This document shows positions 1 through 64,000 of a stretch of 64,000 nucleotides of DNA, piece after piece. The stretch is from an uncultured Alloprevotella sp. (GTDB lineage: Bacteria; Bacteroidota; Bacteroidia; Bacteroidales; Bacteroidaceae): contig CALUNU010000004.1 of assembly GCA_944322095.1 (NCBI GenBank), forward strand, positions 1-64,000, written 5' to 3'. Made by a program: the position numbers and the translations under genes. How positions within the stretch are numbered: position 1 is the stretch's first letter; the number at the start of each line of letters is the position of its first letter. Below the pieces are notes generated by a model. That model worked only from the letters and a program-made list of their open reading frames with translations. It searched no databases and had not been told where the DNA came from.

Positions 1-57
1 GGTGGAGGTGCTGTGGCGCATCGTGCCTGCGGTGGTAGCGTTGCGTGTGGCGGGTGG

Positions 58-397
58 TTTTTTAACACGGAGAATCGATTATTTTCGCGCGCTTGCTCCT
101 TCGCTTGTATTTACGCGAAAATCAGAAATGCTTGATTATGAGGTGTATCCGTGCGACGCTCCGCCGCATGGACGCCCGAAAACGCGATTTTCGCCGCTAT
201 ATGGCACGTTTCGGGGCTATTTTTCCTTCAGAAACATCCCATGGATCGGAATTTCCATGGGATGGATCGGCGATTCCATGGGATGGAATTTCGAATCGGT
301 CCCATGGATGCACGAAAATGTCGCATGGACGCACGGAATCAACGCTAAAAGGCGGACGGGCGTGGGTGTCCGCTTTAACGGTTTGACATATAGCGCC
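58..397 (+). repeat. Dispersed 340-bp intergenic element, copy A
   Basis: This copy fills most of the gap left of the ABC ATPase gene. It opens with a T run followed by AACACGGAG, contains CGCTATATGGCAC near 195-207, a CCATGG-rich palindromic centre at 235-290, and ends with GTCCGCTTTAACG followed by GACATATAGCGCC. The same order of blocks and the same total length occur at 25182-25520 and, inverted, at 49001-49339. The CGCTATATGGC block and the right end are imperfect inverted repeats of each other. No protein can be supported here. Positions 1-57 hold nothing assignable. Confidence 0.8.
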
Positions 398-400
398 CAC

Positions 401-1057
401 TCAGAGGGCCCGGGCCGCGGCGGGGCTGAGGCGTCGGCCGTCGGCGACGTAGGTGGCTGCGGGGCGGAGGGCGCCGGCTGCCGCGGCGTCGTGGCTCACG
501 ATGACGACGCTGCACGTGCGGGCCCAGGCCGCGAGGCGGTCGTAGAGGAAGGTGCGGGCCTCGCGGTCCAGATGGGTGTCGGGCTCGTCGAGCAGGAGCA
601 GGGCGGGCGAGGAGACGACGGCGCGCGCCAGCAGCGTGCGCTGCCACTGTCCGCCGCTGAGGGCTTCGATGGGCCTGTCGGCCAGCGCTTCGAGGCGGAG
701 CTCAGCGAGCGTGCGCTCCACGGCGGCGCGCCCCTCTTTCCCGATATGGCCCCAAAGGGTGCCGCGGTTGAGCAGGCCTGAGGCGACCACCTGGGCCACG
801 GTGATGGGGAAGCGGCGGTCGATGCGGCGCTGCTGGGGCAGGTAGCCCGTGCGCAGGCCCGGCCGGCGCACGATGCTGCCGGCGGCGGGGCGCAGCAGGC
901 CGGCCATGGCGCGCAGGAGCGACGTCTTGCCCCCGCCGTTGGGGCCCGTGAGCAGGGTGATGCCGCTCGCGGGCAGGGCGAGCGATACGTCGTCGAGCAC
1001 GTGGCGCGTGCCGTAGGCCAGGCTGACGTGGCTGAGGGTGAGGGGCGGTGTGTTCAT
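401..1057 (-). CDS. Metal (zinc/manganese-type) ABC transporter ATP-binding protein, ZnuC-like
   Basis: ATPase subunit predicted to energise metal-ion import across the inner membrane. The 218-residue protein has Walker A GPNGGGKT at about 38-45, a Q-loop (YLPQQ), the signature LSGGQWQR at about 134, Walker B LLLLDEP and an H-loop VSHD, so all ATPase motifs look intact. The ATG overlaps the stop of the upstream binding-protein gene as ATGA, suggesting translational coupling. No cognate membrane permease (ZnuB-like) lies in the window, so the partner must be encoded elsewhere or to the left. The metal is not determined by sequence; the ZnuC assignment rests on the neighbouring cluster A-I binding protein. 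Confidence 0.85.
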   Translation of the reverse strand: MNTPPLTLSHVSLAYGTRHVLDDVSLALPASGITLLTGPNGGGKTSLLRAMAGLLRPAAGSIVRRPGLRTGYLPQQRRIDRRFPITVAQVVASGLLNRGTLWGHIGKEGRAAVERTLAELRLEALADRPIEALSGGQWQRTLLARAVVSSPALLLLDEPDTHLDREARTFLYDRLAAWARTCSVVIVSHDAAAAGALRPAATYVADGRRLSPAAARAL

Positions 1058-1887
1058 CGGGCCAGGGCGTCGGCTATGCGGAGCAGCTCGTCGCCCCAGC
1101 GGCTGCTCAGCGGGTCAATTTCCACGATGCGTGCCCCCGTTTCGCGGGCTATGTGGCGGGCGGCGCGGGCGGGATGCTGCTTCTGTACGAAGACCACGCG
1201 CACGCCCTCGGCCTTGCACTGCGCGATGAGGCGGGCGATGCGCTCGGGCGAGGGCTCCTTGCCGTCCTGCTCGACGCAGAGCTGGCGCAGGCCATATTCG
1301 GCCGCAAAACTGCCCAGCGCGGGATGGGCCGCAAGGAAGGTGCGCGCCGCCACGCCCTGCAAGCGGCGGCGTATGGCGGCGTCGACGCTGTCGACGTGGA
1401 GGCAGAAGGCAACGAGGCGGCTGTCGTAGCCCTCCTTGCCCTCGGGGTCGATGCGGCAGAGCGTGGCGTGGATGGTGCGGGCCATGCGGCTGACGTTGGC
1501 GGGCGAGGTCCACAGGTGAGGGTCGTGCCCGGCGTCGGCGGCGGGGGCGATGCCGCGGGCCACGTCGACCATGAGCAGGCGGGGAGCCGCCTCGGCCATT
1601 TTTTCCACGCGCGTCTGTTCGAGCCCGAGCGTGCCGATGCGAAACAGGGCACTGCTGTGGCTCAGGTCGACGAGCTGGCGCGTCGTGGCCTCGTAGGTTT
1701 CGGGCCCGGCGCCGGGGGGCACCAGCACAGCCACGTCGAAGCGCGGGCCGGCGATGGCGCCGACGAAGCTGCCCAGCGGCACGATGGTGGTCGTGAGCAC
1801 GGGGCGGCCGCTCCCGTCGGCACCGTCGCGGCGGCAGCCGGCAAGGGGCAGCAGGAGTAGGAGAAGAAGGGGGAGAATGCGGTTCAT
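1054..1887 (-). CDS. Metal ABC transporter substrate-binding lipoprotein, ZnuA-like
   Basis: Predicted periplasmic metal-binding lipoprotein delivering zinc or a similar ion to an ABC importer. The 277-residue product has a lipoprotein signal ending LPLAGC (Cys18). Motifs of the cluster A-I family follow in order: PETYE (about 62-66), DPHLW (122-126), AAHPALG (187-191) and a late IDPLSS. The position that is often a first metal-ligand His (PHxYE) is Glu63 here. It sits 18 bp after the yqaA-like gene and overlaps the ATPase gene by 4 bp, so it is part of the operon starting at purD. Confidence 0.85.
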   Translation of the reverse strand: MNRILPLLLLLLLPLAGCRRDGADGSGRPVLTTTIVPLGSFVGAIAGPRFDVAVLVPPGAGPETYEATTRQLVDLSHSSALFRIGTLGLEQTRVEKMAEAAPRLLMVDVARGIAPAADAGHDPHLWTSPANVSRMARTIHATLCRIDPEGKEGYDSRLVAFCLHVDSVDAAIRRRLQGVAARTFLAAHPALGSFAAEYGLRQLCVEQDGKEPSPERIARLIAQCKAEGVRVVFVQKQHPARAARHIARETGARIVEIDPLSSRWGDELLRIADALAR

Positions 1888-1905
1888 GTTGATGAAAAAC
1901 GAAGT

Positions 1906-2355
1906 TTAGAAAAAACTGATGAGACCCGCCACGGCGGCATAGCGGCCCAGCTTGCCGGCGGTCATGGCGGCGGCCGTGATCCATGGGTTGGCGCGCATGA
2001 GGCCCAGCACGATGAGCATGGCGTCGCCCACGACGGGCAGGAACGAGAGCACGGCCATCCATGCCCCGCGCCCGCGCATGAAGCGGCGGGCGCGGGCCAG
2101 CTCGCGCGGCCCCACGCGCAGGTAGCGCGCGATCCATTCGGTGCGGCCGAGCCGGCCCACCCAGTAGCACGTCATGCCGCCCAAGGCGTTGCCCGCCGTG
2201 GCCGCCGCCACGCCTGCCACGGGCGGCGTGCCGCCCGCAATGCAGGCCAGCAGCACCACTTCGGAGCTGAACGGCAGCACCGTGCCGGCCAGGAAGGCCG
2301 AGACGAACAGCCCCAGCCAGCCCCAGCCCAGCAGCAGTTCGTTCAGGGCGTCCAT
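1906..2355 (-). CDS. YqaA-like small DedA/VTT-family membrane protein
   Basis: A 149-residue integral membrane protein. I start it at MDALNELL because a longer upstream frame only reads through the preceding gene. It carries the features of YqaA-type proteins: PFSSEVVL in the first half, GNALGG, then a hydrophobic stretch with SFLPVVGDAML and a closing GKLGRY. The family is related to DedA/VTT proteins of lipid transport and envelope homeostasis, but YqaA itself has no settled function. It overlaps the end of the upstream membrane-protein gene by 13 bp. Confidence 0.8.
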   Translation of the reverse strand: MDALNELLLGWGWLGLFVSAFLAGTVLPFSSEVVLLACIAGGTPPVAGVAAATAGNALGGMTCYWVGRLGRTEWIARYLRVGPRELARARRFMRGRGAWMAVLSFLPVVGDAMLIVLGLMRANPWITAAAMTAGKLGRYAAVAGLISFF

Positions 2356-3278
2356 GGCAGGAGCCGGAAGGAGACGGCCAGCGCGCCCAGCAGCACGAGG
2401 CAGACGACGAACCACACGTCCATGAGCCGGCCGCGCGCCAGGGCAAAGTGGTGGCCCACGAAGGGGGCACCCGCCGCCAGCAGCAGGCGCAGCAGGGCGT
2501 CGTGCCACTGCGGGCGCAGCGCCAACAGGGCCAGCAGGCCGAAGACGGTGAGCACGAGGGTGTGGTAGAGCATGCGCGTGCGTATCTTGTCGTTATAGGA
2601 CGTGCGCCAGAAATGGAAGATGGCCGGCACCACCAGCACGAGCACGGCGCCCAGCGCCGCCATGCGCTGCGGGGGCAGGGCCGAAAAACGGGGCGGCCCG
2701 GGGGCAAGATAGGGCAGCATGTAGGCAAAGGCCGTGTCGAGCCGGTTGTGCCAGCCCATCCAGCCCACGTAGCCCCAGTAGGGCAGCGCCAGGCCGAAAA
2801 GGGCGGCCAGGAAGGTGCGGCCCGTGAGCGAGCGCAGGTAGAAGAGCATGGCGGCGCAGAGCAGCGGCACGAGCAGGAGCAGGGGCGGAAACAGCAGGCT
2901 GCCCAGCCCCAGGAACAGGAAGGCGTAGAACGTGCGCCCCTCGGCATGCCGCTGCTGATAGGTGGCAAAGAGCAGCGTGAGCGCGGCCAGCAGCGCCACG
3001 GCAGCGGCCATGGCGGGCTGCCAGCCGTGCAGGAACGGGCAGGCCGCCGTGAGGGCCAGGAACGACGTGGTGGTCATGCGCGAGCGGATGCGCAGCAGGG
3101 CGTTGCGGTTGTTGCACTCCATCATGACATAGGCCGCCAGCGCCGTCGCCAGCAGCCCGCCCCATCGCGCCGCACCGGGCGGAAAGGGCAGGAGCCACAG
3201 GGCGGCTGTGGCGGCAGCCGTGACGGGCAGCGTGGTGGCGCTGCACGCTACGCGCAGACGTAGACTCTTGCCGGCCAT
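2343..3278 (-). CDS. Multi-pass membrane protein of unknown function downstream of purD
   Basis: This 311-residue protein is almost entirely hydrophobic, with roughly eight to ten predicted membrane segments and short charged loops (for example YQQRHAEGRTF and FHFWRTSYNDKIRTRM). I recognise no catalytic motif. It starts 18 bp after purD and overlaps the YqaA-like gene, so it is in the purD operon. The overall pattern resembles conserved Bacteroidales membrane proteins of unknown function found beside purD. Confidence 0.75.
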   Translation of the reverse strand: MAGKSLRLRVACSATTLPVTAAATAALWLLPFPPGAARWGGLLATALAAYVMMECNNRNALLRIRSRMTTTSFLALTAACPFLHGWQPAMAAAVALLAALTLLFATYQQRHAEGRTFYAFLFLGLGSLLFPPLLLLVPLLCAAMLFYLRSLTGRTFLAALFGLALPYWGYVGWMGWHNRLDTAFAYMLPYLAPGPPRFSALPPQRMAALGAVLVLVVPAIFHFWRTSYNDKIRTRMLYHTLVLTVFGLLALLALRPQWHDALLRLLLAAGAPFVGHHFALARGRLMDVWFVVCLVLLGALAVSFRLLPWTP

Positions 3279-3296
3279 CGGTGGGAAACGGAGGGT

Positions 3297-4562
3297 TTAA
3301 AGGTCGCTGCCGATGTCGCGGCGGAAATATTTGCCTTCGAAGCTGATGCCTTCGGCACCGCGCATGGCGCGTTCCAGGGCTTCGGCGCGCGTGGTGCCGT
3401 ATGAGCTCACGGCAATGACACGTCCCCCCGCCGTGACGAGGTGGCCGTCGTGCAGGGCCGTCCCGGCGTGGAAGACGATGCAGCCGTCGGCGGCGGTGCC
3501 CGTGATTTCCTTGCCCTTCTCATAGCTGCCGGGATAGCCCCCCGAGACGCACATCACGCAGACGGCAGCGCGGGGGTCGGCCTTGACGGAGCAGCGGTCG
3601 AGCGTGCCGGCGGCCACACCTTCGAACAGTTCGACGATGTCGGCGTCGAGGCGCAGCATGACGGTTTCGGTCTCGGGGTCGCCCATGCGGCAGTTGTATT
3701 CCACGACGCGGGGCTGCCCGTCGCAGTTCATCAGGCCGAAAAAGATAAATCCCTTGTAGCCGATGCCCTCGGCCGCCAGGCCTTCGACCGTTGGGCGCAC
3801 GATTTCGTCCTCGACCTTCTGCATCCACTCGGGCGTGGCAAACGGAACGGGCGAAACGGAGCCCATGCCGCCCGTGTTGGGCCCGGTGTCGCCCTCGCCG
3901 ATGCGCTTATAGTCCTTGGCTTCGGGCAGGATGAGGTAGTGGCGTCCGTCGGTGAGGGCAAAGACGGAGCATTCGATGCCGCTCATATACTCCTCGATGA
4001 CCACGCGGGCCGAAGCCGTGCCGAAGCGGCCGCCCAGCATGTCGCGCAGCTGCGCCTTGGCCTCGTCGAGCGTGGGGACGATGAGCACGCCCTTGCCCGC
4101 GCAGAGACCGTCGGCCTTCAAGACGTAGGGGGCACTGAGCGTTTCCAGATAGCGGCAGGCTTCGTCGGCCTGCGTGCCGTCGAAGGTGGCATAAGCAGCC
4201 GTGGGGATGCCGTGGCGTTGCATAAAGTGCTTGGCAAAGTCCTTCGAGCCTTCAAGCTGTGCGCCCTCGCGCGTGGGTCCGATAACGGGCACGCCCTTCA
4301 GCAGGTCGTGGGCGGCAAAATAGTTGGCGATGCCGTGCACGAGCGGATCCTCGGGCCCGACGACCACCATGTCCACCTCATAGTCGATGACGAACTGCGC
4401 GATGCCGTCGAAGTCGTTGACGGCGATGTCGACGTTCTCGCCCACCTCGGCCGTGCCGGCGTTGCCCGGTGCGATGTAAAGCTTCGTGGTTTTGGGGCTT
4501 TGGGCTATCTTCCAAGCCAAGGCGTGCTCGCGGCCGCCGCTTCCCAGGAGTAAGATTTTCAT
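3297..4562 (-). CDS. purD: Phosphoribosylamine--glycine ligase
   Basis: PurD joins glycine to 5-phosphoribosylamine with ATP, the second step of de novo purine synthesis, in the cytosol. The 421-residue protein matches the family length. It begins with the N-terminal motif [12 protein letters not shown], has GPEDPLVHG at about 75, and an ATP-grasp core including [39 protein letters not shown] and [10 protein letters not shown]. It is the first gene of a five-gene operon. Two tandem promoter-like boxes lie upstream, duplicated by an 85-bp direct repeat. Confidence 0.97.
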
Positions 4563-4591
4563 GCTGCTTGTCTTTTGGTTCTTTTAGCGGA

Positions 4592-4599
4592 CAAAGTTA
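4592..4599 (-). promoter_or_regulatory. purD: Promoter -7 box for purD (proximal)
   Basis: Minus-strand TAACTTTG matches the Bacteroidota -7 consensus TAnnTTTG and lies about 30 bp upstream of the purD ATG. It falls inside an 85-bp direct repeat. Confidence 0.6.
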
Positions 4600-4763
4600 G
4601 TGCAAGCCGAGAGGAAAGAGAAGAAAAAATCCGTTTTTCTTCTCTTGCCCGAGGCGCAGCCTAAGTTGGGCGGAGCCAAAGTTAGTGCAAGCCGAGAGGA
4701 AAGAGAAGAAAAAATCCGTTTTTCTTCTCTTGCCCGAGGCGCAGGTGGTGAAGCAAAGGGAAG
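4593..4763. repeat. 85-bp direct repeat, two copies, upstream of purD
   Basis: The block starting AAAGTTAGTGCAAGCCGAGA and running through an A-rich then T-rich stretch to CCCGAGGCGCAG occurs at about 4593 and again from 4678. The unit spacing is 85 bp and the copies look identical over about 65 bp. Each copy has an internal inverted repeat (AAGAGAAGAAAAA against TTTTTCTTCTCTT) and carries the TAACTTTG promoter box. Confidence 0.9.
4677..4684 (-). promoter_or_regulatory. purD: Second promoter -7 box for purD (distal)
   Basis: Minus-strand TAACTTTG, the duplicate of the box at 4592-4599, carried by the second direct-repeat copy. Confidence 0.45.
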
Positions 4764-4774
4764 TTGCCTGCGTA

Positions 4775-4796
4775 GAGACGCGATTCATCGCGTCTC
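4775..4796. repeat. Short hairpin repeat GAGACGCGAT/ATCGCGTCTC, copy 1
   Basis: Perfect 10-bp arms around a 2-nt centre (GAGACGCGAT, TC, ATCGCGTCTC). Near-identical copies occur at 32289-32310, 35352-35373 and 35605-35626, all intergenic. Confidence 0.8.
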
Positions 4797-4926
4797 ACCC
4801 GCTCGGGGCGCAGCCCCGCCGCGGCATTTCTCCCCAACGCTGAGGCCCATGCGGCTGAGTGGGCGCCTAGAATGGCGCCCCTCCTATGGTCGACTTCCCC
4901 TGCGGGCCCATTGTTCATTAAAAAAT

Positions 4927-4955
4927 GCCCCGCTCCCGGGAGACCGGGGCGGGGC
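4927..4955 (-). terminator. Rho-independent terminator of the SusCD operon
   Basis: GC-rich inverted repeat (GCCCCGC ... GCGGGGC) followed on the minus strand by a T-rich run. It lies 22 bp past the stop of the last gene of the operon. Confidence 0.7.
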
Positions 4956-4977
4956 GTTGGCGTTGTGGCGGCTATGG

Positions 4978-5706
4978 TCAGCGTGCCATGACGTAGGTGG
5001 TGCCGTTGGCCGTGGTGGCCGTGAGCTGGTTCTTGTCGTTCAGGCCGAGAGCGATGGAGGCTGCCTGGCCTTCGGCGGTGGTGTAGGCCACGGCGCCCGT
5101 GCCGTCGGTGAAGGAGTAGGTGCCCGATGCGTTTACGTCGGTCTGTGCTTCGTCGGCATAGTTGATCGTCACGGCGCAGGTGCCCTCTTCGTTGTCGAAG
5201 TTGAGGCCGAGCGTGTTGCCTGCGGCGTCGGTGCCCGTCCACTGGCCTACGACGTTGAACGACGTGGCGGGCTCGGCGCGGAAGCTGAGTTTTCCTGCGG
5301 TGTTGCCATTCATGATGAATTGTACGCCCATGGTCTTCAAGTCGCGTTGTAAGGCCATATTGAGTTCGGCCGGAATGCCTTGGGAAGAGGCGTCAAAGAA
5401 TACTTGTGTCATGCCGACGGCGGGATTGTATGTGACCTCGCCATTGGAAAAGATGTACCATGTGCCATATTCTTTTTCATAGAACGTGAGGTTGCAGATG
5501 GTGTCGCCCTCTTCGTTGAGCGTAAGAGAGACTGTGAAATCGCTGTAGGGCGTCGTGCTGTTCACATATTCGCACTCCCACGTGCCCAGGGCCACGTGCT
5601 GCGGATAGGTCACGAAGCCTTCGTCCTCGTCGAAGTTGTCGTTGCAGGAGGCCAGGCCCAGGCCCGCCATCAGGCAGAGCGCCAAAGTTTTGATGTATTG
5701 TTTCAT
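4978..5706 (-). CDS. Lipoprotein of unknown function in the SusCD operon
   Basis: A 242-residue protein with a lipoprotein signal peptide (cleavage before the Cys of GLASC at residue 20) followed by an acidic stretch NDNFDEDEG. Such acidic residues right after the Cys resemble lipoprotein export signals of Bacteroidota, so a surface location is plausible. The rest is predicted beta-rich with many Thr, Gly and Asn residues. It starts 27 bp after SusD and precedes the operon terminator. I do not recognise a binding or catalytic domain. Third genes of SusCD operons often encode surface glycan-binding proteins, which is only a positional hint. Confidence 0.8.
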   Translation of the reverse strand: MKQYIKTLALCLMAGLGLASCNDNFDEDEGFVTYPQHVALGTWECEYVNSTTPYSDFTVSLTLNEEGDTICNLTFYEKEYGTWYIFSNGEVTYNPAVGMTQVFFDASSQGIPAELNMALQRDLKTMGVQFIMNGNTAGKLSFRAEPATSFNVVGQWTGTDAAGNTLGLNFDNEEGTCAVTINYADEAQTDVNASGTYSFTDGTGAVAYTTAEGQAASIALGLNDKNQLTATTANGTTYVMAR

Positions 5707-5733
5707 TTCGTTTCTCTGGTTAAAGGAGTTTAC

Positions 5734-7221
5734 TTATTGATCCGTCGACTTCCAGTTGCGTTCCAAGTTGGTGTTGGCTTGGAGGTCGTTGCTGGGGATT
5801 TCCCATACGAACTTCTGGTTGTCGGCCGATATTGAGAGGTTCTGCGTGTTCATCTCGGTAGAGAGGATGGCCGTGCTGAACGATTGAGCAGGCTTACGCG
5901 TGAAACCTTCGTGCCAGCGCTTCAGGCAGTCGAGGCGGAAGCCTTCGCCCACCATTTCGCGCACCCACTCGTCCTTCATGTCCTGCACGAGCTGGTCGCC
6001 CGTGGAGCTCAGGGCCGATGCGCCACGGCTCTGGCGCAGGGTGTTGAGGTAGCCCAGGGCAGCACCCTCGTCCTTGTTGTCCTTCATCAGTTCGGCCTCG
6101 GCGGCGATGAGATAGAGCTCGGCCGAACGGAAGGCTTTCGTCATATTGTAGAAGTCCGTTTCGCTTTGACGCAGGGCGGGGTTGCCGGGATACTTGTTGA
6201 ACATGTAGCCTTCATCCCTTGCACCACCGTTGGCACTGAGGTTTACCTCTACGAAGTAGGTGCTCTTGCGGTAGTCGCTGCTTTCGTACATATCCATCAG
6301 GCCTTGCGTGGGCAGGAACGACGGATTGTAGCGGCGCAGGCTCGTGTTATAGGAGATGTAGATGCCGGCATATCCCATACCCAGCTCGTTCGGTGCAATC
6401 AGGATGGGCTGATAGATGATTTCCGACCCGGCGTCGTTGCTCCACATCGAAGCAAACGTGGCGGCGTCGCTGATGAGCGGATACTTGGCCATGAGGCTCT
6501 GTGCCTTCGTGGCGGCCTCGTCGTAGCGGTGCATGTAGAGGTCCATGCGTGCTTCCAGCGCGTCGAGGGCGTCTGTGCCCGGCTCGGTGACGGTGCCCGT
6601 CGTCTTCAGGTACTGATGGGCGCGCTCGATGTCGTCCATGATGAACTGGTAGGTGGCTTCGAGCGTTGAGCGGCGGGGCTTGGCGTTCACGTCGACTGTT
6701 TCGACGAGGGGCAGGCCCAGTTCGCCGGCAGCCGTGGCGGGCTCATAGTCCTTGCAGTAGCGCACGACCATGTTGGCGTAGGCGTAGGCGCGGGCAAAGT
6801 AGGCAGCGCCCTTGATGTTGTCGAGATAGAGCTGGTCTTCGTCGGTTTCCACCTGAATTTTATCAATGTTGTTGATAATTTCGTTGGCATTGGAAATCAA
6901 CGAATAGTTGTTGATCCATTTTGCATCTCCTGCAAACTGCATCGTGGTGAAGGACCAATCGTGCTCCTGCTGCAAGCTGGTTGCTCCAAACGTCGTGTTG
7001 AACAAGTCGGTCTGCATCTCAGATACGTACACCTGAGAGCCGCCGATGACATTACGCAGGGCAGATTGCAAGCCGACATAATAGTTCGTGGCGTCGCTCA
7101 CCTGCTCCCAGCTGTTTTCTTCCATGATGCTTCCGCGCGGAAACTGGTCCAATTCGCAGGAAGATACCAACGGCAAAAGCAGGGCCGAACCTAATATTGT
7201 CTTTGCAATATACTTATTCAT
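5734..7221 (-). CDS. SusD/RagB family outer-membrane nutrient-binding lipoprotein
   Basis: Surface lipoprotein that caps a SusC-type barrel and captures ligand. The 495-residue product has a lipobox ending LVSSC (Cys22). It then has the typical SusD N-terminal pattern (DQFPRGSI, SWEQVSDATNYYVGLQSALR), TPR-like helices (AYFARAYAYANMVVRY) and the late RSAELYLIAAEAELM plus LNTLRQSRGA pattern. It starts 31 bp after the SusC gene. The ligand cannot be read from sequence; the divergent sialidase 0.7 kb away suggests host-glycan sugars but does not prove it. Confidence 0.95.
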   Translation of the reverse strand: MNKYIAKTILGSALLLPLVSSCELDQFPRGSIMEENSWEQVSDATNYYVGLQSALRNVIGGSQVYVSEMQTDLFNTTFGATSLQQEHDWSFTTMQFAGDAKWINNYSLISNANEIINNIDKIQVETDEDQLYLDNIKGAAYFARAYAYANMVVRYCKDYEPATAAGELGLPLVETVDVNAKPRRSTLEATYQFIMDDIERAHQYLKTTGTVTEPGTDALDALEARMDLYMHRYDEAATKAQSLMAKYPLISDAATFASMWSNDAGSEIIYQPILIAPNELGMGYAGIYISYNTSLRRYNPSFLPTQGLMDMYESSDYRKSTYFVEVNLSANGGARDEGYMFNKYPGNPALRQSETDFYNMTKAFRSAELYLIAAEAELMKDNKDEGAALGYLNTLRQSRGASALSSTGDQLVQDMKDEWVREMVGEGFRLDCLKRWHEGFTRKPAQSFSTAILSTEMNTQNLSISADNQKFVWEIPSNDLQANTNLERNWKSTDQ

Positions 7222-7252
7222 TGTTTTGCTGTATCTAAATGTGAATTAATTG

Positions 7253-10222
7253 TTAGAACGTAATCTCGGCCCCGATGGTGTATTGACGGGTTGCGGGGTA
7301 GCTTCCCAAGTTGACGTTGGCCATGATTTCGGGATCGGTGCCTTTGTACTTCGTGATGGTGAAGAGGTTGCGTGCCTGGGCCGTGATGCGGAAGTTGCTG
7401 ATGAAGCCCGTTGCTTTCATCCATGCTTTCGGCAGGTCGTAAGCCACCGTTAGGTTCTTCAGGCGCAGGAACGATGCATTTTCCAGCCATTGCGTGTCAA
7501 ATTGCGTCTGATATTCCAGCGCAGAGCGTGGGGTGATGTCGCCCGGCTTCTTCCATACGTTGGTCAGCATGTCCTTGTCCTGGTTGCAAAAGCCGCTCGT
7601 TGCATTATCTCTGCTGTTGGCAAAGTAGTAGTCGTTGTTGACCATCCACTTGCCCAACACGAAGGAGAAGTCGGCCGAGATGGTCAGGCCCTTCCAGCCG
7701 CCGGCGATGCCGAAGCCACCCGTGTGGGGAGCGAAGCGGCTCTTGCCTGTGTCTTGGTAGAGGTCGTTGATCATGTTGGCGTCCTTGGTCATCGTTTCGG
7801 GGTTGAACGTGTGAACGCGTCCTCCGCTGTGGCCCGGCAGGTACCACATGGGGGCACCGTCCGTGGCGTCAACACCGGCAGAGATGGGCATGTAGTAGTT
7901 GAGGCTCTTGCCCTCGATGTAGCTGATGAGCGCTGCTTCGTCGGGCCATTCGGTGATGCCGTTGAAGAGCTTGACGATTTCGTTTTTGTTGTAGGCATAG
8001 TTGGCGCGCAGCGTCAGGAAAGCTTCGTCCGTGCGGATGGCGTCCCAAACCACTTCCACTTCGACGCCGCGGTTGCGCAGCTGGCCGATGTTCATCATCT
8101 GCGACGAGAAGCCCGTGGTGTAGGGCAGCGGCATCGACATGAGCATGTCCTTCGTCAGGCGGTTGTACCAGCTGAAGTCGATGTGGAGCTTGTTCCAGAG
8201 CGAGAGGTTGAAGCCCACGTTCGTCTGTATCTGTTTTTCCCAGCCGAGCTGCGTGTTGGCCGGTTGCGCGAGGCCCCAGCCGGTGGTGTTGTTGTAGATG
8301 GTGGTTCCGATGATGCCCAGATGCGTGTAGTTGCCTATTTCGGAGTTACCCGTCGAGCCGACGCTGGCCTTGAGCTGCAAGGCCGAAATCCACGAAACGG
8401 GCTCCATGAAGGCTTCCTTCTTCATGTTCCACATGAGGCCGGCCGAGTAGAACAGGGCGGTGCGGTTGTCGCGTCCGAAGCGCGAAGAGGCATCGGAGCG
8501 CACGGTGAAGTCGGCAAAGTACTTTTCCTTTAAGGAGTAGTCCACGCGGCCGAAGAACGAGAGGTACTCATACTTCGAGTAGCTACTCGTGGGCAGAACG
8601 GCGATGGTGGCGTTGCCCAGCTCTGTCAGACGGTTGTCAGTAAAGCCGTTGCCCTGCGCGCCAAAGCCACTGCTGGTGTATTTGATGCCTTCCTGGCCGG
8701 CCAGCAAGGTGAAAGCGTGGTCGGTGCCGATGTTGAATTTGTATTCGGCCGTATTCGTGATGGTCCACATGGCCATGCGCGAGAAGCTCTCGGAAGCTCC
8801 TGCCTGCTGCCCGGCTCCGGGGTACGAGGGCAGCACCTTTGACGAGCCGCGCGACTCAAAGGCGTGCAGACCCAGCTGCGAGCGCAGCGTCAGGCCGCGC
8901 ACGGGCGTCAGCTGGATGTAGGCTGTTCCGTTATAGTTGACGTCGTTGTACCATACGGGGTTTTGATCGAGCAGCCATTGCGTGTCGTACGAGTCCTTTC
9001 CCCACACGACGTGGTTGGCCATCGACTCTTCGTCGAACGGATCCCAGTAGGGAAGGTCCATGTATGCGTTGATGGCATAGTTGCCCGGCTTGTTCTCGCC
9101 GTTGTCCGTCCAGTTTTCGGTGCGGCGCTCGGAGTAGGCCGCGTTTTGGTTGAGGCCCACTTGCAGCCAGTCGTTGATTTTGCTGTCGATGTTGGCGCGC
9201 AGCGTGTAACGCTTCAGAGAGGAAGCGTGGGTGATACCGTCTTGCTTCAGGTAAGAGGTAGAAATGAAGTAAGAGGTCGACTGGCTACCGCCCTGTATCG
9301 AAAGTGCTGTTTCATACATGGGGGCGGCGTTGTCGAAGAAGTAGCGCTGCCAGTCGGTGTTGGCGCCGTGCTCTTTGAAACGGATGTATTGCTCGGCATC
9401 GATAACACCGTTTTCAAACTGGAAGTCGAGGATCTCGGTGGAGTTCATGGGGTTGCCGATGCCGTTGGCCAGCTGGCTCCAACCGATTTTCTGCGAAACA
9501 GTCACCTGGGCCTTTTCATTTCGGCGGCCTTTCTTGGTGGTTATATAGATGACGCCGTTGGCGGCACGCGAACCGTAGATGGCGGTGGCCGAAGCGTCCT
9601 TCAAGACGGTGATGCTCTCGATGTCGTCGTCGTTCATCAGCGAGAACACCTGCACTCCGGCCGGAGAGCCGTCCACCACGATCAAAGGAGTGGTATTGGC
9701 CGTAAGCGAACCGATACCGCGGATATTCATAGAGAACGAATTCAAGTTAGCAACTTCACCGGAGTTGTTTAGGATTTGCAATCCCGACACCTGGCCTTGC
9801 AGAGCGTCGATGACGTTGACCGTAGGCTTGTCTGTAACGGCCTCGGCGTCCACTTTCTTAATGGCGCCCGTGACGCTACCGATTTTCTTGGCCGTACCAT
9901 AACCCACGACGACGGCCTCTTCGAGCAGGCGGTCGTTCTGTTCGAGCACGACGTTCATGTTGCCCGAAATGCTCACGGTCTGCGTCTGCATGCCGATGTA
10001 CGAAACGCTCACGCGCTTGGCCGACGAGGGGACGTTCGTCAGGGTGAAGCGGCCCTCGGCGTCGGTCGCCGTGACGATGTTGGTGCCCTCCACCTTGACG
10101 TGCGCGCCGTAGACCGGCTGCCCGTCGGTGTCGAGGATGCGACCCGTCACGCGCTTCTGTGCCATCAGCGTCCCGCTCCCCATAAGGGCGAGAGCCGACA
10201 AAAGCACTAACTTCTTGTTCAT
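7253..10222 (-). CDS. SusC/RagA family TonB-linked outer-membrane transporter
   Basis: TonB-dependent importer working with the downstream SusD partner. The 989-residue protein has a signal peptide ending at LMAQ, then a carboxypeptidase-regulatory-like domain (about 25-105: VTGRILDTDGQPVYGA, FTLTNVP). A plug domain follows (SVTGAIKKVDAEAVTDKP, DALQGQVSGLQI, VVDGSPAG, DASATAIYGSRAANGVIYI), then a long beta-barrel ending in the aromatic terminus YTIGAEITF. First gene of the operon; its promoter box is 129 bp upstream of the ATG, leaving a long 5' leader. Confidence 0.96.
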   Translation of the reverse strand: MNKKLVLLSALALMGSGTLMAQKRVTGRILDTDGQPVYGAHVKVEGTNIVTATDAEGRFTLTNVPSSAKRVSVSYIGMQTQTVSISGNMNVVLEQNDRLLEEAVVVGYGTAKKIGSVTGAIKKVDAEAVTDKPTVNVIDALQGQVSGLQILNNSGEVANLNSFSMNIRGIGSLTANTTPLIVVDGSPAGVQVFSLMNDDDIESITVLKDASATAIYGSRAANGVIYITTKKGRRNEKAQVTVSQKIGWSQLANGIGNPMNSTEILDFQFENGVIDAEQYIRFKEHGANTDWQRYFFDNAAPMYETALSIQGGSQSTSYFISTSYLKQDGITHASSLKRYTLRANIDSKINDWLQVGLNQNAAYSERRTENWTDNGENKPGNYAINAYMDLPYWDPFDEESMANHVVWGKDSYDTQWLLDQNPVWYNDVNYNGTAYIQLTPVRGLTLRSQLGLHAFESRGSSKVLPSYPGAGQQAGASESFSRMAMWTITNTAEYKFNIGTDHAFTLLAGQEGIKYTSSGFGAQGNGFTDNRLTELGNATIAVLPTSSYSKYEYLSFFGRVDYSLKEKYFADFTVRSDASSRFGRDNRTALFYSAGLMWNMKKEAFMEPVSWISALQLKASVGSTGNSEIGNYTHLGIIGTTIYNNTTGWGLAQPANTQLGWEKQIQTNVGFNLSLWNKLHIDFSWYNRLTKDMLMSMPLPYTTGFSSQMMNIGQLRNRGVEVEVVWDAIRTDEAFLTLRANYAYNKNEIVKLFNGITEWPDEAALISYIEGKSLNYYMPISAGVDATDGAPMWYLPGHSGGRVHTFNPETMTKDANMINDLYQDTGKSRFAPHTGGFGIAGGWKGLTISADFSFVLGKWMVNNDYYFANSRDNATSGFCNQDKDMLTNVWKKPGDITPRSALEYQTQFDTQWLENASFLRLKNLTVAYDLPKAWMKATGFISNFRITAQARNLFTITKYKGTDPEIMANVNLGSYPATRQYTIGAEITF

Positions 10223-10350
10223 AATATAACCATTAAATTAAACATTGTGTATAAATCTTCATTTCTGGGGGCGGGGCTTGCCATATTGCTGCGCCCCTCG
10301 CGTCTTTTGTGACAAGTTGCCATTTTTTAAGCCCCAAACATATCAATTTG

Positions 10351-10358
10351 CAAAGATA
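10351..10358 (-). promoter_or_regulatory. Promoter -7 box for the SusC/SusD operon
   Basis: Minus-strand TATCTTTG, a match to TAnnTTTG, 129 bp upstream of the SusC ATG. A T-rich segment lies at the expected -33 distance. The rest of 10359-10849 holds no supported gene. Confidence 0.6.
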
Positions 10359-10849
10359 GCCGTTTTCCACATAACAGGGATAAAATAAATAGATATATGC
10401 TTATTTTTTTAACTGTCTGCGACGTTACAACGTTTCTTTGCCATGCTCGCTTTGCAATATTTGGTGGAAATTTCATCTACAACCATGCATTTATGCTTTC
10501 GGCCCGCTCAGCCGCACGTGCCCCGCACGGTGGGACAAACCGTGCAAACGGCGTGGCAAACAGCCCCAAACGTCCACTGAGACGACGGCGGGCGGAATGT
10601 ATAAATGCGGAAGAATATGCAGAAAAGCGCGGGGGAATGGGTGGAATGTTGCGGCACAGCCCTGCTCCGCCCGACATTCTTCCTCCCGCCGGGCGAGGTG
10701 TGCGACGACTTTACGCGGCGGGCGCTCTGCGCGGCGCTGCTTGCCGAAGGAAGAGGGGCGTTATGCGTCTTTACCTTTCGCGCCATGCTCTCCCCACGGC
10801 GACGGGCAAAGGTTGTGCGCCGTTTTCTCGTCTTTTCCCCCTTTTGTCT

Positions 10850-10857
10850 TAACTTTG
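10850..10857 (+). promoter_or_regulatory. Promoter -7 box for the sialidase gene
   Basis: TAACTTTG on the plus strand, about 30 bp upstream of the sialidase ATG. Confidence 0.6.
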
Positions 10858-10887
10858 CCATGGAAATTAATTTTAAAAAACGAGACG

Positions 10888-12090
10888 ATGAAGAAGAAAC
10901 ATTTGCTGGCTTGGTTGCTGGCGCTCCTGCCGTGGACGGGAGGGGCGCAGACGGTGCTGTTTCATACGGGCGATTCGACGGGCTATCCCTACCGCATCCC
11001 GGCCATTGCCACGGCGCGCGACGGACAGCTCGTGGCGCTGAGCGACCGCCGGCCCTGCGGGGGCGACATTGGCTACGGACGCGTGGACATTCTTATGCGC
11101 ACGAGCCGTGACGGCGGCGAAACGTGGACGCCGGCCGTCACGGTGCTTGAAGGAACGGGCAGCGGCACTACGACGGGCTACGGTGACGCCTGCCTCGTGG
11201 CCGACCGCGAGAGGAACGAACTGCTGCTGGTGTGTGCTGCGGGCGACGTGCCCTATTGGAGCTCGCGCCCCTCGCATCCCCTGCGTATGGTGTACACGCG
11301 GGCCAGGTATGACAAGCGCGGCAAGACGTGGCGCTGGGACGCGCCGACCGACATCACGGGGCAAATCTATTTTGACGTCTTTGGCGGCCGCATCAACGGT
11401 CTCTTTATGGGCAGCGGGCGCATCTGCCAGTCGGCGCGCGTGAAGACGGGCGACTATTACCGCCTCTATGCCGCCCTGGCCACGACGAGCGGCAACTTCG
11501 TCATCTATTCCGACAACTTCGGCCGCACGTGGCAGGCGCTGGGTGGCGCCGAGGCCTCGCCCGCACCGCGGGGCGACGAGCCGAAGTGTGAAGAGCTGCC
11601 CGACGGCAGCGTGCTCCTGAGCAGCCGCAAGGCGGGCGGGCGCTATTTCAACATCTTCCGCTACACCGACGCCGAACGGGCCGAGGGCAGCTGGGGCGAG
11701 GCTGTCGACACGAAGCAGGTGCGCGGTGGCATTGCCAACGAGAGCGGAGCCTGTAACGGCGAAATCCTTATCGTTCCGGCCCGTGACGCTGCCGGGCGTA
11801 AGGTGGACCTGGCCCTGCAAAGCCTGCCTGCGGGGCCCGCACGGCAGAACGTCACTATTTATTATAAGGAACTGGTGACGGCGGCCGACTATGACACGCC
11901 TGCCCATTTTGCCGAGGACTGGGACGGGGCCTACCGCGTGAGCCACACGGGGTCGGCCTACTCCACGATGACGCTTCAGGCTGACGGGCGCATCGGCTTC
12001 TTCTACGAGGAAGAGCCGGGGTGGTATCAGATGGTCTACCGCGCCCTGACGCTCGAAGAAATCACCAAAGGCCGCTATCGTGCCCGCTGA
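10888..12090 (+). CDS. Secreted exo-alpha-sialidase (GH33-type, BNR/Asp-box protein)
   Basis: Predicted sialidase releasing terminal sialic acid from glycans, exported to periplasm or surface. I start at the ATG giving MKKKHLLAWLLALLPWTGGAQ, a clear signal peptide, 30 bp after a promoter box; the upstream extension is GC-rich shadow. The 400-residue protein has the GH33 arginine motif YRIPA at about 36, SDRR with a nearby Asp, Asp boxes SRDGGETW (about 75) and SDNFGRTW, and a late EDWDGAYRVSHTGSAYS segment. It lacks the extra N-terminal carbohydrate-binding domain of larger Bacteroides sialidases. Divergent from the SusCD operon. Other six-bladed BNR hydrolases remain possible. Confidence 0.78.
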   Translation: MKKKHLLAWLLALLPWTGGAQTVLFHTGDSTGYPYRIPAIATARDGQLVALSDRRPCGGDIGYGRVDILMRTSRDGGETWTPAVTVLEGTGSGTTTGYGDACLVADRERNELLLVCAAGDVPYWSSRPSHPLRMVYTRARYDKRGKTWRWDAPTDITGQIYFDVFGGRINGLFMGSGRICQSARVKTGDYYRLYAALATTSGNFVIYSDNFGRTWQALGGAEASPAPRGDEPKCEELPDGSVLLSSRKAGGRYFNIFRYTDAERAEGSWGEAVDTKQVRGGIANESGACNGEILIVPARDAAGRKVDLALQSLPAGPARQNVTIYYKELVTAADYDTPAHFAEDWDGAYRVSHTGSAYSTMTLQADGRIGFFYEEEPGWYQMVYRALTLEEITKGRYRAR

Positions 12091-12117
12091 CGCGCGGTGG
12101 CCTGCGGCACTGATGCG

Positions 12118-12155
12118 GCGCGGCCCCTCTTCCGCTTGTGGAGGAGGGGCCGCGC
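12118..12155. terminator. Bidirectional terminator between sialidase and dsbD
   Basis: Inverted repeat GCGCGGCCCCTC with GAGGGGCCGCGC between two convergent genes; no strong T run. Confidence 0.5.
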
Positions 12156-12187
12156 TGTGTATGTGTGGGCGCCAGGGGCGCCGGGGC

Positions 12188-14236
12188 TTAACGGTTGCGG
12201 TAGGCTTTCAGGCCATCTTGCAGGAACTTGACGTATTTGTCGACGTCTTCGTCGTAGGCGTAGCTGCCCGTGAGGGGCCGTCCTTCGTTGTCGAGCAGGA
12301 CGTAGTAGGGCTGGGCGCCCATGCCAAACTTGCTGCGTTGCAGATAACTCCACTTGTCGCCGACGGTGCGGAGCTTCGTCTCCTTCCCGTTTTCCTTCAC
12401 GATGATGGGCTCGGGGAGCTTGGCCTTCTCGTCGACGTAGAGAGAGATGAGCACGTAGTCGTCCATGATGATGTCGCGTACCTTGGGGTCGTGCCATACG
12501 GCCAGCTCCATCTTGCGGCAGTTGACGCAGCCGTGGCCCGTGAAGTCCACGAGCACGGGCTTACCCGTCTGGCGGGCGTAGGCCATGCCGGCCTCATAGT
12601 CGGTAAACTTGGCCTCGACCTTCGTTTCGTCCAGGTTGAAGTCCTGCGTGGAGACGGGGGGCGCAAAGGCGCTCACGGCTTTCAGCGGGGCGCCCCAGAG
12701 GCCGGGCACCATGTAGACGGCGAAGGCCAGCGAGCAGAGACCCAGGAAGAAGCGCGTCACGCCCGTGTGGTCTGTCTCGTCGTCGTGGGGAAAGCGTATC
12801 TTGCCCAGCAGGTAGAAGCCGAGGAGGGCGAAGATAACAATCCAAAGGGCCAGGAACGTCTCGCGGTCCAGAATGCCCCAGCCGTAGGCCAGGTCGGCCA
12901 CGGAGAGGAATTTCAGCGCAAAGGCCAGTTCGAGGAAGCCAAGCACCACCTTGACCACGTTGAGCCAGCCGCCGCTCTTGGGCGCGCTCTTGAGCCACGT
13001 GGGGAAGAGGGCGAAGAGCGTGAAGGGCAGGGCCAGGGCGATGGCAAAGCCCAGCATGCCGATGGTGGGAGCCAGGGCCGAGCCGCCCGAGGTGGACACC
13101 TCGACCAGCAGGAAACCGATGATGGGGCCCGTGCACGAGAACGAAACGAGCGAGAGCGTGAAGGCCATGAGGAAGATGCTCAGCAGGCCCGTCGTCTTTT
13201 CGGCCTTGTTGTCGACGGCGGCGCCCCACGATTCGGGGAGTGTGATTTCAAACCCGCCGAAGAAGCTGGCTGCAAACACAACCAGCATGAGGAAGAACAG
13301 AATGTTGAAGATGGCGTTCGTGCTAAGGTCGTTCAGCGCGTTGGCACCGAAGATGGTGGTGATGATGAGGCCGAGCGCCACGTAGATAACGACGATGGAG
13401 ATGCCGTAGGTCACGGCGTCGCGCACGCCCTTGCGGCGGTTGCCCGAGCGCTTCAGGAAGAAGCTCACCGTCATGGGGATGATGGGCCACACGCAGGGGG
13501 TGAACAGGGCGATGAGGCCACCGGCGAAGCCCATGAGGAAGATGTACCACCAGGCCTTCCCGGCCACGTTGTGGTCCTCGCTGCCGAAAGCTGCCATCTC
13601 GTCGACGACGGGCGCCCACCAGGCTGCGGTCTGGCTGTCGTCGGCGCTGTTGCCGCCTGCGGTGGCCGTCGTGGCTGCGGTGGCCGTGCTGTCGGCGGGC
13701 GCAGCCGTGCTGTCGGCAGGTTCAGCTGCGGCGGCCGGGGCGGCAGCCTCCTTGGGAGCGGCCTCCTCGGCGGGCTTGTCGGCCTTCGGTCCGTCGGAGC
13801 CCTTCACCTTGCACTCCACGGCCGTCGGTGGCAGGCAGTTTTGGTCGTTGCAGGCGCTGTATTCAAGGTAGCCGTCCAGCTCATACTGTGGAGCCGTCAG
13901 GCGCACGCGTTGTGTAAAGGTGCATTGCCCCTCGAAGAAGCGCAGTTCCATTTCGAACATGGGGTCGTACACGCTCTTCTCGCCGCTGCCGTGGCGCAGG
14001 CCGCCCACCAGTTCGACGCCCTGCTTCTTGTCGACGTTGAACGTGGCGGCGTTGGGGCCGCCGGGGGGCAGGTTGGTGGAATAGACATGCCAGCCGGCGT
14101 CGGCGTGGCCCGTGAAGATGATGTCGATCTCCGTGGGGCTGACGCGTTTCTGGCTGACCGTGAAGCTCACCTGCGCATGCAGCGCCGTAAAGAGGCCTGC
14201 AAGGAGCAGCAGAGTCAAGGTAAAGGCTTTTTTCAT
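12188..14236 (-). CDS. dsbD: Thiol:disulfide interchange protein DsbD family
   Basis: Membrane electron carrier predicted to pass reducing equivalents from cytosolic thioredoxin to periplasmic proteins. The ATG giving MKKAFTLTLLLLAGLFTALHAQ is chosen because it starts a signal peptide, giving 682 residues. An N-terminal DsbD-alpha-like periplasmic domain covers about 20-150. An Ala/Pro-rich linker follows, then a membrane domain with the paired Cys motifs FTPCVWPIIPM and SFSCTGPI. A C-terminal thioredoxin-like domain carries GHGCVNCRK. All expected Cys pairs of the two C-terminal domains are present. Single-gene unit with its own promoter box. Confidence 0.92.
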   Translation of the reverse strand: MKKAFTLTLLLLAGLFTALHAQVSFTVSQKRVSPTEIDIIFTGHADAGWHVYSTNLPPGGPNAATFNVDKKQGVELVGGLRHGSGEKSVYDPMFEMELRFFEGQCTFTQRVRLTAPQYELDGYLEYSACNDQNCLPPTAVECKVKGSDGPKADKPAEEAAPKEAAAPAAAAEPADSTAAPADSTATAATTATAGGNSADDSQTAAWWAPVVDEMAAFGSEDHNVAGKAWWYIFLMGFAGGLIALFTPCVWPIIPMTVSFFLKRSGNRRKGVRDAVTYGISIVVIYVALGLIITTIFGANALNDLSTNAIFNILFFLMLVVFAASFFGGFEITLPESWGAAVDNKAEKTTGLLSIFLMAFTLSLVSFSCTGPIIGFLLVEVSTSGGSALAPTIGMLGFAIALALPFTLFALFPTWLKSAPKSGGWLNVVKVVLGFLELAFALKFLSVADLAYGWGILDRETFLALWIVIFALLGFYLLGKIRFPHDDETDHTGVTRFFLGLCSLAFAVYMVPGLWGAPLKAVSAFAPPVSTQDFNLDETKVEAKFTDYEAGMAYARQTGKPVLVDFTGHGCVNCRKMELAVWHDPKVRDIIMDDYVLISLYVDEKAKLPEPIIVKENGKETKLRTVGDKWSYLQRSKFGMGAQPYYVLLDNEGRPLTGSYAYDEDVDKYVKFLQDGLKAYRNR

Positions 14237-14271
14237 GCTGTATAAAATTCTATGGTTCTGTATTTTCGCGG

Positions 14272-14279
14272 CAAAATTA
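14272..14279 (-). promoter_or_regulatory. dsbD: Promoter -7 box for dsbD
   Basis: Minus-strand TAATTTTG about 36 bp upstream of the dsbD ATG. Confidence 0.55.
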
Positions 14280-14323
14280 CGCATTTATGCTGAAAGTATG
14301 CCGTCCGTTGTTGCAAAAAAGCG

Positions 14324-14372
14324 AAGCAGCGGCGCACGGCCCGGGAGTGTCCGTGGCTGCGCGCCGCTGCTT
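14324..14372 (-). terminator. Terminator after the C1 peptidase gene
   Basis: Arms AAGCAGCGGCGC and GCGCCGCTGCTT, followed on the minus strand by a six-T run. Ends the operon that starts at 17835. Confidence 0.75.
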
Positions 14373-14403
14373 TATGCGTGGAGGCCTTTTGTCATGGCCT
14401 GCG

Positions 14404-15801
14404 TCAGGGTTCGGGAGCGAAGAGAGGGTCCCATGCGGGCAGTTTCTCGGGCTCTTGCTTCAAGAGTTTCAGTGTGGCGGCGGGAACATACTTCTTTTCC
14501 ACCACGAGGCGGAACATATATTCGTCGAACCACTCGTCCGTCATGATGAGGTGGCCCTGGTAGCCTGCGTCGCTGCCCCAGGAGTTTTCCACCATCCATT
14601 TCTTGGGCTTTCCGTTGGCGTCGAGGTCTACGGCCATGAGTGTCATGGCGTGGCTCGAAGCCGAGGCGTAGGTGCTGATGCGCTCGGCCTTGCTCATCGG
14701 GAAGGAGGTGTCGAAGAGCGAGGCGTAGTCGTAGTTGTTCGGGTCGAGCCATCCGCTGCGGGCGTCGATGAATTTGCCCACGTCGCACGAGAAATACATC
14801 ATCGTGCTGTCCTTGATCGAGGCGATGGCCATCTCCTTGATTTCCTCAATGGGCAGGTTGATGTAAGTCCAGTTGCTGCCGTCGTAGACGTGGCGGTCCA
14901 GGTCGATGGTGTACGTCTTGTGATAGGGGCGTGTAGGGTCGTTCATCAGCATGACGTAGTTGTTCTTCAAGTCGGTGCCTACATATTCTTCGTAGAACGA
15001 CAGGGGCGTGTATTCCTTCGTGCCTGCGGGCCGTCCGTCGGCCGTGTGGCGCGTCCAGGTGAACTTCACGGGCGGTTCGCCCAGGCATTCGGCCAGGATG
15101 TCGTACACCGTGGCGAGCATCGTGGCTTTCTTTTCCTGCAAGGCGTCGGCCTTTTCGCCTTCGGCGGCGCTCTTGCGCAGCGCAAGGCCATATTCGCGCA
15201 GCTTCAGCGAGAGGAGCTGTGCCATGGTCGAGGTGTTTTCGGCGCTGTACGTTTCGGGCATCACGTCAGCCGGTACGACGCCATATTTCGATATGATGTC
15301 TTGTATGCCCGTAAACTGCCCTCCGTCGCTCAGCGGGTGCTGGAAGAGCCAGTTGACCGTGCGGTCGTCCATCGGTTTGTCGGCATTGTCGATGATGGCC
15401 TGCAAAAAGAGATTGGCTTTCTCCAACTGGTCGTAGAAGAAGCAGTAGTTTTGCGAGAAGCGGAAGTCACCCATGCCAAAGCGGGCTATCACCTTGGCAC
15501 GCATCACGTTGAGCCCTGTGAAGAGCCAGCAGCGCCCCGACTGCTTTTGGTCGGTGATGCCTTTCGACTCGACGCGGTTCGAAAAGTAGGTGTCGCGCGC
15601 CTGGCGGGCGGCGGGGTTGGCAGCCAGCGCGTTGATGCTGTTGGTGGCCAGTGCGTTGCGCAGGGCGCGGTCGGCGGCCTGTTCGGTGCGGCCGGCGCGC
15701 AGTTTGGCCAGCAGGTCGGCGCTGATGCCGCCGCCGGCGTTCTGTGCGGCAGCCCCTGCGGCGGGCAGGGCCAGGAGCAGGGATAAAATCGCTTTTTTCA
15801 T
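14404..15801 (-). CDS. Secreted C1-family cysteine peptidase (bleomycin hydrolase/PepC-like)
   Basis: Predicted cysteine aminopeptidase of the C1B type. The ATG at 15801 gives a signal peptide MKKAILSLLLALPAAGAAAQ and 465 residues. The active-site Cys91 sits in QKQSGRCWLF; the catalytic His lies in SSHAMTLMAV and the Asn in WMVENSWG, so the triad is complete. The C-terminal end KLPAWDPLFAPEP is typical of bleomycin-hydrolase relatives, which are normally cytosolic; the signal peptide marks the exported Bacteroidales variant. It begins 28 bp after the PAP2 gene. Confidence 0.9.
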   Translation of the reverse strand: MKKAILSLLLALPAAGAAAQNAGGGISADLLAKLRAGRTEQAADRALRNALATNSINALAANPAARQARDTYFSNRVESKGITDQKQSGRCWLFTGLNVMRAKVIARFGMGDFRFSQNYCFFYDQLEKANLFLQAIIDNADKPMDDRTVNWLFQHPLSDGGQFTGIQDIISKYGVVPADVMPETYSAENTSTMAQLLSLKLREYGLALRKSAAEGEKADALQEKKATMLATVYDILAECLGEPPVKFTWTRHTADGRPAGTKEYTPLSFYEEYVGTDLKNNYVMLMNDPTRPYHKTYTIDLDRHVYDGSNWTYINLPIEEIKEMAIASIKDSTMMYFSCDVGKFIDARSGWLDPNNYDYASLFDTSFPMSKAERISTYASASSHAMTLMAVDLDANGKPKKWMVENSWGSDAGYQGHLIMTDEWFDEYMFRLVVEKKYVPAATLKLLKQEPEKLPAWDPLFAPEP

Positions 15802-15829
15802 CGTTGTATCGTTGTTTGGTTCGGTTTGT

Positions 15830-16801
15830 TCAAGCAAATTCGGGCCCCAGGCGCGGGTTGCGCTGCACCTCATACAGGCGGTGGGCCAGTGTGTACACGA
15901 GCGGTGCGCTGAACAGGCCGCAGAGCGAGTCGATGAGATAGTGGGCCTCGATGTAGACGGTGCTCAGGCACAGCAGTATGTAGAACGGAAGGGCGCCAAG
16001 CAGCAATGGGCGCTTTGTGCGCGACAGGAGCATCATGAGGATGGTGCTCATGCCCACGTGGCTCGACGGAAAGGCAGCCGTGGGCCGTTCGCCGCTGGCT
16101 TGCGTGGCCTCGACGAGCGAGCAGAACAGCCCTTCGGGCGCCGTGCTCGGGCGCAGCTCCGTGTGGTGGCGGAAATAGTCGCCCAGCATCGGGAAGCGGC
16201 CGGCCTCGATTTCTTCCAGCCCCACGGCATGGAAGTAATATTGCGGCCCTGCCACGGGCAGGAACAGGTAGATGAGGTAGTAAACGAGGAAGCTGGTCAG
16301 GATGATGTAAGCCGTTTCGCCAAAAAGCTCGCGACGGCAGAAGAGGGGAGCCAGTGCCGTTATGAATATCAGCGGATAATAAGAGAAATAGCCCAGGTGG
16401 AACAGTTCGCTCCACACTACCGACGGCAGATGGCGTGCAAATTCGAGCGAAGGCTGGCAGCTGAAGAGTGCCTGGTCTACGCCGGCGAACACATAGTCGA
16501 GATTGGGAAACATTTGGCAGAACTCGTACGTGTCGGGATACCAGTAGCTCAGCAGCGTCAGGGGGTAGATGGTGCGTAGGATGAGGGTGGCGCGGTTGGG
16601 GGCTGCATAGTAGACGGCCATGGTGGCCGCCATGCCCAGCAGCACGAACGAGCGGCCCATGAGCAGGCGCAGGGGAGCCGACATCTCTTCGCGGAAGAGC
16701 AGAATGAGCACGGTTGTCAGGAGTGTATAGGCCAGGGTAGCCTTTTCCACGCCGAGCAGGCCGCGTTGTCGGGGCAGCGAGGTGAGTAGGTTCAGAGCCA
16801 T
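15830..16801 (-). CDS. PAP2-superfamily membrane phosphatase/phosphotransferase
   Basis: A 323-residue multi-pass membrane protein with the two core PAP2 motifs: AAFPSSHVGMST (catalytic His in SSH) and STVYIEAHYLIDSLCG (second catalytic His and Asp). Members dephosphorylate lipid phosphates or act as phosphotransferases such as inositol-phosphoceramide synthases of the AUR1 type, which share this layout with extra N-terminal membrane helices. It overlaps the upstream epimerase gene by 10 bp, so the two probably act together in lipid or envelope metabolism. I cannot separate phosphatase from phosphotransferase by sequence. Confidence 0.82.
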   Translation of the reverse strand: MALNLLTSLPRQRGLLGVEKATLAYTLLTTVLILLFREEMSAPLRLLMGRSFVLLGMAATMAVYYAAPNRATLILRTIYPLTLLSYWYPDTYEFCQMFPNLDYVFAGVDQALFSCQPSLEFARHLPSVVWSELFHLGYFSYYPLIFITALAPLFCRRELFGETAYIILTSFLVYYLIYLFLPVAGPQYYFHAVGLEEIEAGRFPMLGDYFRHHTELRPSTAPEGLFCSLVEATQASGERPTAAFPSSHVGMSTILMMLLSRTKRPLLLGALPFYILLCLSTVYIEAHYLIDSLCGLFSAPLVYTLAHRLYEVQRNPRLGPEFA

Positions 16802-17835
16802 CGTTCTTGTTTATACCAGGCGACGGTTTCCGCCACGCCCCGTTCCAAGTCGTAGGCGGGTTGCCATCCCAGTTCGTTTCGGGCGGGCGTTGTGTCGCAT
16901 TGCCAGTTGCGTTGTTTCATGATGTGGTATTTATCAGCGTTGAGCGTCGATGTCCGTCCGCGGGCGGCGGCCAATGTTCCCGCCACGTGGCATACGGCGC
17001 GGAGCATCCACAGCGGTACGCAGATGCGTACCAGTCCTTTTACGCCCATGGCCTGTTGCAGCAGGCGTGTAAAGGTGCTGCTGCCGTACACGCCTCCGTC
17101 CGTCAGAAAGTAGGCTGCGCCTTTCTGTCCGTGACTGATGGCCAGCAGGGCTGCATCGGCCAGGTCGCGCACGTAGACAAACGTCAGTTCCTGCGGGCGC
17201 AGGCCGGCTGCCGTGTCAATGTGGCGTTTCACGCTGAGGGCCATCAGGTAATAGTCCTTGTCGCGTGGTCCGTAGACGCCTGTGGGGCGCAGGATGACGT
17301 AGTCGAGGCCGTGTACGAGGGCCAGCCCGTTCTCGGCTTCGAGCTTGCTGCGGCCGTAAGCCGTGTCGGGCCGGGGCTCGTCGGCGTCGGTGATGGGGGC
17401 ATAGCGCCGCCCCGGGGCGCCTGCCACGGGCTTTTCGCGCACGGGGCCCATGACGCTTAGCGAACTGACGAACACAAAGCGTCCGCGCAGCGCGCCCGTT
17501 TCCTGCAATGTCCGCGCCAGGCGCAGCGTGCCCTCGGTGTTCACGCGGAAGAAGTCGTACTCGTGCAGGCACTTCGTCACGCCCGCCACGTGGATGCACG
17601 CCGTCCACGGCCCTTCGGCCCCGACGTGTGCCTCGATCTGCCGGCGCAGCGTTGCCTCGTCGCCCAGGTCGAGCTCCACGAAGCGTATGCGCCCGTCCGT
17701 CAGGTAGCGGCGGCTGCTCGTGGGGCGCACGGCGGCCCACACCTCGGCCCCGGCGGCCAGGGCGTGCTCCACGAGAAAACTTCCCACGAAGCCGCTGGCT
17801 CCCGTCACGAGGAGTTTGTGACAACTAAGTTGCAT
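16792..17835 (-). CDS. NAD-dependent epimerase/dehydratase (extended SDR) family protein
   Basis: Predicted NAD(P)-dependent sugar-nucleotide or sterol-like SDR enzyme. I start at MQLSCHKLL so that the Rossmann motif TGASGFVGS lies at about residue 10; a longer start at 17874 would put the promoter box inside the gene. It has 347 residues with VSSLSVMGP (catalytic Ser region) and YGRSK (Tyr and Lys). It heads an operon with the PAP2 membrane enzyme and the C1 peptidase. The substrate is not identifiable; the partner suggests lipid or glycolipid modification. Confidence 0.85.
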   Translation of the reverse strand: MQLSCHKLLVTGASGFVGSFLVEHALAAGAEVWAAVRPTSSRRYLTDGRIRFVELDLGDEATLRRQIEAHVGAEGPWTACIHVAGVTKCLHEYDFFRVNTEGTLRLARTLQETGALRGRFVFVSSLSVMGPVREKPVAGAPGRRYAPITDADEPRPDTAYGRSKLEAENGLALVHGLDYVILRPTGVYGPRDKDYYLMALSVKRHIDTAAGLRPQELTFVYVRDLADAALLAISHGQKGAAYFLTDGGVYGSSTFTRLLQQAMGVKGLVRICVPLWMLRAVCHVAGTLAAARGRTSTLNADKYHIMKQRNWQCDTTPARNELGWQPAYDLERGVAETVAWYKQERWL

Positions 17836-17851
17836 GCAGGAAAAATTTCTG

Positions 17852-17859
17852 CAAATATA
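17852..17859 (-). promoter_or_regulatory. Promoter -7 box for the epimerase operon
   Basis: Minus-strand TATATTTG 17 bp upstream of the chosen epimerase ATG. Confidence 0.55.
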
Positions 17860-18010
17860 CGACTTTTCCCCCATACGGCCGTGGCAGTGGCGCTCATTCC
17901 TCTTTTTTACCCCGGCCCACTCCTTATTATATACGCGCGTGCGCGCGAGGCGTCCCGCTTTGTTGCGAGTGCGCGGGCTGTGCCGCCGGGCCCCGCCGTG
18001 TTTACGCAGG

Positions 18011-18047
18011 GCGCCCCGCCTGCGGCCGTATGGCCGTGGCGGGGCGC
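18011..18047 (-). terminator. Terminator after the T9SS cargo gene
   Basis: Arms GCGCCCCGCC and GGCGGGGCGC, 45 bp beyond the stop codon; no long T run. Confidence 0.5.
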
Positions 18048-18091
18048 TTGGGGTTCGGGGGCGGTGCGTACCGCTCCGTGTGGGTTGTGTG

Positions 18092-19939
18092 TCAGCGCAC
18101 GGCGAACTTCACGCTCTGCGTTGCGCCGGCCTGCTGCATGCGGGCCACGTAGACGCCTGCGGGCAGGCCCGTGGTGCCGATGGTCTCGCCGTCGGTGGCG
18201 GTGCAGCTCATCACGCGGCGGCCCGTCGTGTCGTACACGTCGATGGTGGCGCGGCCCGTGCAGCTCACCGTCAGCCCGCCGTCCACGACGCGCAGGCCGC
18301 CCTCAGTAGCTTCGATGTGGCCGATGCCGCTCGTGCCGTCGGCCATCTCCACCGTGATGCTCTCGGGGCAGTCGGCCGGGACGACGAGCGTGCCGTGGAT
18401 GGGTTCGTAGGCATAGTTGGTCTCGCCCTCAACAACATACGTGCCGGGCTTCAGGCCCATGCCGATGCCGCTCGTTCCGCCCATGCTGACGGGTTTTCTG
18501 TTGCCTTCGCCGTCGATCAGATACATGCTCGAGAACAAGTAGCCTACCTCCCCGTCCTTGGTGTAGTAGAGCTTGAAGAAGCGATGGTCGGTCAGGTCCA
18601 CGGGCACCGTCACGTCGGCACCGTCAACGGCGAACGTTCCGCCCGGCATAAAGGGGAGGGCGTAGCTGTAATTGCTGATCCAGACCACCGATGCGAAGTA
18701 TTCGTACGTGCCGTTGGCAAAGCGCGGCAGACTCTCGTAGAAGTCGCCCGCATCGCTCACAAAGATGTCGTCTTCCACGTAGCACATCGACTGCACCTTG
18801 CCCTGCGGCGTCGTCACGTCGAACGTCACGCCGTGGAACGCCGACGGGTCGGTGTCGATCTCCACGGTGACGGGAGCGTCGGCCACGGTGAACGGCTGGT
18901 TGAAGTGGTAGCCGTCCTCGTTGTTCTCGTCGGCGAAGCTTCCGGTGCACAGGTAGGAGCCGGAAGCCAGGTGGAGCCCTTCGTCGCTGGCGTTGATGAT
19001 GAGTTTCTTATCGCCCACCAGTTTCGTCACGCCGGGAGAAAAGCCCAGCGTTTCGTCGAAGACGAGCGTCACAGGCTGCACGTTGGCAAAGTCGAGCGTC
19101 ACGTTGAAGTTGCTGCCGCCCACGCTCAGCACGTCGCGCAGATAGGCCTCGTCCCCGTCGGCGTTGATGTCGACATAAGCTTCATAGTCGTAGTTGCCTT
19201 CGGGTAGCACTGCGTAGGATGTGGCGGTTGTTCCGTCGTAAGCGGGGTTGACATACATGAGATAGTACCCGTCACCGTCATTCAGGGTGATGGTGCCCGA
19301 GAAGTAGTCGGGCGTGTCCCCGGGGGCGTAGTAGCCCGTGCACGTAAAGTTCACGCGGCGATGGCCGGCGTACGAAAAGGCCACACTGGCGCCCCCGGCG
19401 GTCGTGGCGAACGCCTGGCTCAGTTGGGTGTAGTGGTCGGCGCGGCACCAGCTGTTGAAGCTCACGTCGGGAGCGGCCAGCGCTTCGGCCGTGCCGTCGG
19501 CGCCGGTGATGGCGTTGAACGAGCACATGCTGTATTCGTCCGACTGCACCGTGGGGTCGGCTCCCACGTCGCAGCCTTCCAGCGGCCGGCCGTTCTCGTC
19601 CGTCACGCTGAGGCGCACCGTCACGAAGTTGTCGGCCACGGCGTAGTTCACCGTCATGGGCGAGCTGCCCACGGTGAAAGTCGTTTTGCCGCCGGTGGGG
19701 AGGCTCGTCTCGTAGTCCTCCGTGCTCAGGCTGGCTCTCATGTAATAGGTGCCCGGTTCGAGGTCGAGCGTTGCCGTCGGTTGGTAGGGCGATGTTCCGC
19801 TGACGGCATAGTCGAGGCCTTCCTGGTAGATGCGCACTGTGCCGAGGATATACCCTTCGTCCGTCGTAAAGGTCACTTCCGTGGCCCGTGCCGTCACGCC
19901 TGCCAGCAGGAGCAGGCCGCAGAGTAGAATTTTTTTCAT
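18092..19939 (-). CDS. Secreted protein with T9SS type-A sorting domain, function unknown
   Basis: A 615-residue exported protein. The chosen ATG gives the signal peptide MKKILLCGLLLLAGVTARA. The body is a chain of beta-sandwich-like segments rich in Thr, Asp, Gly and Tyr (repeated patterns such as LEPGTYYMRAS, GNYDYEAYVDI, GTYVVEGE), suggesting carboxypeptidase-regulatory-like or Ig-like modules. The last 75 residues, from about GIGHIEATEGG to QSVKFAVR with IDVYDTTGRRVMS and GLPAGVYVARM, form a type IX secretion C-terminal domain, so a surface or released location is likely. I see no enzyme motif. Single-gene unit. Confidence 0.82.
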   Translation of the reverse strand: MKKILLCGLLLLAGVTARATEVTFTTDEGYILGTVRIYQEGLDYAVSGTSPYQPTATLDLEPGTYYMRASLSTEDYETSLPTGGKTTFTVGSSPMTVNYAVADNFVTVRLSVTDENGRPLEGCDVGADPTVQSDEYSMCSFNAITGADGTAEALAAPDVSFNSWCRADHYTQLSQAFATTAGGASVAFSYAGHRRVNFTCTGYYAPGDTPDYFSGTITLNDGDGYYLMYVNPAYDGTTATSYAVLPEGNYDYEAYVDINADGDEAYLRDVLSVGGSNFNVTLDFANVQPVTLVFDETLGFSPGVTKLVGDKKLIINASDEGLHLASGSYLCTGSFADENNEDGYHFNQPFTVADAPVTVEIDTDPSAFHGVTFDVTTPQGKVQSMCYVEDDIFVSDAGDFYESLPRFANGTYEYFASVVWISNYSYALPFMPGGTFAVDGADVTVPVDLTDHRFFKLYYTKDGEVGYLFSSMYLIDGEGNRKPVSMGGTSGIGMGLKPGTYVVEGETNYAYEPIHGTLVVPADCPESITVEMADGTSGIGHIEATEGGLRVVDGGLTVSCTGRATIDVYDTTGRRVMSCTATDGETIGTTGLPAGVYVARMQQAGATQSVKFAVR

Positions 19940-20046
19940 AACCTGTCTGTTTATAAGGTTCAACAAAAACGTTTGTCGCCCTTTGCCGTCCAGTTCCATA
20001 GAATGTCCGTGTAGCTGAGAGTCGTCATCAGGCGCTAATCCTCTCG

Positions 20047-20054
20047 CAAATGTA
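20047..20054 (-). promoter_or_regulatory. Promoter -7 box for the T9SS cargo gene
   Basis: Minus-strand TACATTTG, 108 bp upstream of the ATG at 19939. Confidence 0.5.
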
Positions 20055-20205
20055 GGTAAATTCCTAAAATATAAACCGGAGGAGGTGATAATGGTTGTTA
20101 AAATTTAGAGAGAAATGTCTCAATGTGGCAGTTTCGCTTCGAAATAGCGCGGTTCGTCGCTGCTCACCCGCCCGGAGCGGTCGTCCCGCCGTAAAACGAT
20201 TTGCG

Positions 20206-20935
20206 AGGCAGCCGTCCGCGCTGCGTTTGCGCTGTTCTGATGGTGTGGCTGCGTGGTGCATTTCCGCGGGAAACACCTGTGCTCGCTGCATACCACCGGT
20301 GTTGCTGCCGGGGCAGCCGTCCGCGCTGCGTTTGCGCTGTTCTGATGGTGCGGCTGCGTGGTGCATTTCCGCGGGAAACGCCTGTGTTCGCTGCGTACCG
20401 CCGGTGCATTCGCCGGGTCTGCCGGCCCTATCGGGGCCGCACTATTCTATAGCCGCGGGTGAGGGAAGCGAACCCGCGGAAGAGCGACAAGAGGCATGTT
20501 GGCCCCAAGGGGGGCCAACGTCTGCGGCGGTGCTTCGGTGCTGGGCGTGCATTGAGCTGCGGCGGCGGTTCAGCTTCTCTGTTGTTCGACCCCTTTGGGG
20601 CCGCAGATGGTGGATACATCTTTCCGCGGGTGAGCGGAGCGAACCCGCGGTTATAGAGTAGTGCGGCCCCGATGGGGCCGATGTCTGCGGGACAGCCGTC
20701 CGCGCTGCGTTTGCGCTGTTCTGGTGGTGCGGCTGCGTGGGGCATTTCCGCGGGAAACGCCTGTGCTTGCCGCGTACCGCCGGTGCATTCGCCGGGTCTG
20801 CCGGCCCTATCGGGGCCGCACTATTCTATAACCGCGGGTGAGGGAAGCGAACCCGCGGAAGAGCGTCAAAGGGGATGTGGGCCCCAAGGGGGTCCAACGT
20901 CTGCGGCGGTGCTTCGGCGTGCATTGAGATGTGCC
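20206..20935. repeat. Hairpin array 1
   Basis: A block of spacer units (GGCAGCCGTCCGCGCTGCG) at 20207, 20310 and 20692 alternates with a three-hairpin module. The module appears inverted at 20424-20520, direct at 20585-20682 and inverted at 20803-20900. Its hairpins are CCCCTTGGGG-type, CCGCGGGT/ACCCGCGG and GGCCCC/GGGGCC, with conserved TATAGAGTAGT between the last two. The array runs up to the dprA stop codon. Short open frames inside it repeat from copy to copy and are not credible genes. Confidence 0.9.
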
Positions 20936-20955
20936 GGCCGTTCGTCCTCTCCGGT

Positions 20956-22062
20956 TCATTCCTGCCACAGGTAGCGGCCGCCGGGCAGGGGCTTGACGAG
21001 TCCTTTCATTTCCAGTTCGAAGAGCAGGGCGGTCAGGCGGTAGACGGGCAGGTTGGCCTCTACGGCCAGGCGGTTGATGTTCATGCCCTCGGTGCCGCGC
21101 AGCAGGTCGCGCACGCGCGTCTCCTCCGTCGTCAGGGTGGGGAAGAGTTCGCGCTGTACGGGCTTGTCGGGCGCGGCCGTCTGCCATCCCAGGGCCGCGG
21201 CCACGTCGGCGGCCGACGTCACCATGGCGGCGCCGTTGCTGCGTATCAGGGCGTTGCACCCTGCGGAATATTCGTCCGTCGTGCGTCCCGGAAAGGCCAG
21301 TACGTCGCGGCCATATTCGCGCGCCAGCCGTGCCGTGATGAGGGCCCCGCCGTGGCTGGCGCTCTCCACGACGAGCGTGGCGTCGCTCATGCCCGCCACG
21401 ATGCGGTTGCGGCGCACGAAGTTGCCCTTGTCGGGGTTCGTTCCGAAGGTATATTCGGTGAGCAGTCCGCCGTGGCGCGTCATTTCGACGGCCGTAGAGC
21501 GGTGCAGCGGCGGGTAGATGCGGTCGAGCCCGTGGGCCAGCACGGCCACCGTGGGCAGACCCGCGTCGAGTGCGGCGCGGTGGGCGTGTATGTCGACACC
21601 ATAGGCCAGTCCGCTCACGATGAGCGTGCCCGGCACGAGCTGCGCCAGGTCGCGGCAGAGCGCGGCGCAGAGCCGTTTGCCATATTCCGTGATGCGCCGC
21701 GTGCCCACCACCGTGAGCACGTGGGGCGCGTTGAGGCAGGCCGTGCCCCGCCCGAAGAGCACGAGGGGCGCGTCGGGGCAGGCGTCGAGCCGCCGCGGCC
21801 AGCCCGCTGCGGCGGGCGTGAGCACGTCGATGCCTTTCTCGGCGGCCAGGCGCAGCTCCGTCCCGGCATGAGCGAGCGCCTCGTCCCACGCCGCCAGCGC
21901 ACGGCGCAGGCGTGGCGTGGCGTCGGGCGTGAGCGTTTCGGGCGCGTGGCGCCGCTCGTAGACGGCCGCGGCCGACCCTGCCGCGCGGTAGAGCTTCAGG
22001 GCCGTGGCCGTCCCGATGCCCGGCAGGCGGCTCAGCGCCAGCGCACAGAGCGTTTCGTCCAT
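20956..22062 (-). CDS. dprA: DNA-processing protein DprA (Smf)
   Basis: DprA binds single-stranded DNA and loads RecA during natural transformation. The start MDETLCALAL gives 368 residues, the usual length; the frame upstream only overlaps the thioesterase gene. An N-terminal helix-hairpin region (ALSRLPGIGTATALKLY) precedes the Rossmann core with VVGTRR, SGLAYGVDIHAH, GGLLTEYTFGTNPDKGNF and VRRNRIVAGMSDATLVVE. A C-terminal winged-helix segment (MNINRLAVEANLPVYRLTALLFELEMKG) ends the protein. Last gene of a three-gene operon; hairpin array 1 begins just past its stop. Confidence 0.95.
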   Translation of the reverse strand: MDETLCALALSRLPGIGTATALKLYRAAGSAAAVYERRHAPETLTPDATPRLRRALAAWDEALAHAGTELRLAAEKGIDVLTPAAAGWPRRLDACPDAPLVLFGRGTACLNAPHVLTVVGTRRITEYGKRLCAALCRDLAQLVPGTLIVSGLAYGVDIHAHRAALDAGLPTVAVLAHGLDRIYPPLHRSTAVEMTRHGGLLTEYTFGTNPDKGNFVRRNRIVAGMSDATLVVESASHGGALITARLAREYGRDVLAFPGRTTDEYSAGCNALIRSNGAAMVTSAADVAAALGWQTAAPDKPVQRELFPTLTTEETRVRDLLRGTEGMNINRLAVEANLPVYRLTALLFELEMKGLVKPLPGGRYLWQE

Positions 22063-22072
22063 GGCGCGGTGC

Positions 22073-22474
22073 TTAGAGATATTGGGCAAAGGCCTCGTCC
22101 AGCTCCTTGCAGGCTGCCAGCCGCCCGTCGACGAGGCACACCGTCTCCACCGTGGAGCGCAATGCGAGGCGTTCGTCGGGCAGGCGGTAGATGTCCTGTT
22201 CGAAGATGTATTTGATGCCCTCCTTGCGCAGTCCCAGGCGCGATACGAAGCGGTCGCCGCTGCGCAGCGGTGTCTTGAAGGCCAGGTGCATGCGTGCCAC
22301 GACGGCGTCGATGCCCTGCTCGTGCAGGCGGGCAAAACTGATGCCTTCCGACAGTAGAAATTCGTGGCGCGTATGCTCCGTGTAGTGCTGATAGTTGGCG
22401 TTGTTCACGATGCCTTGCAGGTCGCATTCGTAGTCGCGCACCTTCATGGGCAGTTCGAAGATGTATCGGGTCAT
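22073..22474 (-). CDS. Acyl-CoA thioesterase, YbgC/4HBT hotdog family
   Basis: A 133-residue single hotdog domain. The 4HBT active-site pattern is present: VRDYECDLQGIVNNANYQHY, with the catalytic Asp in DLQGIV and following YxxYxExxR. Predicted to hydrolyse acyl-CoA thioesters in the cytosol; the exact substrate is unknown. It ends 10 bp before dprA and follows the DUF2851 gene by 53 bp, in the order common in Bacteroidales. Confidence 0.88.
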   Translation of the reverse strand: MTRYIFELPMKVRDYECDLQGIVNNANYQHYTEHTRHEFLLSEGISFARLHEQGIDAVVARMHLAFKTPLRSGDRFVSRLGLRKEGIKYIFEQDIYRLPDERLALRSTVETVCLVDGRLAACKELDEAFAQYL

Positions 22475-22527
22475 ATCTGAATGTTAGGTGTTGGCTTTTT
22501 CGCACGGGCCGCAGCGGCCGTGTGTTT

Positions 22528-23820
22528 TCAGGGCCGTGTTGTTGCCTGTCGCAGCCAGATGGCGCCGAAGCGGCAGCGCAGGCAGTCGTGCCGTTCGCAG
22601 TAGCGGTGGCTCAGGCAGAGCAGGGCCTGACTTTCGGCAGCGTTATCGGCTGTCAGCCCTGCCGCAGCCCAGGCGTCCACCACGTGGTTGCGCTCCGGCC
22701 GCGTCTGTTCGAGCCATTCCATGGCCCTTTCGCAGCGCGCCTCGTCGCCGTGGCGGCGTCCGTAGGCAAAGAGCACGGGCGCCGCGGCGTTCACCACGAG
22801 CCCGTCGAGCGAGGCCTCGCTCAACGTCTTGCCCCGCGGCGCGCTCTCGCGGCCGAAGACGTAGTGTGTCTCCCAATAGCCGCCGGCGCGGGCTGCGAGC
22901 AGCTTCTTGACGTCGGCCGCCCGTGGCGCTTCGAGCACGGCCGCCAGCGGGCAGCTCCGGCGGTGATAGAGGTCGGCCAGTTGTGCCAGCCGCACGTGCG
23001 GAAAGTTTTGGGGGCGCAGGCGCAAAAACTTCCAGCGCGCCGCCTCCATCGTTTCCAGGCCGAACTTGTGGCTCAGGAAGGCATATTCGCCGGCCAGCCG
23101 CCTGCGGTAGGCGTCGTCGTGCGCCGTGGCCGCGGCACCGGCTTCGAGCAGGCCTGCGCGGCCCAGAAAGAAAGCCTCTACCTGCAAGGCGTCGTCGCGG
23201 TGCTTCCCCACGGCCGACGGCTCGATGCCCAGCGCCCACTCCTCGAAGGCCGTGCCGTTCACCCCGAAACCGAAAGCCCGCGCCAGCACGACGAAGAACG
23301 TGCGTTCCCAGTCGCCCCCGGTGCGTCGCAGCACGTCGACGACGTGCTGCGTCTTTTCTTCGAGGCGTTCCACGCCCAGTGCCGTCAGCCAGGCCCGCGC
23401 CGCCGGTCTTTCCACGTGAGGCAGTATGCTGCGGCAGGGTGGAAAGCCCTCTTCGGCCAGCAGCGCCTCGTAGTGGGTGCGGAGCTCCGCGGGCACGGGC
23501 AGCGCCACCTGAGGTACGCGCTCGCCCGCTGCTGTCGTTACGGGTGCGTCGATGCGTTCCGCCACGTGCAGTACGACGCGGTTGTAGGCCGCGTCGCTGT
23601 CGTGGCCGTGGCGGTGCCAGTCCGATGAGCGCAGGTGCAGTTCGACGTCGCCCGCCCACAGCGTCGGGCCGATGCGCACCTTAGCCCCCGCAAAGTCGGG
23701 CCCCGCGTTGGCGTTAGGCAGTCCCGGGTCCACCACGTCGACGGGTAGCCCCTCGTCGGTCGTCAGACCGCCGGGCGGAAACAGCTTGTGGAGCCAGACG
23801 TAATGAAGGAGTTTTTCCAT
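22528..23820 (-). CDS. DUF2851 family protein
   Basis: A 430-residue cytosolic protein of the DUF2851 family, restricted mainly to Bacteroidota and of unknown function. The ATG is set at MEKLLHYVWLHKLFP. Family traits visible are NAGPDFAGAKVRIG, WAGDVELHLRSSDWHRHGHD, YNRVVLHV and a C-terminal Cys cluster (CLSHRYCERHDCLRCRFG) that could bind metal. First gene of the operon with thioesterase and dprA, with a promoter box 31 bp upstream. Confidence 0.88.
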   Translation of the reverse strand: MEKLLHYVWLHKLFPPGGLTTDEGLPVDVVDPGLPNANAGPDFAGAKVRIGPTLWAGDVELHLRSSDWHRHGHDSDAAYNRVVLHVAERIDAPVTTAAGERVPQVALPVPAELRTHYEALLAEEGFPPCRSILPHVERPAARAWLTALGVERLEEKTQHVVDVLRRTGGDWERTFFVVLARAFGFGVNGTAFEEWALGIEPSAVGKHRDDALQVEAFFLGRAGLLEAGAAATAHDDAYRRRLAGEYAFLSHKFGLETMEAARWKFLRLRPQNFPHVRLAQLADLYHRRSCPLAAVLEAPRAADVKKLLAARAGGYWETHYVFGRESAPRGKTLSEASLDGLVVNAAAPVLFAYGRRHGDEARCERAMEWLEQTRPERNHVVDAWAAAGLTADNAAESQALLCLSHRYCERHDCLRCRFGAIWLRQATTRP

Positions 23821-23850
23821 GACTAAGGGCACAAGGCCTGTATCGTGAAA

Positions 23851-23858
23851 CAAAAGTA
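23851..23858 (-). promoter_or_regulatory. Promoter -7 box for the DUF2851-thioesterase-dprA operon
   Basis: Minus-strand TACTTTTG 31 bp upstream of the DUF2851 ATG. Confidence 0.55.
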
Positions 23859-23902
23859 CGGAATTTTTCTTTTCGCACCACCACCGTATCGTCAAAATGC
23901 GC

Positions 23903-25110
23903 CATGTCGGGCTGCGGAGATGCTCCTGCAGTCGTACTTCGCAGTTGTTCGACCCCCTTGGGGCCGCAGATGATGTGCGCCTCCCTCCGCGGGTTCGCTT
24001 CGCTCACCCGCGGTTACAGAGTAGTTCGGCCCTTTTAGGGCCGGCCGCATCAGAGGGTGGCTGTGGGTTCCGCAGGGTTCGCTTGGCTCACCCGCGGTTA
24101 CAGAGTAGTTCGGCCCTTTTAGGGCCGGCCACATCAGAGGATGGCTGTGGGTTCCGCAGGGTTCGCTTCGTTCTCTCTGCGGTTATCGCGTGACACATCT
24201 GTCGGGGCGCGTGCTTCCGCGAGGCCGACTGCCCCATCGGGGCCGCACTATTCTATAGCCGCGGGTGAGCGTAGCGAACCCGCGGAAGACCGTCAAAGGA
24301 GATGAGGGCCCCATGGGGGTCCAACGCCTGGGGCGACGCGTCAGTGCATGTCGGGTTGCGGAGATGTTCCTGCGGTCGTTCCTCGTTGTGGTTCGACCCC
24401 CTTGGGGCCGCAGATGATGTACACCTCCCTCCGCAGGGTTCGCTTGGCTCACCCGCGGTTACAGAGTAGTTCGGCCCTTTTAGGGCCGGCCACATCAGAG
24501 GGTGGCTGGCGTCTCCGCAGGGTTCGCTTGGCTCACCCGCGGTTATAGAGTAGTTCGGCCCTTTTAGGGCCGGCCGCATCGGAGGGTGGCTGGCGTCTCC
24601 GCAGGGTTCGCTTCGCTCTCTCCACGGTTATGGCGTGACACACCTGTCGGGGCGCGTGCTTCCGCGAGGCCGACGGCCCCATCGGGGCCGCACTATTCTA
24701 TAGCCGCGGGTGAGCGTAGCGAACCCGCGGAATACCGTCAAAGGAGATGAGGGCCCCATGGGGGGCCAACGCCTGGGGCGACGCGTCAGTGCATGTCGGG
24801 TTGCGAAGATGTTCTGGCAGTCGTTCCTCGCTGTGGTTCGACCCCCTTGGGGCCGCAGATGATGTGCATCTCCTTCCGCAGGGTTCGCTCCGCTCACCCG
24901 CGGTTACAGAGTAGTTCGGCCCTTTTAGGGCCGGCGGCATCAGAGGGTGGCTGGCGTCTCCGCAGGGTTCGCTTCGCTCACCCGCGGTTACAGAGTAGTT
25001 CGGCCCTTTTAGGGCCGGCGGCATCAGGGGGTGGCTGGCGTCTCCGCAGGGTTCGCTTCGCTCCCCCGCGGTTACAGAGTAGTTCGGCCCTTTTAGGGCC
25101 GGCCGCATCG
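23903..25110. repeat. Hairpin array 2 with 84-bp units nested in a 445-bp higher-order repeat
   Basis: The marker CATGTCGGG recurs at 23903, 24347 and 24792, a 444-445 bp period. Inside each period an 84-bp unit is repeated. CCGCAGGGTTCGCTT or a close variant starts at 23987, 24070 and 24154, then 24431, 24515 and 24599, then 24876, 24960 and 25044. Each 84-bp unit contains ACCCGCGGTTACAGAGTAG followed by the perfect hairpin GGCCCTTTTAGGGCC. Inverted copies of the general module sit near 24230-24330 and 24675-24770. No credible gene inside. Confidence 0.93.
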
Positions 25111-25181
25111 TGTGTGACTGACGCAATTTCGCGCTGTATGTTGTGGCTTATCCTTCGTCGGATGGTTGCCTGTGAAAACGG

Positions 25182-25520
25182 TTTTTTAACACGGAGCGTA
25201 CTTTGTTTTCGGGCACGTGCATCTTTGACTGCATTTGCACGAATAATGGAAATGCTTGATATATAGGAGGAAAGGACTCTTTCTTTACTTCGAGGTTACC
25301 TGGAAACGCGAATTTTGCCGCTATATGGCGTAAATGAGGCCGAATTTTTCATCCGAAACATCCCGTGGAGCTCGATACCGATGGGATGGATCGGCCGATC
25401 CATCCCATCGATTTTCAGAAACATCTCATGGATGGATGCGGCAGGGCCCTGCGGGAGCCGTTGAAGCGCTGAAAAGCGTGTGGGTACGGCTGTCCGCTTT
25501 AACGCTTTGCCAAATGGCGC
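25182..25520 (+). repeat. Dispersed 339-bp intergenic element, copy B
   Basis: Begins with six T and AACACGGAG, as copy A does. It contains GGAAATGCTTGAT and CCGCTATATGGCG near 25317-25330, a perfect 32-bp palindrome at 25379-25410, and ends GTCCGCTTTAACGCTTTGCC then AAATGGCGC. Same order and length as copies A and D. Lies between hairpin array 2 and a terminator. Confidence 0.85.
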
Positions 25521-25584
25521 ACAGCCGTTTGGCCCCTTGCACCGCCGTTGTGGATACGTCGAAAGGTGGCAGGCATGAAAAAAT

Positions 25585-25612
25585 CCCGCCCGGGCCGTGC
25601 GGCCCGGGCGGG
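25585..25612 (-). terminator. Strong terminator after the repeat-containing T9SS cargo gene
   Basis: Perfect 12-bp arms CCCGCCCGGGCC and GGCCCGGGCGGG around a 4-nt loop, followed on the minus strand by ATTTTTTC. Confidence 0.85.
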
Positions 25613-25663
25613 AGGTTGAGGCGTCAGGCGTCGTGCAGACGTCTGACGTGAGAGAGGATGCTT

Positions 25664-28294
25664 TTACTTCACAACCACCTTTTGGCCACCGATGATGTAG
25701 AGGCCGGCGGGCAGGCCGTTGGCAGCCTGGCTGCGCTGTACGCCCGTGCGGAGCAGGCGGCCGTCGATGCTGTAAACGTCGACGGGAGCGTTGGCGGCAT
25801 CGGCCGTTACGCCGTCGATGCCTACTGTGCTGTCGGCCAGACTGATGCCGATGAAGTTGGTGTTGCTCGTGCCGGCGATGGTGAACGTTACGGTTTCGAA
25901 CTCACCCGTCCACGTGTAGGTGGCGTCGTCCCACGTGCCGCAGTCGGCCGTGGCCGAGAACTTGTCGCTGCCGTCGTACCACGTGATGGCGGTGAACATC
26001 TTGCCTTCGGGAGCCGTGAGCGTTACGGTGGCACCCTTGTAGACGCGTAACTGAGGCAGCTGCGTCGTAAAGTTGAGATACATGCGCGGAGCCGTCGAGC
26101 CGCCTTCGGCCGTCAGCGTTACGCCGTCCTGCGTGATGGGGGCGGTGATGTTGCCCTGCGTCGGGTTGTTGCTGTCGGAAACGGGCAGGCCCCATGCGTT
26201 GGCGTTGAAGTTGAAGACAACGTCGGCAACGGGAGGCTCGGGGCCGACGGGCTCGTCGCCGCCTTCTTCGCCGCGGATGACGACGTTGCGCACTTCCCAC
26301 GTGCCGGCTACGTCGGCCGTGCTGGTGTAGACGAAGGCAATCTGGATGGTCTTGCCGGCGTAGGCCGAGAGGTCGGCCGTGGCGTCCACGAAGGTCCAGC
26401 CGTCAGCTTCGGGCCAGCCCGTCACGTCGAGCTTGGTCCATTCGCCGCCCTGCTCGCGTACCTGCACCGAAACGGCGTCGGCCAGGGTGCCCTTGAAGAA
26501 GTTGCAGGCCTGCTCGAAGGTGAGCGTCACGGTGCCCGTCTGGGCCGTCAGGTCGATTTCGGGCGAGATGAGCCAGCTTTCGGCAGCATAGTTGGTCTCG
26601 TTGACGTAGGCGCTGGCCTTGATGCACGAGTAGCGGTCGTCGTTGTTCCATACGTAGGAGAGCTCTTCGGGCATCGTCACGTTGTCGATGGTGAAGTCGC
26701 CCTGATCGGCAGCGAACGTCTCGCTGAAGATGACGCCTTCCTCGACGGGAGGCTCGGGCGTCGTGCCGCTTTCGCCGCGTACGGTGACGTTGCGCACTTC
26801 CCACGTGCCGGCTACGTCGGCCGTGCTGGTGTAGACGAAGGCGATCTGGATGGTCTTGCCCGCATAGGCCGAGAGGTCGGCCGTGGCGTCCACGAAGGTC
26901 CAGCCGTCAGCTTCGGGCCAGCCCGTCACGTCGAGCTTGGTCCATTCGCCGCCCTGCTCGCGTACCTGCACCGAAACGGCGTCGGCCAGGGTGCCCTTGA
27001 AGAAGTTGCAGGCCTGCTCGAAGGTGAGCGTCACGGTGCCCGTCTGGGCCGTCAGGTCGATTTCGGGCGAGATGAGCCAGCTTTCGGCAGCATAGTTGGT
27101 CTCGTTGACGTAGGCGCTGGCCTTGATGCACGAGTAGCGGTCGTCGTTGTTCCATACGTAGGAGAGCTCTTCGGGCATCGTCACGTTGTCGATGGTGAAG
27201 TCGCCCTGATCGGCAGCGAACGTCTCGCTGAAGATGACGCCTTCCTCGACGGGAGGCTCGGGCTGCTCGCCTGCCTCGCCTTGGCCTTCGACGCTGACGT
27301 TCTTCACTTCCCACGTACCGGCGTCGCCGTCCTGGCTGGTGTAGACGAAAGCGATTTCAATGGTCTTGCCCACGTAGGCCGAGAGATCGGCCGTGGCATC
27401 TACCCAGTCCCAGTTGTTGCCTGCGGGCCATGCGCTCACGTCGAGCTTGGTCCACTGGCCGCCCTGCTCGCGCACCTGTACGGAGAGAGCGTCGGCCACG
27501 GCACCGTCGAAGAAGTTGGCGCAGTGGGAGAAGCTCAGCGTGGCTGCGGTGGCTTTCGTCAGGTCGATGGCCGGCGAGATGAGCCAGCTTTCAGCAGCCA
27601 GGTCCTGGCCGCCGATGAAGCAGCTGGCCTTCATGTAGCCGTGGGAGCTGTCGTGGTTCCATACGTAGCCACCGCCGGCGGGTTCCTGCACGTTGTCGAT
27701 GGTGAAGTCGCCCTGGCCGTCGGCAAACGTCTCGCTGAAGAACGTGACGTCGCCGCCGACGGGCGGTTCGGGCGTGTCGCCGCCACCGTCAACGGAGGTT
27801 TCGGTGCAGGCCACGGCGATGCTCTTCACCCAGACGGCTTTCGTGTTGTCGTCGATGGTGATGACGCCGTCAGTGGCCGGGCCCGTAAAGGTGTACACCT
27901 GGTTGGCGTTGGTGGTGCCGCTGGCGATTTCCGTCACGTCGCCCGTGAACTCAACGCCGCCCACGTTGACGCTGATGGTGTTGCCTGCACCGCTGGCCGA
28001 GGCTGTGATGCTCACGGACGTCACCTGCGTGAGGCTTTGACCGGCCGTCAGCGTGAACACGCCGGCGGGATTTTTCGACGAGCCGAACTGAACGCCACGG
28101 GGTTCGTATGTGCCGCCCCCCTGTACGTTTTTCTCAAACTGCTGAGACGCGATGCTGGCCGTCCATGGCAGTTCACCTGCCCCGACAGTCAAGTCCTTGT
28201 CCGTAAAGACCGAAGACACATCGGCACTCATCGTTCCGAACACGGCGGCAAAGAGCACCGTGAGGAACAACTTCAAAGTGTAGAATTTCTTCAT
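25664..28294 (-). CDS. Large secreted T9SS cargo protein with tandem adhesin-like domains
   Basis: An 876-residue exported protein; the ATG gives signal MKKFYTLKLFLTVLFAAVFGTMSA. Residues about 25-180 form a beta domain shared with the paralogue at 30328-32094. Three copies of a roughly 168-residue jelly-roll module follow (about 181-350, 353-520 and 521-688). Each has SETFA, QGDFTIDNV, AESWLISP, DLSAY.GKTI.IAFVYTS and GTWEV.NV, resembling cleaved-adhesin/MAM-like domains. Copies 2 and 3 are almost identical even at DNA level. A further beta domain and a C-terminal sorting domain (VDVYSIDGRLLR, NGLPAGLYIIGGQKVVVK) finish the protein. Ligand unknown; carbohydrate or protein adhesion is a reasonable inference. 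Confidence 0.85.
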   Translation of the reverse strand: MKKFYTLKLFLTVLFAAVFGTMSADVSSVFTDKDLTVGAGELPWTASIASQQFEKNVQGGGTYEPRGVQFGSSKNPAGVFTLTAGQSLTQVTSVSITASASGAGNTISVNVGGVEFTGDVTEIASGTTNANQVYTFTGPATDGVITIDDNTKAVWVKSIAVACTETSVDGGGDTPEPPVGGDVTFFSETFADGQGDFTIDNVQEPAGGGYVWNHDSSHGYMKASCFIGGQDLAAESWLISPAIDLTKATAATLSFSHCANFFDGAVADALSVQVREQGGQWTKLDVSAWPAGNNWDWVDATADLSAYVGKTIEIAFVYTSQDGDAGTWEVKNVSVEGQGEAGEQPEPPVEEGVIFSETFAADQGDFTIDNVTMPEELSYVWNNDDRYSCIKASAYVNETNYAAESWLISPEIDLTAQTGTVTLTFEQACNFFKGTLADAVSVQVREQGGEWTKLDVTGWPEADGWTFVDATADLSAYAGKTIQIAFVYTSTADVAGTWEVRNVTVRGESGTTPEPPVEEGVIFSETFAADQGDFTIDNVTMPEELSYVWNNDDRYSCIKASAYVNETNYAAESWLISPEIDLTAQTGTVTLTFEQACNFFKGTLADAVSVQVREQGGEWTKLDVTGWPEADGWTFVDATADLSAYAGKTIQIAFVYTSTADVAGTWEVRNVVIRGEEGGDEPVGPEPPVADVVFNFNANAWGLPVSDSNNPTQGNITAPITQDGVTLTAEGGSTAPRMYLNFTTQLPQLRVYKGATVTLTAPEGKMFTAITWYDGSDKFSATADCGTWDDATYTWTGEFETVTFTIAGTSNTNFIGISLADSTVGIDGVTADAANAPVDVYSIDGRLLRTGVQRSQAANGLPAGLYIIGGQKVVVK
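26284..27261 (-). repeat. 504-bp tandem duplication inside the cargo gene
   Basis: Sequence from about 26284 to 26757 recurs at 26788-27261 with an offset of exactly 504 bp (168 codons). Only a few third-position changes are visible, for example GGCAATCTGG against GGCGATCTGG. A third, more diverged copy follows to about 27770. Confidence 0.93.
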
Positions 28295-28435
28295 GACTTT
28301 TGTTGGATTAAAATAGTGAAACATGTTGATTGGTTTTCTCATCTTGTGTTTTGGGGTGGCCCGGGCTGCCTCGTAGGCCGCGCTCTTACCGCGATGGCGG
28401 GTGGCTCTGCCGCGCAAAGCCAGACTTTCCCGTTG

Positions 28436-28443
28436 CAAAGTTA
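28436..28443 (-). promoter_or_regulatory. Promoter -7 box for the 876-residue cargo gene
   Basis: Minus-strand TAACTTTG, 142 bp upstream of the ATG. The leader contains AAACCAATCAACA (28324-28336), also present in the leader of the paralogous gene (32104-32116). Confidence 0.5.
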
Positions 28444-28603
28444 CGAAATGCGGACACAGGCGTCAATATAAAAAAGCATAAAAACCTGTGACGTTTCCGT
28501 GACGGAGGCTTGATGCGGCCTGTAGGTCCGCCGTCAGAGGTGTTCGTCTGTGTTGCTGCATGCGTATGTGTGTGGCTGTTGCGGTGGCGTGGGGCAGGCT
28601 TCG

Positions 28604-29985
28604 GAGCTGCGGCGGTGGTTCGGCTTCTCTGTTGTTCGACCCCCTTGGGGCCGCAGATGGTGGATGCATCTTTCCGCGGGTTCGCTCTGCTCCCCCCGCG
28701 GTTATAGAGTAGTGCGGCCCCGATGGGGCCGATGTCTGCGGGGCAGTCGTCAGCGTTGCGTTTGCGCTGTTCTGATGGTGTGGCTGCGTGGTGCATCTCC
28801 GCGGAAATCGCTCATGGCCGCGGCGTACCTCTGGTGCGTTCGCCGGTTCTGCCGGCCCTATTGGGGCCGCACTATTCTATAGCCGCGGGTGAGGGAAGCG
28901 AACCCGCGGAATACCGTCAAAGGAGATGTGGGCCCCAAGGGGGTCCAACGCCTGTGGCGGTGGTTCAGTGCTGGGCGTGCATTGAGCTGCGGCGGTGGTT
29001 CGGCTTCTCTGTTGTTCGACCCCCTTGGGGCCGCAGATGGTGGATACATCTTTCCGCGGGTTCGCTCTGCTCACCCGCGGTTATAGAGTAGTGCGGCCCC
29101 GATGGGGCCGATGTCTGCGGGGCAGCCGTCCGCGCTGCGTTCGTGCTGTTCTGATGGCGTGGCTGCGTGGGGCATTTCCGCGGAAATCGCTCATGGCCGC
29201 GGCGTACCTCTGGTGCATTCGTCGGGTCTGCCGGCCCTATCGGGGCCGATGTCTGCGGGGCAGCCGTCCGCGCTGCGTTCGTGCTGTTCTGATGGCGTGG
29301 CTGCGTGGGGCATTTCCGCGGAAATCGCTCATGGCCGCGGCGTACCTCTGGTGCGTTCGCCGGGTCTGCCGGCCCTATCGGGGCCGCACTATTCTATAGC
29401 CGCGGGTGAGGGAAGCGAACCCGCGGAAGAGCGTCAAAGGGGATGGTGGGCCCCAAGGGGATCCAACGCCTGTGGCGGTGCTTCGGTACTGGGCGTGCAT
29501 TGAGCTGCGGCGGTGGTTCGGCTTCTCTGTTGTTCGACCCCTTTGGGGCCGCAGATGGTGGATGCATCTTTCCGCGGGTTCGCTCTGCTCACCCGCGGTT
29601 ATAGAGAAGTGCGGCCCCGATGGGGCCGATGTCTGCGGGGCAGCCGTCCGCGCTGCGTTTGCGCTGTTCTGATGGTGCGGCTGCGTGGGGCATTTCCGCG
29701 GGTTCGCTCTGCTCCCCCCCCCCCCGCGGTTATAGAGTAGTGCGGCCCCGATGGGGCCGATGTCTGCGGGGCAGTCGTCAGCGTTGCGTTTGCGCTGTTC
29801 TGATGGCGTGGCTGCGTGGGGCATTTCCGCGGAAATCGCTCATGGCCGCGGCGTACCTCTGGTGCGTTCGCCGGGTCTGCCGGCCCTATCGGGGCCGCAC
29901 TATTTTATAGCCGCGGGTGAGGGAAGCGAACCCGCGGAAGAGCGTCAAAGGAGATGTGGGCCCCAAGGGGGTCCAACGCCTGTGG
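28604..29985. repeat. Hairpin array 3
   Basis: Alternating direct and inverted copies of the three-hairpin module. Direct copies lie near 28636-28735, 29017-29112, 29533-29635 and 29695-29765. Inverted copies lie near 28850-28950, 29380-29475 and 29880-29980. They are separated by the GGCAGCCGTCCGCGCTGCG spacer and a GAGCTGCGGCGGTGGTTCGG spacer. The interval between GAGCTGCGG markers is 380 bp for the first pair and 518 bp for the second because one spacer unit is duplicated. One hairpin loop contains a run of 12 C at 29714-29725. No credible gene inside. Confidence 0.9.
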
Positions 29986-30038
29986 TGCAACGTATGCGTA
30001 CGGTTGCGGCACTGCACGCGCAGGTGCAAAAAAGAAAA

Positions 30039-30070
30039 CGGGCGGCCTGCGCTTTTTGCGCGGCCGCCCG
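30039..30070 (-). terminator. Terminator after the 59-residue peptide gene
   Basis: Arms CGGGCGGCC.GCGC and GCGC.GGCCGCCCG around a short T loop, then a T-rich run on the minus strand. Confidence 0.75.
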
Positions 30071-30113
30071 CCAGGGTGGGATGAGGGTTTGCCCTCACGT
30101 ATGGGCTGGAGTC

Positions 30114-30293
30114 TTAGTCCTTCATCTCGCTCCACAGGCTGCTGTCCCATGCTCCGCCGTCGTTGCGGTTGCTGAGCTGGGTGCCGTTGCCCACGGCGTC
30201 GTGGTAGCTTGCGGGGTTGTCGCCGCTGGCGGCAATCATGCCTTCGGTGTTGAGGTTGATGATTTCTATGGAGGGCTTGATATACTTTTTCAT
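30114..30293 (-). CDS. Small 59-residue peptide gene downstream of a T9SS cargo gene
   Basis: A short open frame begins with ATG at 30293 and ends with TAA at 30114-30116. It starts 34 bp after the stop of the cargo gene and ends 43 bp before a terminator, so it looks like the last gene of that operon. The peptide begins MKKYIKPSIEIINLNTEGM, continues IAASGDNPASYHD and ends SSLWSEMKD. It has no signal peptide or membrane segment. The MKKxYxxPxxE start followed by a hydrophobic stretch and a Ser-Gly resembles short peptides common beside surface-protein genes in Bacteroidales. Function unknown. Confidence 0.7.
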   Translation of the reverse strand: MKKYIKPSIEIINLNTEGMIAASGDNPASYHDAVGNGTQLSNRNDGGAWDSSLWSEMKD

Positions 30294-30327
30294 GACGTTG
30301 ATGATGTTTTTGCGTTGGGGAATGTGA

Positions 30328-32094
30328 TTATTTTACGAGCACTTTCTTGCCATTCACGATGTAGATGCCTGCGGGCAGGCCGTCGGTGGAGGTGCCCATG
30401 CGGACGCCGGTGAGCGAGTAGACGGCGGCGGGGGTGTTGTTGGCTTCGGTGGTTACGCCGCTGATGCCCGTGGTCGTGCCGTCGAGGACGAAGCCGCGCA
30501 CCTGGCTGGCTACGGTCTGCGGCAGGGCGAGGTAGGCCTTGCCGGCACCGCTCTCAAAGGCAGCACCGTCGGCAGCGCCCCAATAGAAGCCCAGGTTTTC
30601 GTGGTTCTGGTCGTACGAAAGCATGTAGAACAGGCAATCCTCGCCCTCGGTCTTGCCGCCGTTGACGGAGCCTTTCAGGTAGTTCACCTCGGGAGCGTCG
30701 GGCGTCTCGGTGGAGAGGTCGTAGGTATAGGTCTTGGCAGCGCCCTTGAGCAGCAGGCCCGTGTTGGCAGGCACGATGGAGCGGGCGGGGTAGCAGTAGT
30801 CGACCCAGAGGTTGCCGTTGGCAGCGCCCGTCACGATGCCGCCCTCCACGCCCTCGGGCATGACGAAGGCTTTATCTGTGAAATAAGTGCTATAACCGGG
30901 AGCTCCAATGGAGAACGTACCCGTGGTAGCGGCTTCGTCAACTGCTTCAACGGTAACTTCATCTAAGAAAAAGCGTTGCTTACCTCCCGTGCTCGCGAAT
31001 TCAATTTGGATATCCCCTTCTGCTTCGAATTCAATTGAATAAATTCCAAATTCATCGTTTTCTTCTCCTGAAATGGAGAAGGTCTTTGAAGTGATATTTC
31101 CGACTGTGACCGTAAGTTCAGTCTTATCACCCTTCCACCCATGGGCGAGGAACGTGAGTATTACTTTTCCTGAAATCGAAATAGATGGAGTAATAGCTGT
31201 TCCCCCGTCGCTACCTGTTCCAATTTTTAAGCAATTAAGGGCGCAATAAGCTTTCGTCAATTGCCAGCCCTCATGGTCACAGCTTGTGCCATCCTCTTCT
31301 GATGAGCCTGCACTGTTCCAACTGCCATTTCCTTCTTGACATTTGTTGAAGCTTTCGTAGAAAATGACATTATCTGGCAAGGGAGGAAGAATTTGATAGC
31401 TCTTGCTGATTTCTTTGCTCTTGTTGCCATTTTCATCTTCGGTATATGCGCTTACCGTAGTCGTTTCGTTGATGTTGATTGGTTGCTCATATTTTGTTGC
31501 GTCACCCCCATTCAACGAGTAGTAAATGGCATCATTATTTTCAGAGGTCAGTTCAAGAATTTGAGCACCTCTATAAGTTCCTTCTTCAAGAGAAAAAGTT
31601 GGGGGGGTAACAATTATAGTAGAACCACCTGCACAAGTTATGCGAATCTCTTTAATCCAAACAGAACTTTTTGAGTGTTTGATAGAAATTTCGACGGTTC
31701 CATCAGTTGCATTTCCTGTAAAAGTGTATTCCTTGTTTGCGTTAGCTGTTCCAGAGACAATATCTTTACTATTTTCAAATGCTTCATTACCGACACTAAC
31801 GCTCAGTGAGTTCCCGTTGCTATTTGTTGATGCAACGACGGTGACAGACGTAACTTGCGTAAGTGGTTTGTTACTGGTAAGAGTGAAATCACCTTGTTTA
31901 CTGTACTGAACTCCACGTTTGTAACTAGAATTTTCAAACTTAGAAGCCTCTTTGGTAGAAGTCCAACCTAATTCTCCCTCACCTACGGCCAAGTTTTTGT
32001 CTGTAAATGTGGAAGATTCATCTGCATTCATTGTTGCAAACACGACAGCAAAGAGCGCCGTGAAGAACAACTTCAAGAAAGTAAATTTTTTCAT
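30328..32094 (-). CDS. Secreted T9SS cargo protein, paralogue of the 25664-28294 product
   Basis: A 588-residue exported protein; the ATG gives signal MKKFTFLKLFFTALFAVVFATMNA. Residues about 24-175 match the N-terminal domain of the 876-residue protein (FTDKNLAVGEGELGWTS, KPLTQVTSVTV, TGNATDGTVEISI). Next comes an Ig-like module of the chitobiase C-terminal type (about 180-255, EGTYRGAQILELTS, AIYYSLNGG). A jelly-roll-like module follows (NVIFYESFNKCQEGNGSW to FFLDEVTVE). A long Gly-rich region and a sorting domain ending LPAGIYIVNGKKVLVK finish it. DNA of the 5' two-thirds (about 30950-32094) is clearly AT-richer than the 3' third, suggesting a mosaic origin. Function unknown. Confidence 0.85.
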   Translation of the reverse strand: MKKFTFLKLFFTALFAVVFATMNADESSTFTDKNLAVGEGELGWTSTKEASKFENSSYKRGVQYSKQGDFTLTSNKPLTQVTSVTVVASTNSNGNSLSVSVGNEAFENSKDIVSGTANANKEYTFTGNATDGTVEISIKHSKSSVWIKEIRITCAGGSTIIVTPPTFSLEEGTYRGAQILELTSENNDAIYYSLNGGDATKYEQPININETTTVSAYTEDENGNKSKEISKSYQILPPLPDNVIFYESFNKCQEGNGSWNSAGSSEEDGTSCDHEGWQLTKAYCALNCLKIGTGSDGGTAITPSISISGKVILTFLAHGWKGDKTELTVTVGNITSKTFSISGEENDEFGIYSIEFEAEGDIQIEFASTGGKQRFFLDEVTVEAVDEAATTGTFSIGAPGYSTYFTDKAFVMPEGVEGGIVTGAANGNLWVDYCYPARSIVPANTGLLLKGAAKTYTYDLSTETPDAPEVNYLKGSVNGGKTEGEDCLFYMLSYDQNHENLGFYWGAADGAAFESGAGKAYLALPQTVASQVRGFVLDGTTTGISGVTTEANNTPAAVYSLTGVRMGTSTDGLPAGIYIVNGKKVLVK

Positions 32095-32191
32095 GTTTGT
32101 TTGTGTTGATTGGTTTGTTATGTACAATGTTGTTTCGCTGTTTGGGGCCCGCACGCGGGGCGCACGGGCACAGGGGTTTCATCTCGCGGTG

Positions 32192-32199
32192 CAAAAATA
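32192..32199 (-). promoter_or_regulatory. Promoter -7 box for the 588-residue cargo gene
   Basis: Minus-strand TATTTTTG, 98 bp upstream of the ATG. The rest of 32095-32423 holds one hairpin repeat and a possible recombinase promoter. Confidence 0.5.
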
Positions 32200-32288
32200 C
32201 GGACTTTATTCATTCCGCGGCGTAAAGGGGACGTGATAATCCCGTTAAAAAGAAGTGACAACGAGGGGCATGGGTTGTCCGCCACGTA

Positions 32289-32310
32289 GAGACGCGGTTC
32301 ATCGCGTCTC
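32289..32310. repeat. Short hairpin repeat GAGACGCG/CGCGTCTC, copy 2
   Basis: GAGACGCGGT TC ATCGCGTCTC, one mismatch from copy 1. It is preceded by TGTCCGCCAC, also found before copies 3 and 4. Confidence 0.75.
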
Positions 32311-32423
32311 TTTCGCCGCGGGACGGCGGCAGGGGCGTTTTCCCCGCGGCCGACGGCGCGTGCGGGCAAAGGAATTTTATATCTTTACGGCTTGCACTGA
32401 AAATAAAAAACGTTGGATTGCTT

Positions 32424-33503
32424 ATGAAGATTACGATTTGCAGCCGAAAACTGAAAGGGGGGCGCCGCTCGCTCTATCTGAACTTTGCCGAGCGCGGCGA
32501 GCGGCGCCGCAAGGCGATGGGCATCGTGCTGGAACGGCCCGTGGACGCGGCTACGCGCGAGATTAACCGAAGGAAACTGCGCCAGGCCACGATGATTAGG
32601 GCGCGGTATGAGCTGTCGAACATCGCTTCGGTGTGGGAACTGCCGCCGCTGGAACGCCGCGTGGTGCTGCTGGTCGAGGCGTATGCGCGCTTCGAGCGGA
32701 CGTATGCCGGGACGGACGTGGCGGTGGTGAGGGCCGTGGGGCGCCACCTGGTGCGCTTCCTGCCGTCGGCCGACATCTACCTGCACGAGGTGGACACGGC
32801 GTTTTGCGTGCGCTTCCTGGCTTACCTGCAAGAGCGGCTGCACGGCTCGTCGCCCGCGGGCTATTTCAAGAAGTTCCGCCGCTTCCTGGCACAGAGCCGC
32901 CGGCGCGGACTGCTGGCGGCCGACCCTTCGGAGGGAATACGCGTGGTGGCCGACGAGGGGCTGTCGAAAGCCGTGCTGGCCTTTGGCGAACTGAACCGCC
33001 TGGCGGCGGCGCCCTGCGCGGTGCCCGAGGTGAAGCGGGCCTTTCTCTTTGCCTGCAACACGGGGCTGCGCTGGTGTGACGTGCGGCGGCTGCGCACCTC
33101 CGACATCGACGCCGAGCGGGGCGAGATGACGGTGGTGCAGCGCAAGGTCGAGGGCCACTCGCGGCGCGCCCTGCTGCGTGTGGGGCTCAACGCCAACGCC
33201 CGCCGGCTGCTGGCGGCCGTGCCGAGGGAGGGGGGCACGGTGTTTGACCTGCCGTCGTACGGCTATGCGTCGCGGGCTTTGGCGCAGTGGGCCCGCGCGG
33301 CGGGCATCGGCAAGCACCTGACGTTCCATTGCGCGCGGCATACGTTCATATCGAACCTCATTGCGCAGGGCACGCATCTGAGCGTGGCGGCCTCGCTGGC
33401 GGGCCACTCGTCGACGCGCCACACCGAGCGCTACGTGCATCTTTCCGACCACCGGCGGCGCGAGGCCGTGGACCGCCTGGCGCCCCTGCGCATGGAGCTC
33501 TGA
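32424..33503 (+). CDS. Tyrosine recombinase (phage-integrase family) with arm-type DNA-binding domain
   Basis: Predicted site-specific recombinase. The ATG at 32424 (MKITICSRKLKGG) is preferred over a TTG two codons upstream. The 359-residue protein has an N-terminal arm-binding domain (RRSLYLNFAERGERRRKAMG), a core-binding helical domain (LVRFLPSADIYLHEVDTAFC) and a catalytic domain. The catalytic residues are all present: Arg near 215 (NTGLRWCDVRRL), Lys in VVQRKVEG, HxxR near 302 (HCARHTF), GHSS near 326 and nucleophile Tyr near 337 (ERYVHL). No phage, conjugation or cargo genes surround it and no tRNA attachment site is visible. It lies between hairpin arrays 3 and 4. A role in phase variation or array rearrangement is possible but unproven. 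Confidence 0.92.
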   Translation: MKITICSRKLKGGRRSLYLNFAERGERRRKAMGIVLERPVDAATREINRRKLRQATMIRARYELSNIASVWELPPLERRVVLLVEAYARFERTYAGTDVAVVRAVGRHLVRFLPSADIYLHEVDTAFCVRFLAYLQERLHGSSPAGYFKKFRRFLAQSRRRGLLAADPSEGIRVVADEGLSKAVLAFGELNRLAAAPCAVPEVKRAFLFACNTGLRWCDVRRLRTSDIDAERGEMTVVQRKVEGHSRRALLRVGLNANARRLLAAVPREGGTVFDLPSYGYASRALAQWARAAGIGKHLTFHCARHTFISNLIAQGTHLSVAASLAGHSSTRHTERYVHLSDHRRREAVDRLAPLRMEL

Positions 33504-33521
33504 GCCGCGCCCGGCTCAGAG
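33498..33521. terminator. Overlapping terminator between recombinase and DUF1634 genes
   Basis: Perfect arms CTCTGAGCCG and CGGCTCAGAG with a 4-nt loop, overlapping the 3' ends of two convergent genes. Confidence 0.6.
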
Positions 33522-33914
33522 CGGCGTGGCGAGCGAACTGGTGACGATGACGGCCAGCACGGTGGCGGTGATGGCGGCGAAGAGCCAGTCGCGCTCCTCG
33601 ATGAAGTCGACGAGCGAGAGGGCCACGCGCAGGATGGGCGTGAGGATGAGGGCGATGACGCCGAGCTGTATCCACTCGCGGGCCTCGAAGCGCGGCAGGC
33701 CGCCCAGGATGCCGCCCAGCGTGGTATAGGCCGGGTCGGCGCCGCGAAACGTCGAATAGTCGGGCATGGGCTCGGCGCCGTGGCGCACGAGATAGAGCAC
33801 GCCGCCCACGAGGGCCAGCATGCAGGCCAGCGTGACGCCGCGGCGCAGCGTGTTGCCGATGAGCTTTTGTATGTCGTGTTTGCGTTTCATGGGGAAAAGC
33901 GTCTTGGGGGCCAT
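33516..33914 (-). CDS. DUF1634 family membrane protein
   Basis: A 132-residue protein with three predicted membrane segments (TLACMLALVGGVLYLV, WIQLGVIALILTPILRVALS, WLFAAITATVLAVIVTSSL). The layout IGNTLRRGV, then ILRVALSLVDFIEERDWLFA, matches DUF1634 proteins, which are usually encoded next to TauE/SafE transporters, as here. It starts 3 bp after the transporter stop. An internal Met (MKRKHDIQK, 33890) is an alternative start. Role unknown; likely an accessory subunit. Confidence 0.82.
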   Translation of the reverse strand: MAPKTLFPMKRKHDIQKLIGNTLRRGVTLACMLALVGGVLYLVRHGAEPMPDYSTFRGADPAYTTLGGILGGLPRFEAREWIQLGVIALILTPILRVALSLVDFIEERDWLFAAITATVLAVIVTSSLATPL

Positions 33915-33917
33915 GGG

Positions 33918-34754
33918 TCAGAACTTGCCCGTGAGCCCGTTGTATATCATGTTCATGGCCACGAGCAGGATGGCGCCGCAAAACATCCAGCGCAGCACCT
34001 TGACCTCCATGCGCTTCAACAAGCGGGCTCCCGTGAGGGCGCCGCCCAGCACGCCCACCATGACGGGGAAGGCGATGCCCGGCTCGATGTAGCCGCGCTG
34101 GATGTAGACGACGGCCGAGGCGCACGCCGTGACGCCTATCATGAAGTTGCTCGTCGTCGTGCTCACCTTGAAGGGCACTTTCATGATGCCGTCCATGGCG
34201 ATGACCTTGAGCACGCCGCTGCCTATGCCCAGTATGCCCGAGAGCACGCCTGCCCCCAGCATGGTGGCAAAGCCCCCGCCCACGTTGCGGAGCTGGTAGC
34301 TCTTGGTGCCGCCCGTTTTGAGGGGATAGGTGCCGTAGAGGCGCAGGCGGCGCGCGGCGGGCGAGCCCACGACGCCGTCGTGGTCGCTCTTGCGGCGCAG
34401 CTGCATGACGACGGTGAGCACGAGCACGAGGCCGTAGATGACGGCAATCGTGTTCGTTTGCAGCCAGAGGGCGGCGACGGCGCCTCCCACGGCGCCGATG
34501 GTGGTGGCTATTTCGAGAAACATGCCCAGGCGGATGTTCGTCACGCCCTCTTTGACGTAGGCACTGCCCGAGCCCGACGAAGTGGAGATGGAAGCCACGA
34601 GGGCCGCGCCGATGGCGTAGTGGAAATCGACGCCGAAAGCGAGCGTCAGCAGGGGGATGACCACCACGCCGCCGCCCAGGCCCGTGAGCGAGCCCAGCAG
34701 CCCGGCGCAATAGGCCCCGATGAGCAGGATGATGGTGAAAGTCAGAATGGTCAT
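33918..34754 (-). CDS. TauE/SafE family sulfite/organosulfur-type permease
   Basis: A 278-residue membrane protein starting MTILTFTIILLIGAYCAG. The family's two-fold pattern is clear: GLLGSLTGLGGGVVVIPLL in the first half and LGAGVLSGILGIGSGVLKV in the second, each a Gly-rich half-helix. About eight membrane segments. Members export sulfite, sulfoacetate or related anions, but most have no known substrate. Paired with DUF1634 in an operon. Confidence 0.87.
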   Translation of the reverse strand: MTILTFTIILLIGAYCAGLLGSLTGLGGGVVVIPLLTLAFGVDFHYAIGAALVASISTSSGSGSAYVKEGVTNIRLGMFLEIATTIGAVGGAVAALWLQTNTIAVIYGLVLVLTVVMQLRRKSDHDGVVGSPAARRLRLYGTYPLKTGGTKSYQLRNVGGGFATMLGAGVLSGILGIGSGVLKVIAMDGIMKVPFKVSTTTSNFMIGVTACASAVVYIQRGYIEPGIAFPVMVGVLGGALTGARLLKRMEVKVLRWMFCGAILLVAMNMIYNGLTGKF

Positions 34755-34780
34755 AGGCTGTAAACTTTGCTTGACGGGTG

Positions 34781-34788
34781 CAAAAGTA
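34781..34788 (-). promoter_or_regulatory. Promoter -7 box for the TauE-DUF1634 operon
   Basis: Minus-strand TACTTTTG 27 bp upstream of the TauE ATG. Confidence 0.55.
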
Positions 34789-34794
34789 GCAATG

Positions 34795-34829
34795 CAATTG
34801 ATAATTGACAATTGATAATTGACAATTTT
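34795..34829. repeat. 14-bp tandem repeat CAATTGATAATTGA
   Basis: Two and a half perfect copies. The AT-rich unit is itself palindromic in part and lies immediately upstream of the TauE promoter box. Confidence 0.85.
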
Positions 34830-35351
34830 CTTGCGCCCGTGGTTGGCGGGGGCGTTTTTCGCGCGCGTATATATATAAGGTGTGGGGGTAGGGGGCATGC
34901 AGCGAGGCCAGCGCCCCCAAGGGGGGCGAACTATTCTATAACCGCGGGTAAGCGCAGCGCGCCCGCGGTTGGCGGGGGGCGTTTTTCGCGCGCGTATATA
35001 TATAAGGTGTGGGGGTAGGGGGCATGCAGCGAGGCCAGCGCCCCCAAGGGGGGCGAACTATTCTATAACCGCGGGTAAGCGCAGCGCGCCCGCGGAAAGT
35101 CGACGCATATATATGTTGGCCCCAAGGGGGGCCAACCGCCGCGAGAAAACATCACGCACACCCCATGTCTCGCAAACGCCATGCGTCGTGCCTCGCGGGC
35201 GTTCGACCCCCTTGGGGCCGAAGTGGAGAGGGGAGCCCTGTCCGCGGGCGCGCTTCGCTTACCCGCGGTTATAGAGTAGTTCGACCGCTTTGCGGCCGCT
35301 TGCCTCGCGGAGTGCTGGCTGTCTCCATCCGCATGGGATGTCCGCCACCTG

Positions 35352-35373
35352 GAGGCGCGATGAATCGCGTCTC
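35352..35373. repeat. Short hairpin repeat, copy 3
   Basis: GAGGCGCGAT GA ATCGCGTCTC. Here it is part of a longer imperfect palindrome with outer arms GGATGTCCGC and GCGGACATCC. Confidence 0.75.
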
Positions 35374-35604
35374 TACGCAGCGGACATCCAGCCTCGCTGC
35401 TATGTGCCGCGCCCTCGTGCGGCCATGCTTGCGCAGGGGCGATTTTCCCCCGTAACCGACCCCCTTGGGGCCGAAGTGGAGAGGGGAGCCCTGTCCGCGG
35501 GCGCGCTTCGCTTACACGCGGTTATAGAGTAGTTCGACCGCTTTGCGGCCGCATGCCTCGCGGAGTGCTGGCTGTCTCCATCCGCATGGGATGTCCGCCA
35601 CCTA

Positions 35605-35626
35605 GAGGCGCGATGAATCGCGTCTC
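35605..35626. repeat. Short hairpin repeat, copy 4
   Basis: Same as copy 3, carried in the second 253-bp unit of array 4. Confidence 0.75.
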
Positions 35627-35845
35627 TACGCAGCGGACATCCAGCCTCGCTGCTATGTGCCGCGCCCTCGTGCGGCCATGCTTGCACAGGGGTGATTTTC
35701 CCCCGTAACCGGACTGTGAAGGGCTCAGGAGTTGGCTGTTTGGAGAGAGATGTTTCGCGGCTCCGTTTGGCGCGAAAATGGGAAACGTCAGGGTATGAGG
35801 CGGTTAGCTTCGGAGGGGCGTGCGCGAGGTGCGCGATTGGGCGTT

Positions 35846-36022
35846 TTTCGCCACTATATGGCACAAAATCGGTGGGATGTTTGCCCTGGAGAGTGCCCAT
35901 GGAACGAAAAAAGCATCCCATGGATCGGCCGATCCATGGGATGTTGTGGCGGAGGGGTGGGATGGATGCCCCGTATGCCCCTCTTCGAACGCTGGAAGGA
36001 GCGCGGAGGCATGTCGCAATTT
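35846..36022 (+). repeat. Dispersed intergenic element, diverged copy C
   Basis: CGCCACTATATGGCAC at 35850 matches the internal block of copies A and B, and a perfect 30-bp palindrome lies at 35914-35943. The T-rich left end and the GTCCGCTTTAACG right end of the full copies are not recognisable, so this is a partial or diverged relative. It lies 50 bp before the S41 protease stop. Confidence 0.6.
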
Positions 36023-36073
36023 TTTGGAAAATTGGTGCTTCGGCGCGGGGTGCGGCGGCGGGTGGCGGGGCGG

Positions 36074-37645
36074 CTATTTTTCGAGCTCGCGCAGGGCCGC
36101 GGCCACGATGTCGCTGCGGGTGTTGATGATTTGGAAATATTCGGAGCGGTCCCACACGTCGTAGGCCACGAGGGCTTTGAGCGTGAAGCGCAGGTCGGGC
36201 AGGGTGGCGGCGAGCTCGGCGGAGTCTTTGGGCACTACTTTCTTTTCGCGGGCCTCGGCGATGACCTTGTCGACGAGCGACTGGGGCACTTCGTAGCTCT
36301 CGACGAAGCGCGAGAACTTGCGGTAGGTGCGCTTGAGCTCGTCGCGGCGGCCGTCGACGTATTGCAGCACGGCGTTGTTCATCGTGTTGAGGCGGCGCAG
36401 GGCGGTGAAGTAGGCGGTGTAGCGCGTGGTGTCGAGGGGAACGAAGATGTCGGGCATGATGCCTCCGCCGCCGTAGACGGTGCGTCCCTTGACGAGCGTC
36501 TTGTAGACCTTGGACGAGTCGAGCCGCACGCTGTCGATCGAGGTGAGCTCGCCGTGGTTGTAGCGGTTGTTCATGTCCTGGTCGTAGTCGGTGCGGTCGC
36601 CCTTGACGTAGGGCTTCTGAATGCAGCGGCCCGAGGGGGTGTAGTAGTGCGACACGGTGAGGCGTATCATCGAGCCGTCGGGCAGGGGCAGGGGGCGCTG
36701 CACGAGGCCCTTGCCAAAGGTGCGTCGGCCCACGATGATGCCGCGGTCGTGGTCTTGGATGGCGCCGCTGACGATTTCGGCGGCCGAGGCGGTAAACTCG
36801 TCGACGAGCACGACGACGCGGCCCTTGCCAAAGGTGCCGCCGCCCTTGGCCTTGTAGGTCTGCTGGCGGCCGTTGCGGTCCATGGTGTAGACGATGAGGT
36901 CGCCGCGGTTGAGAAACTCGCCGGCCACGTCGACGGCGGCGCCCAGATAGCCTCCGCCGTTGAGCTCGAGGTCGAGGATGAGGTCGCGCATGCCGGCCTT
37001 GCGCAGCGTCTTGAGCTCGCGGCGGAGCTCGTCGGCCGTGGTGGCGCCGAAGCGGTCGAGGTGGACGTAGCCCACGGTGGGGGTTATCATGTAGGAGGCG
37101 TCGAGCGTGTTCATGGGTATCTTGTCGCGCACGACGGTGAAGCGCAAGCTGCCCTCGACGCCGTGGCGCACGACGCCGAGCTCAACGCGCGTGCCGCGGG
37201 GGCCGCGCAGCTTCTTCATGATGCTGTCGCGGCTCATCTTGACGCCGGCGATGGGCAGGCCGTCGACGCTCACGATGCGGTCGCCGGCGCGGATGCCCAC
37301 GCGCTCGCTGGGCCCCTTGGCCACGGGCTGGATGACGACGACCGTGTCGTCGAGCATGTTGAAGGAGATGCCGATGCCGTCGAAGTTGCCTTCGAGGGGC
37401 TCGTTGAGCTCGCGCGTCTCTTCGGGCGTGCTGTAGGCCGAGTGGGGGTCGAGGTTCTTGAGCATGCCGCGGATGGCGCTCTCGACGAGCTTCGTCTGGT
37501 CGACGGTGTCGACGTAGAGGGTGGCGATGGCCATTTCGGCCATTTGCAGTTTGCGCAGCTGGGCGATGTCGATGTCGTCGTCGCGCTGGGCGGTGGCCGT
37601 GAGCGTGAGGCAGAGGGCCAGGGCCATGAGGAGGTAACGTTTCAT
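36074..37645 (-). CDS. S41 family carboxyl-terminal processing protease (CtpA/Prc-like)
   Basis: Periplasmic serine protease of the Ctp type. The 523-residue protein has a signal peptide MKRYLLMALALCLTLTATAQ, an N-terminal helical region with GMLKNLDPHSAY, a PDZ domain (about 90-165, GIGISF, GPSERVGIRAGDRIVSVDG) and a peptidase core. The core has the nucleophile Ser near 285 in DEFTASAAEIVSGA and the general-base Lys in RRTFGKG, so the Ser/Lys dyad is intact. A C-terminal helical extension follows (YRKFSRFVESYEVPQSLVDKV). Alone between repeat copy C and a terminator. Confidence 0.93.
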   Translation of the reverse strand: MKRYLLMALALCLTLTATAQRDDDIDIAQLRKLQMAEMAIATLYVDTVDQTKLVESAIRGMLKNLDPHSAYSTPEETRELNEPLEGNFDGIGISFNMLDDTVVVIQPVAKGPSERVGIRAGDRIVSVDGLPIAGVKMSRDSIMKKLRGPRGTRVELGVVRHGVEGSLRFTVVRDKIPMNTLDASYMITPTVGYVHLDRFGATTADELRRELKTLRKAGMRDLILDLELNGGGYLGAAVDVAGEFLNRGDLIVYTMDRNGRQQTYKAKGGGTFGKGRVVVLVDEFTASAAEIVSGAIQDHDRGIIVGRRTFGKGLVQRPLPLPDGSMIRLTVSHYYTPSGRCIQKPYVKGDRTDYDQDMNNRYNHGELTSIDSVRLDSSKVYKTLVKGRTVYGGGGIMPDIFVPLDTTRYTAYFTALRRLNTMNNAVLQYVDGRRDELKRTYRKFSRFVESYEVPQSLVDKVIAEAREKKVVPKDSAELAATLPDLRFTLKALVAYDVWDRSEYFQIINTRSDIVAAALRELEK

Positions 37646-37733
37646 GTGGGCGGTTGTTGTGGTTTACGGGTGTGGGATGGTTGTGCCGGCGGCGCGCTGA
37701 GGCATTGCCGCGGGCAGTGCGGGCATAAAGCGA

Positions 37734-37764
37734 CGCCCCGGCGACGTGGCGCGGCGCCGGGGCG
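37734..37764 (-). terminator. Terminator between the PH-domain gene and the S41 protease
   Basis: Arms CGCCCCGGCG and CGCCGGGGCG, 67 bp past the PH-domain gene stop. Confidence 0.5.
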
Positions 37765-37830
37765 AGGGGCCCGCCGGGCAGGGCCGCCGGGGGCGGGCCG
37801 GCTGCCGCAGGGGGCGCAGGGGCGCGGGCG

Positions 37831-38205
37831 TCAGAGCACGTAGCGCGCCAGCACCTGCTGTATCTCGCTGATGTTGACGTCGCGGCCGAGCTTTTGCGCC
37901 AGCGGTTCGGCGCAGCCGCGTATCCAGAGCTTCATGTCGCAGTCCATGTCGAACGTGCCGGCCGTTTCGACCGAGAAGCGCTCGACGGAGCGGTAGGGCA
38001 CCGACATGTATTCGCGCTTCTTGCCCGTGACGCCCTGCACGTCCTGGATGATGAGGCGCTTGTTGGTGAATATCCACTTGTCGCGCAGGAGCTTGTAGGC
38101 CTTTTCGATGCGTTCGTCGGCGCAGAGCAACGGGCCGAACTCTTGCTGTAAGGCTTCGGGCTGCATTTCGGAGGCATTCCCGAAGAGGGTGTTGATGAGT
38201 CCCAT
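37831..38205 (-). CDS. Bacterial PH-domain protein (bPH-type)
   Basis: A 124-residue soluble protein matching the single bacterial pleckstrin-homology-like domain family. Visible traits are ADERIEKAYKLLRDKWIFTNKRLIIQD (strand-loop with TNKRLI), KKREYMSVPYRSVERFSVET (the canonical YxSVPYxSI-like motif) and a C-terminal helix. The biochemical role of these proteins is not established. Divergent from the methyltransferase gene. Confidence 0.83.
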   Translation of the reverse strand: MGLINTLFGNASEMQPEALQQEFGPLLCADERIEKAYKLLRDKWIFTNKRLIIQDVQGVTGKKREYMSVPYRSVERFSVETAGTFDMDCDMKLWIRGCAEPLAQKLGRDVNISEIQQVLARYVL

Positions 38206-38414
38206 AGTGTTTCTCGTGCTGAAAATCTGTATTGCCCCGCGAATATAGCCATTTTACGGCATATCAGGGCCGTTTGCAGGGAGGTATATCCGTTTTCGCC
38301 AAAAAAATGATATCTTCGCAGCGATAACGGCGGAGAACGGTGCCGACCAATTTTCAGCAGAAGCGCCGGCACGATTGCTCCGTCGGCCAGCCGATTTTTA
38401 TTTATAGCAGGGAT

Positions 38415-39368
38415 ATGCCGATAAAGAGGAACATGAAAGAGAGCCGCGAGCTTTTCGTAGAGGAATATGCGGGGCGGCTCTATCCGAACGTCAGCGAGGG
38501 CCTGTTTTATGAGAACGACGCGGGCCGCCTTTTGCTGGGCGACTGCATGGATGTGATGCAGTCGCTCGAAGAGGGGTCGGTGGATATGATTTTCGCGGAC
38601 CCTCCTTATAATATAGGGAAAAGCAGGGACTGGGATTGCTGGTCGAGCATGGAAGAGTATATCGAATGGACGGAACGATGGGTGAGAGCCGCGTCGAGAA
38701 TACTGAAACCCGACGGAACCATGTATGTCTGCGGCTTTTCAGAGATCATTGCTTTGTGTCAGGCGCCAGCCATGAAATATTTCGCCTCGTGCAAATGGAC
38801 GATATGGTCGTACAGGAACAAGGCGAACCTGTCGAACGACTGGGGACGAAGCCACGAAGCCATTCTTTGCTTTAGAAAAGGAAAACGTTTTACGTTCAAC
38901 GTCGACGATGTGCGCGTGCCCTACAACGCGCATACCATGAAGTATCCGCAAAGGACGCAGGGAGAGACCAGCCAGTATGCCCGCGAGGGGAGGCAGGGGC
39001 GTGCGTGGCAGCCCAACCCCAAGGGGGCAAAGCCGCGGGACGTGATAGACCTGCCGACAACGTGCAACGGCATGAACGAAAAGACCGACCACCCGACGCA
39101 GAAGCCCGAGGAACTGGTGAGAAAGTATATACTGGCATCGTCGAACGAGGGAGATCTTGTTTTCGACCCGTTTTGCGGGTCGGGGACGACGGCCGTCTGC
39201 TGCGAGGAGCTGAACCGCAAGTTTATAGCCTGCGACATCTGCAAGGAGTATCTGCAATGGGCCGTGAACCGCCTGGAACGGGTGACGCACAAGTCGGCCG
39301 ATTACTGGGTATGTCTCGACCGCGAAAACACGAAACGCCGGGAGGGCATCCGAACAGCAGCGCACTGA
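38415..39368 (+). CDS. Type II DNA adenine/cytosine-N4 methyltransferase, beta-class
   Basis: Modification enzyme of a restriction-modification system. Motif IV ADPPYN lies near residue 60, followed by the target-recognition region, and the AdoMet-binding motif DPFCGSGTT near 260. This IV-TRD-I order defines the beta class of amino-methyltransferases. C-terminal THKSADYW follows the last motif. Two ATG starts are plausible: 38415 (MPIKRN, preceded by AGCAGGGAT) and 38433 (MKESRE, preceded by AAAGAGGAAC). The target sequence cannot be read. The matching nuclease gene begins 21 bp downstream. Confidence 0.92.
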   Translation: MPIKRNMKESRELFVEEYAGRLYPNVSEGLFYENDAGRLLLGDCMDVMQSLEEGSVDMIFADPPYNIGKSRDWDCWSSMEEYIEWTERWVRAASRILKPDGTMYVCGFSEIIALCQAPAMKYFASCKWTIWSYRNKANLSNDWGRSHEAILCFRKGKRFTFNVDDVRVPYNAHTMKYPQRTQGETSQYAREGRQGRAWQPNPKGAKPRDVIDLPTTCNGMNEKTDHPTQKPEELVRKYILASSNEGDLVFDPFCGSGTTAVCCEELNRKFIACDICKEYLQWAVNRLERVTHKSADYWVCLDRENTKRREGIRTAAH

Positions 39369-39389
39369 GGCTAACAAATGTGAGCGATT

Positions 39390-40291
39390 ATGACGAGAAT
39401 AGCAGATTTGTATGAAATGGCGAGGGACAAAAAGCGTTTTACCGACCTGAATGCTTACATCGACTTCGCCCGAAGATTTATTGACTTCGTGGTGGAACCG
39501 GTCAATGTATCGGCGGTAATCACGTCGGTCAACGAGCATTGCTACAAGTTTATCCAATACAAGGAAGACGCGGGCTATCATATCACGCGGCCCATCAATG
39601 CCGACCTGTTTATGACGCAGGGAGAAAAGCTGACGGAGCTGACGGCTTTTCTGGCCCGTGGGAGAGGCATTGCTGAACTTGCGGCCGACGACCGAGTTTT
39701 GCTGAATAAAATAGTGTATACGTTGCAGCAGTCGGTGGGATGTGCGCTCGATGCGTTGCCGGCGGGCGCGGCCAACGCGGCACGGAAGGTGAACGGCGAT
39801 CTTTTCGAGCGGCTGATGTTGCTGGTGTTTCGTGCTTTGAAGTTTGACGTGGGGAGCGTAGTTGAAAGGGTGAGAGATATCCCCGGCGCGACGTTGACGT
39901 ATCAGCACGATTTGGCCTTTAAGGTGCGGGGCGAACTGAGATTGGTCGGCTCCGTAAAGACGTCGAGCAAGGATCGTATCGACAAAGTGTTTATGGATAA
40001 GCTGTTTTACAACAGAATAAGGCGGGTCGACATTCCTCATTTTGCTGTTTTCCTGAATGACGTCCAGCGGAAAAAACGAAGGACGAGCGGCGGGGCTTTG
40101 GCGTGAGCCAGACTTTTATGCAAGGCCACTTCAAAGCATATAGCCTTGCGATGACGCCGTTGGATGGTGTCTACTATTGCGACTTGCGACCGGTCATGCA
40201 GACCGACCCATTCCTGAAAAGAGAAATCAAACGCTTGGATCAGTTGATTTGTGAGGACATCTGGCAGCTGATAGAAGCCAAGGCACGATAA
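39390..40291 (+). pseudogene. Type II restriction endonuclease, frameshifted in a poly-A run
   Basis: The frame from 39390 encodes 238 residues starting MTRIADLYEMARDKKRF and stopping at 40106. The frame one base behind continues to 40291. If the ribosome is moved back one base at the six-A run 40071-40076, the product reads DVQRKKTKDERRGFGVSQTF and on through HFKAYSLAMTPLDGVYYCD and IKRLDQLICEDIWQL. This is coherent protein, whereas the original frame ends in the low-quality tail RRTSGGALA. The simplest reading is a one-base loss from an A7 tract giving a truncated nuclease of the adjacent R-M pair. Sequencing error, phase variation and ribosomal slippage are alternatives. The nuclease assignment rests on position next to the methylase and the VSQTF...GHFKAY...PLDGVYY pattern; no catalytic motif was assigned with confidence. 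Confidence 0.75.
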
Positions 40292-40349
40292 AAAGGCTCG
40301 CTGAAAACGTGCGGAAGCGTGTTCCACGCATTTTCAGCGAGCCTTTTTT
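40291..40349. terminator. Bidirectional terminator between the R-M system and yqeY
   Basis: Arms AAAAGGCTCGCTGAAAA and TTTTCAGCGAGCCTTTTTT flank an inner hairpin. Poly-A and poly-T edges serve both convergent genes. Confidence 0.85.
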
Positions 40350-40370
40350 GGTGGGCGCGGGAGGGGCGCG

Positions 40371-40820
40371 TCAGGCCAGGAGGCGCTTGACGGCTTCGCT
40401 CAGGGCTTTGCCGTCGGCGCGGCCGGCCAGACGTTTCGAGGCGGTGCCCATGACGCGGCCCATGTCCTTCATGCCCGTGGCGCCCGTTTCGGCTATGATG
40501 TCGCGCACGGCGGCTTCGAGCTCCTCGGGCGTGAGGGGCTGGGGCAGGTAGGCCTCGACGACGGCCACCTGGGCCAGTTCTTCCTCGGCCAGGTCGGGGC
40601 GGTTCTGGGCGGTGTAGAGGGCGGCGGTGTCGCGTCCCTGCTTGGCCATCTTGGCCAGTATTTTCAGGGCGTCGGCGTCGGCGAGGGTGTCGGCGGCTCC
40701 GGGGGCCGTCTTGGCCTCGATGAAGTATTTTTTGATGTTGCGCAGCGCTTCCAGGCGTACTTTGTCCTTGGCCTTCATGGCTGCGATGATGTCTTTGCTG
40801 ACGGTTTCGAAAAGATCCAT
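40371..40820 (-). CDS. GatB/YqeY domain-containing protein
   Basis: A 149-residue cytosolic protein that is almost wholly the YqeY helical domain: MDLFETVSKDIIAAMKAKDKVRLEALRNI, KQGRDTAALY, AQNRPDLAEEELAQVAVVEAYLP and the closing TGATGMKDMGRVMGT with GRADGKAL. The domain occurs at the end of the GatB subunit of Glu/Asp-tRNA amidotransferase and is thought to contact tRNA; the stand-alone protein has no proven role. It starts 12 bp after the second ftsZ and is likely co-transcribed. Confidence 0.92.
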   Translation of the reverse strand: MDLFETVSKDIIAAMKAKDKVRLEALRNIKKYFIEAKTAPGAADTLADADALKILAKMAKQGRDTAALYTAQNRPDLAEEELAQVAVVEAYLPQPLTPEELEAAVRDIIAETGATGMKDMGRVMGTASKRLAGRADGKALSEAVKRLLA

Positions 40821-40832
40821 AGGGTTGGTTTT

Positions 40833-42122
40833 TTATTCAGAGTCGTTTTGCGTGATGTCGAAGGTGATGGTGTGCGGGGTATCGGCGCTGTTGGCGGGCG
40901 TGGCGTGCATCATCTGTTCGAGGCTGCGCAGGTCGGCGATGCGTCGCCGCGCGGTGGGCGTGTTTGCGATGCGGCTGACGAAGCTGTCGTTGTCGAGGTT
41001 GTCGAGGTCGATGAGGCATACGTTGTAGTGGCGGCGGCGCTGCCCGAGGTCCTTGCCGTAGATGTCTTCCATGCGCTGTTCGCGGTCGGGGTCGACGGGG
41101 GGTATGAGCTCGTCGGGGCTTTGCTCGCGCCCCTTGACGTGGAAGCCCGAGGCCAGGATGGTCACCTTGATGCTATTGCCCAGCGAGGGGTCGGTGGCGA
41201 TGCCATATTTCGTTTCGACGTCGCGGTTGAAGTGGCTCATGAACTCGTCGATTTCGTCGAGCTCCTCCATCATGATCTGGCTGCCCTCCTGGCCGCTGTG
41301 CCAGACGGAGAGGAGCAGGTGCTTCGAGTGGTAGACGTCGTTGTCGTTGAGCAGGGGCGAGTTGAGCGCCTCGCGGATGGCGCGCATCATGCGGCCCGTG
41401 CCTTCGGCTGTGGCCGAGGAGATGATGGCCACGCCGCTGTCGCGCAGCGTGGTCTCGACGTCGCGGAAATCGAGGTTCATGCGTCCGTGCATCGTAATGA
41501 TGTCTACGATGCTTCGCACGGCCACTGAGAGCGTGTCGTCGGCGCGGGCGAAGGCATCGGTGAGCGATAGGTCGTGGTAGACGTGGCGCAGGCGCTCGTT
41601 GTTGATGACGAGCAGGGCGTCGACCTCGGCGGCCAGGGCCTCGACGCCATCGAGAGCCTTGTCGATGCGCACGCGGCCTTCGAAGAGGAAGGGGATGGTG
41701 ACGATGCCCACGGTGAGGATGCCCTTGGCGCGTGCTTCGTGGGCTATGACGGGGCAGGCGCCCGTGCCCGTGCCACCGCCCATGCCAGCGGTGATGAATA
41801 TCATCTTTGTGCGCTCGTCGAGCGCCTCGCGTATGGCGTCGAGGCTTTCAAGGGCGTAGGCCCTTCCCTTTTCGGGGTTGCCCCCGGCACCCAGGCCCGA
41901 GCCCAGTTGGAGACGGGTGGGCACGGGCGAGTCGTCGAGCGCCTTCCGGTCGGTGTTGCTCACGAGGAAATGGACGTCGTGGAGGCCCTGGCGGTACATG
42001 TGGCCCACGGCGTTGTCGCCGCCGCCGCCCACGCCGATGACCTTGATGATGGCGGGGGCGTTGAGCGTGGCGGAGAGGTCGACGAGCAGGGGCTCGGCCT
42101 GCGGAGTGGCGGGTGTGGGCAT
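40833..42122 (-). CDS. FtsZ-family GTPase, second tandem copy (FtsZ2)
   Basis: A 429-residue FtsZ homologue directly downstream of a canonical ftsZ. The GTP-binding elements are intact: KVIGVGGGGDNAVGHMY, the tubulin signature GMGGGTGTGACP, IPFLFEGR and the T7 loop NLDFRDV. It shares with its neighbour a C-terminal module (YNVCLIDLDNLDND...SRIAN) absent from classical FtsZ. It differs in GLGAGGNPEKGRAY, in a charged acidic end and in lacking a DIPxFLR-type C-terminal peptide. Gap to the upstream ftsZ is 23 bp. This looks like an ancient gene duplication rather than a recent one, since many positions differ. Confidence 0.88.
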   Translation of the reverse strand: MPTPATPQAEPLLVDLSATLNAPAIIKVIGVGGGGDNAVGHMYRQGLHDVHFLVSNTDRKALDDSPVPTRLQLGSGLGAGGNPEKGRAYALESLDAIREALDERTKMIFITAGMGGGTGTGACPVIAHEARAKGILTVGIVTIPFLFEGRVRIDKALDGVEALAAEVDALLVINNERLRHVYHDLSLTDAFARADDTLSVAVRSIVDIITMHGRMNLDFRDVETTLRDSGVAIISSATAEGTGRMMRAIREALNSPLLNDNDVYHSKHLLLSVWHSGQEGSQIMMEELDEIDEFMSHFNRDVETKYGIATDPSLGNSIKVTILASGFHVKGREQSPDELIPPVDPDREQRMEDIYGKDLGQRRRHYNVCLIDLDNLDNDSFVSRIANTPTARRRIADLRSLEQMMHATPANSADTPHTITFDITQNDSE

Positions 42123-42145
42123 GGCGGATGAGGGTTGGGTGAATG

Positions 42146-43453
42146 TCAGTTGAAGGAAATGAGGCCGGGCTGTATTTCAAGCGGCTGTCCGTCGCTGCTC
42201 ACGCCCTCGGCCTTCTGCTTGATGTCGTTGAGCGTCTCTTTGCTGCGTTTGTTGGTGGCCGACTGCTCTACCAGGGAGATTACTTCGTCGTTGTCGAGGT
42301 CGTCGGGGCCGAAGAGGAACACCTTGTAGCGCTTCTTGACGCCCGCTTTCTTTTCGTCGCCGCCGTAGTATTGGTTGCGGCGCTCTTCGTTTTCTTCCTG
42401 GCGCTCGGCCTCGGCGCTTTCGATGGCTTCTTTCTCGGCGTCGTGTTTGTCTTTGATGCCCGGGATGTTGGTGATGCCGAAGCCCGTGGCCAGGATGGTG
42501 ATTTTTACCTTCTTGTCGAGCGAGGGATCGGTGGAGAGTCCCCATTTCGTTTCGACGTCGGGGCGGAACTTCGACATGAAGTCGTGCACCTCGTTCATCT
42601 CTTCCATCATGAGCGTGTCGCCTTCCTTTTCGGCGCAGAAGGAGATGGAGAGGAGCACCTTCTTCGAGTTGAAGATGTCGTTGTTGTTGAGCAGGGGCGA
42701 GTGGAGGGCGTCGTTGATGGCGTTGGTCACGCGGTTGTCGCCCTCGCCGTAGCCAGTCGACATGATGGCTACGCCGCCGTCTTTGAGCACGGTGCAGACG
42801 TCGTTGAAGTCGAGGTTGATGATGCCGTGCATGGTGATGATTTCGGCGATGCTGCGCGCGGCCACCGAGAGGGTGTCGTCGGCCTTCTCGAAGGCGCTGA
42901 GCACGTTAAGGTCGGGGTAGATTTCGCGCAGGCGCTCATTGTTGATGACAAGCAGTGCATCGACGTGTTTCGATATTTCCTCGACGCCGTCGAGGGCCTG
43001 GTCTATTTTTTTATTGCCTTCGAAGAGGAAGGGAATGGTGACAATGCCCACGGTGAGGATGCCCATTTCCTTGGCCTCGCGGGCAATGACGGGGGCGGCG
43101 CCTGTGCCCGTTCCGCCGCCCATGCCTGCGGTGATGAACACCATCTTCGTGCCGTCGTTGAGCATGCTGCGTATGTCGCCGATGCTTTCCTCGGCTGCCT
43201 CGCGGGCCCGGGCGGGGCGGTTGCCGGCGCCGAGGCCCTCTTTGCCCAGTTGGAGGCGGAAGGGGACGGGCGAGTCGCTCAGCGCCTTGCTGTCGGTGTT
43301 GCAAAGCACGAAGTTGACGTCGTGGATGCCTTCGCGGTACATGTGGTTCACGGCGTTGCCGCCGCCACCGCCCACGCCGATGACTTTTATAATGGAGGGT
43401 GTCGTCGTGGGGATGCCCATGTCGACTACCAGGTCTTGGTTGTTTTCAGACAT
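42146..43453 (-). CDS. ftsZ: Cell division protein FtsZ
   Basis: Tubulin-like GTPase that forms the division ring at midcell. The 435-residue protein has KVIGVGGGGGNAVNHMY near residue 22, the signature GMGGGTGTGAAPV near 110, IPFLFEGNKK, and the catalytic T7 loop NLDFNDV. After the tubulin C-terminal domain comes a highly charged linker (KHDAEKEAIESAEAERQEENEERR) and a module KRYKVFLFGPDDLDNDE. The extreme C-terminus LEIQPGLISFN does not match the usual FtsA-binding peptide. Follows ftsA by 37 bp. Confidence 0.95.
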   Translation of the reverse strand: MSENNQDLVVDMGIPTTTPSIIKVIGVGGGGGNAVNHMYREGIHDVNFVLCNTDSKALSDSPVPFRLQLGKEGLGAGNRPARAREAAEESIGDIRSMLNDGTKMVFITAGMGGGTGTGAAPVIAREAKEMGILTVGIVTIPFLFEGNKKIDQALDGVEEISKHVDALLVINNERLREIYPDLNVLSAFEKADDTLSVAARSIAEIITMHGIINLDFNDVCTVLKDGGVAIMSTGYGEGDNRVTNAINDALHSPLLNNNDIFNSKKVLLSISFCAEKEGDTLMMEEMNEVHDFMSKFRPDVETKWGLSTDPSLDKKVKITILATGFGITNIPGIKDKHDAEKEAIESAEAERQEENEERRNQYYGGDEKKAGVKKRYKVFLFGPDDLDNDEVISLVEQSATNKRSKETLNDIKQKAEGVSSDGQPLEIQPGLISFN

Positions 43454-43490
43454 TTCTTCGGTGTGTATGTGTTAAGCCGCAGTGCGCGGT

Positions 43491-44945
43491 TCAGTTTTTC
43501 TTGTCGTTTTTTCCCGAGAGCATAGCCGTTTCGTCATCGTCGCTGACGATGCCCGTAAGCGTGCTTTTGACGCGCTGCCACCACTGACGGCGTTTTTCGA
43601 GCTTCTGGTTTTTGCGCTCTTCCAGGTGGCGGCGTTCTTCCTCCTCGCGGGCTTTTTCCTCGGCGATGCGTGCGGCTTCGGCGTCGGCCTCGCGTTTTTT
43701 CTGCTCCTCTTCCTCCTTGCGTCGTTTTTCCTCCTCGGCTTTCTGTTTCAGCTCTTCGTCGGTGGGAAACATGTTGCCCTGCATGGCGGGGTCGCCTCCG
43801 CAGCAGTTTTCGGTGGCACCGTCGATGAGGGCGATAGCCGCGTTGTAGGCGCCGTTCTTGTTGAAGTCGGACGGCGTGGCGCGCATGGGCAGGCGGATGG
43901 CCTTGACGAAGCGCATCTTCTCGAAGCCCGTGAAGCGCGATATGGCGCGTTCGGTGCTGCGCAGGAGCGAGGCGCCGCCCGTCAGGACGATGCCGCCGTA
44001 GAGCTGGTTGCGCTCGTAGCCCGAGAGCTTTATCTGGTTGTCGATGTTGCGCACAATCTCTTCGACGCGGGCCTCGACGATGCTGCTGAACTCGTCGAAC
44101 TTGACGTTGCGGCCGTCGTGGAGCTGCAGGTCGGGGTGTTCGTTGTCTTTTTCGTCGTAGACGGCGGCACCGTGGGCCAGCTTGAGCTCTTCGGCTTCGT
44201 CGTCGTCGATTTGGAGCGAGGTGATGTCGTGCGTGATGTTTTCTCCGCCCAGCGGGATGACGGCCAGGTGGCGCAGGATGCCGCCCTTGTAGATGGCCAC
44301 CGAGGTGGTGCCGAAGCCCATGTCCACGAAAACGCAGCCCGAGCTCTTCTCGGCCTCGGTGAGCACGATGCCTGCCAGGCGCAGCGGCGTGATGAGCGTT
44401 TCAACGGTGTGGACGCCTGCCTTTTCGAAGCTGGTGCGCACGCAGTCGCAGATGCTTGTGGAGGCCACCACGTTGAGGAAGCGTCCTTCGATGTGGTCGG
44501 TGTAGAAGCCGATGGGGTCGAGCTGCGACTGCGTGCCGAGGCGGTATTCCTGCGGGATGACGTCGAGGATTTCGCGTCCCGGCGTGGTGGCACGGCGGTT
44601 GGCGTCGAGTATTTCGTCGACCGTCTCGTTGTCGACGATGCGCTTCTCGTTGAAGTTTTTCGAGATGGAGTTGGCCACGGTGTGCATGCCCATGCCTTCG
44701 ATGCCCACGTAGACCTGGCTGATGGTCTTCTGTAGCTTGTCTTCCAGCTTCTTTTTGATGCTCTTTATGCACTGGGCCATTTTGTCGGGGTTGAAGATGC
44801 TGCCCTTACGGATGAATGCCGCCGAGGGCTCCTGTGCATAGGCCAGCACCCGTATAGCGCCGTCGGGTTCCTTGCGTCCCGCCACGCCTGTCACTTTGGA
44901 GGAGCCTATCTCCAACGCCACGATGAATTTGTCTTCTGCTGCCAT
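43491..44945 (-). CDS. ftsA: Cell division protein FtsA
   Basis: Actin-like ATPase that tethers FtsZ to the inner membrane. The 484-residue protein begins FIVALEIGSSKVTGVAG (phosphate-1 motif). It has GIEGMGMHTV in the 1C domain, VFVDMGFGTTSVAIYKGG (phosphate-2) and YGGIVLTGGASLL (adenosine motif). Residues about 396-453 form an unusually long charged coiled coil. It is followed by an amphipathic stretch RRQWWQRVKSTLTGIV, the likely membrane-targeting helix, and an acidic then basic tail. Between ftsQ and ftsZ. Confidence 0.95.
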   Translation of the reverse strand: MAAEDKFIVALEIGSSKVTGVAGRKEPDGAIRVLAYAQEPSAAFIRKGSIFNPDKMAQCIKSIKKKLEDKLQKTISQVYVGIEGMGMHTVANSISKNFNEKRIVDNETVDEILDANRRATTPGREILDVIPQEYRLGTQSQLDPIGFYTDHIEGRFLNVVASTSICDCVRTSFEKAGVHTVETLITPLRLAGIVLTEAEKSSGCVFVDMGFGTTSVAIYKGGILRHLAVIPLGGENITHDITSLQIDDDEAEELKLAHGAAVYDEKDNEHPDLQLHDGRNVKFDEFSSIVEARVEEIVRNIDNQIKLSGYERNQLYGGIVLTGGASLLRSTERAISRFTGFEKMRFVKAIRLPMRATPSDFNKNGAYNAAIALIDGATENCCGGDPAMQGNMFPTDEELKQKAEEEKRRKEEEEQKKREADAEAARIAEEKAREEEERRHLEERKNQKLEKRRQWWQRVKSTLTGIVSDDDETAMLSGKNDKKN

Positions 44946-44954
44946 ATCGTATTT

Positions 44955-45686
44955 TTATTTTGTTTTTGTGCAAATGATTTGGTTCTCAAATTCCAAATTG
45001 ATGTTGGAATATTTGTTCCACCCCACGGCCGGCATCACTTTGGCGTAGAAGTGTTTCAGATTGGAGAGCTTGCGGTCGAAGCTCGTGGGCAGACCCAGAC
45101 AAACGAGCTGTGCGCCGACGCGGGGCACGAGCTCCACCTCGCCTTCGGGGCTGACGTTGATCTGTTCCACCAGTCCGTCCCAGAAGGGGTCGCTCCGCAG
45201 GGCCTTGCCCAGGGGCAGGAGGTGGCGCTGCACGTAGGCGCGGTCGGTGCGACCCGTCACGACGGGCAGGTCGGCCACGTAGTGCATGGGGCGCATGGCG
45301 TTGCCCTGTTCGTCCAGGTAGTAGCTGCTGCCGTCGGCGGCCATGACGCGCAGCAGGGGCAGGCGTTGCGTGACAACCACGTTGATGCGTCCGCCCGGCG
45401 TCTTGTAGCACACGGCGTTGCTGATGAAGGGATTTTTCTTCAGCGTGTCCTCAATGCGCTTGCTGCTCACCGAGTCGAGCAGCTGTCCCAGGGGGTAGAG
45501 CTGCTTTTCCTTCAGGATGCGCTCCACCTCGGCCTTGGTGATGAAGCCTGCGTGGGCGCTGTCGGTGACCACCATGGCCACCTGCGTGCAGCGCGTCGTG
45601 TCTTTGCTTCGGGCAAAGCGCGTGAAGGCAAAGACCAGATAAACCACGATGGCCAGGAGCAGGAGCAGTTTGAGAAGCGTTTTCAT
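44955..45686 (-). CDS. ftsQ: Cell division protein FtsQ/DivIB
   Basis: Bitopic inner-membrane division protein. The 243-residue sequence has an N-terminal membrane helix (LLKLLLLLAIVVYLVFAFTRF). A POTRA-like segment follows (SAHAGFITKAEVERILKEK, RIEDTLKKNPFISNAVCYK), then INVVVTQRLPLLRVMAADG and SSYYLDEQGNAMRP. It lies 9 bp before ftsA and 15 bp after murC, which fixes the identity despite the family's low conservation. Confidence 0.9.
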   Translation of the reverse strand: MKTLLKLLLLLAIVVYLVFAFTRFARSKDTTRCTQVAMVVTDSAHAGFITKAEVERILKEKQLYPLGQLLDSVSSKRIEDTLKKNPFISNAVCYKTPGGRINVVVTQRLPLLRVMAADGSSYYLDEQGNAMRPMHYVADLPVVTGRTDRAYVQRHLLPLGKALRSDPFWDGLVEQINVSPEGEVELVPRVGAQLVCLGLPTSFDRKLSNLKHFYAKVMPAVGWNKYSNINLEFENQIICTKTK

Positions 45687-45701
45687 GAGCTGCGGTGTGC
45701 G

Positions 45702-47081
45702 TCAGTTTTTGCTGTCGATGATGGCTGCCAGCTCGTCCATGTAGTTGTCGACGTCGCCGGCCCCCAGCACCATCAGCACGTCGAAGTCTTCGCGGCCCAC
45801 TATCCCGGGCAGCTCCTCTTTGTGGCAGAGTCGTTTTTCGATGCCGGGACGCAGCAGGTCGTAGATGAGGCGGCTTGTGACGCCCTCGATGGGTAGCTCG
45901 CGGGCGGGGTAGATGTCGAGCAGGATGACCTCGTCGAGCAGCGAGAGGCTCTCGGCAAACTCCTTATAGAAATCGCGCGTGCGCGTGTAGAGGTGGGGCT
46001 GGAAGATGCCCGTGAGTTTGCGTCCGCCAAAGACCTCGCGCACCGAGAGGATGCTCTGGCGCAGCTCGGCGGGGTGGTGGGCGTAGTCGCTCAGCAGGAC
46101 GTGGCGCTCGTTCTTGATGCGGAAGTCGAAGCGGCGATCCACGCCGGCATAGCTCTTCATGGCGGCGCGTATGTCGTCGGGGCCGACGCCTGCCAGCTGG
46201 GCCAGGGCCATGGCGGCGATGCCGTTCTCCACGTTGATGCTCACGGGCACGCCCAGCTCGATGCCCTCGATGTTGCCCAGGGGCGAGGCCAGGTCGAACG
46301 TGATGCGCCCATGGCCGATGCAGAGGTTCTCGGCGTGGAAGTCGCCCTCGTCGCGGCTGTAATCGTAGCGGCGCACGCCGGGCTGAAGGTCTTCGTGCAT
46401 TTTCAGGTTGCGGTGTATCACGAGGGCGCCGCCCGGCTGTATGAGACTGCTGTAATGGCGGAAGCTGTCGAGATAGGCCTCCTCGGTGCCGTAGATGTCG
46501 AGGTGGTCGGGGTCGGTGGCGGTGATGACCGAGGCGTAGGGCCGCAGGTGGTGGAACGAGCGGTCAAACTCGTCAGCCTCTATGACGACGTAGGGGCTCG
46601 TGGCCGAGAGCAGATAGTTGGTGCCGTAGTTTTTCGTGATGCCGCCCAGGAAGGCGTTGCAGCCCACGGGGCTTTGGTGCAGGATGTGGGCCGTCATGGC
46701 CGACGTGGTGGTCTTGCCGTGCGTGCCGGCCACGCAGAGCCCTTTGGCTGCGCGGGTGAGCGTGCCGAGCACCTCGGCGCGCTTCTGCACCGTGAAGCCG
46801 TGCTCGCGGAAGTAGGTGAGTTCCGTATGGTCGGCGGGGATGGCGGGCGTATAGACCACGAGCGTGTGGGCAGCGTCGAGGCAGGCGGCGGGGATGAGGC
46901 CCGTGTTGTCTTCATAATGGATGTCGGCCCCCTCCTGGCGGAGCTTTTCCGTCAGTTCGCTCGGGGTGCGGTCGTAGCCGCCCACGGCGATGCCTTTCGA
47001 CAGGAAGTAGCGTTCGATCGCGCTCATGCCGATGCCGCCGGCACCGACGAAATATGCTGAATGGATGTCTTCTGCTTTCAT
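45702..47081 (-). CDS. murC: UDP-N-acetylmuramate--L-alanine ligase
   Basis: MurC adds L-alanine to UDP-MurNAc with ATP, the first peptide step of peptidoglycan precursor synthesis. The 459-residue protein begins with the nucleotide motif YFVGAGGIGMSAIERY. It has the Mur-ligase P-loop GTHGKTTTSAM near residue 115, VVIEADEFDRSFHHLRP and the C-terminal DYAHHPAE motif, all characteristic. Starts 43 bp after murG. Confidence 0.97.
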   Translation of the reverse strand: MKAEDIHSAYFVGAGGIGMSAIERYFLSKGIAVGGYDRTPSELTEKLRQEGADIHYEDNTGLIPAACLDAAHTLVVYTPAIPADHTELTYFREHGFTVQKRAEVLGTLTRAAKGLCVAGTHGKTTTSAMTAHILHQSPVGCNAFLGGITKNYGTNYLLSATSPYVVIEADEFDRSFHHLRPYASVITATDPDHLDIYGTEEAYLDSFRHYSSLIQPGGALVIHRNLKMHEDLQPGVRRYDYSRDEGDFHAENLCIGHGRITFDLASPLGNIEGIELGVPVSINVENGIAAMALAQLAGVGPDDIRAAMKSYAGVDRRFDFRIKNERHVLLSDYAHHPAELRQSILSVREVFGGRKLTGIFQPHLYTRTRDFYKEFAESLSLLDEVILLDIYPARELPIEGVTSRLIYDLLRPGIEKRLCHKEELPGIVGREDFDVLMVLGAGDVDNYMDELAAIIDSKN

Positions 47082-47124
47082 GTTGTTTGGATGGATGGGT
47101 TATGGGGCGTGGCGCCGTGTGGCG

Positions 47125-48246
47125 TCACGCCTTTGCCTGCGTGGCCAGGCGGATAACTTCGTCGGCAATGTCGGCTGCGGCGTTGGGCCGTGCCAGCCGT
47201 CGGATGTTGGCAGCCAGCCGGTGCAGGCGTTCGGGCTCGGTTGCGAGGTTGATGGCCTGGGGCAGGAGGGTGCGGCGCGCGTCGGCGTCGGCCACGAAGA
47301 TGGCTGCGTCCTTCTGCACGAGGGCCAGGGCGTTTTTCGTCTGGTGGTCTTCGGCCACGTTGGGCGATGGCACGAGGATGGAAGGCTTGCCCAGCAGGCA
47401 GAGCTCCGAGATGCTGCCGGCGCCGGCGCGCGAAATGACGAGGTCGGCCGCGGCATAAGCCGTGCGCATGTCGGCGATGAAGTCGGCCACGTAGAGGTTG
47501 TCGGGGCGGCCGCGGCGTTGCAGTTCGTCGGCTATTTCCTTGCTGTAGAATTTCCCGGTCTGCCAGATGAACTGCACGTCCTTCTGCTGCTTGACGAGTT
47601 GCAGATTGCCCAGGATGCTCTCGTTGAGCGAGCGGGCTCCCAGCGAGCCGCCAATGACGAGGATGGTGCGCTTGCCGGGCACGAGGCCGAAGCTTGCGGC
47701 AGCCTCGTCCTTGCCCGTGCCGGGGGCCAGCAGGTTTTGGCGCACGGGGTTGCCCGTCATGACGATGCGGTCGGCCGGGAAGAAGCGCTCCATGCCCTCG
47801 TAGGCCACGCAGATGCGCCGTGCGCGCCGCGCCAGCAGCTTGTTGGTGACGCCGGCATACGAGTTTTGCTCCTGGATGAGCGTGGGCACGCCCATGGCAG
47901 CCGCGGCGGCCAGGGTGGGGCCGCTGGCATATCCGCCCACGCCGACGGCCACCATCGGGCGAAACTCGCCGATGATGCTCCGCGCCATGCGGCGGCAGCG
48001 CAGCGCTTTGAGCGCCACGCCGATGTTTTTCCACAAGTGCTTGCGGTCGAAGCCCTGCACGGGCAGTCCCTTTATTTCGTAGCCCGCCTCGGGCACGCGC
48101 TGCATCTCCATGCGCCCCTCGGCTCCCACGAAGAGGATGCGGGCGTCGGGGCGTTTTTCGCGGATGGCGTTGGCAATCGACACGGCCGGGAATATGTGGC
48201 CGCCCGTGCCGCCGCCGCTGATGATGACTCTGAGTTCGTCGTTCAT
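47125..48246 (-). CDS. murG: UDP-N-acetylglucosamine--lipid I GlcNAc transferase
   Basis: MurG converts lipid I to lipid II at the inner face of the cytoplasmic membrane. The 373-residue protein has the N-terminal motif ISGGGTGGHIFPAVSIA, VGVGGYASGP, LIQEQNSYAGVTNK and the C-terminal donor-binding region ISRAGAGSISELCLLGKPSILVP. It is the first gene of this transcription unit, with a promoter box 26 bp upstream. The genes that usually precede it in the cluster (murD, ftsW) are not adjacent. Confidence 0.97.
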   Translation of the reverse strand: MNDELRVIISGGGTGGHIFPAVSIANAIREKRPDARILFVGAEGRMEMQRVPEAGYEIKGLPVQGFDRKHLWKNIGVALKALRCRRMARSIIGEFRPMVAVGVGGYASGPTLAAAAAMGVPTLIQEQNSYAGVTNKLLARRARRICVAYEGMERFFPADRIVMTGNPVRQNLLAPGTGKDEAAASFGLVPGKRTILVIGGSLGARSLNESILGNLQLVKQQKDVQFIWQTGKFYSKEIADELQRRGRPDNLYVADFIADMRTAYAAADLVISRAGAGSISELCLLGKPSILVPSPNVAEDHQTKNALALVQKDAAIFVADADARRTLLPQAINLATEPERLHRLAANIRRLARPNAAADIADEVIRLATQAKA

Positions 48247-48271
48247 AACTTGGCCCTTCTATACTATTTTG

Positions 48272-48279
48272 CAAAAATA
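48272..48279 (-). promoter_or_regulatory. Promoter -7 box for the murG-murC-ftsQ-ftsA-ftsZ unit
   Basis: Minus-strand TATTTTTG 26 bp upstream of murG, indicating that the truncated division cluster has its own promoter. Confidence 0.6.
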
Positions 48280-48499
48280 ACAATAATATTTCGTAGCGCC
48301 TCGCCGTTTTCTCTTTTTTTGGGTGGGCAGCTGCACGTGGGCGGCACACGCCGCGGGGCGGCCTCCGGGCCCCTCTGTGGGGGCTGTGGAGGCCGCGATA
48401 AGTAAGTTTTGCTTTTTTAACGCCGACAGTGGCAGCCGGCGGCGCTTAATGCGTATTTTTACGGCACTAACCCATCGGCGCCACGCGTCGTTCAGGCCT

Positions 48500-48880
48500 A
48501 TGAAAGCATGTTTTCCCCGTTGTGTGCCCCTCGTGGGGCTGCTCTTGTCGCTGCTGCTGTCGGTGGCGGCCGTGCCGCTGCATGCGCAGGACGACTACGA
48601 CCTGCGCCGCGCCCGCAGCTACCTGCGCGAGGCGGAGTATTATGAAAAACGAGCCGCCTCCTACCTTCGCGAGGCGGAATATTACGAAAAGCGGGCTGCC
48701 TCGGCCCGCCGCGAGGCGGCCTACTGGCTGCGCCGTGGCGACGACGACCGCGCCAAGACCTACATGGAGCGCTTCGAGGACGCCATTGAGCGCCGCGAGA
48801 GCTACGAGCGCCGCGCCCGCGACGCCGAGGAGCGCGCCGACGACTATCGCCGCCGTGCCGCCCGCGTGTTGGAGCGATGA
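48500..48880 (+). CDS. Small secreted Arg/Glu-rich coiled-coil protein
   Basis: A 126-residue protein. The ATG at 48500 is chosen because it begins a signal peptide (VPLVGLLLSLLLSVAAVPLHAQ). The mature part is one long charged helix dominated by Arg, Glu, Ala and Tyr. A 14-residue unit YLREAEYYEKRAAS is repeated twice in tandem, then partly again (ARREAAYWLRR). Such proteins form coiled coils in the periplasm; I recognise no family. Divergent from murG. Confidence 0.7.
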   Translation: MKACFPRCVPLVGLLLSLLLSVAAVPLHAQDDYDLRRARSYLREAEYYEKRAASYLREAEYYEKRAASARREAAYWLRRGDDDRAKTYMERFEDAIERRESYERRARDAEERADDYRRRAARVLER

Positions 48881-49000
48881 TCAGACGGAAGGCCGCAGCA
48901 GTCGGGCGCGGGGGCCGGTGTTTGACGTTTGTGCGCGGACCGCTTCCGGCCGCCCGATGGGCCGGGACGAAGTGGGTCGGGCAAAGCGCGGCAGGCCTTG

Positions 49001-49339
49001 TGCGCCATATGGCAAAACGTTAAAGCGGACGCGCGCCTCCGTCCACCTTTCAGGCTTGTCGCGGCGTCGGGGAGAGATTTCGGGCCGACTCCGTGGGAGG
49101 TTTCGGAAAATCCATGGGACGGATTGCAGGTTTCAAGGGATGGATCGCTCGATCCATGGGGTGTTCCGACAAAGAAAAAGGTTCAGATTTGTGTCATGTA
49201 GCGTCAAAAAAAGCCCCCGCCGCAGGTTTTGCGGGAGAGCTTTTTTCGTTTGTTTCTCATTGTCAGTATTTTCTGATTTTCGTTCATTTGCGTGCGGTGG
49301 AGCGTGCGGCGAAAAATATCGTATTCTCTGTGTTAAAAA
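49001..49339 (-). repeat. Dispersed 339-bp intergenic element, copy D (inverted)
   Basis: Read on the minus strand it begins TTTTTAACACAGAGAATACG. It continues with ACGAAAATCAGAAAAT, CGCTACATGACAC, a palindromic centre (ATGGATCG...CGATCCAT at 49140-49157) and ends GTCCGCTTTAACGTTTTGCC then ATATGGCGC. It matches copies A and B block by block and in length. A hairpin with poly-A and poly-T edges (about 49205-49245) lies inside it. Positions 48881-49000 and 49340-49640 hold no supported gene. Confidence 0.85.
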
Positions 49340-49642
49340 GATGTCTTTCCATCCTTTCATACGCCGCTCCTCAGCCTTTGTGCGGGAGCAGCTGTCTGCT
49401 TTTCCGTCTCGCTCTGCTTGCGTGTTTTTTCAACGAATGAGCCGGGGTGTACAGTCGTCCGGGCTGGTCCCGGACGCGATTGTCTCTGTCTTCCCGGGTT
49501 TAGGTTGAGCCCTCTGTCAGGTCCTGTCGGGCGGCCTGTCCGTCGGGCAGGCGCGGCTCGGGCATGGCATACGTCAGGAGGCTCTATTGCAAATAGTTGC
49601 AGATGCTTTTGCTGTGTGTGGCGGCTAACGGTGTGAAAAAAA

Positions 49643-49672
49643 GACGACCCCGCCGCAGGCGGAGCCGTCGTC
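49643..49672 (-). terminator. Terminator after the sulfatase gene
   Basis: Arms GACGAC and GTCGTC with an inner GCCGC/GCGG stem, followed on the minus strand by a T run. Confidence 0.75.
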
Positions 49673-49691
49673 CGGGTTGGTCCCGTTGATG

Positions 49692-52600
49692 TTATCGGAG
49701 GATTACTTTCTGTCCGTCCTTGATGTAGACACCGCCTTTCGAGGGCTTCAGCACACGGCGGCCCGAGAGGTCGTAGATCTTGGAGGCTTTCTTACCGTCG
49801 GTTTCGATGGAGTCGATGCCATCTGTCGTTCCCGAGTCGATTTTGATGAGCAGTGTGGCGGGCGTATCTGCCTGGCCCACGTAGTATGCTGTGTTGGCGG
49901 CCAGACTGCGTGCGTCGGCTGCAACGCGGGTGAAGACGGCCTCCGTTTCGCTTTCGTTGAGGCCGAGCGTATAGGCATTTACGTCAGCGTCCAGGCTTGT
50001 GGCCATCGTTGTGCCCGTAAAGCCGGTGGCAAGGGGTTCTTCGGAGTTGTCGTTTTGGATGGCGAGCGTATAGGTGCCGGGGTCGCCGCCAAGCAGTACG
50101 GGAGTGTTGGCCGGGATAGCGCTGCCTGCTTCTGCTTTTACAGTGAGGGAGCCTTCTTCTTCACCCGTAGCGGCATAAGCCGTCAGGCCTTCGGGCAGTT
50201 TCACGGACACGGGGAGGGTGAGGGTGGCATAGCCCCCTTCGCCGATGGTTGCTGTCACGTTTCTCACGCGCTCCATCATCCACAAGTTGCCTGCATCGGC
50301 TGAGCCGTTTTTCCAGGTCCCGATTTCATGGCTGTCGGGGTTGCCGTTCGGTCCGTCATAGTGGCGTCCGTTGAGATAAGTGTTGGTCAGCGATGAGTTG
50401 GTCACGTTGAGTGTCCAGTTGGTGGCTTCCGTGCCTTCGCCGATTTCCATGACAGAGGCAGCGTCGGCGGTTCCCAGCGTGGTAACATCATCTCCTGCCA
50501 CAAAGTAGGCGTCGGCGTTTAGGTTTTTCAGTTTGTAGCCTTCAGTTTCCGTGCCTTCGAAGCGCCAGAGAGCTCCGTAGTCGCTGTCGCCGTCTTCTTC
50601 CGTCGTTATGACATTGCCTGTGATGCTTCCGTCTGCCGTGAGTGTTTGGGAAATGCTGCTCATAGACTCTTCAGCACGCGGATTGTATATGCGGTACACC
50701 TCGGCTGGGTCGAACTCGATGAGACCTCCCGTCTCGTAAGCGTCCTGCATGGCATACAGGCCTTCGCGGCTGGGATTGTTCTGGGCAGCTTCGTAGGCAT
50801 CAGTGGCCTGGTCGTAGCTGCGGGCCCCGACGTAGTTGCCCGTGGAGGAGTAGGATGCCCAAAGTCCCTCGACGACATCAGCCATCGAGCCTTCTCCCGC
50901 CGGGCGGAAGATGTATTGGCTTCCGGGATCGGTGATTTGCAGGTTGTTGTAGGTATTGATGACCCATTTCATGTTGGCTGCTTCCCCGTTAGCGGTTCCG
51001 CGGTCGTTCAGCATGACGTCATCGGCCGTCTTAATGAGGTAGTAGCCTTGTTCTCCTGAGAATACAAGTTGAAACTCTCCTGAGTTTTCCGTGTCATACT
51101 GCATGTATTTGAAGGTTCCGGTCGGAGTGATGTTGCCGTTGTTCCAGTCGTCGCGGGTTTCTCCCTCTACATAGTCGATAGGCATCCCGTCGACGGTGAA
51201 CATTTTGAAATGGTTCTCGTCGGAGCCGGGTTCAAAGTAGAACAACTGGTCTGCCAGGTCGTGTCCGTTGTTCGTGTCGGACGAGTTCTTCACCTGGATT
51301 GCTTTGTATCCATTGTGGTCTCCCAGCGTCCAATAGAATGGGCCGCCGGCAGTCTCCGGGCGGTTGTTTTCGATGCGGTAGTAATATTTGGTATTCTCGT
51401 CGCTATATTTGAAAATATAGTCGCTCGGAGTTACAACGTCGCCTGCCCCAGGCTGGCGGACTGCTTCGTTCGGCCAAGGGATGACCTGGCCCGTTGCCTT
51501 GTACGACGGCCGCTGGGCATCGTAGGCTTTCAGAGAGTCGGTGAGCTCTTGTGCCAGCTGTTCAACGAGCTCTTCCTCTGTTGAGGCCAGGTCGTTTTCT
51601 TCGCCGGGGTCTTCCTCGATGTTATAGAGGCGGAGCTCCTGCGTTTCCCAGAAATAGATCAGGTGGTATTTGTCCTTCATGATGGCCGAGTAGGCGCCGT
51701 AGCCCTCGTTGCGGTCTTGCGTCTCGCCCCAGAGGTTGGGGAAGTGCCATATGTTGACGCGGTCGCGCTGGATGTTGGGGTCTTTGATGAGGTCGACGAA
51801 ACTCTTTCCGTCTACAACCTGGTGCGTCGTATAATCGGTCACACCGGCCATTTCAAGGATGCTGGGGAAGAAGTCTTCGATCATCACCCGGTTGGCGTTC
51901 TCGGTGCCTGCCTGGCTGTCGGTCACACCGGGCCAATAGACCATCATGGGTTCGTGTACACCGCCCATATATGAGGAGCCTTTGCCGGCGCGGTGCGGGT
52001 AGTTCTGGTCGTGGTTGGCGCGGCCTTGGCGGACGCCCTGGCTCTGCCCGCCGTTGTCCGACATGAAGAGCAGGATGGTGTTCTTGGCCACGTCAGGATG
52101 TTTCTCCAAGTAGTCCATGATATCACCCAAACTCTTGTCCATGCCTTCGACGAGGGCTGCATGGTTGATTTCGCTTTGGTTCAGCTCTACACCGAGCATG
52201 GGGTCTATCTTCCCCTTGTAATTTCCCGAAAATCTGGTGTCTTCGTCTGTGTACGGAACGTGGATGGCGTAGTGCGACATGTAGAGGTAGAATGGTCTGT
52301 TCTCCTCGTTGTTGTTCAGGAACTCATCCATCGTTTTGATAGCTTCACGGGTGAGCGCTTCGGTCAGGAAGAGGCCTTCGCTTTCGTACTCTTCGAGTCC
52401 CGGGATGGGGTAGTTGGAGTTGCCGTAGGGTGGCAGGTATCCTGCGGGGCCGCCGGCTGCACTTCCTGCGATGTTGACGTCGAAGCCCATGGTCAGCGGG
52501 TCAGCTCCCGACGTTTCTTTAGAACCGAAGTGGGCCTTTCCGCAATGGATGGTGTAGTAGCCATTGTTGTGCAGTATCTGCGGAAGCGAGGTCACAGGCG

Positions 52601-53015
52601 TGCCGTTATCCAAGTCGTGCTCTGTGGCGGTGGCGGCAGGCTGTATGCCGTTGTAGTTCCAGTCGGGCAGTTCGATGACGCTGCTGCCGGCGTCGGTCTT
52701 CGTGTTATAGTTCAGCGTCCAGTTGGTCACACGGTGGCGTGCGGCGTTCATTCCCGACATGAGGCTGGCGCGCGAAGGAGAGGATATGGCACAAGCGTAT
52801 GCTTGGGTGAACTTTACGCCCAGTTGTGCCATGCGCTCCATGTTGGGTGTGCGGTAGCGCTCGTTCAGGGGTGTGGGCTCCGAATAGAACGGGACGGATG
52901 TCTCTTGCCAACCCATGTCGTCGACAAGGAACATGATGATGTTTGGCCTGTCTTGGGCAAGGGCTTGCGAACCGATGCCTGTTGCCAGAAGGCCGAGAGG
53001 TAGAAGTTTTTTCAT
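49692..53015 (-). CDS. Secreted sulfatase with T9SS type-A sorting domain
   Basis: Predicted type I sulfatase acting on sulfated glycans outside the cell. The ATG at 53015 gives signal MKKLLPLGLLATGIGSQALA and 1107 residues. The catalytic domain starts RPNIIMFLVDDMGW (metal-binding Asp pair). It has the formylglycine motif SSPSR with Ser78 as the modified residue, GKAHFG, MSHYAIHVPY and FMSDNGGQSQG. The Ser-type motif needs an anaerobic radical-SAM maturase, not seen in this window. Residues beyond about 560 form two long beta-rich, RICIN- or lectin-like regions, then a sorting domain ending IYDLSGRRVLKPSKGGVYIK...VILR. The substrate is not identifiable. Confidence 0.88.
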   Translation of the reverse strand: MKKLLPLGLLATGIGSQALAQDRPNIIMFLVDDMGWQETSVPFYSEPTPLNERYRTPNMERMAQLGVKFTQAYACAISSPSRASLMSGMNAARHRVTNWTLNYNTKTDAGSSVIELPDWNYNGIQPAATATEHDLDNGTPVTSLPQILHNNGYYTIHCGKAHFGSKETSGADPLTMGFDVNIAGSAAGGPAGYLPPYGNSNYPIPGLEEYESEGLFLTEALTREAIKTMDEFLNNNEENRPFYLYMSHYAIHVPYTDEDTRFSGNYKGKIDPMLGVELNQSEINHAALVEGMDKSLGDIMDYLEKHPDVAKNTILLFMSDNGGQSQGVRQGRANHDQNYPHRAGKGSSYMGGVHEPMMVYWPGVTDSQAGTENANRVMIEDFFPSILEMAGVTDYTTHQVVDGKSFVDLIKDPNIQRDRVNIWHFPNLWGETQDRNEGYGAYSAIMKDKYHLIYFWETQELRLYNIEEDPGEENDLASTEEELVEQLAQELTDSLKAYDAQRPSYKATGQVIPWPNEAVRQPGAGDVVTPSDYIFKYSDENTKYYYRIENNRPETAGGPFYWTLGDHNGYKAIQVKNSSDTNNGHDLADQLFYFEPGSDENHFKMFTVDGMPIDYVEGETRDDWNNGNITPTGTFKYMQYDTENSGEFQLVFSGEQGYYLIKTADDVMLNDRGTANGEAANMKWVINTYNNLQITDPGSQYIFRPAGEGSMADVVEGLWASYSSTGNYVGARSYDQATDAYEAAQNNPSREGLYAMQDAYETGGLIEFDPAEVYRIYNPRAEESMSSISQTLTADGSITGNVITTEEDGDSDYGALWRFEGTETEGYKLKNLNADAYFVAGDDVTTLGTADAASVMEIGEGTEATNWTLNVTNSSLTNTYLNGRHYDGPNGNPDSHEIGTWKNGSADAGNLWMMERVRNVTATIGEGGYATLTLPVSVKLPEGLTAYAATGEEEGSLTVKAEAGSAIPANTPVLLGGDPGTYTLAIQNDNSEEPLATGFTGTTMATSLDADVNAYTLGLNESETEAVFTRVAADARSLAANTAYYVGQADTPATLLIKIDSGTTDGIDSIETDGKKASKIYDLSGRRVLKPSKGGVYIKDGQKVILR

Positions 53016-53208
53016 GATAGTGGTTTTGTGATAAAAAAGATGTCTGTTCTCTCGTTGTGTCGGCCGAGCGTCTGTTGCGGGGCCCGAAACGGCGGTAAAG
53101 GTATGAAAAAAAAAGTTTCTTATCCGCTTTTTCATTTGTTTTACCGAGTTAAAAAAGCCTTTTTCCCTCACGGGGTGTCCGGTTGTGGCAGGCTTGGATA
53201 TAAAAATA

Positions 53209-53231
53209 GCCCCGCCAGCGGGTGACGGGGC
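53209..53231 (-). terminator. Terminator after the POT transporter gene
   Basis: Arms GCCCCG and CGGGGC followed on the minus strand by TATTTTTAT, 24 bp past the stop. Confidence 0.65.
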
Positions 53232-53254
53232 GTGATTGATGCGGAGAAAAGGGG

Positions 53255-54787
53255 TCAGCACACTTTTTCCAGCCGCTTCATGATCGAGAAGATGAAGATG
53301 GCCGATATGAGGCATAGTGCGACGAGCACAGACCATACGATCCAAAGGGGCAGCTGTCCCCACAGGAAGCCCGGGATCGAGACCAGCAGATTGCCCACGG
53401 CCGTGGCTACGAACCAACCGCCCATCATCAGGCCTTTGTATTTGGGAGGAGCCACTTTCGATACGAACGAAATGCCCATGGGCGAGAGCAGCAGCTCGCC
53501 GAACGTCAGCACGAGATAGGTGCACACGAGCCAGTTGGGCGAAACGAAAGAGGCTGTTCCGGCTTCGATGGCTGCTTTCTGTTCGTTGGGCGAGAGCAGA
53601 CCCATCGAGGCGGCTATCATCAGCACGTAGCCGCAGCCGGCCACGAGCATGCCCAAGCCGATCTTGCGCGGGGCCGAGGGCTCTTTGCCCCGCTTGGCCA
53701 GCGCGCCGAAGATGGCCATCGACACAGGCGTGAGGGCTACCACGAAGAACGGGTTGAACTGCTGGAAAATGGGGGCAGTAACGCTGATGCCGTCGGCGGG
53801 CAGGTTCTCGTATTGTGCAATGAGGCCGCCGATGGCTGCCAGGATCACGAGGAGCGAGATGATCTTCCCTTTTCCCGTTTTCGATTGGAAGAGCGAGAAC
53901 AGCGCGTAGACGATGAAGATGACCAGCGTCAGGTTGAGCACGTTGAACATCATGCTCTGAACGCCCGAGCTGTGGCGGGCGGTGAACTGCTCGGCGAAGA
54001 ACGTCAGCGTCGAGCCGTTCTGATGGAAAGCCATCCAGAAGAAGATGACCACGGCGAACACGAGGCACAGCGCCACGATGCGGTCTTTTGTCTCCTTGGG
54101 CGTGAGCTCAGGCTCGGTGTGCTGTCCCGGCACGTCGGCGGTTGCGGTCTTCGAGTTGCAGTCGGCGTGTTTGAACGTGCTGCGGAAGGAGTAGTAGATG
54201 GCGATGCTCACCACGAGCGAGAGGCAGGCCACGGCGAAAGCGTAGTGGTAGGCGTCGGCGGGCGAGGCTCCCCAGTGGGTCTGGGCGTACTCCATGATTT
54301 TGACGGCGGCCGTCGGTGCGAAGAGGGCGCCGATGTTGATGGCCATGTAGAAGATGGAGAAAGCCGAGTCGCGCTTGCCTTGCAGCTTGGGGTCGTCGTA
54401 GAGGTTGCCCACCATCACTTGCAGATTGCCTTTAAAGAGGCTCGTGCCGATGCACACCATGAGCAGGGCGGCAAACATGAGCACCATGGCGGGCACGCCG
54501 TTGCCTGCCGGGATGGAGAGCATGAGGTAGCCCAGAAACATCACGATGATGCCCGTCGTCACGCATTTGCCGTAGCCGATGCGGTCGGCCAGCGCGCCGC
54601 CCACGAGGGGCAGAAAATAGACCAAGGCCAGGAAGCCAGCATAGACGGCGCTGGCCGTGCCTTCCGTCCAGCCGAAGTTGGCTTTCAGGAAGAGCGTGAA
54701 GATGGCCAGCATGGTGTAATAGCCGAAGCGCTCGCCGGTGTTGGAGAGGGCCAGGGCAAACAATCCTTTGGGTTGTCCTTCAAACAT
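53255..54787 (-). CDS. POT/PTR family proton-dependent oligopeptide transporter
   Basis: A 510-residue MFS transporter of the POT family importing di- and tripeptides with protons. The family signature NTGERFGYYTM near residue 16 (ExxERFxYY pattern) is present. So are GGALADRIGYGK, FSIFYMAINIGALFAP (PTR2 motif), a central cytosolic stretch and ENLPADGISVTAPIFQQFNPFFVV in the second half. About 14 membrane segments. Last gene of a likely operon starting at the T9SS type-B gene; the gap to ybaK is 22 bp. Confidence 0.93.
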   Translation of the reverse strand: MFEGQPKGLFALALSNTGERFGYYTMLAIFTLFLKANFGWTEGTASAVYAGFLALVYFLPLVGGALADRIGYGKCVTTGIIVMFLGYLMLSIPAGNGVPAMVLMFAALLMVCIGTSLFKGNLQVMVGNLYDDPKLQGKRDSAFSIFYMAINIGALFAPTAAVKIMEYAQTHWGASPADAYHYAFAVACLSLVVSIAIYYSFRSTFKHADCNSKTATADVPGQHTEPELTPKETKDRIVALCLVFAVVIFFWMAFHQNGSTLTFFAEQFTARHSSGVQSMMFNVLNLTLVIFIVYALFSLFQSKTGKGKIISLLVILAAIGGLIAQYENLPADGISVTAPIFQQFNPFFVVALTPVSMAIFGALAKRGKEPSAPRKIGLGMLVAGCGYVLMIAASMGLLSPNEQKAAIEAGTASFVSPNWLVCTYLVLTFGELLLSPMGISFVSKVAPPKYKGLMMGGWFVATAVGNLLVSIPGFLWGQLPLWIVWSVLVALCLISAIFIFSIMKRLEKVC

Positions 54788-54809
54788 AGTTTTTCGTTTT
54801 AGTTTATGA

Positions 54810-55313
54810 TTAGTGATTGGATGTTTCTTCCGTTTCGTCCACGAGGTCGGCTGTCGTGGCCGCGGCTGCGCGCAGCAGGTCGGCGGGGCTTATTTTCAGT
54901 TGCACGCCCCTCACGCCGGCGCTCACGTATATGTGGTCGAACATTGTGGCCGACCGGTGAACGTAGGTGGGAAAATGCTTTTTCATTCCGATGGGTGAGC
55001 AGCCGCCGCGGATGTAGCCCGTCGTGGGCAGCAGCTCTTTCAGGGGGATGGGCTCACACTTTTTGTTGCCCGAGGTCTTGGCGGCCTTTTTCAGGTTTAT
55101 CTCGGTGTTGCCCGGGACGACGCAGACGAAATGGCCCGTGCGGTCGCCGCGCAGCACGATGGTTTTGAACACGCGGCTCACGTCTTCGCCCAGCGCCTCG
55201 GCCACGTGGCCTGCGCTCAGGTCGCTCTCGTCCACCTCGTAGGGGATGAGTGTGTAGCCGATGCCTGCCTTGTCGAGCAGGCGGGCCACGTTGGTTTTTA
55301 TGTTCTTGCTCAT
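54810..55313 (-). CDS. ybaK: Cys-tRNA(Pro)/aminoacyl-tRNA deacylase YbaK/EbsC
   Basis: A 167-residue cytosolic editing enzyme that removes mischarged cysteine from tRNA(Pro). The YbaK fold is indicated by VFKTIVLRGDRTGHFVCVVPGN, the catalytic-loop region KKAAKTSGNKKCEPIPLKEL and the family signature TGYIRGGCSPIGMKK with FPTYVHRSA. It follows uvrA by 48 bp. Confidence 0.93.
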   Translation of the reverse strand: MSKNIKTNVARLLDKAGIGYTLIPYEVDESDLSAGHVAEALGEDVSRVFKTIVLRGDRTGHFVCVVPGNTEINLKKAAKTSGNKKCEPIPLKELLPTTGYIRGGCSPIGMKKHFPTYVHRSATMFDHIYVSAGVRGVQLKISPADLLRAAAATTADLVDETEETSNH

Positions 55314-55361
55314 GTGTGGTTTGTCGTGTGGGGACGGGTTGGGGCTGTGCTCCCGGGGCCG

Positions 55362-58208
55362 TCAGGGGCGGCGGGCGCTTTGCAGCTCGGGCGCCAGGAA
55401 GCGTGCGGTGTGGCCTTTTCCTTTGCGCACCACTTCTTCGGGCGTGCCGCAGGCCACCACCTGGCCTCCGCCGCGGCCTCCTTCGGGTCCCATGTCGATG
55501 ATGTAGTCGGCACACTTGATGACGTCCAGGTTGTGCTCGATGACGATGACGGTGTTGCCCTTGTCGACCAGTCGGTTCAGCACGCCCAGCAGCACGCGTA
55601 TGTCCTCGAAGTGGAGGCCTGTGGTGGGTTCGTCCAATATATATACGGTGCGTCCCGTGTCGCGGCGGCTCAGCTCGGTGGCCAGCTTCACGCGCTGGCT
55701 TTCGCCGCCCGAGAGGGTGGTGGACGGCTGGCCCAGCTTGATGTAGCCCAGGCCCACGTCTTGCAGCACCTTTATTTTATACAGGATGGCGGGTACGTTT
55801 TCGAAAAACTCCACCGCCTGGTTGATGGTCATGTCGAGTACGTCGGCAATGCTCTTGCCCTTGAAGCGCACTTCGAGCGTCTCGTGGTTGTAGCGCTTGC
55901 CGTGGCACGTCTCGCAGGGCACGTAGACGTCGGGCAGGAAGTTCATTTCGATCGTCTTGTAGCCGTTGCCCTTGCACGTCTCGCAGCGTCCGCCTTTCAC
56001 GTTGAAGGAGAAGCGGCCGGGTTTGTAGCCTCTCATTTTCGCCTCGGGCAGGTTCACAAAGAGCGAGCGTATGTCGGAGAATACGCCTGTATAGGTGGCG
56101 GGGTTCGAGCGCGGCGTGCGGCCCAGGGGGCTTTGGTCCACGGCCACCACTTTGTCGACCTCGTCAAGCCCCGTTATTTTTTTGTAGGGCAGGGGGGCGC
56201 GTAGCGAACGGTAGAACCGTTGCGAGAGGATGGGCAGGAGCGTGTCGTTCACAAGGGTCGACTTGCCGCTGCCCGAAACGCCCGTCACGCAGATGAGCGT
56301 GCCCAGCGGAAAGTCGGCCGTTACGCCTTTCAGATTGTTGCCCGTGGCGCCGCTCAGCCGCAGCCTGGCGCCGTTGCCCTTGCGTCGCCGGGCGGGCACC
56401 TCGATGGCCACGCGCCCGTTCAGGTAGTCGGCCGTGAGCGTGCGCTGTTCCATCATGACCTTCGGCGGGCCCTGAAACACCACTTCGCCGCCGTGGCGGC
56501 CGGCACGGGGGCCCATGTCGATGATGTAGTCGGCGGCGAGCATCATGTCGCGGTCGTGCTCTACGACAACCACCGTGTTGCCCGTGTCGCGCAGCTCTTC
56601 GAGCGAGCGGATGAGGCGCACGTTGTCGCGCTGGTGGAGTCCGATGCTCGGCTCGTCCAGGATGTAGAGCACGTTGACCAGTTGCGAGCCTATCTGCGTG
56701 GCCAGGCGTATGCGCTGGCTCTCGCCGCCCGAGAGCGTCATGGTGGGACGTGCGAGCGAGAGATAGTCGAGCCCCACGTCGAGCAGGAATTTCAGGCGCG
56801 AGCGCAGTTCTTTCAATATTTCGTGGGCGATGGCGCGGCGTTTTGTGTCGAGGCGTTCCTCGACGCCGTCCAGAAAGTCGTTCAGCTCGCTGATGTCCAT
56901 CGACGAGAGCTCGTATATGTTTTTGCCGTCGAAGCGGTAGCTCAGGGCCTCGCGGTTCAGGCGGGCGCCGTGACAGAGGGGGCAGACGTCGGTCTTTGCA
57001 AACTGTTCCACCCAGCGCTCGGCGGCGGCCGACATCTCGCGGTCGGCCATTTGGTGGATGTATTTCACGAGGCCGTCAAATTCCAGGTAATAATCGTCCG
57101 AGGCATGCGTGCGTGCGGCGGGTATGCGCAGCCGTTCGGCGCGTCCGTTGAAGATGTCGTCGAGAGCCTCGTCGGGCAGGTCTTTGACGGGTGTGTCGAG
57201 CGTGTAGCCATAGCGCTCGAGCACGGCCTCTATTTCCCAGAAGATGAGGGCATTCTTGTATTTTCCCAATGGTTCGATGGCTCCTGCGCGTACGCTCAGT
57301 TCCGGGCGGGGAATGACCTTCGTGCGGTCGATGATGCTCACGAAGCCCAGGCCCTTGCAGCGCGGGCAGGCGCCCGCCATCGAGTTGAATGAAAAGTTGT
57401 GGGGCGCCGGCTCGCGATACGACAGGCCCGTCGACGGACACATCAGGCGCTTGCTGTAATAGCGCAGGCTGCCGTCGGCGTCGTCCAGCACGAGCATCAG
57501 GCCGTCGCCCTGGCGCAGCGCCTGCTCCACGCTGCCGCGCAGGCGGGTGTCGTCTTTGGCGGCCACGCGCAGCTTGTCGACCACCACTTCGATGTCGTGG
57601 TTCTTGTAGCGGTCCACGCGCATGCCGGCCGTGAGCTCGCGTATCTCGCCGTCCACGCGCACCGAGAGGAAGCCTTTGCGGCGCGTGTGCTCGAAGAGCT
57701 CCTTGTAGTGGCCCTTGCGGCCGCGCACTAGGGGCGCCAGCAGGTAGACCTTGTGGCCGTCGTAGCGGCTGAGCAGCAGGTCGAGAATCTGCTCTTCGGT
57801 GTATTTCACCATCGGCTCGCCCGTTTCGTACGAGTAGGCCTCGCCGGCGCGGGCATAGAGCAGGCGCAGAAAATCGTAGATCTCCGTCACCGTGCCCACG
57901 GTGGAGCGCGGGTTTTTGTTGGTCGTTTTCTGCTCGATGCTGATGACGGGGCTCAGGCCCGTGATCTTGTCGACGTCGGGCCGCTCCAAGTTGTCAAGGA
58001 AGTTGCGTGCATAGGCCGAAAACGTCTCGATGTAGCGCCGCTGCCCCTCGGCATAGAGCGTGTCGAAGGCCAGCGAGCTCTTGCCCGAGCCGCTCAGCCC
58101 CGTGATGACGGTCAGGCTGTGGCGCGGCAGGCGCACGTTCACGTTTTTCAGGTTGTGGACGCGCGCGCCGTACACTTCGATCCAATCTTCCGTGGTCTTT
58201 TCCTCCAT
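55362..58208 (-). CDS. uvrA: Excinuclease ABC subunit A
   Basis: Damage-recognition ATPase of nucleotide-excision repair. The 948-residue protein has two ABC modules: Walker [23 protein letters not shown] (split into GLSGSGKSS) near 37 and [17 protein letters not shown] near 645. Both ABC signatures LSGGESQRI and LSGGESQRV are present, as is the DNA-binding zinc finger [10 protein letters not shown]...CETCHGKRY. The first zinc module reads MCPSTG...ACPRCKG, so one of the usual four Cys is Thr. It starts 10 bp after the T9SS type-B gene. Confidence 0.97.
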
Positions 58209-58218
58209 GTGGGTTGCG

Positions 58219-58929
58219 TCAGGGTGTTGTCGTGCCCGTTCCGTTGTCGGTGAAGCCGCGGAGCAGGTTGATGGTCTTTTTCAGTTTATATTGCCGCCCG
58301 TCGGCTCCGCGTGCGTTCACCACGAGATAGTAGGCTCCGTCGGGGGCCTTGCTGCCGCCGGCCGTGCCGTCCCACCCGCCCGAGGGGTCGTCCCACTCGT
58401 AGAGCTTGCGCCCCCAGCGGTTGAACACGGCGGCGTGAAACTCCACGATGCTCTCGTAGCCCTCCTTGGCCCGGTAGACGTCGTTGATGCCGTCGCCGTT
58501 GGGCGTGAAGGCGTTGGGCATTTCGAGCTGCGACTCGCTGATGGTCACCACAAAGGGCTCGTCGCTCGCATACTCAATCGTGTCGCTGCCCTGCACGAAG
58601 CTGATGTGCAGCTCCACCGTCGTCGTGCCCGACGTCGTGAAGCTATACTCTGTCGTCTCCTCGAAGCGCGTCAGGAAAGGCTCCTCCTCGCCCTCGCGCA
58701 CGAAGCGCCACTCGTAGTGGGGCGTGTAGGAGCCCAGATCCTCGGGGTTGGCCCTGAAGATGGCGCGCAGCGGCGCCGACCCTTCGTAGGCGGTGGTTTC
58801 CTCCTCGCTGCCGTCGGCCGCGATGACGGTCATCGTGGGTATGGCCGAGGGATAGGCCTCCTGCGCCACGCCGCGCAGGCTCGCGGCCCAGAGCAGGAGC
58901 GGGAGCAAAAAGAGCAAATTTCTTTTCAT
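58219..58929 (-). CDS. Secreted protein with T9SS type-B (gliding-motility) C-terminal domain
   Basis: A 236-residue exported protein starting [23 protein letters not shown]. Residues about 40-140 look like a PKD/Ig-type domain. The last 90 residues match the CHU_C type-B sorting domain: [42 protein letters not shown] and [14 protein letters not shown]. The protein is therefore probably exported by type IX secretion. Function beyond that is unknown. First gene of the operon with uvrA, ybaK and the POT transporter. Confidence 0.9.
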
Positions 58930-58945
58930 CGCGGGCAATTTCCTG

Positions 58946-58953
58946 CAAAATTA
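58946..58953 (-). promoter_or_regulatory. Promoter -7 box for the type-B cargo/uvrA operon
   Basis: Minus-strand TAATTTTG 17 bp upstream of the ATG at 58929. Confidence 0.55.
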
Positions 58954-59204
58954 GTGTTTCTCTGCGATATATCTGTCACGTTGGCCCGTTTTCTGTGCTC
59001 CGCCCTGTCCATCTGTCGGCCGCGGCCGCCGCGGCGGGCCGCCCGCCGACTGCGCGTGCCGGACTTTCAACGCTTCGTGGCGGGCCCCGCAGCCGCGCGC
59101 CGCCACCCTTGCGCCGTGCGTGGCTCCTCACGGAGCATCGGGCGTATGCTTTTTTTAACGCATGCGGCCATTTCCCCCCTCCACGGCCCCTTTGCGCACA
59201 GGCA

Positions 59205-59345
59205 TGGGATGGAATGGCCGTTCCATCCCATGGATCGGCCGATCCATGGGATGTTTCGCCACAACCAAGGCCTGCAAATTTTCGTCGAAGACCGCTTTTC
59301 GATGCCTTTACGGCTCATTTTTTGGGGAAAAGTCTGAATTTTATT
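59205..59345 (-). repeat. Dispersed intergenic element, diverged copy E
   Basis: Contains a perfect 30-bp palindrome at 59224-59253 identical in sequence to that of copy C. A second inverted repeat, GGGATGGAA/TTCCATCCC, lies just to its left. The ends of the full 339-bp copies are not recognisable. The rest of 58954-59886 holds no supported gene. Confidence 0.6.
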
Positions 59346-59886
59346 AACACTTCCGGCCCTCTTTCGGCGCATCGCTGGCGCCAAACAGAGCGGATGAGGC
59401 CCGCCGCAGCGGACAGCCGTGGCACGATGCGCCGCCCTTGCGGGCCTTTCGCCGGCCGAAAACTTAAATGATGCAAACGCCCGGAGCCCGCCGCGACCCT
59501 CAGCCGGCCCGAAAAGGCCCCCTCGGGCGCTCGTTGGAGCCCGCGGGCTTGTCATTATTTTTTGGAAAATTGCCTGTCTCCCGCCCTCCGCGCCCGCCGC
59601 ACGTGGGCCGCAGCCGCCCGTCGCCGCCCGGCCCGCAGCGGGCGCGAAGGCGCAAAAAAATCCCCGCATGCTCACGCACACGAGGATTTGTTCTCATTTT
59701 TACCTCTTAAAATCTAAAATGATTGTTTATAACCAAGAGAGCGATCCTCACGGACAACTCCCCTTTTCCATGAAATGTTGCGGCAAATATAAAGCATTTC
59801 CCGGGAAAGCGCACGGCGAAGCGCAAAAAAATGCAACGGATCCCTGTTTTTTAACATTCCGATCCCTCTTGAGGTCGGCCGGCGGC

Positions 59887-60687
59887 TCATCGGCTCCGCA
59901 GCTCCCAGAACATGACGGCCGCGGCCGCTGCCACGTTGAGCGAGTCGACGCCGTGGGCCATGGGGATGCGCACCACGTAGTCGGTCCCCGCGATGACGCC
60001 GGGCGCCAGGCCGTCGCCCTCCGTGCCCATGATGAGCGCCAGGCGCGGCTCGGCCTTCAGCCGCGGGTCGTCGGGCGTGGTGGAGCGGTCGGTGAGGGCC
60101 ATCGCCGCCGTGGCGAAGCCCAAGGCGCGCACGTCGGCCACGGCGTCGTCCACCCACGCCCACGGCACGAGAAACACCGAGCCCATCGACACCCGCACCG
60201 CGCGGCGGTTCAGCGGGTCGCACGTCTGCCGCGTGAGCAGCACGGCGTCGATGCCCAGCGCCGCAGCCGAGCGGAAGATGGCCCCGATGTTCGTCGTGTC
60301 GGTCACGGCGTCGATGACCACCACGCGGCGCGCCCCGCGGCACACCTCAGCCGCCGTGCGCGGCGCCGGGCGGCGCATGGCACACAGCACGCCCCGCGTG
60401 AGCACGTAGCCCGTGAGCCGCGCCAGCAGTTCGCGCTCGCCCGTGTAGATGGGCAGGTCGCGGCAGCGCTCCACGATGTCGGCCGCGTCGCCCGTCAGGT
60501 GGCGCCGCTCGCACAGCAGTGCCAGCGGTTCGCAGCCCGCGTCGAGCGCCACGCGTATCACCTTCGGGCTCTCGGCCACAAACACGCCCCGCCCGGGCTC
60601 CAACCTGTTGCGCAGCTGCGCCTCCGTCAGGGAGCCGAACACCTCGACGCCCCGCTCCTCCAACGACTGTATCTCAATGATGGGCAT
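59887..60687 (-). CDS. TrmH/SpoU-family RNA 2'-O-methyltransferase
   Basis: SPOUT methyltransferase predicted to modify rRNA or tRNA ribose. The ATG at 60687 (MPIIEIQSLEERG) is preferred over an in-frame TTG. The 266-residue protein has a small N-terminal substrate-binding domain and the three SpoU motifs: motif 1 DTTNIGAIFRSAAALG, motif 2 LALIMGTEGDGL and motif 3 IPMAHGVDSLNVAAAAAV. The exact target base is not identifiable. Confidence 0.92.
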   Translation of the reverse strand: MPIIEIQSLEERGVEVFGSLTEAQLRNRLEPGRGVFVAESPKVIRVALDAGCEPLALLCERRHLTGDAADIVERCRDLPIYTGERELLARLTGYVLTRGVLCAMRRPAPRTAAEVCRGARRVVVIDAVTDTTNIGAIFRSAAALGIDAVLLTRQTCDPLNRRAVRVSMGSVFLVPWAWVDDAVADVRALGFATAAMALTDRSTTPDDPRLKAEPRLALIMGTEGDGLAPGVIAGTDYVVRIPMAHGVDSLNVAAAAAVMFWELRSR

Positions 60688-60736
60688 AGGCAAAGATGGT
60701 TTGGGAGAACAGTAATGATGGTTTCATGGCAAATGC

Positions 60737-61150
60737 TTAAAAGTTGATGTATCTTTCGGCTCTTTGTCCCTTAGAAGTCCATTGGGATATGTCTTTATAT
60801 AAATATGGTGAGTCGTCTACGAGTTCACCCTTGAATGCAGATCTTTGTTGTCCTTGGTATTGGGCAGGATACCACCCGTCTTGATGAGGCTTGACGACGG
60901 ATACAACGATGTTGTTCACATATCCCAGCACGAAGTCGGCTTGTTGGGCACGTTTGATGTTTACCCTCCAATATTTTCTCGTTTTTTCGTATAAATCTCT
61001 CCGTTCCTCAGAGTTATCGTGGATGGTTTGTGATATGTTTACGGCCAACAGTCGTTCCGTTCCGGGGCGTAAGGTGGGAAAGCTTTGTGTTTTGTTTATA
61101 ACGTCTGCAAGCGTATAAGATTTGTTGGGAACGTTAGTTTTTAAATTCAT
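60737..61150 (-). CDS. AT-rich gene for a 137-residue protein of unknown function
   Basis: I set the start at MNLKTNVPNKSYTL because a promoter box lies just upstream. The protein has RPGTERLLAVNISQTIHD, ERRDLYEKTRKYWRVNIKRAQQADFVLGYVNNIVVSVV (split by charged turns) and a C-terminal YLYKDISQWTSKGQRAERYINF. The pattern of a Leu-Tyr-Glu-x-Thr-Arg-x-x-Trp segment followed by an 'Ala-x-Tyr-Val' strand recalls small PUA/EVE-like modules, but I cannot confirm that. Its base composition is clearly lower in GC than its neighbours, a sign of recent acquisition. Confidence 0.65.
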   Translation of the reverse strand: MNLKTNVPNKSYTLADVINKTQSFPTLRPGTERLLAVNISQTIHDNSEERRDLYEKTRKYWRVNIKRAQQADFVLGYVNNIVVSVVKPHQDGWYPAQYQGQQRSAFKGELVDDSPYLYKDISQWTSKGQRAERYINF

Positions 61151-61173
61151 AAGATAGAGAATTTTAGTACGGA

Positions 61174-61181
61174 CAAAATTA
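61174..61181 (-). promoter_or_regulatory. Promoter -7 box for the 137-residue protein gene
   Basis: Minus-strand TAATTTTG 24 bp upstream of the ATG at 61150. Confidence 0.5.
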
Positions 61182-61264
61182 AGAAATTTGGGCGAGAAGC
61201 GGCAAATGCGGGCGAAAGAGAGTGGCACAGTGGGCCTCTTTACGATTTTGCAGCGCTTTATTCG

Positions 61265-61272
61265 TATTTTTG
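61265..61272 (+). promoter_or_regulatory. Promoter -7 box for the MBL hydrolase gene
   Basis: Plus-strand TATTTTTG 36 bp upstream of the ATG at 61309. Confidence 0.55.
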
Positions 61273-61308
61273 CTGCCTTATTTCAAGTGTAATACGTCAA
61301 AACAAAGT

Positions 61309-62061
61309 ATGCAGCTCACGTATATTTTCCACAGCGGGTTCGCCCTTGAAGGGGAGCGGTGCGTGGTGGTGTTCGACTATTGGTTGGACCCGGCGGGGGT
61401 GGCGCGGCGGCTGCTGGCGGCGGGGAAACCGCTGTATGTGCTGGCGAGCCATTTTCATGAAGACCACTTTTGCCGCGACATCTTTGCGTGGCGCGAGGCG
61501 GGGGCCGACGTCACCTACCTGCTCTCTAAGGACATCTTGCGCCACCGGCGGGCCGTGCGGGCCGAAGCAGACGCGTGGCTGGCCAAAGGGGGCTGCTGGC
61601 ACGACGACCGCCTGAGGGTGACGGCGGCGGGCAGCACCGACAGCGGCGTGTCGTGGGTGGTGGAGGTGGAGGGCCGCCGCGTCTTTCATGCGGGCGACCT
61701 GAACAACTGGTATGCGCGCTTCCTGGCCGAGGGGCGTGAGGAGCGCGTGGCGCACAGCGTGGAGTGGGACGTCGACGTCGACCCCGTTCGCGAGGAAAAG
61801 CGCTATCTGGGCGAACTGAAAGACCTGCGCAAGCTGGCCGACGGGTTCGACGTGGCGATGTTTCCCGTCGACAGCCGCATCGGCAACGGCTATACGCGCG
61901 GTGCCCGCCAGTTTCTCGACCGCTTCCGCACGGGCCTGTTCGTCCCCATGCACTTTGCCGCGGGCGGTTTCGCCTCGGCCTGGCGGATGCAGGAGTTGGC
62001 CGCGGCCCGTGGCGCTGGCTTCTGGAAGATAGCCCGCGAGGGCGAGACGCACGAGGTGTGA
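61309..62061 (+). CDS. MBL-fold metallohydrolase
   Basis: A 250-residue cytosolic protein starting MQLTYIFHSGFALEGERC. Metal-binding motif SHFHEDHF near residue 50 and HAGDLNNWYARF near 128 give the HxHxDH and second His/Asp pattern of the metallo-beta-lactamase fold. C-terminal FVPMHFAAGG supplies a further His. Members of this UlaG-like subset hydrolyse phosphate or lactone substrates; the substrate is unknown here. Convergent with gpmI. Confidence 0.88.
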   Translation: MQLTYIFHSGFALEGERCVVVFDYWLDPAGVARRLLAAGKPLYVLASHFHEDHFCRDIFAWREAGADVTYLLSKDILRHRRAVRAEADAWLAKGGCWHDDRLRVTAAGSTDSGVSWVVEVEGRRVFHAGDLNNWYARFLAEGREERVAHSVEWDVDVDPVREEKRYLGELKDLRKLADGFDVAMFPVDSRIGNGYTRGARQFLDRFRTGLFVPMHFAAGGFASAWRMQELAAARGAGFWKIAREGETHEV

Positions 62062-62106
62062 CGCGGGCCGCCGCGCTCCCCGTGCGTTTTGCGTCCCTGT
62101 AAACGC

Positions 62107-62144
62107 AGCATCGGCTGCCCTGCTTGCGCGGGGCAGCCGATGCT
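62107..62144. terminator. Bidirectional terminator between the MBL hydrolase and gpmI
   Basis: Perfect 14-bp arms AGCATCGGCTGCCC and GGGCAGCCGATGCT, then TTCTTTT on the plus strand. Confidence 0.75.
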
Positions 62145-62164
62145 TTCTTTTGGGGCGGGACTCG

Positions 62165-63697
62165 TTAGGAGATGAGGTTCCGGCCCGTCATGTCTTTGGG
62201 CTGGGGCAGGCCCATGATGTGCAGGATGCTCGGCGCCACGTCGGCCAGGATGCCGTTCTCAACGCGGGCTTCCTTGTTTTCCGTCACGTAGATGAAAGGA
62301 ACGGGGTTGAGCGAGTGGGCCGTGTTGGGCGTGCCGTCGGGGTTGATGGCGTTGTCGGCGTTGCCGTGGTCGGCGATGATGATGGTTTCGTAGCCCGTTT
62401 CGCAGGCAGCCGTCACGACGTCTTTCACGCAGTTGTCGACGGCCGTCACGGCCTTCTCGATGGCTGCGTAAACGCCCGTATGTCCCACCATGTCGCCGTT
62501 GGCAAAGTTGACGACGATGAAGTCGTATTTGTCTTCGCGGATGGCAGCTACGAGTTTGTCCTTTACTTCATAGGCGCTCATCTCAGGCTTCAGGTCGTAG
62601 GTGGCCACTTTGGGCGAAGGCACGAGGATGCGGTCCTCACCCTCGAAGGGGGCCTCGCGGCCGCCGTTGAAGAAGAACGTCACGTGGGCATATTTCTCCG
62701 TCTCAGCCGTGTGGAGCTGCTTTTTGCCCTGACGGCTCAGGTACTCGCCGAGCGTGTCTTCGACGTTTTCTTTGGGGAAAAGGATGTGAACGCCCTTGAA
62801 GGAGGCGTCATACGGCGTCATGCAGTAGTATTGCAGGCCCGGGATGGTGTGCATTCCCTCCTCGGGCATGTCTTGCTGCGTGAGCACGACGGTGAGCTCC
62901 TTGGCGCGGTCGTTGCGATAGTTGAAGAAGATGACGACGTCGCCCTCCTTGATGCGCCCGTCCACGTTGCTGTTGACGAGCGGTTCCATGAATTCGTCCG
63001 TGTTCTTGTGCTCTTCGCTGTCCGAGTCGTAGCAGCTCTGCACGCCTTCCACCATGTCGGTGCAGGCGCGTCCCTTACCTTCGACGAGCTGGTCGTAAGC
63101 CACTTTGACGCGTGCCCAGCGTTTGTCGCGGTCCATGGCGTAGAAACGGCCGATGATGCTGGCCACGTGGGCTCCCACCTTGTCGCAGTGGGCCGTCAGG
63201 TCGGCGATGAAGCCTTTACCGCTTTTCGGGTCGGTGTCGCGGCCGTCCATGAAGCAGTGGACGTATGTGCGGTCGGCGATGCCGTATTGCCCGGCGATTT
63301 CCACGAGCTTGAACAGGTGGTCGAGCGACGAGTGGACGCCGCCCGTGGAGGTGAGGCCCATCAGGTGCAGGCCTTTGCCGTTCTGCTTGGCATATTCGTA
63401 GGCCGAAACCACCTCGGGGTTTTTCAGTATGCTGCCGTCGGCGCAGGCGCGGTTGATTTTCACCAGGTCCTGGTAGACGATGCGGCCGGCCCCGATGTTG
63501 AGGTGGCCCACCTCGGAGTTGCCCATCTGCCCGTCGGGCAGGCCTACGTTTTCGCCGCAGGCCAGCAGTTGCGAGTGGGGATAGGTGGCGTTCAGGTGGT
63601 CGAGGAAAGGTGTCGGCGTGTTATAGATGACGTCGCCTTTCCCATGGTTGCCGATGCCCCATCCGTCGAGGATCATCAGAAGTGCTTTTTTTCCCAT
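62165..63697 (-). CDS. gpmI: 2,3-bisphosphoglycerate-independent phosphoglycerate mutase
   Basis: Interconverts 3- and 2-phosphoglycerate in glycolysis using two Mn ions. The 510-residue protein matches the family length. It has [12 protein letters not shown] (metal Asp11) and [17 protein letters not shown] with the phosphorylated Ser61. [43 protein letters not shown] and the metal-binding [21 protein letters not shown] and SLNPVPF segments follow. Single-gene unit with a promoter box 32 bp upstream. Confidence 0.97.
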
Positions 63698-63728
63698 ATT
63701 CGTTTTGTTTTAAGTTTGGTTTCTGTGG

Positions 63729-63736
63729 CAAAGTTA
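63729..63736 (-). promoter_or_regulatory. gpmI: Promoter -7 box for gpmI
   Basis: Minus-strand TAACTTTG 32 bp upstream of the gpmI ATG. Confidence 0.6.
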
Positions 63737-63841
63737 CGCATTTCCGCGGAAACGGCGGCGCGCGGCGGCTGCGCAGCTGTGGAGGGGGCTCACGCGGCTG
63801 CGGCGGGACGTTCCGCCGTGCCTCTGGCAGGGCATAAAAAA

Positions 63842-63873
63842 CGGGGCGCCCCGCCGTGATGCAGGACGCCCCT
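63842..63873 (-). terminator. Terminator of the gene entering from the right edge
   Basis: Arms GGGGCGTCC and GGGCGCCCC (minus strand), pairing with one G-T wobble, followed by a T run; 44 bp past the partial gene's stop. Confidence 0.65.
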
Positions 63874-63916
63874 CCGAGATGTGAATTCTTGGCGGTACTC
63901 GGTGTGTTCGTTTGGT

Positions 63917-64000
63917 CTATTCCCAGCTGTGCTCGAACGGGTTTTTGCGTTCTGTCATGAACTCGCCGCCGTAGTCGCCCTCTTCGGGCGGCAGGATGGT
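63917..64000 (-). CDS. 3' end of a gene running off the right edge (last 27 residues)
   Basis: A minus-strand frame open from the window edge ends in TAG at 63917-63919. The visible C-terminus contains PPEEGDYGGEFMTERKNPFE and ends HSWE. It is followed by a terminator at 63842-63873, which supports a real 3' end. Too short for family assignment. Confidence 0.6.
   Translation of the reverse strand, partial: TILPPEEGDYGGEFMTERKNPFEHSWE

Follow-up and report, generated by a model that had tools for sequence, protein, structure and literature searches.

A dispersed 339-bp intergenic repeat with helically phased A/T steps in two sister species of Bacteroidales

Three copies of one element

The window, the 64,000-bp stretch of DNA analyzed here, is part of contig C4 in the 2.34-Mb draft genome of an uncultured Bacteroidales bacterium and has a G+C content of 61.7%. 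It contains three full-length copies of a short repeat, each a 339-bp A/T-rich island within G+C-rich DNA. Two relatives without ends lie in the same window (Table 1).

A first-pass annotation had proposed that three segments share the same succession of blocks and are equal in length to within one base. Both statements hold: the alignment extends over the full length with the named blocks in order, and the profile assigns exactly 339 bp to all three copies. The coordinates shift by at most one base. Similarity is not limited to the palindrome, nor do the ends differ between copies. Since the ends are the most conserved parts, the repeat is a defined element with ends of its own.

Judged by eye, the CGCTATATGGC block and the right end (GCCATATAGCGC) are related as inverted repeats. 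TTTTTTAACACGGAG and the right end, also compared by eye, are not reverse complements of each other; CTATATGGC and GCCATATAG form a subterminal pair. Between the two phased arms lies a palindromic core, with dyads at element positions 213.5, 224 and 234.5. In copy 1 Tandem Repeats Finder splits this core into 241-287 and 292-340, both with period 21. Copies 2 and 3 have diverged most and show weak phasing; copy 2 has its orthologue (B41) at the same site in a sister species.

Table 1. Copies, parts and relatives of the element in the window.
Feature	Position	Strand	Basis
Copy 1 (A18), full length, 339 bp	58..396	+	nhmmer profile 1-339; 10.6-bp phasing power 11.5, 0/200 shuffles as high
Copy 2 (A33), full length, 339 bp	25182..25520	+	Profile; weak phasing, power 3.4, 8/200 shuffles as high
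Copy 3 (A35), full length, 339 bp	49002..49340	-	Profile; weak phasing, power 3.7, 4/200 shuffles as high
Left shoulder, ~28 bp, part of the hypervariable unit in other copies	30..57	+	Given to copy 1 by position only
Conserved left end TTTTTTAACACGGAGA	58..73	+	No variation at columns 3-10 among 58 copies
Main helically phased arm (element ~71-203)	128..260	+	Power at 10.6 bp reaches 13.7 in 42-bp windows; phase near-constant
Core of ~21-bp (two-turn) units with TCCAT-GGG/CCC-ATGGA palindromes	241..340	+	Tandem Repeats Finder
Second phased arm (element ~246-315)	303..372	+	Power 3.6-6.8 per window, phase 4.0-4.4
Conserved right end, CGTCCGCTTTAACGGTTTGCCATATAGCGC-type, usually then ACA	367..396	+	56 matches across the genome, none in the control
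Partial or degenerate relative, profile 57-305, without ends	35771..36009	+	nhmmer 105 bits
Core-only relative, palindromic 21-bp units, without ends	59178..59311	-	Surroundings strongly phased, power 13.4

The core-only relative at 59.2 kb sits inside the most strongly 10.6-bp-phased stretch of the window. Further core-only or partial relatives lacking the conserved ends occur at loci L102, L103 and L104. Within TCCAT-NNN-ATGGA the loop flips from GGG to CCC (window 235-290; columns 202-204 and 244-246 of alignment A2), a change that template-switch inversion at a small hairpin would be expected to produce. Some copies (e.g. L119, L126) carry at columns ~100-135 of the same alignment a terminator-like hairpin (GGCCCTCCCGC...GCGGCGAGGGCCTTTTTT) in place of the usual segment. 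The replacement is of equal length and leaves the element length unchanged.

A family found in two species

Three copies understate the family. The DNA that we read consisted of stretches around the copies and samples of one contig. A search for the right-end pattern with up to three mismatches returns 56 sites in this genome (forward 27, reverse 29); the reversed pattern, run on the same genome as a control, returns none. One sister species (G016) has 51 right ends. Among GTDB genomes the exact right-end pattern was found only in 'uncultured Bacteroidales bacterium isolate B53_L1_309309_idba_bin.126', and a right-end search of 56 other genomes of the genus gave no element copy. Because the element is restricted to two species, no widely conserved function depends on it.

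A candidate distant relative in another genome of the genus (G061) was rejected: its two three-mismatch end matches belong to an unrelated repeat of ~160 bp without 10.6-bp phasing. A phage or plasmid origin was likewise rejected, with 0 matches in viral contigs, phages and plasmids.

Length changes by two helical turns

Element length is nearly constant. We compared 103 full copies, 56 from this genome and 47 from the sister species. Exactly 339 bp are found in 76 of them, and 20 are longer by a step of 21 or 42 bp (19 at 360 bp, one at 381 bp). The rest measure 338, 340 (three copies), 359 and 322 bp, plus a degenerate copy of 401 bp. The added 21 bp are one more core unit. A step of 21 bp corresponds to two helical turns and thus leaves the phase intact.

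Orthologous copies behave in the same way. The length difference is 0 in 21 of 41 pairs, 21 bp in 14 and 42 bp in one, so that 36 pairs differ by 0, 21 or 42 bp and five by other amounts. Apart from the 21-bp steps, indels between orthologues are nearly nil.

Neither a gene nor an RNA family

A length of 339 bp (3 x 113), with core units of 21 bp (3 x 7), could belong to a short protein-coding gene or a gene remnant, and one forward frame is free of stops in 40 of 84 copies. The same frame has stops in the other 44, there is no apparent start codon at the left end, and changes are equal in the three codon phases (84/87/87 in close pairs; entropies 0.74/0.76/0.77). The codon-phase result refutes a coding element, and we give this reading next to no credence.

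The first-pass annotation had also offered a structured RNA family. Fixed length would suit such a family, as would, close to the right end, a GC-rich hairpin with a short run of T (GGCGGAC...GTCCGCTTT) and the internal terminator-like hairpin of some copies. Against it, the consensus fold of 58 sequences is weak (-3.28 kcal/mol, 12 pairs, one two-sided change) and Rfam gives no match. The strongest column covariation is not of the Watson-Crick type and mainly couples adjacent or nearby columns. A structured RNA is therefore very improbable.

The strongest couplings are block swaps, for example GGG to CCC or AA to TT. Such swaps keep the distinction between weak (A/T, W) and strong (G/C, S) bases.

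A/T steps follow the helical repeat

The strongest A/T period is 10.6 bp, the helical repeat. Mean Fourier power per copy at this period is 11.7, compared to ~1.0 in shuffled sequence, and 78 of 84 copies exceed all 200 shuffles; because the copies are homologous and not independent, these per-copy statistics overstate the evidence. The phase is near-constant at ~4-5 bp across element positions ~64 to 339 (~275 bp), inside as well as outside the 21-bp core. Phasing is strongest in the main arm, and the second arm is in the same phase. AA/TT steps fall at phase 4.0 bp, GC at 8.9 and GG/CC at 9.3. This half-turn offset is the arrangement expected of anisotropically bendable DNA.

The W/S pattern is kept better than the bases. 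Between copies, W/S identity is 0.83 and base identity 0.70. Changes that preserve W/S make up 43% of those between orthologues, compared to 29% in the flanks. We also simulated divergence by applying the observed number of changes to one species' copy with a neutral spectrum. Real orthologues have a phasing power of 13.2, compared to 9.6 when simulated changes fall on the same positions (exceeded in 18 of 20 pairs) and 6.1 when they fall on random positions (20 of 20). Since orthologues keep more phasing than neutral simulation, we read this as selection on DNA shape.

A wedge model predicts marked curvature: the ratio of end-to-end to contour length is 0.79 for elements, 0.945 for flanks and 0.931 for shuffled sequence.

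Power at 10.6 bp is raised over the whole window (mean 1.8, compared to ~0.8-1.0 at other periods). Stretches outside the element reach similar power, some of them inside predicted genes; hence phasing is not unique to the element. Further window peaks of 10.6-bp A/T periodicity lie at 14.2, 20.1, 21.3, 29.1 and 61.0 kb.

Accelerated divergence and gene conversion

Elements diverge faster than their surroundings. Mean divergence between orthologous elements is 0.217, compared to 0.108 at four-fold degenerate sites of neighboring genes (28 pairs). Flanks of orthologues are often 90-99% identical, whereas the elements are not. In the pair A03/B12, the upstream flanks match fully over ~90 bp, ending 28 bp short of the left end (TTTTTTAACACG), and the element itself differs at 26% of its positions. 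Averaged identity shows a hypervariable zone from ~-40 to ~+30-60 around the 339 bp. Within the element, orthologue identity is 94% over the first 20 bp and 89% over the last 19 bp. Three pairs are well conserved throughout (A19/B13, A23/B18, A29/B44).

Simple replacement from a single donor does not account for this pattern. Mean ungapped identity is 0.79 between orthologues, 0.69 over all inter-species pairs and 0.70 within species. Orthologues are closer than random inter-species pairs, and thus copies have not been wholly replaced. Some copies are nevertheless far closer to copies in the same genome than to their own orthologues (A02/A05/A16 at 93-94%, A21/A22 at 96%, and A03/A10), and these similarities indicate gene conversion between copies.

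Gene conversion is central to the main rival of an architectural reading. According to this rival, a once-mobile MITE-like repeat spread in the common ancestor of both species and is now immobile and without function. Frequent ectopic gene conversion, favoring colinear partners of equal length, would then produce both the constant length and the excess divergence. The presence of ~50 copies in both orientations and in only two sister species agrees with this history. So do the concerted within-species clusters (A02/A05/A16, A21/A22), which exist although each site has its own orthologue. Genome rearrangement breakpoints lie on copies (A08, A27/A28, A38, A12/A44); at A08, A27, A28 and A38, the flank on each side matches that of a different sister-species copy. 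When copies are modeled as mosaics of other copies, divergence drops from 0.166-0.209 to 0.122-0.149, although column-shuffled pools also gain somewhat.

However, conversion alone leaves unexplained why W/S helical phase stays above neutral simulation. It also leaves unexplained the two-turn length steps, the minimum spacing of 5.85 kb and the indel-free diversity of the pool. Comparison of the flanks reveals no target-site duplication, with shared words no longer than in mispaired flanks. Of the MITE-like character first proposed, dispersal, both orientations and restriction to one lineage thus remain; no target-site duplication was found, nor an empty site in the compared parts of the two genomes, and neutral decay does not explain the lack of indels. 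We regard an immobilized MITE-like family homogenized by gene conversion as unlikely, if worth serious attention.

Sites and spacing

A simple codon-usage gene caller places 83 of the first 84 copies between genes. A terminator or promoter role inferred from neighboring genes was rejected, as gene orientation has no bias and all four arrangements occur. Element orientation is also uncorrelated with local GC skew, which rejects a link to the replication strand.

Flank comparison puts most copies at the same site and in the same orientation in both species. In the compared parts of each genome no site is empty in one species and occupied in the other, and most sister-species copies have an orthologous copy. 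Copies are spaced apart: neighbors lie at least 5.85 kb apart in this genome (5.88 kb in the sister species), and none of 40 gaps is below 5 kb, with 8.7 expected at random.

Copies do not cover the whole chromosome. By subtraction, contigs without any right end total ~850 kb of this genome. In the sister species, a 689-kb contig carries just one copy, located 29 kb from the contig end. The gene dnaA lies ~4 kb from a copy; the gene for ribosomal protein L4 is found on C9 of the sister species and, in this genome, on a short contig. In contig C1 of the sister species (G016:C1, loci L135-L154), ~660 kb are without full copies and G+C is generally lower (0.49-0.63).

Comparison with known systems

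Several known repeats share parts of this description. BOX elements of Streptococcus pneumoniae have conserved ends around a variable number of internal units, lie between genes and occur in many copies, as the element does. The BOX-B unit is ~45 bp long, BOX has no criterion of helical phasing, and it is usually discussed as RNA or MITE-like. MITEs are likewise short, non-coding, dispersed and found in both orientations. Unlike them, the element has neither target-site duplication nor a cognate transposase that we could find, its sites are stable between species and its length is constrained.

Enterobacterial BIME-2 and REP sequences resemble the element in being intergenic, dispersed, palindromic and modular. 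REPs form variable, often alternating arrays of palindromic units of 20-40 bp (PMC3733652), whereas the element is one fixed 339-bp unit with defined ends and two-turn steps, phased over its whole length; only its core is an array, of 21-bp units. Mobilization by a REP-associated tyrosine transposase (RAYT) has in its favor that the element is intergenic, palindromic and dispersed, and that this genome holds one Y1_Tnp gene (C26:6828-7175). In the 5 kb examined around that gene there is no element copy (none within ~2.3 kb), so a linked RAYT was not found. Other genomes of the genus have Y1_Tnp genes without the element, and 339 bp is far above REP length. A RAYT-mobilized REP or BIME is quite improbable.

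In the published gyrase motif, two arms with a GC periodicity of 10.75 bp lie around a 36-bp center (PMC6379681), and BIME-2 repeats act as strong gyrase sites in Escherichia coli. The element resembles the strong gyrase site of phage Mu and the E. coli cleavage motif in its helically phased G/C and A/T arms, its less phased center and its apparent indirect readout (PMC6379681, PMC12393610). Phased arms around a center are found in the element, weakly in window copies 2 and 3. It differs in that phasing extends over ~275 bp rather than 130 bp and that there are ~50 copies. The genome-wide A-tract periodicity of prokaryotes (PMC3940949, PMC516772) is the same physical signal, here concentrated in a discrete, homologous repeat family of fixed length.

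By analogy the element may function like a BIME or a strong gyrase site; as a class it departs from REP/BIME and structured RNA, and from MITEs in lacking target-site duplications. We rate it as a dispersed intergenic repeat with a probable architectural role.

A proposed role in DNA architecture

Among the first proposals, a chromosome-organization site is the best supported, by helical phasing, two-turn length steps, even spacing and conserved positions. We put the probability that the family is a dispersed DNA-architecture element, made for bending or wrapping, at roughly 0.6. The family, its lengths, sites, phasing, spacing and accelerated divergence are observed; its curvature in solution, its wrapping, the protein involved and the cellular role are what we infer from the pattern. 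Against this reading, two of the three window copies are weakly phased, and the raised 10.6-bp power elsewhere in the window and the restriction to two species also weigh against it.

The mechanism that we propose is as follows. Fixed ends would enclose ~26 helical turns, with AA/TT steps on one face of the helix, opposite the GC and GG/CC steps. The predicted result of these opposed faces is DNA that is curved or wraps easily. The core of 21-bp palindromic units could gain one unit, exactly two turns, with the phase unbroken. Each copy would be wrapped by a protein that recognizes the shape of DNA and not its letters, and the wrapped copies would form spaced nucleoprotein or supercoil-handling nodes across the copy-rich part of the chromosome. 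If letters matter little, copies would be free to drift and to swap by inter-copy recombination, while length and phase are retained.

Which protein would bind is a more tentative matter. The best single candidate, though a doubtful one, is DNA gyrase, by analogy with strong gyrase sites and BIME-2. It is reasonable because the published motif has phased arms and BIME-2 repeats act as strong gyrase sites. Against gyrase, the phased stretch of ~275 bp is about twice a gyrase footprint, and the motif compared is not from Bacteroidales. HU/IHF-type or other nucleoid proteins are alternatives.

It is possible, but speculative, that the copies are 'wrapping cassettes': ~50 positionally fixed, evenly spaced loci selected for helical phase and not for sequence, and wrapped by gyrase or a nucleoid protein into nodes that set supercoiling domains over part of the chromosome. 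If so, they would be a bacterial analogue of nucleosome-positioning DNA that lengthens or shortens solely in steps of two full turns.

That bacterial DNA shows phased A/T periodicity is an old observation with no clear role attached to it. Here ~100 natural sequence variants keep length and phase but not letters, which makes indirect readout directly testable. If gyrase or nucleoid proteins do wrap the copies, these would offer a ready set of natural, spaced chromosome-organizing loci in Bacteroidales, and an example of selection on DNA shape.

A second repeat family

The window also contains a second, unrelated dispersed family with units of 84-138 bp (CCGCGGTTAYAGAGNAGTKCGGCCC...GGGCCG) in tandem arrays, at 23903-25109, 28900-30000, 20200-20900 and 34830-35711. 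Its 84-bp units reach ~13.5 per 100 kb in loci rich in copies of the element; a 240-kb sample of the sister species' copy-poor contig contains none. A stretch at L184 690-1591 (G000:C26 ~5190-6090) is similar to intergenic repeats of the window and elsewhere and lies within ~1 kb of the only Y1 transposase gene. The stretch may belong to this second repeat family, which would then have a RAYT link.

What the first reader, a model, noticed from the sequence alone, without database searches (positions are those of the whole stretch)
28604..29985. Hairpin arrays made of one three-hairpin module in alternating orientation
All four arrays (20206-20935, 23903-25110, 28604-29985, 34841-35710) use the same roughly 100-bp module: a CCCCTTGGGG hairpin, a CCGCGGGT/ACCCGCGG hairpin, the linker TATAGARTAGT and a GGCCCC/GGGGCC hairpin. 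Inverted and direct copies alternate, separated by two kinds of spacer, giving long intramolecular folding potential. I count about nine inverted and thirteen direct modules. The arrays sit at operon borders. This differs from ordinary single REP-like elements in its scale and ordered alternation.
Basis: seen in the sequence. Interest (0 to 1): 0.7.

Follow-up and report, generated by a model that had tools for sequence, protein, structure and literature searches.

The report
Three-hairpin REP arrays with IS200-like transposase
The hairpin arrays are this Bacteroidales bacterium's version of the REP/BIME repeats known from E. coli, but each unit is a three-hairpin element carrying a different sequence tag, and the repeats surround a single-copy IS200-like transposase from a subclass reported to have no such repeats; the same pairing recurs across much of the phylum Bacteroidota.

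Summary
The arrays are real. The window holds 9 reverse and 14 forward modules in four intergenic arrays; the genome has at least 88 matches. Alternation is frequent but not strict (51 opposite against 21 same-orientation neighbours). Each module is palindrome A, about 25 nt, palindrome B, a conserved linker, and a second A. Read from the other strand, the linker ends in TA(A/G)CC at the foot of B.

The genome's only Y1 (HUH) transposase gene lies inside one of these arrays; so does its sister-species orthologue. It carries the signature of TnpA_Y1 subclass 1.2, listed in the literature as having no REPs. Across Bacteroidota, 65 of 92 homologues surveyed have repeats within about 500 nt (28% in intergenic-rich controls). 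34 of 89 carry the full A-TA(A/C/G)C-B-A' layout, against 0 of 840 control windows.

The copying unit looks like an inverted dimer with a fixed ~70-nt internal spacer. One dimer is present in only one of two sister species, and modules at orthologous sites have diverged far more than flanking genes.

Verdict: BIME-like arrays, a new REP type paired with a transposase subclass not known to have REPs. That the transposase moves them is inferred, not shown.

The parts
20206..20935 (.). Array 1 (- + -), between dprA (20956-22335, minus) and a minus-strand secreted protein gene (18092-19999)
20423..20513 (-). module, array 1
   Evidence: nhmmer
20588..20680 (+). module, array 1
   Evidence: nhmmer
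20802..20894 (-). module, array 1
   Evidence: nhmmer
23903..25110 (.). Array 2 (+ +p - + +p - + +p +p; p = truncated), 445-bp period, 5' of the DUF2851 gene
23951..24043 (+). module, array 2
24059..24127 (+). truncated module (first A palindrome missing), array 2
24231..24321 (-). module, array 2
24322..24394 (.). internal '-+' dimer spacer, 73 nt
24395..24488 (+). module, array 2
24502..24572 (+). truncated module, array 2
24674..24764 (-). module, array 2
24840..24933 (+). module, array 2
24940..25017 (+). truncated module, array 2
25036..25101 (+). truncated module, array 2
28604..29985 (.). Array 3, the finding itself (+ - + - + +p -)
28638..28731 (+). module, array 3
28853..28945 (-). 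module, array 3
28946..29017 (.). internal '-+' dimer spacer, 72 nt; the dimer 28849-29114 folds at -100 kcal/mol as ssDNA
29018..29110 (+). module, array 3: palindrome A, ~25 nt, palindrome B (CCGCGGGTTCGCTCTGCTCACCCGCGG), linker TTATAGAGTAGTG, second palindrome A
29370..29463 (-). module, array 3
29536..29628 (+). module, array 3
29691..29758 (+). truncated module, array 3
29881..29973 (-). module, array 3
34841..35710 (.). Array 4 (-p - + +), between the TauE/SafE gene and the S41 peptidase gene
34913..34970 (-). truncated module, array 4
35040..35130 (-). module, array 4
35205..35297 (+). module, array 4
35458..35550 (+). module, array 4

Best explanation
The arrays are a REP/BIME-like population of small non-autonomous elements served by a single-copy, IS200-related HUH/Y1 transposase (TnpA_Y1 subclass 1.2) encoded elsewhere in the same genome (G000 C26:6729-7181).

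Shown by sequence: the basic element is palindrome A, a ~25-nt spacer, palindrome B, a ~12-nt linker, and a second palindrome A. Read from the other strand, the linker ends in TA(A/G)CC running into the foot of B. Two elements pair tail to tail around a ~70-nt spacer of constrained length, making an inverted dimer. Dimers are repeated locally, with junctions of variable length, to form arrays. The transposase gene is itself embedded in such an array.

Inferred: the transposase recognises the tagged hairpin on single-stranded DNA (for example at replication forks), cuts and rejoins, and so copies or moves dimers to new intergenic sites. Arrays then grow by local duplication, either TnpA-driven or by template switching or unequal recombination. 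The tag would play the guide role that GTAG plays in known REPs. The hairpins may also affect mRNA ends or act as recombination sites, but that is secondary and untested.
For: Location: the sole PF01797 match in G000 lies inside a large array on C26; the sister-species orthologue (G016, 77% identical) has module copies on both sides.

Class: DHVH and YIKNQKEHH match the subclass 1.2 signature in PMC6006769.

Generality: repeated 16-mers occur near 37/49, 10/17 and 18/26 surveyed homologues, against 12/43 intergenic-rich windows and 81/840 windows overall; Fisher 4.8e-6 pooled. The full A-TA(A/C/G)C-B-A' layout occurs in 18/46, 6/17 and 10/26 loci, against 0/840 windows, 0/40 control loci and none in shuffles. 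TA(A/C/G)C ranks first of 67 foot patterns in all three sets, while GT(A/G)G is not enriched.

Dispersal: at least 88 matches in G000, 40 in G004, 32 on 11 contigs of G402, a different family.

Activity: G016 carries an extra ~340-bp '-+' dimer beside a module shared with G000. Modules at orthologous sites are 66% identical while most aligned flanking stretches are 87-94% identical; modules at different sites within each species are 71% and 75.5%. The dominant palindrome in each genome matches the copies flanking its own tnpA.

Unit: fixed '-+' spacer length with largely unrelated sequence between sites. Stems show compensatory changes: 54 cells against 17.3 in shuffles, 0/500.
Against: No biochemistry: binding, cleavage and movement are not shown. 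Some genomes have elements without a detected tnpA: G429 (99% complete, 29 model hits) and G003 (7 hits). In G720 the elements sit almost only around tnpA, and 80-kb samples of G253, G376 and G156 held none, so dispersal is not universal. 27 of 92 homologue loci lack local repeats, and 55 of 89 lack the full layout under strict criteria. Species-specific homogenisation could be gene conversion without TnpA. G000 is a draft assembly with several contigs ending in arrays, so copy numbers are lower bounds.
Confidence: 0.8

Rival explanations
1. The arrays grow and homogenise only by replication slippage, template switching and unequal recombination between long palindromes; the transposase gene merely landed or persists in one array and does not move the elements.
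For: Strong within-site similarity (spacers 93% identical within a site against 59% between) and direct duplications show local tandem amplification. G429 and G003 have elements without a detected tnpA. A 5.7-kb block displaced between G000 and G016 has arrays at the G016 junctions, as recombination between repeats would give.
Against: Does not explain dispersal to many unrelated sites, the dimer present at one orthologous site only, or the phylum-wide association with one transposase subclass.
Confidence: 0.13
2. The elements are selected regulatory hairpins (transcription terminators, mRNA 3'-end stabilisers or topoisomerase sites) and only secondarily repeated.
For: All four arrays lie between genes, downstream of the upstream gene's 3' end; stems show compensatory changes.
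Against: Terminator-like sites in the region are no more frequent than in shuffles (15 against 16.6); three of the four arrays have no T run of 5 or more; strong candidate terminators with T tails lie elsewhere (25584-25613, 35914-35943). No Rfam family matches. Modules diverge faster than genes between sister species.
Confidence: 0.05
3. The arrays are MITE-type remnants of an active IS200/IS605 insertion sequence whose ends are the hairpins.
For: The protein passes the NCBIfam IS200/IS605 cut-off (80.4 bits, cut-off 55) and fails the REP-associated transposase one (23.7 against 80).
Against: One gene copy per genome in G000 and G016; palindromes form inverted dimers and arrays on both sides of the gene rather than a left and right end; many copies without any gene remnant.
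Confidence: 0.02

Closest known systems
REP/BIME (REPIN) elements with TnpA_REP (RAYT), e.g. E. coli and Stenotrophomonas REPtrons
   Same: Extragenic repeated palindromes in inverted pairs separated by linkers; pairs amplified into arrays; a single-copy HUH/Y1 transposase gene embedded in the same repeats; an A.C mismatch within the outer stems, recalling the stem bulge of E. coli REPs.
   Different: Unit is about 95-100 nt with three palindromes instead of 20-65 nt with one; foot tag is TA(A/G/C)C, not GT(A/G)G; the transposase belongs to class 1 (subclass 1.2) instead of class 2.
TnpA_Y1 subclass 1.2 (Quentin et al. 2018, PMC6006769)
   Same: DHxH and Y---Q--HH motifs, about 150 aa, low copy number, Bacteroidetes.
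   Different: That paper lists subclass 1.2 as having no REPs; here it lies in REP-like arrays, and this recurs across Bacteroidota.
GTAG- and CGTC-tagged palindromes (PMC3733652)
   Same: Dispersed palindromes with a short tag at one foot.
   Different: The tag here is TA(A/G/C)C, and palindromes come as a composite of three.
BrickBuilt MITE of Porphyromonas gingivalis (PMC4596501)
   Same: Intergenic repeat arrays in a Bacteroidales species.
   Different: BrickBuilt is a tandem 23-nt minisatellite with a leader and tail whose terminal repeats resemble P. gingivalis ISs.
IS200/IS605 insertion sequences (IS608, ISDra2)
   Same: Transposase family and motifs; solved relatives by sequence include 2xm3, 2fyx and the ISHp608 transposase 2a6m.
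   Different: No multicopy autonomous element with defined ends.

Membership tests
REP/BIME with TnpA_REP | Short palindromes repeated in many extragenic sites | tested here: met
   At least 88 matches in G000; the four window arrays lie between genes
REP/BIME with TnpA_REP | Pairs in inverted orientation with linkers, repeated as arrays | tested here: met
   51 opposite against 21 same; fixed '-+' spacer, variable '+-' spacer
REP/BIME with TnpA_REP | REPtron: transposase gene flanked by the same repeats | tested here: met
   G000 C26 and G016 C21; 65/92 homologues have local repeats
REP/BIME with TnpA_REP | GT(A/G)G tetranucleotide at the 5' foot | tested here: not met
   GT(A/G)G not enriched (ranks 19, 33, 57 of 67); TA(A/C/G)C ranks first in all sets
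REP/BIME with TnpA_REP | Class 2 TnpA_Y1 (NP after the catalytic Tyr motif) | tested here: not met
   YIKNQKEHH; NF047646 23.7 bits below its cut-off of 80
REP/BIME with TnpA_REP | Transposase cleaves single-stranded REP | not testable with these tools
   needs purified protein
TnpA_Y1 subclass 1.2 | DHxH and Y---Q--HH motifs, about 148 aa | tested here: met
   DHVH, YIKNQKEHH, 151 aa
TnpA_Y1 subclass 1.2 | Low genomic copy number | tested here: met
   one copy in G000 and in G016
TnpA_Y1 subclass 1.2 | Reported absence of REPs | tested here: not met
   this is the new point
TnpA_Y1 subclass 1.2 | Subclass-specific C-terminal domain | not tested
   the published profile was not at hand
IS200/IS605 insertion sequence | HUH Y1 transposase | tested here: met
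   PF01797 93 bits, NF033573 80 bits
IS200/IS605 insertion sequence | Several near-identical gene-bearing copies with defined ends | tested here: not met
   single copy in G000 and G016; palindromes are dispersed without the gene
BrickBuilt MITE | Tandem 23-nt unit without spacers | tested here: not met
   array periods are 84-445 bp

The most novel reading that the evidence does not exclude
Bacteroidota hold a third superfamily of REP elements: composite three-palindrome units tagged TA(A/G/C)C(C), mobilised as inverted dimers by TnpA_Y1 subclass 1.2. Each genome has its own stem sequences but the same architecture, so a widespread transposase subclass thought to lack a substrate has one.
Probability: 0.68. 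Interest if true: 0.8.

Novelty: new variant of a known kind. Interest (0 to 1): 0.7.

Why it matters
REP elements and their domesticated transposases have mostly been studied in Proteobacteria through the GTAG tag, so searches built on that tag miss these. The result gives a transposase subclass with no known substrate a specific, testable ssDNA substrate. It offers an independent case of transposase-repeat co-evolution outside class 2. Several contigs of this assembly end inside such arrays, so they may also explain where related assemblies break. The elements could serve as strain-typing markers and as sites of rearrangement.

Tried and rejected
Rfam search of the window: no match at gathering thresholds. 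tRNA scan: none. Viral contigs: core pattern absent. Array ORFs as remnants of a gene: no Pfam match above cut-off. Intrinsic terminators: not above shuffles. A first control of random windows (0/40) was too lenient because those windows are mostly coding; it was supplemented by 840 sliding windows, 43 of them intergenic-rich, which raised the background to 10% and 28%. Strict TAAC as the tag held in the discovery set but weakly in the hold-outs; the degenerate TA(A/C/G)C was chosen after seeing all sets, so its first rank there is not fully independent.

Full report
What is in the window. The core pattern matches 23 times with up to two mismatches where 0.01 is expected. A profile search gives 9 reverse and 14 forward modules, several of them truncated. 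Arrays 2 and 4 break strict alternation. All four lie between minus-strand genes, including those for DprA, a DUF2851 protein, a TauE/SafE permease and an S41 peptidase. Array GC is 65-66% against 62% for the window.

Anatomy. Aligning 63 modules from the genome gives: palindrome A (typically CGACCCCCTTGGGGCCG), about 25 unconserved nt, palindrome B (CCGCGGGT..ACCCGCGG), linker (T/C)TAYAGARTAGT, and a second palindrome resembling A. The linker and stems are the conserved parts. With this structure, 54 cells carry changes on both sides of a pair, against 17.3 in shuffles (0/500 reach it), and slid structures do worse. The two A stems vary with compensation; B is nearly invariant within this genome. 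One '-+' dimer folds as ssDNA at -100 kcal/mol, z = -13.3.

Two spacers, one unit. The spacer in '-+' pairs is 64-75 nt in 24 of 29 cases (97-98 nt in the array around the transposase), while '+-' gaps run from 57 to 396 nt. The '-+' spacer sequence is 93% identical within a site but 59% between sites (51% when shuffled). The repeating and probably moving unit is therefore the '-+' dimer, amplified locally, with junctions of arbitrary length.

Genome-wide. The own genome (2.34 Mb draft, 30 contigs) has at least 88 matches on many contigs, several of which end inside arrays. The sister species G016 (record CASFRV01, uncultured Bacteroidales bacterium) has at least 69 model hits. G035, G432 and G429 in the same genus have 63, 30 and 29 diverged hits with the same A-B-GGTTA-A layout and other stem sequences. 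The core is absent from the viral collection.

The transposase. The only Y1_Tnp (PF01797) match in G000 is a 151-aa gene inside a >3-kb array on contig C26. The G016 orthologue (77% identical) has module variants on both sides. It has DHVH and YIKNQKEHH, the signature of TnpA_Y1 subclass 1.2 in Quentin et al. 2018 (PMC6006769). It passes the NCBIfam IS200/IS605 model and fails the REP-associated transposase model. That paper lists subclass 1.2 with no REPs; its automatic search used the GT(A/G)G tag. I did not see its supplement, and the literature search covers open-access papers only.

Is the pairing general? Homologues occur in 198 of 393 Bacteroidales genomes, 22 of 58 in the genus and 155 of 395 Bacteroidota. 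Of those whose flanks I could read, repeated 16-mers lie within about 500 nt of 37/49 (order), 10/17 (genus hold-out) and 18/26 (phylum hold-out). Three of the 49 lack the subclass 1.2 Y motif and show no repeats. The first control, 0 of 40 random loci, was lenient. A better one gives 81/840 windows and 12/43 intergenic-rich windows; 65/92 against 12/43 is Fisher 4.8e-6, and the hold-outs alone, 28/43, give p = 0.001. Those windows overlap and some hold true elements of their genomes, so the comparison is conservative in one way and not fully independent in another. A strict descriptor (A hairpin, linker, TA(A/C/G)C, B hairpin, 12-50 nt, A' hairpin) is met at 18/46, 6/17 and 10/26 loci, against 0/840 windows, 0/40 control loci and no shuffles; five other tags on the same flanks give 0-4 loci. 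At the feet of hairpins TA(A/C/G)C ranks first of 67 patterns in all three sets, while GT(A/G)G is not enriched. The degenerate form was chosen after seeing all sets. The layout is visible by eye in distant relatives (L234, L247, L258).

Dispersal of other genomes' elements. G004 (complete, same genus): 40 matches at about a dozen sites. G402 (another family): 32 on 11 contigs. G401 and G008: two sites each in 80 kb; G253, G376, G156: none in 80 kb. G720 (same class, different order): almost only at the transposase locus. So transposase-flanking repeats are common but dispersal differs between lineages.

Turnover between sister species. Most aligned flanking stretches shared by the window and G016 contig C24 are 87-94% identical, and all four array sites are occupied in both. 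Yet modules at orthologous sites are only 66% identical, against 71% and 75.5% between different sites within G000 and G016. Each genome's common palindrome type is also the type around its own transposase gene. At one orthologous site both species share a near-identical module, but G016 has an extra ~340-bp '-+' dimer of its own type. A 5.7-kb block (window 4908-10636) sits in G016 at the array-4 site with arrays at both ends and an array at the vacated join; the window has no arrays at the block's edges.

Reading. These are BIME-like arrays served by a subclass 1.2 TnpA: they work like REP/BIME elements, but fail two features of the GTAG-REP/class 2 TnpA_REP family (tag and transposase class), so I file them as a new variant and not as a member. 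That the transposase mobilises them is inferred from position, generality, matching of repeat type to resident transposase, and a dimer presence/absence difference; it is not shown. G429 and G003 carry elements without a detected transposase, which may be loss, assembly gaps or independence. Local amplification by recombination surely contributes.

Noticed in passing
window 4775-4796, 32289-32310, 35352-35373, 35605-35626; also G016 C24: A second, unrelated palindrome family GAGACGCGATKMATCGCGTCTC recurs in intergenic DNA (4 matches, 0 expected) and near G016 arrays.
   Followed up: partly
window 4908-10636 against G016 C24: A 5.7-kb block is displaced between the two sister species and in G016 is bounded by arrays at both ends; direction of the event not determined.
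   Followed up: partly
G016 C24, array-1 site (reverse-complement coordinates 14178-15900): DNA next to the array in G016 reads like a transposase gene of another IS type with interruptions, absent from the window; not searched against any family library.
   Followed up: no
window 32418-33503 (+): Tyrosine recombinase gene (Phage_integrase, SAM-like domain) standing alone between arrays 3 and 4.
   Followed up: no
window 25664-28438 (-): Large secreted protein with near-identical internal repeats and a MAM-like domain match; the internal repeats align in several registers between the species.
   Followed up: no
G429 and G003 (same genus): Genomes with diverged three-palindrome elements (29 and 7 model hits) but no detected subclass 1.2 transposase.
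   Followed up: no
L083, L084, L128, L139 flanks: Each transposase locus in other genomes carries its own, sequence-unrelated palindrome set; useful material for a co-evolution study.
   Followed up: partly

Follow-up and report, generated by a model that had tools for sequence, protein, structure and literature searches.

A short peptide gene behind a gene for an exported protein in Alloprevotella: a probable orphan precursor of an LPP-like RiPP pathway

The analysed DNA, a stretch of 64,000 nucleotides from an uncultured Alloprevotella sp. that is called the window below, contains a gene for a 59-residue peptide. This gene is probably an orphan precursor of a RiPP pathway that resembles the linear polyphosphorylated peptide (LPP) pathway, co-transcribed with an exported T9SS-type protein, while the RRE, the kinase and the peptidase are encoded in trans. 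The peptide belongs to a gene family that adjoins genes for exported proteins, the machinery is encoded in the same genome, peptide and RRE co-occur in two phyla, and several relatives contain complete clusters. The relevant features are:

30328..32094, (-): exported protein, MKKFTFLKLFFTALFAVVFA..., Fn3_assoc / CHB_HEX_C_1, with the C-terminal tail VYSLTGVRMG..GLPAGIYIVNGKKVLVK
30294..30327, (-): intergenic gap of 34 nt, from the cargo stop to the peptide ATG
30114..30293, (-): 59-aa YxxP peptide gene, ATG at 30293, stop at 30114-30116, matched by paralogues and relatives
30225..30293, (-): leader-like part, residues 1-23 (Y4, P7, E10, E17, S23), from the family profile
30117..30224, (-): core-like part, residues 24-59, W-x4-W and an acidic end, from the family alignment
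30025..30071, (-): terminator-like hairpin, stem ~30039-30071, U tract ~30025-30038, fold z = -4.6

The peptide gene and its family

The peptide encoded at 30114-30293 (-) is MKKYIKPSIEIINLNTEGMIAASGDNPASYHDAVGNGTQLSNRNDGGAWDSSLWSEMKD. The coordinates agree exactly with the original prediction, as does the distance to the cargo stop, which had been given as 34 bp and was measured as 34 nt; the start codon is ATG. The gap is similarly short at most family members, with a median of 29 nt among the g1 test loci that have a tail (see below). The predicted strong terminator corresponds to a strong GC-rich hairpin with a U tract 3′ of the gene (fold z = -4.6); a bulge is the probable reason for its absence from the output of a simple consensus terminator scan. 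An orthologue with 88% identity occupies the same position behind a like-tailed gene in another genome (L074), and the hairpin stem is conserved there. The dN/dS value of this single pair is ~0.47, with 12 nucleotide differences, which is only mild evidence of constraint.

A query with the peptide revealed five paralogues in the own genome (G000), and a profile of these found eight places, including the gene itself. The original prediction was staked on conservation in relatives, and 22 of the 24 same-genus genomes have matches to this profile (2-18 each), whereas none of 16 genomes from other families has one at E 0.1. Wider sampling revealed that other Bacteroidales families also carry the peptide, e.g. 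~21 copies in G130 and 11-16 in G078, and the window peptide as a query matches assemblies of Bacteroidales, Bacteroidaceae, Prevotellaceae, Prevotella, and Clostridia. A chance open reading frame is refuted by the eight places in the own genome and by the ~150 matches to the family listed for the genus, in which Y, P, E, S, and W are conserved and the position of the gene is fixed; this reading retains next to no probability even if the dN/dS of just ~0.47 for a lone orthologue pair is counted in its favor. It is chiefly because of this family conservation, in the own genome and in the genus, that the frame is judged to be real. On the basis of sequence conservation, it is a gene and a member of a large uncatalogued family. 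No family of Pfam or NCBIfam matches the 59-aa peptide, in line with its original description as unannotated, and a search of solved structures with the peptide profile yielded matches at E > 1 only.

The originally described MKKxYxxPxxE start with a Ser-Gly at about 23-24 is essentially correct (Y4, P7, E10, S23, G24), and both the leader-like start and the Ser near position 23 are conserved across the family. In the family rows, the Pro is invariant and the Tyr is invariant except for one Phe. A Ser is present at Y+18 to Y+20 in 103 of 114 g1 rows and in 26/26, 8/8, 29/29, and 8/8 rows of the other four sets, i.e. in 174 of all 185 rows, and every row has a Ser or a Thr; the values at control offsets are far lower, and the peptide-finding profiles include the Ser column, so that the conservation is partly selected. 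Of the 114 g1 rows, 113 have a Trp among their last 20 residues, and the sole exception is a spurious frame. Some copies are only 35-45 aa long and contain little beyond the leader motif and a tail.

The RRE-binding motif [Y/W]xxPx[LVIAFY] is common to lasso, PQQ, and LPP leaders (PMC13381572). The N-terminus of the present family, with YxxP and a Ser at Y+18 to Y+20, resembles in sequence the leaders bound by RRE (PqqD-like) domains. Clostridial copies closely fit YxxPx[hydrophobic]E; in g1 copies, position P+2 is often S/T/A, i.e. not hydrophobic. A cargo-specific or species-specific C-terminus was also considered. This was rejected: each of leader, middle, and end is more similar within genomes than between them (z 3.5-6.3), and therefore the end carries no special signature.

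Pairing with genes for exported proteins

The upstream protein had been described as T9SS cargo. This description, which is not confirmed, rests on its T9SS-like tail, its relatives, and the presence of SprA in the own genome (G000; TIGR04189, 2739 bits); no T9SS sorting-domain model matches: Por_Secre_tail (PF18962 / TIGR04183) gave no match at E 1 in 30328-32100. The original prediction also proposed a search for similar short frames beside T9SS cargo genes. The first peptides of g1 lie behind a gene ending in ..YDLSGRRV...KGIYI.NGKKV.VK at 32 of 34 loci (31 found by script and L021 by eye), the exceptions being L006 and L029. A tail model built from 28 g1 tails was tested on 80 further g1 loci, two of which are at contig edges, and the tail was found upstream in 69 of the 78 assessable loci, within 100 nt in 65 of the 69. 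The background of this model is 4 of 170 ORFs of at least 120 aa (window and nine g1 regions) and 1 of 974 antisense frames. It scores 68 bits on the cargo of the window, the tail of which is among those used to build the model. In a second genus, g108, the peptide lies behind a tail gene in 11 of 11 cases. The predicted operon-like pairing with a secreted-protein gene is upheld by these values.

Several of the nine g1 exceptions front or adjoin lipoprotein-like or fimbrillin-like genes (L117, L134, L157, L161, L086, the L086 paralogue in the own genome being L006), and the G078 copies that were looked at also lie before or beside such genes. In the own genome, seven of the eight copies are located behind a tail gene, and the remaining one lies in front of a lipoprotein-like gene. 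Only one of the three tail genes within the window has a YxxP peptide behind it. Many cargo-peptide gaps equal 1 mod 3, a frame bias that is likely due to shared ancestry.

SprA is absent from all three Clostridia genomes tested. Of 25 Clostridia loci, 20 have a long frame on the same strand that ends -4 to 35 nt before the peptide; of the other five, one is at a contig edge, at one the script picked a different frame, and three have gaps of 150-173 nt. Wherever its N-terminus is in view, the Clostridia partner has a signal-peptide-like start (L188, L194, L208, L211, L076, L079, L080); L077 and L078 have no exported-type gene upstream. The family extends beyond T9SS, since Clostridia without SprA (three tested) carry the peptides beside Sec-exported proteins; the constant feature is the exported partner, not T9SS itself. 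A T9SS-specific chaperone, which had been considered as a candidate function, is weakened by the same observation.

Several side observations concern the exported-protein genes. Two further genes of the window, 25664-28342 (-) and 49692-53336 (-), encode the same kind of C-terminal tail and have no YxxP peptide behind them; the product of the former contains three choice-of-anchor-J stretches, two of which are nearly identical. A second YxxP peptide (L015, MKKKYQSPACKSIALETSHMLAASP...) spans the right edge of the window, with 63920-64000 (-) inside it and the rest extending to contig position 64090, and lies 4 nt behind another tail-bearing gene. The L029 copy is located behind an apparent type II topoisomerase subunit, i.e. 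a non-exported neighbor.

RRE, kinase, and peptidase genes

The own genome encodes a standalone RRE on contig C5 at ~59.4 kb (135.9 bits with the RRE profile), and the window precursor is on C4, i.e. on a different contig. PqqD (PF05402) was found in 14 of 15 peptide-bearing g1 genomes tested; the exception, G014, contains peptides, is 89% complete, and has no PqqD score. G024 has neither a PqqD nor a peptide match. In g1, the RRE (~89 aa) is surrounded by genes for an HprK-like protein of ~300 aa and a peptidase-like protein of ~150 aa. These genes are followed by an ABC-transporter-like gene, in some cases also by NTP_transf_5, in other Bacteroidales and in Clostridia, and G078, G042, and others have an NTP transferase and an MsbA-like exporter near the RRE. 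Examination of nine g1 loci showed no ABC exporter adjoining the RRE operon.

The kinase profile contains invariant SGTGKSTH, LLNDD, and PWSGKT motifs. The peptidase profile contains invariant S-M, H-R, and G-D, and its best solved match is SEC11C (E 7e-4), with SEC11A also matched; both are Ser-His signal peptidases. The model matches of kinase and peptidase lie below the curated cut-offs. In the g1 RRE operon, the kinase gene is preceded by a gene for an exported protein of ~140 aa (..VYxFGxxxNFxDSxxYxTxVQ..), for which no family was found; it is present at L224 (own genome, C5, reverse complement 6543-6963), and similar proteins are present at L226, L228, L234, L236, and L238.

Among 294 Bacteroidales genomes, the RRE was found in 11 of 13 genomes with the peptide versus 35 of 281 others (p 2.8e-8, kinship ignored), and in 6 of 7 versus 35 of 281 when the genomes that seeded the models were left out. 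The values for 197 Clostridia-type genomes are 13 of 16 versus 34 of 181 (p 6e-7, kinship ignored), and 10 of 13 versus 33 of 180 without the RRE seeds. Among the genomes with the peptide, 2 of the 13 from Bacteroidales and 3 of the 16 from Clostridia have no detected RRE, for which incomplete assemblies may be the reason in some cases, and 35 Bacteroidales and 34 Clostridia genomes with an RRE have no peptide at the thresholds used.

Precursor and machinery are physically clustered in some genomes. The order in G111, G147, G276, and G202 is T9SS cargo, RRE, YxxP peptide, kinase, and peptidase, and the cargo in all four matches Por_Secre_tail (PF18962) above the Pfam cut-off. An ABC-transporter-like gene is next in G111, G147, and G202 (that of G202 alone was run against Pfam) and is absent from the part of G276 that was read; the G147 peptide has a Thr in place of the Ser. 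In G042 the order is peptide, kinase, peptidase, RRE, NTase, and ABC, and in G237 and G132, at a distance of a few kb from the RRE, the peptide precedes a lipoprotein-like gene. A motif-bearing small gene is located near the RRE in four of eight RRE-positive genomes that had been picked without a peptide match (G074, G193, G100, G132, G061, G042, G237, G202). When 34 RRE loci (470 kb) were searched with a strict motif, six matches were obtained, all on the same strand and at most 5 kb from the RRE, and none elsewhere, where two of the six loci (L284, L286) had been chosen for their matches; Markov-made controls gave 0-5 matches anywhere.

These clusters bear on the possibility that the peptide is an unmodified cytosolic accessory protein, e.g. 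a cargo-specific escort or an expression regulator, with a coincidental YxxP start and an RRE operon that serves other substrates. The peptide has no signal sequence, as originally predicted, the pairing with exported proteins is strict (69/78) with one peptide per cargo, and no exporter adjoins in g1, all of which would fit such a role. It is nevertheless unlikely, as the same N-terminal motif is found behind unrelated cargo in two phyla and inside RRE-kinase-peptidase clusters, and the copies of 35-45 aa offer hardly more than the leader motif and a tail.

Comparison with LPP and the proposed pathway

LPP were described in 2026 for LppA/B/K/S/D/N of Paenibacillus alginolyticus (PMC13381572). 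The precursor motif in that report is YxxPxVLxHQxIxFETxxS; leader cleavage takes place behind the Thr, and an HprK-like kinase phosphorylates the Ser S3 (= Y+18) (PMC13381572). Compared with this account, the present system shares a short precursor with a YxxP leader and a conserved Ser ~18-20 residues on, a discrete RRE, an HprK-like kinase, an archaeal-type signal-peptidase-like protease and, in some genomes, an NTP transferase and an ABC exporter (PMC13381572). In contrast to LPP, which its authors report as restricted to Bacillota, it is present in Bacteroidales and Clostridia (PMC13381572). Further differences from LPP are up to ~20 orphan precursors scattered over a genome that encodes the machinery in trans, the location of each precursor beside an exported protein, a leader that retains YxxP and the Ser but lacks HQxIxFET, and the Trp-containing, acidic core end in g1. 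The precursor lies within the biosynthetic cluster in G111, G147, G276, G202, and G042, but not in the genome of the window. The window peptide is not filed as LPP, since neither the full leader motif nor the clustering is found in its own genome; by analogy, it most likely works like an LPP precursor.

A precursor of another RRE-dependent pathway (lasso-like, NTase-modified, or other), with differing phosphorylation and peptidase details, appears decidedly unlikely. Lasso leaders share the YxxPx[hydrophobic] motif, which the LPP report assigns to lasso, PQQ, and LPP leaders alike (PMC13381572), the RRE profile matches the lasso RREs TfuB1 (6jx3) and TbiB1 (5v1u), and NTP_transf_5 and ABC genes adjoin in some genomes. 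However, the HprK-like and signal-peptidase-like neighbors of the RRE are the LPP set, and neither a lasso cyclase nor a B2 protease was noticed among the ORF starts read next to the RREs. Lasso leaders have a penultimate Thr (PMC10368454), whereas the present family has a conserved Ser instead. Small leader-core peptides of Bacteroidales are also known from GG-leader/PCAT RiPPs and bacteroidetocins, which have GG leaders and C39 transporters (PMC10352776); the present peptides lack a GG motif. Our literature searches yielded no listed publication that pointed to a pairing of type IX secretion with a RiPP precursor peptide, and searches with sequence fragments matched no publication.

For the LPP-like pathway, we infer co-transcription, binding, phosphorylation, cleavage, export, and a joint function with the cargo. 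The peptide gene would form one transcription unit with its exported partner, and the YxxP leader (residues 1 to ~23) would be bound by the standalone PqqD-like RRE encoded in trans on C5 of G000. The conserved Ser23, by analogy the predicted phosphoacceptor near the predicted leader cut, would be phosphorylated by the HprK-like kinase from the same small operon as the RRE. The Ser/His signal-peptidase-like protease of that operon would cut near Ser23 and free the Trp-containing acidic core. The ABC exporter that adjoins in several relatives is a candidate export route; none was seen beside the RRE operon at nine g1 loci.

A tentative and rather doubtful extension is that the core, once processed and phosphorylated (or further decorated with nucleotidyl or sugar groups), is not a free natural product but acts together with the exported protein encoded beside it. 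If true, it could be a linker, a surface tag, or a maturation cofactor for T9SS and Sec cargo, and one modification machine would serve many cargo-peptide pairs in a secretion-coupled RiPP system of Bacteroidota and Clostridia.

The analysis provides a testable role for a large set of unannotated small genes of gut-type Bacteroidales and Clostridia, and its results suggest a pairing of exported proteins with small processed peptides in many gut-type bacteria. A pathway resembling that of LPP is thereby placed in a phylum from which the authors of the LPP report record none (PMC13381572), in an arrangement that is unusual for RiPPs: scattered precursors, a machine in trans, and a tie between each precursor and an exported protein. 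As the pairing occurs in two phyla, one of them without T9SS, this raises the question of whether processed peptides have a role in building or displaying secreted proteins.

Two minor observations concern gene neighborhoods. At L066 and L129, YxxP peptides are located behind genes ending in dockerin-like repeats, and at L129 the dockerin-like gene itself follows a tail gene. In the window, GC-rich, partly palindromic repeat arrays with many repeats (ccgcgggt..gaagcgaacccgcgg, gcggccccgatggggccg) lie between genes at ~28500-29990, and the ORF lists suggest similar arrays near 20060-21000 and 23850-25200.
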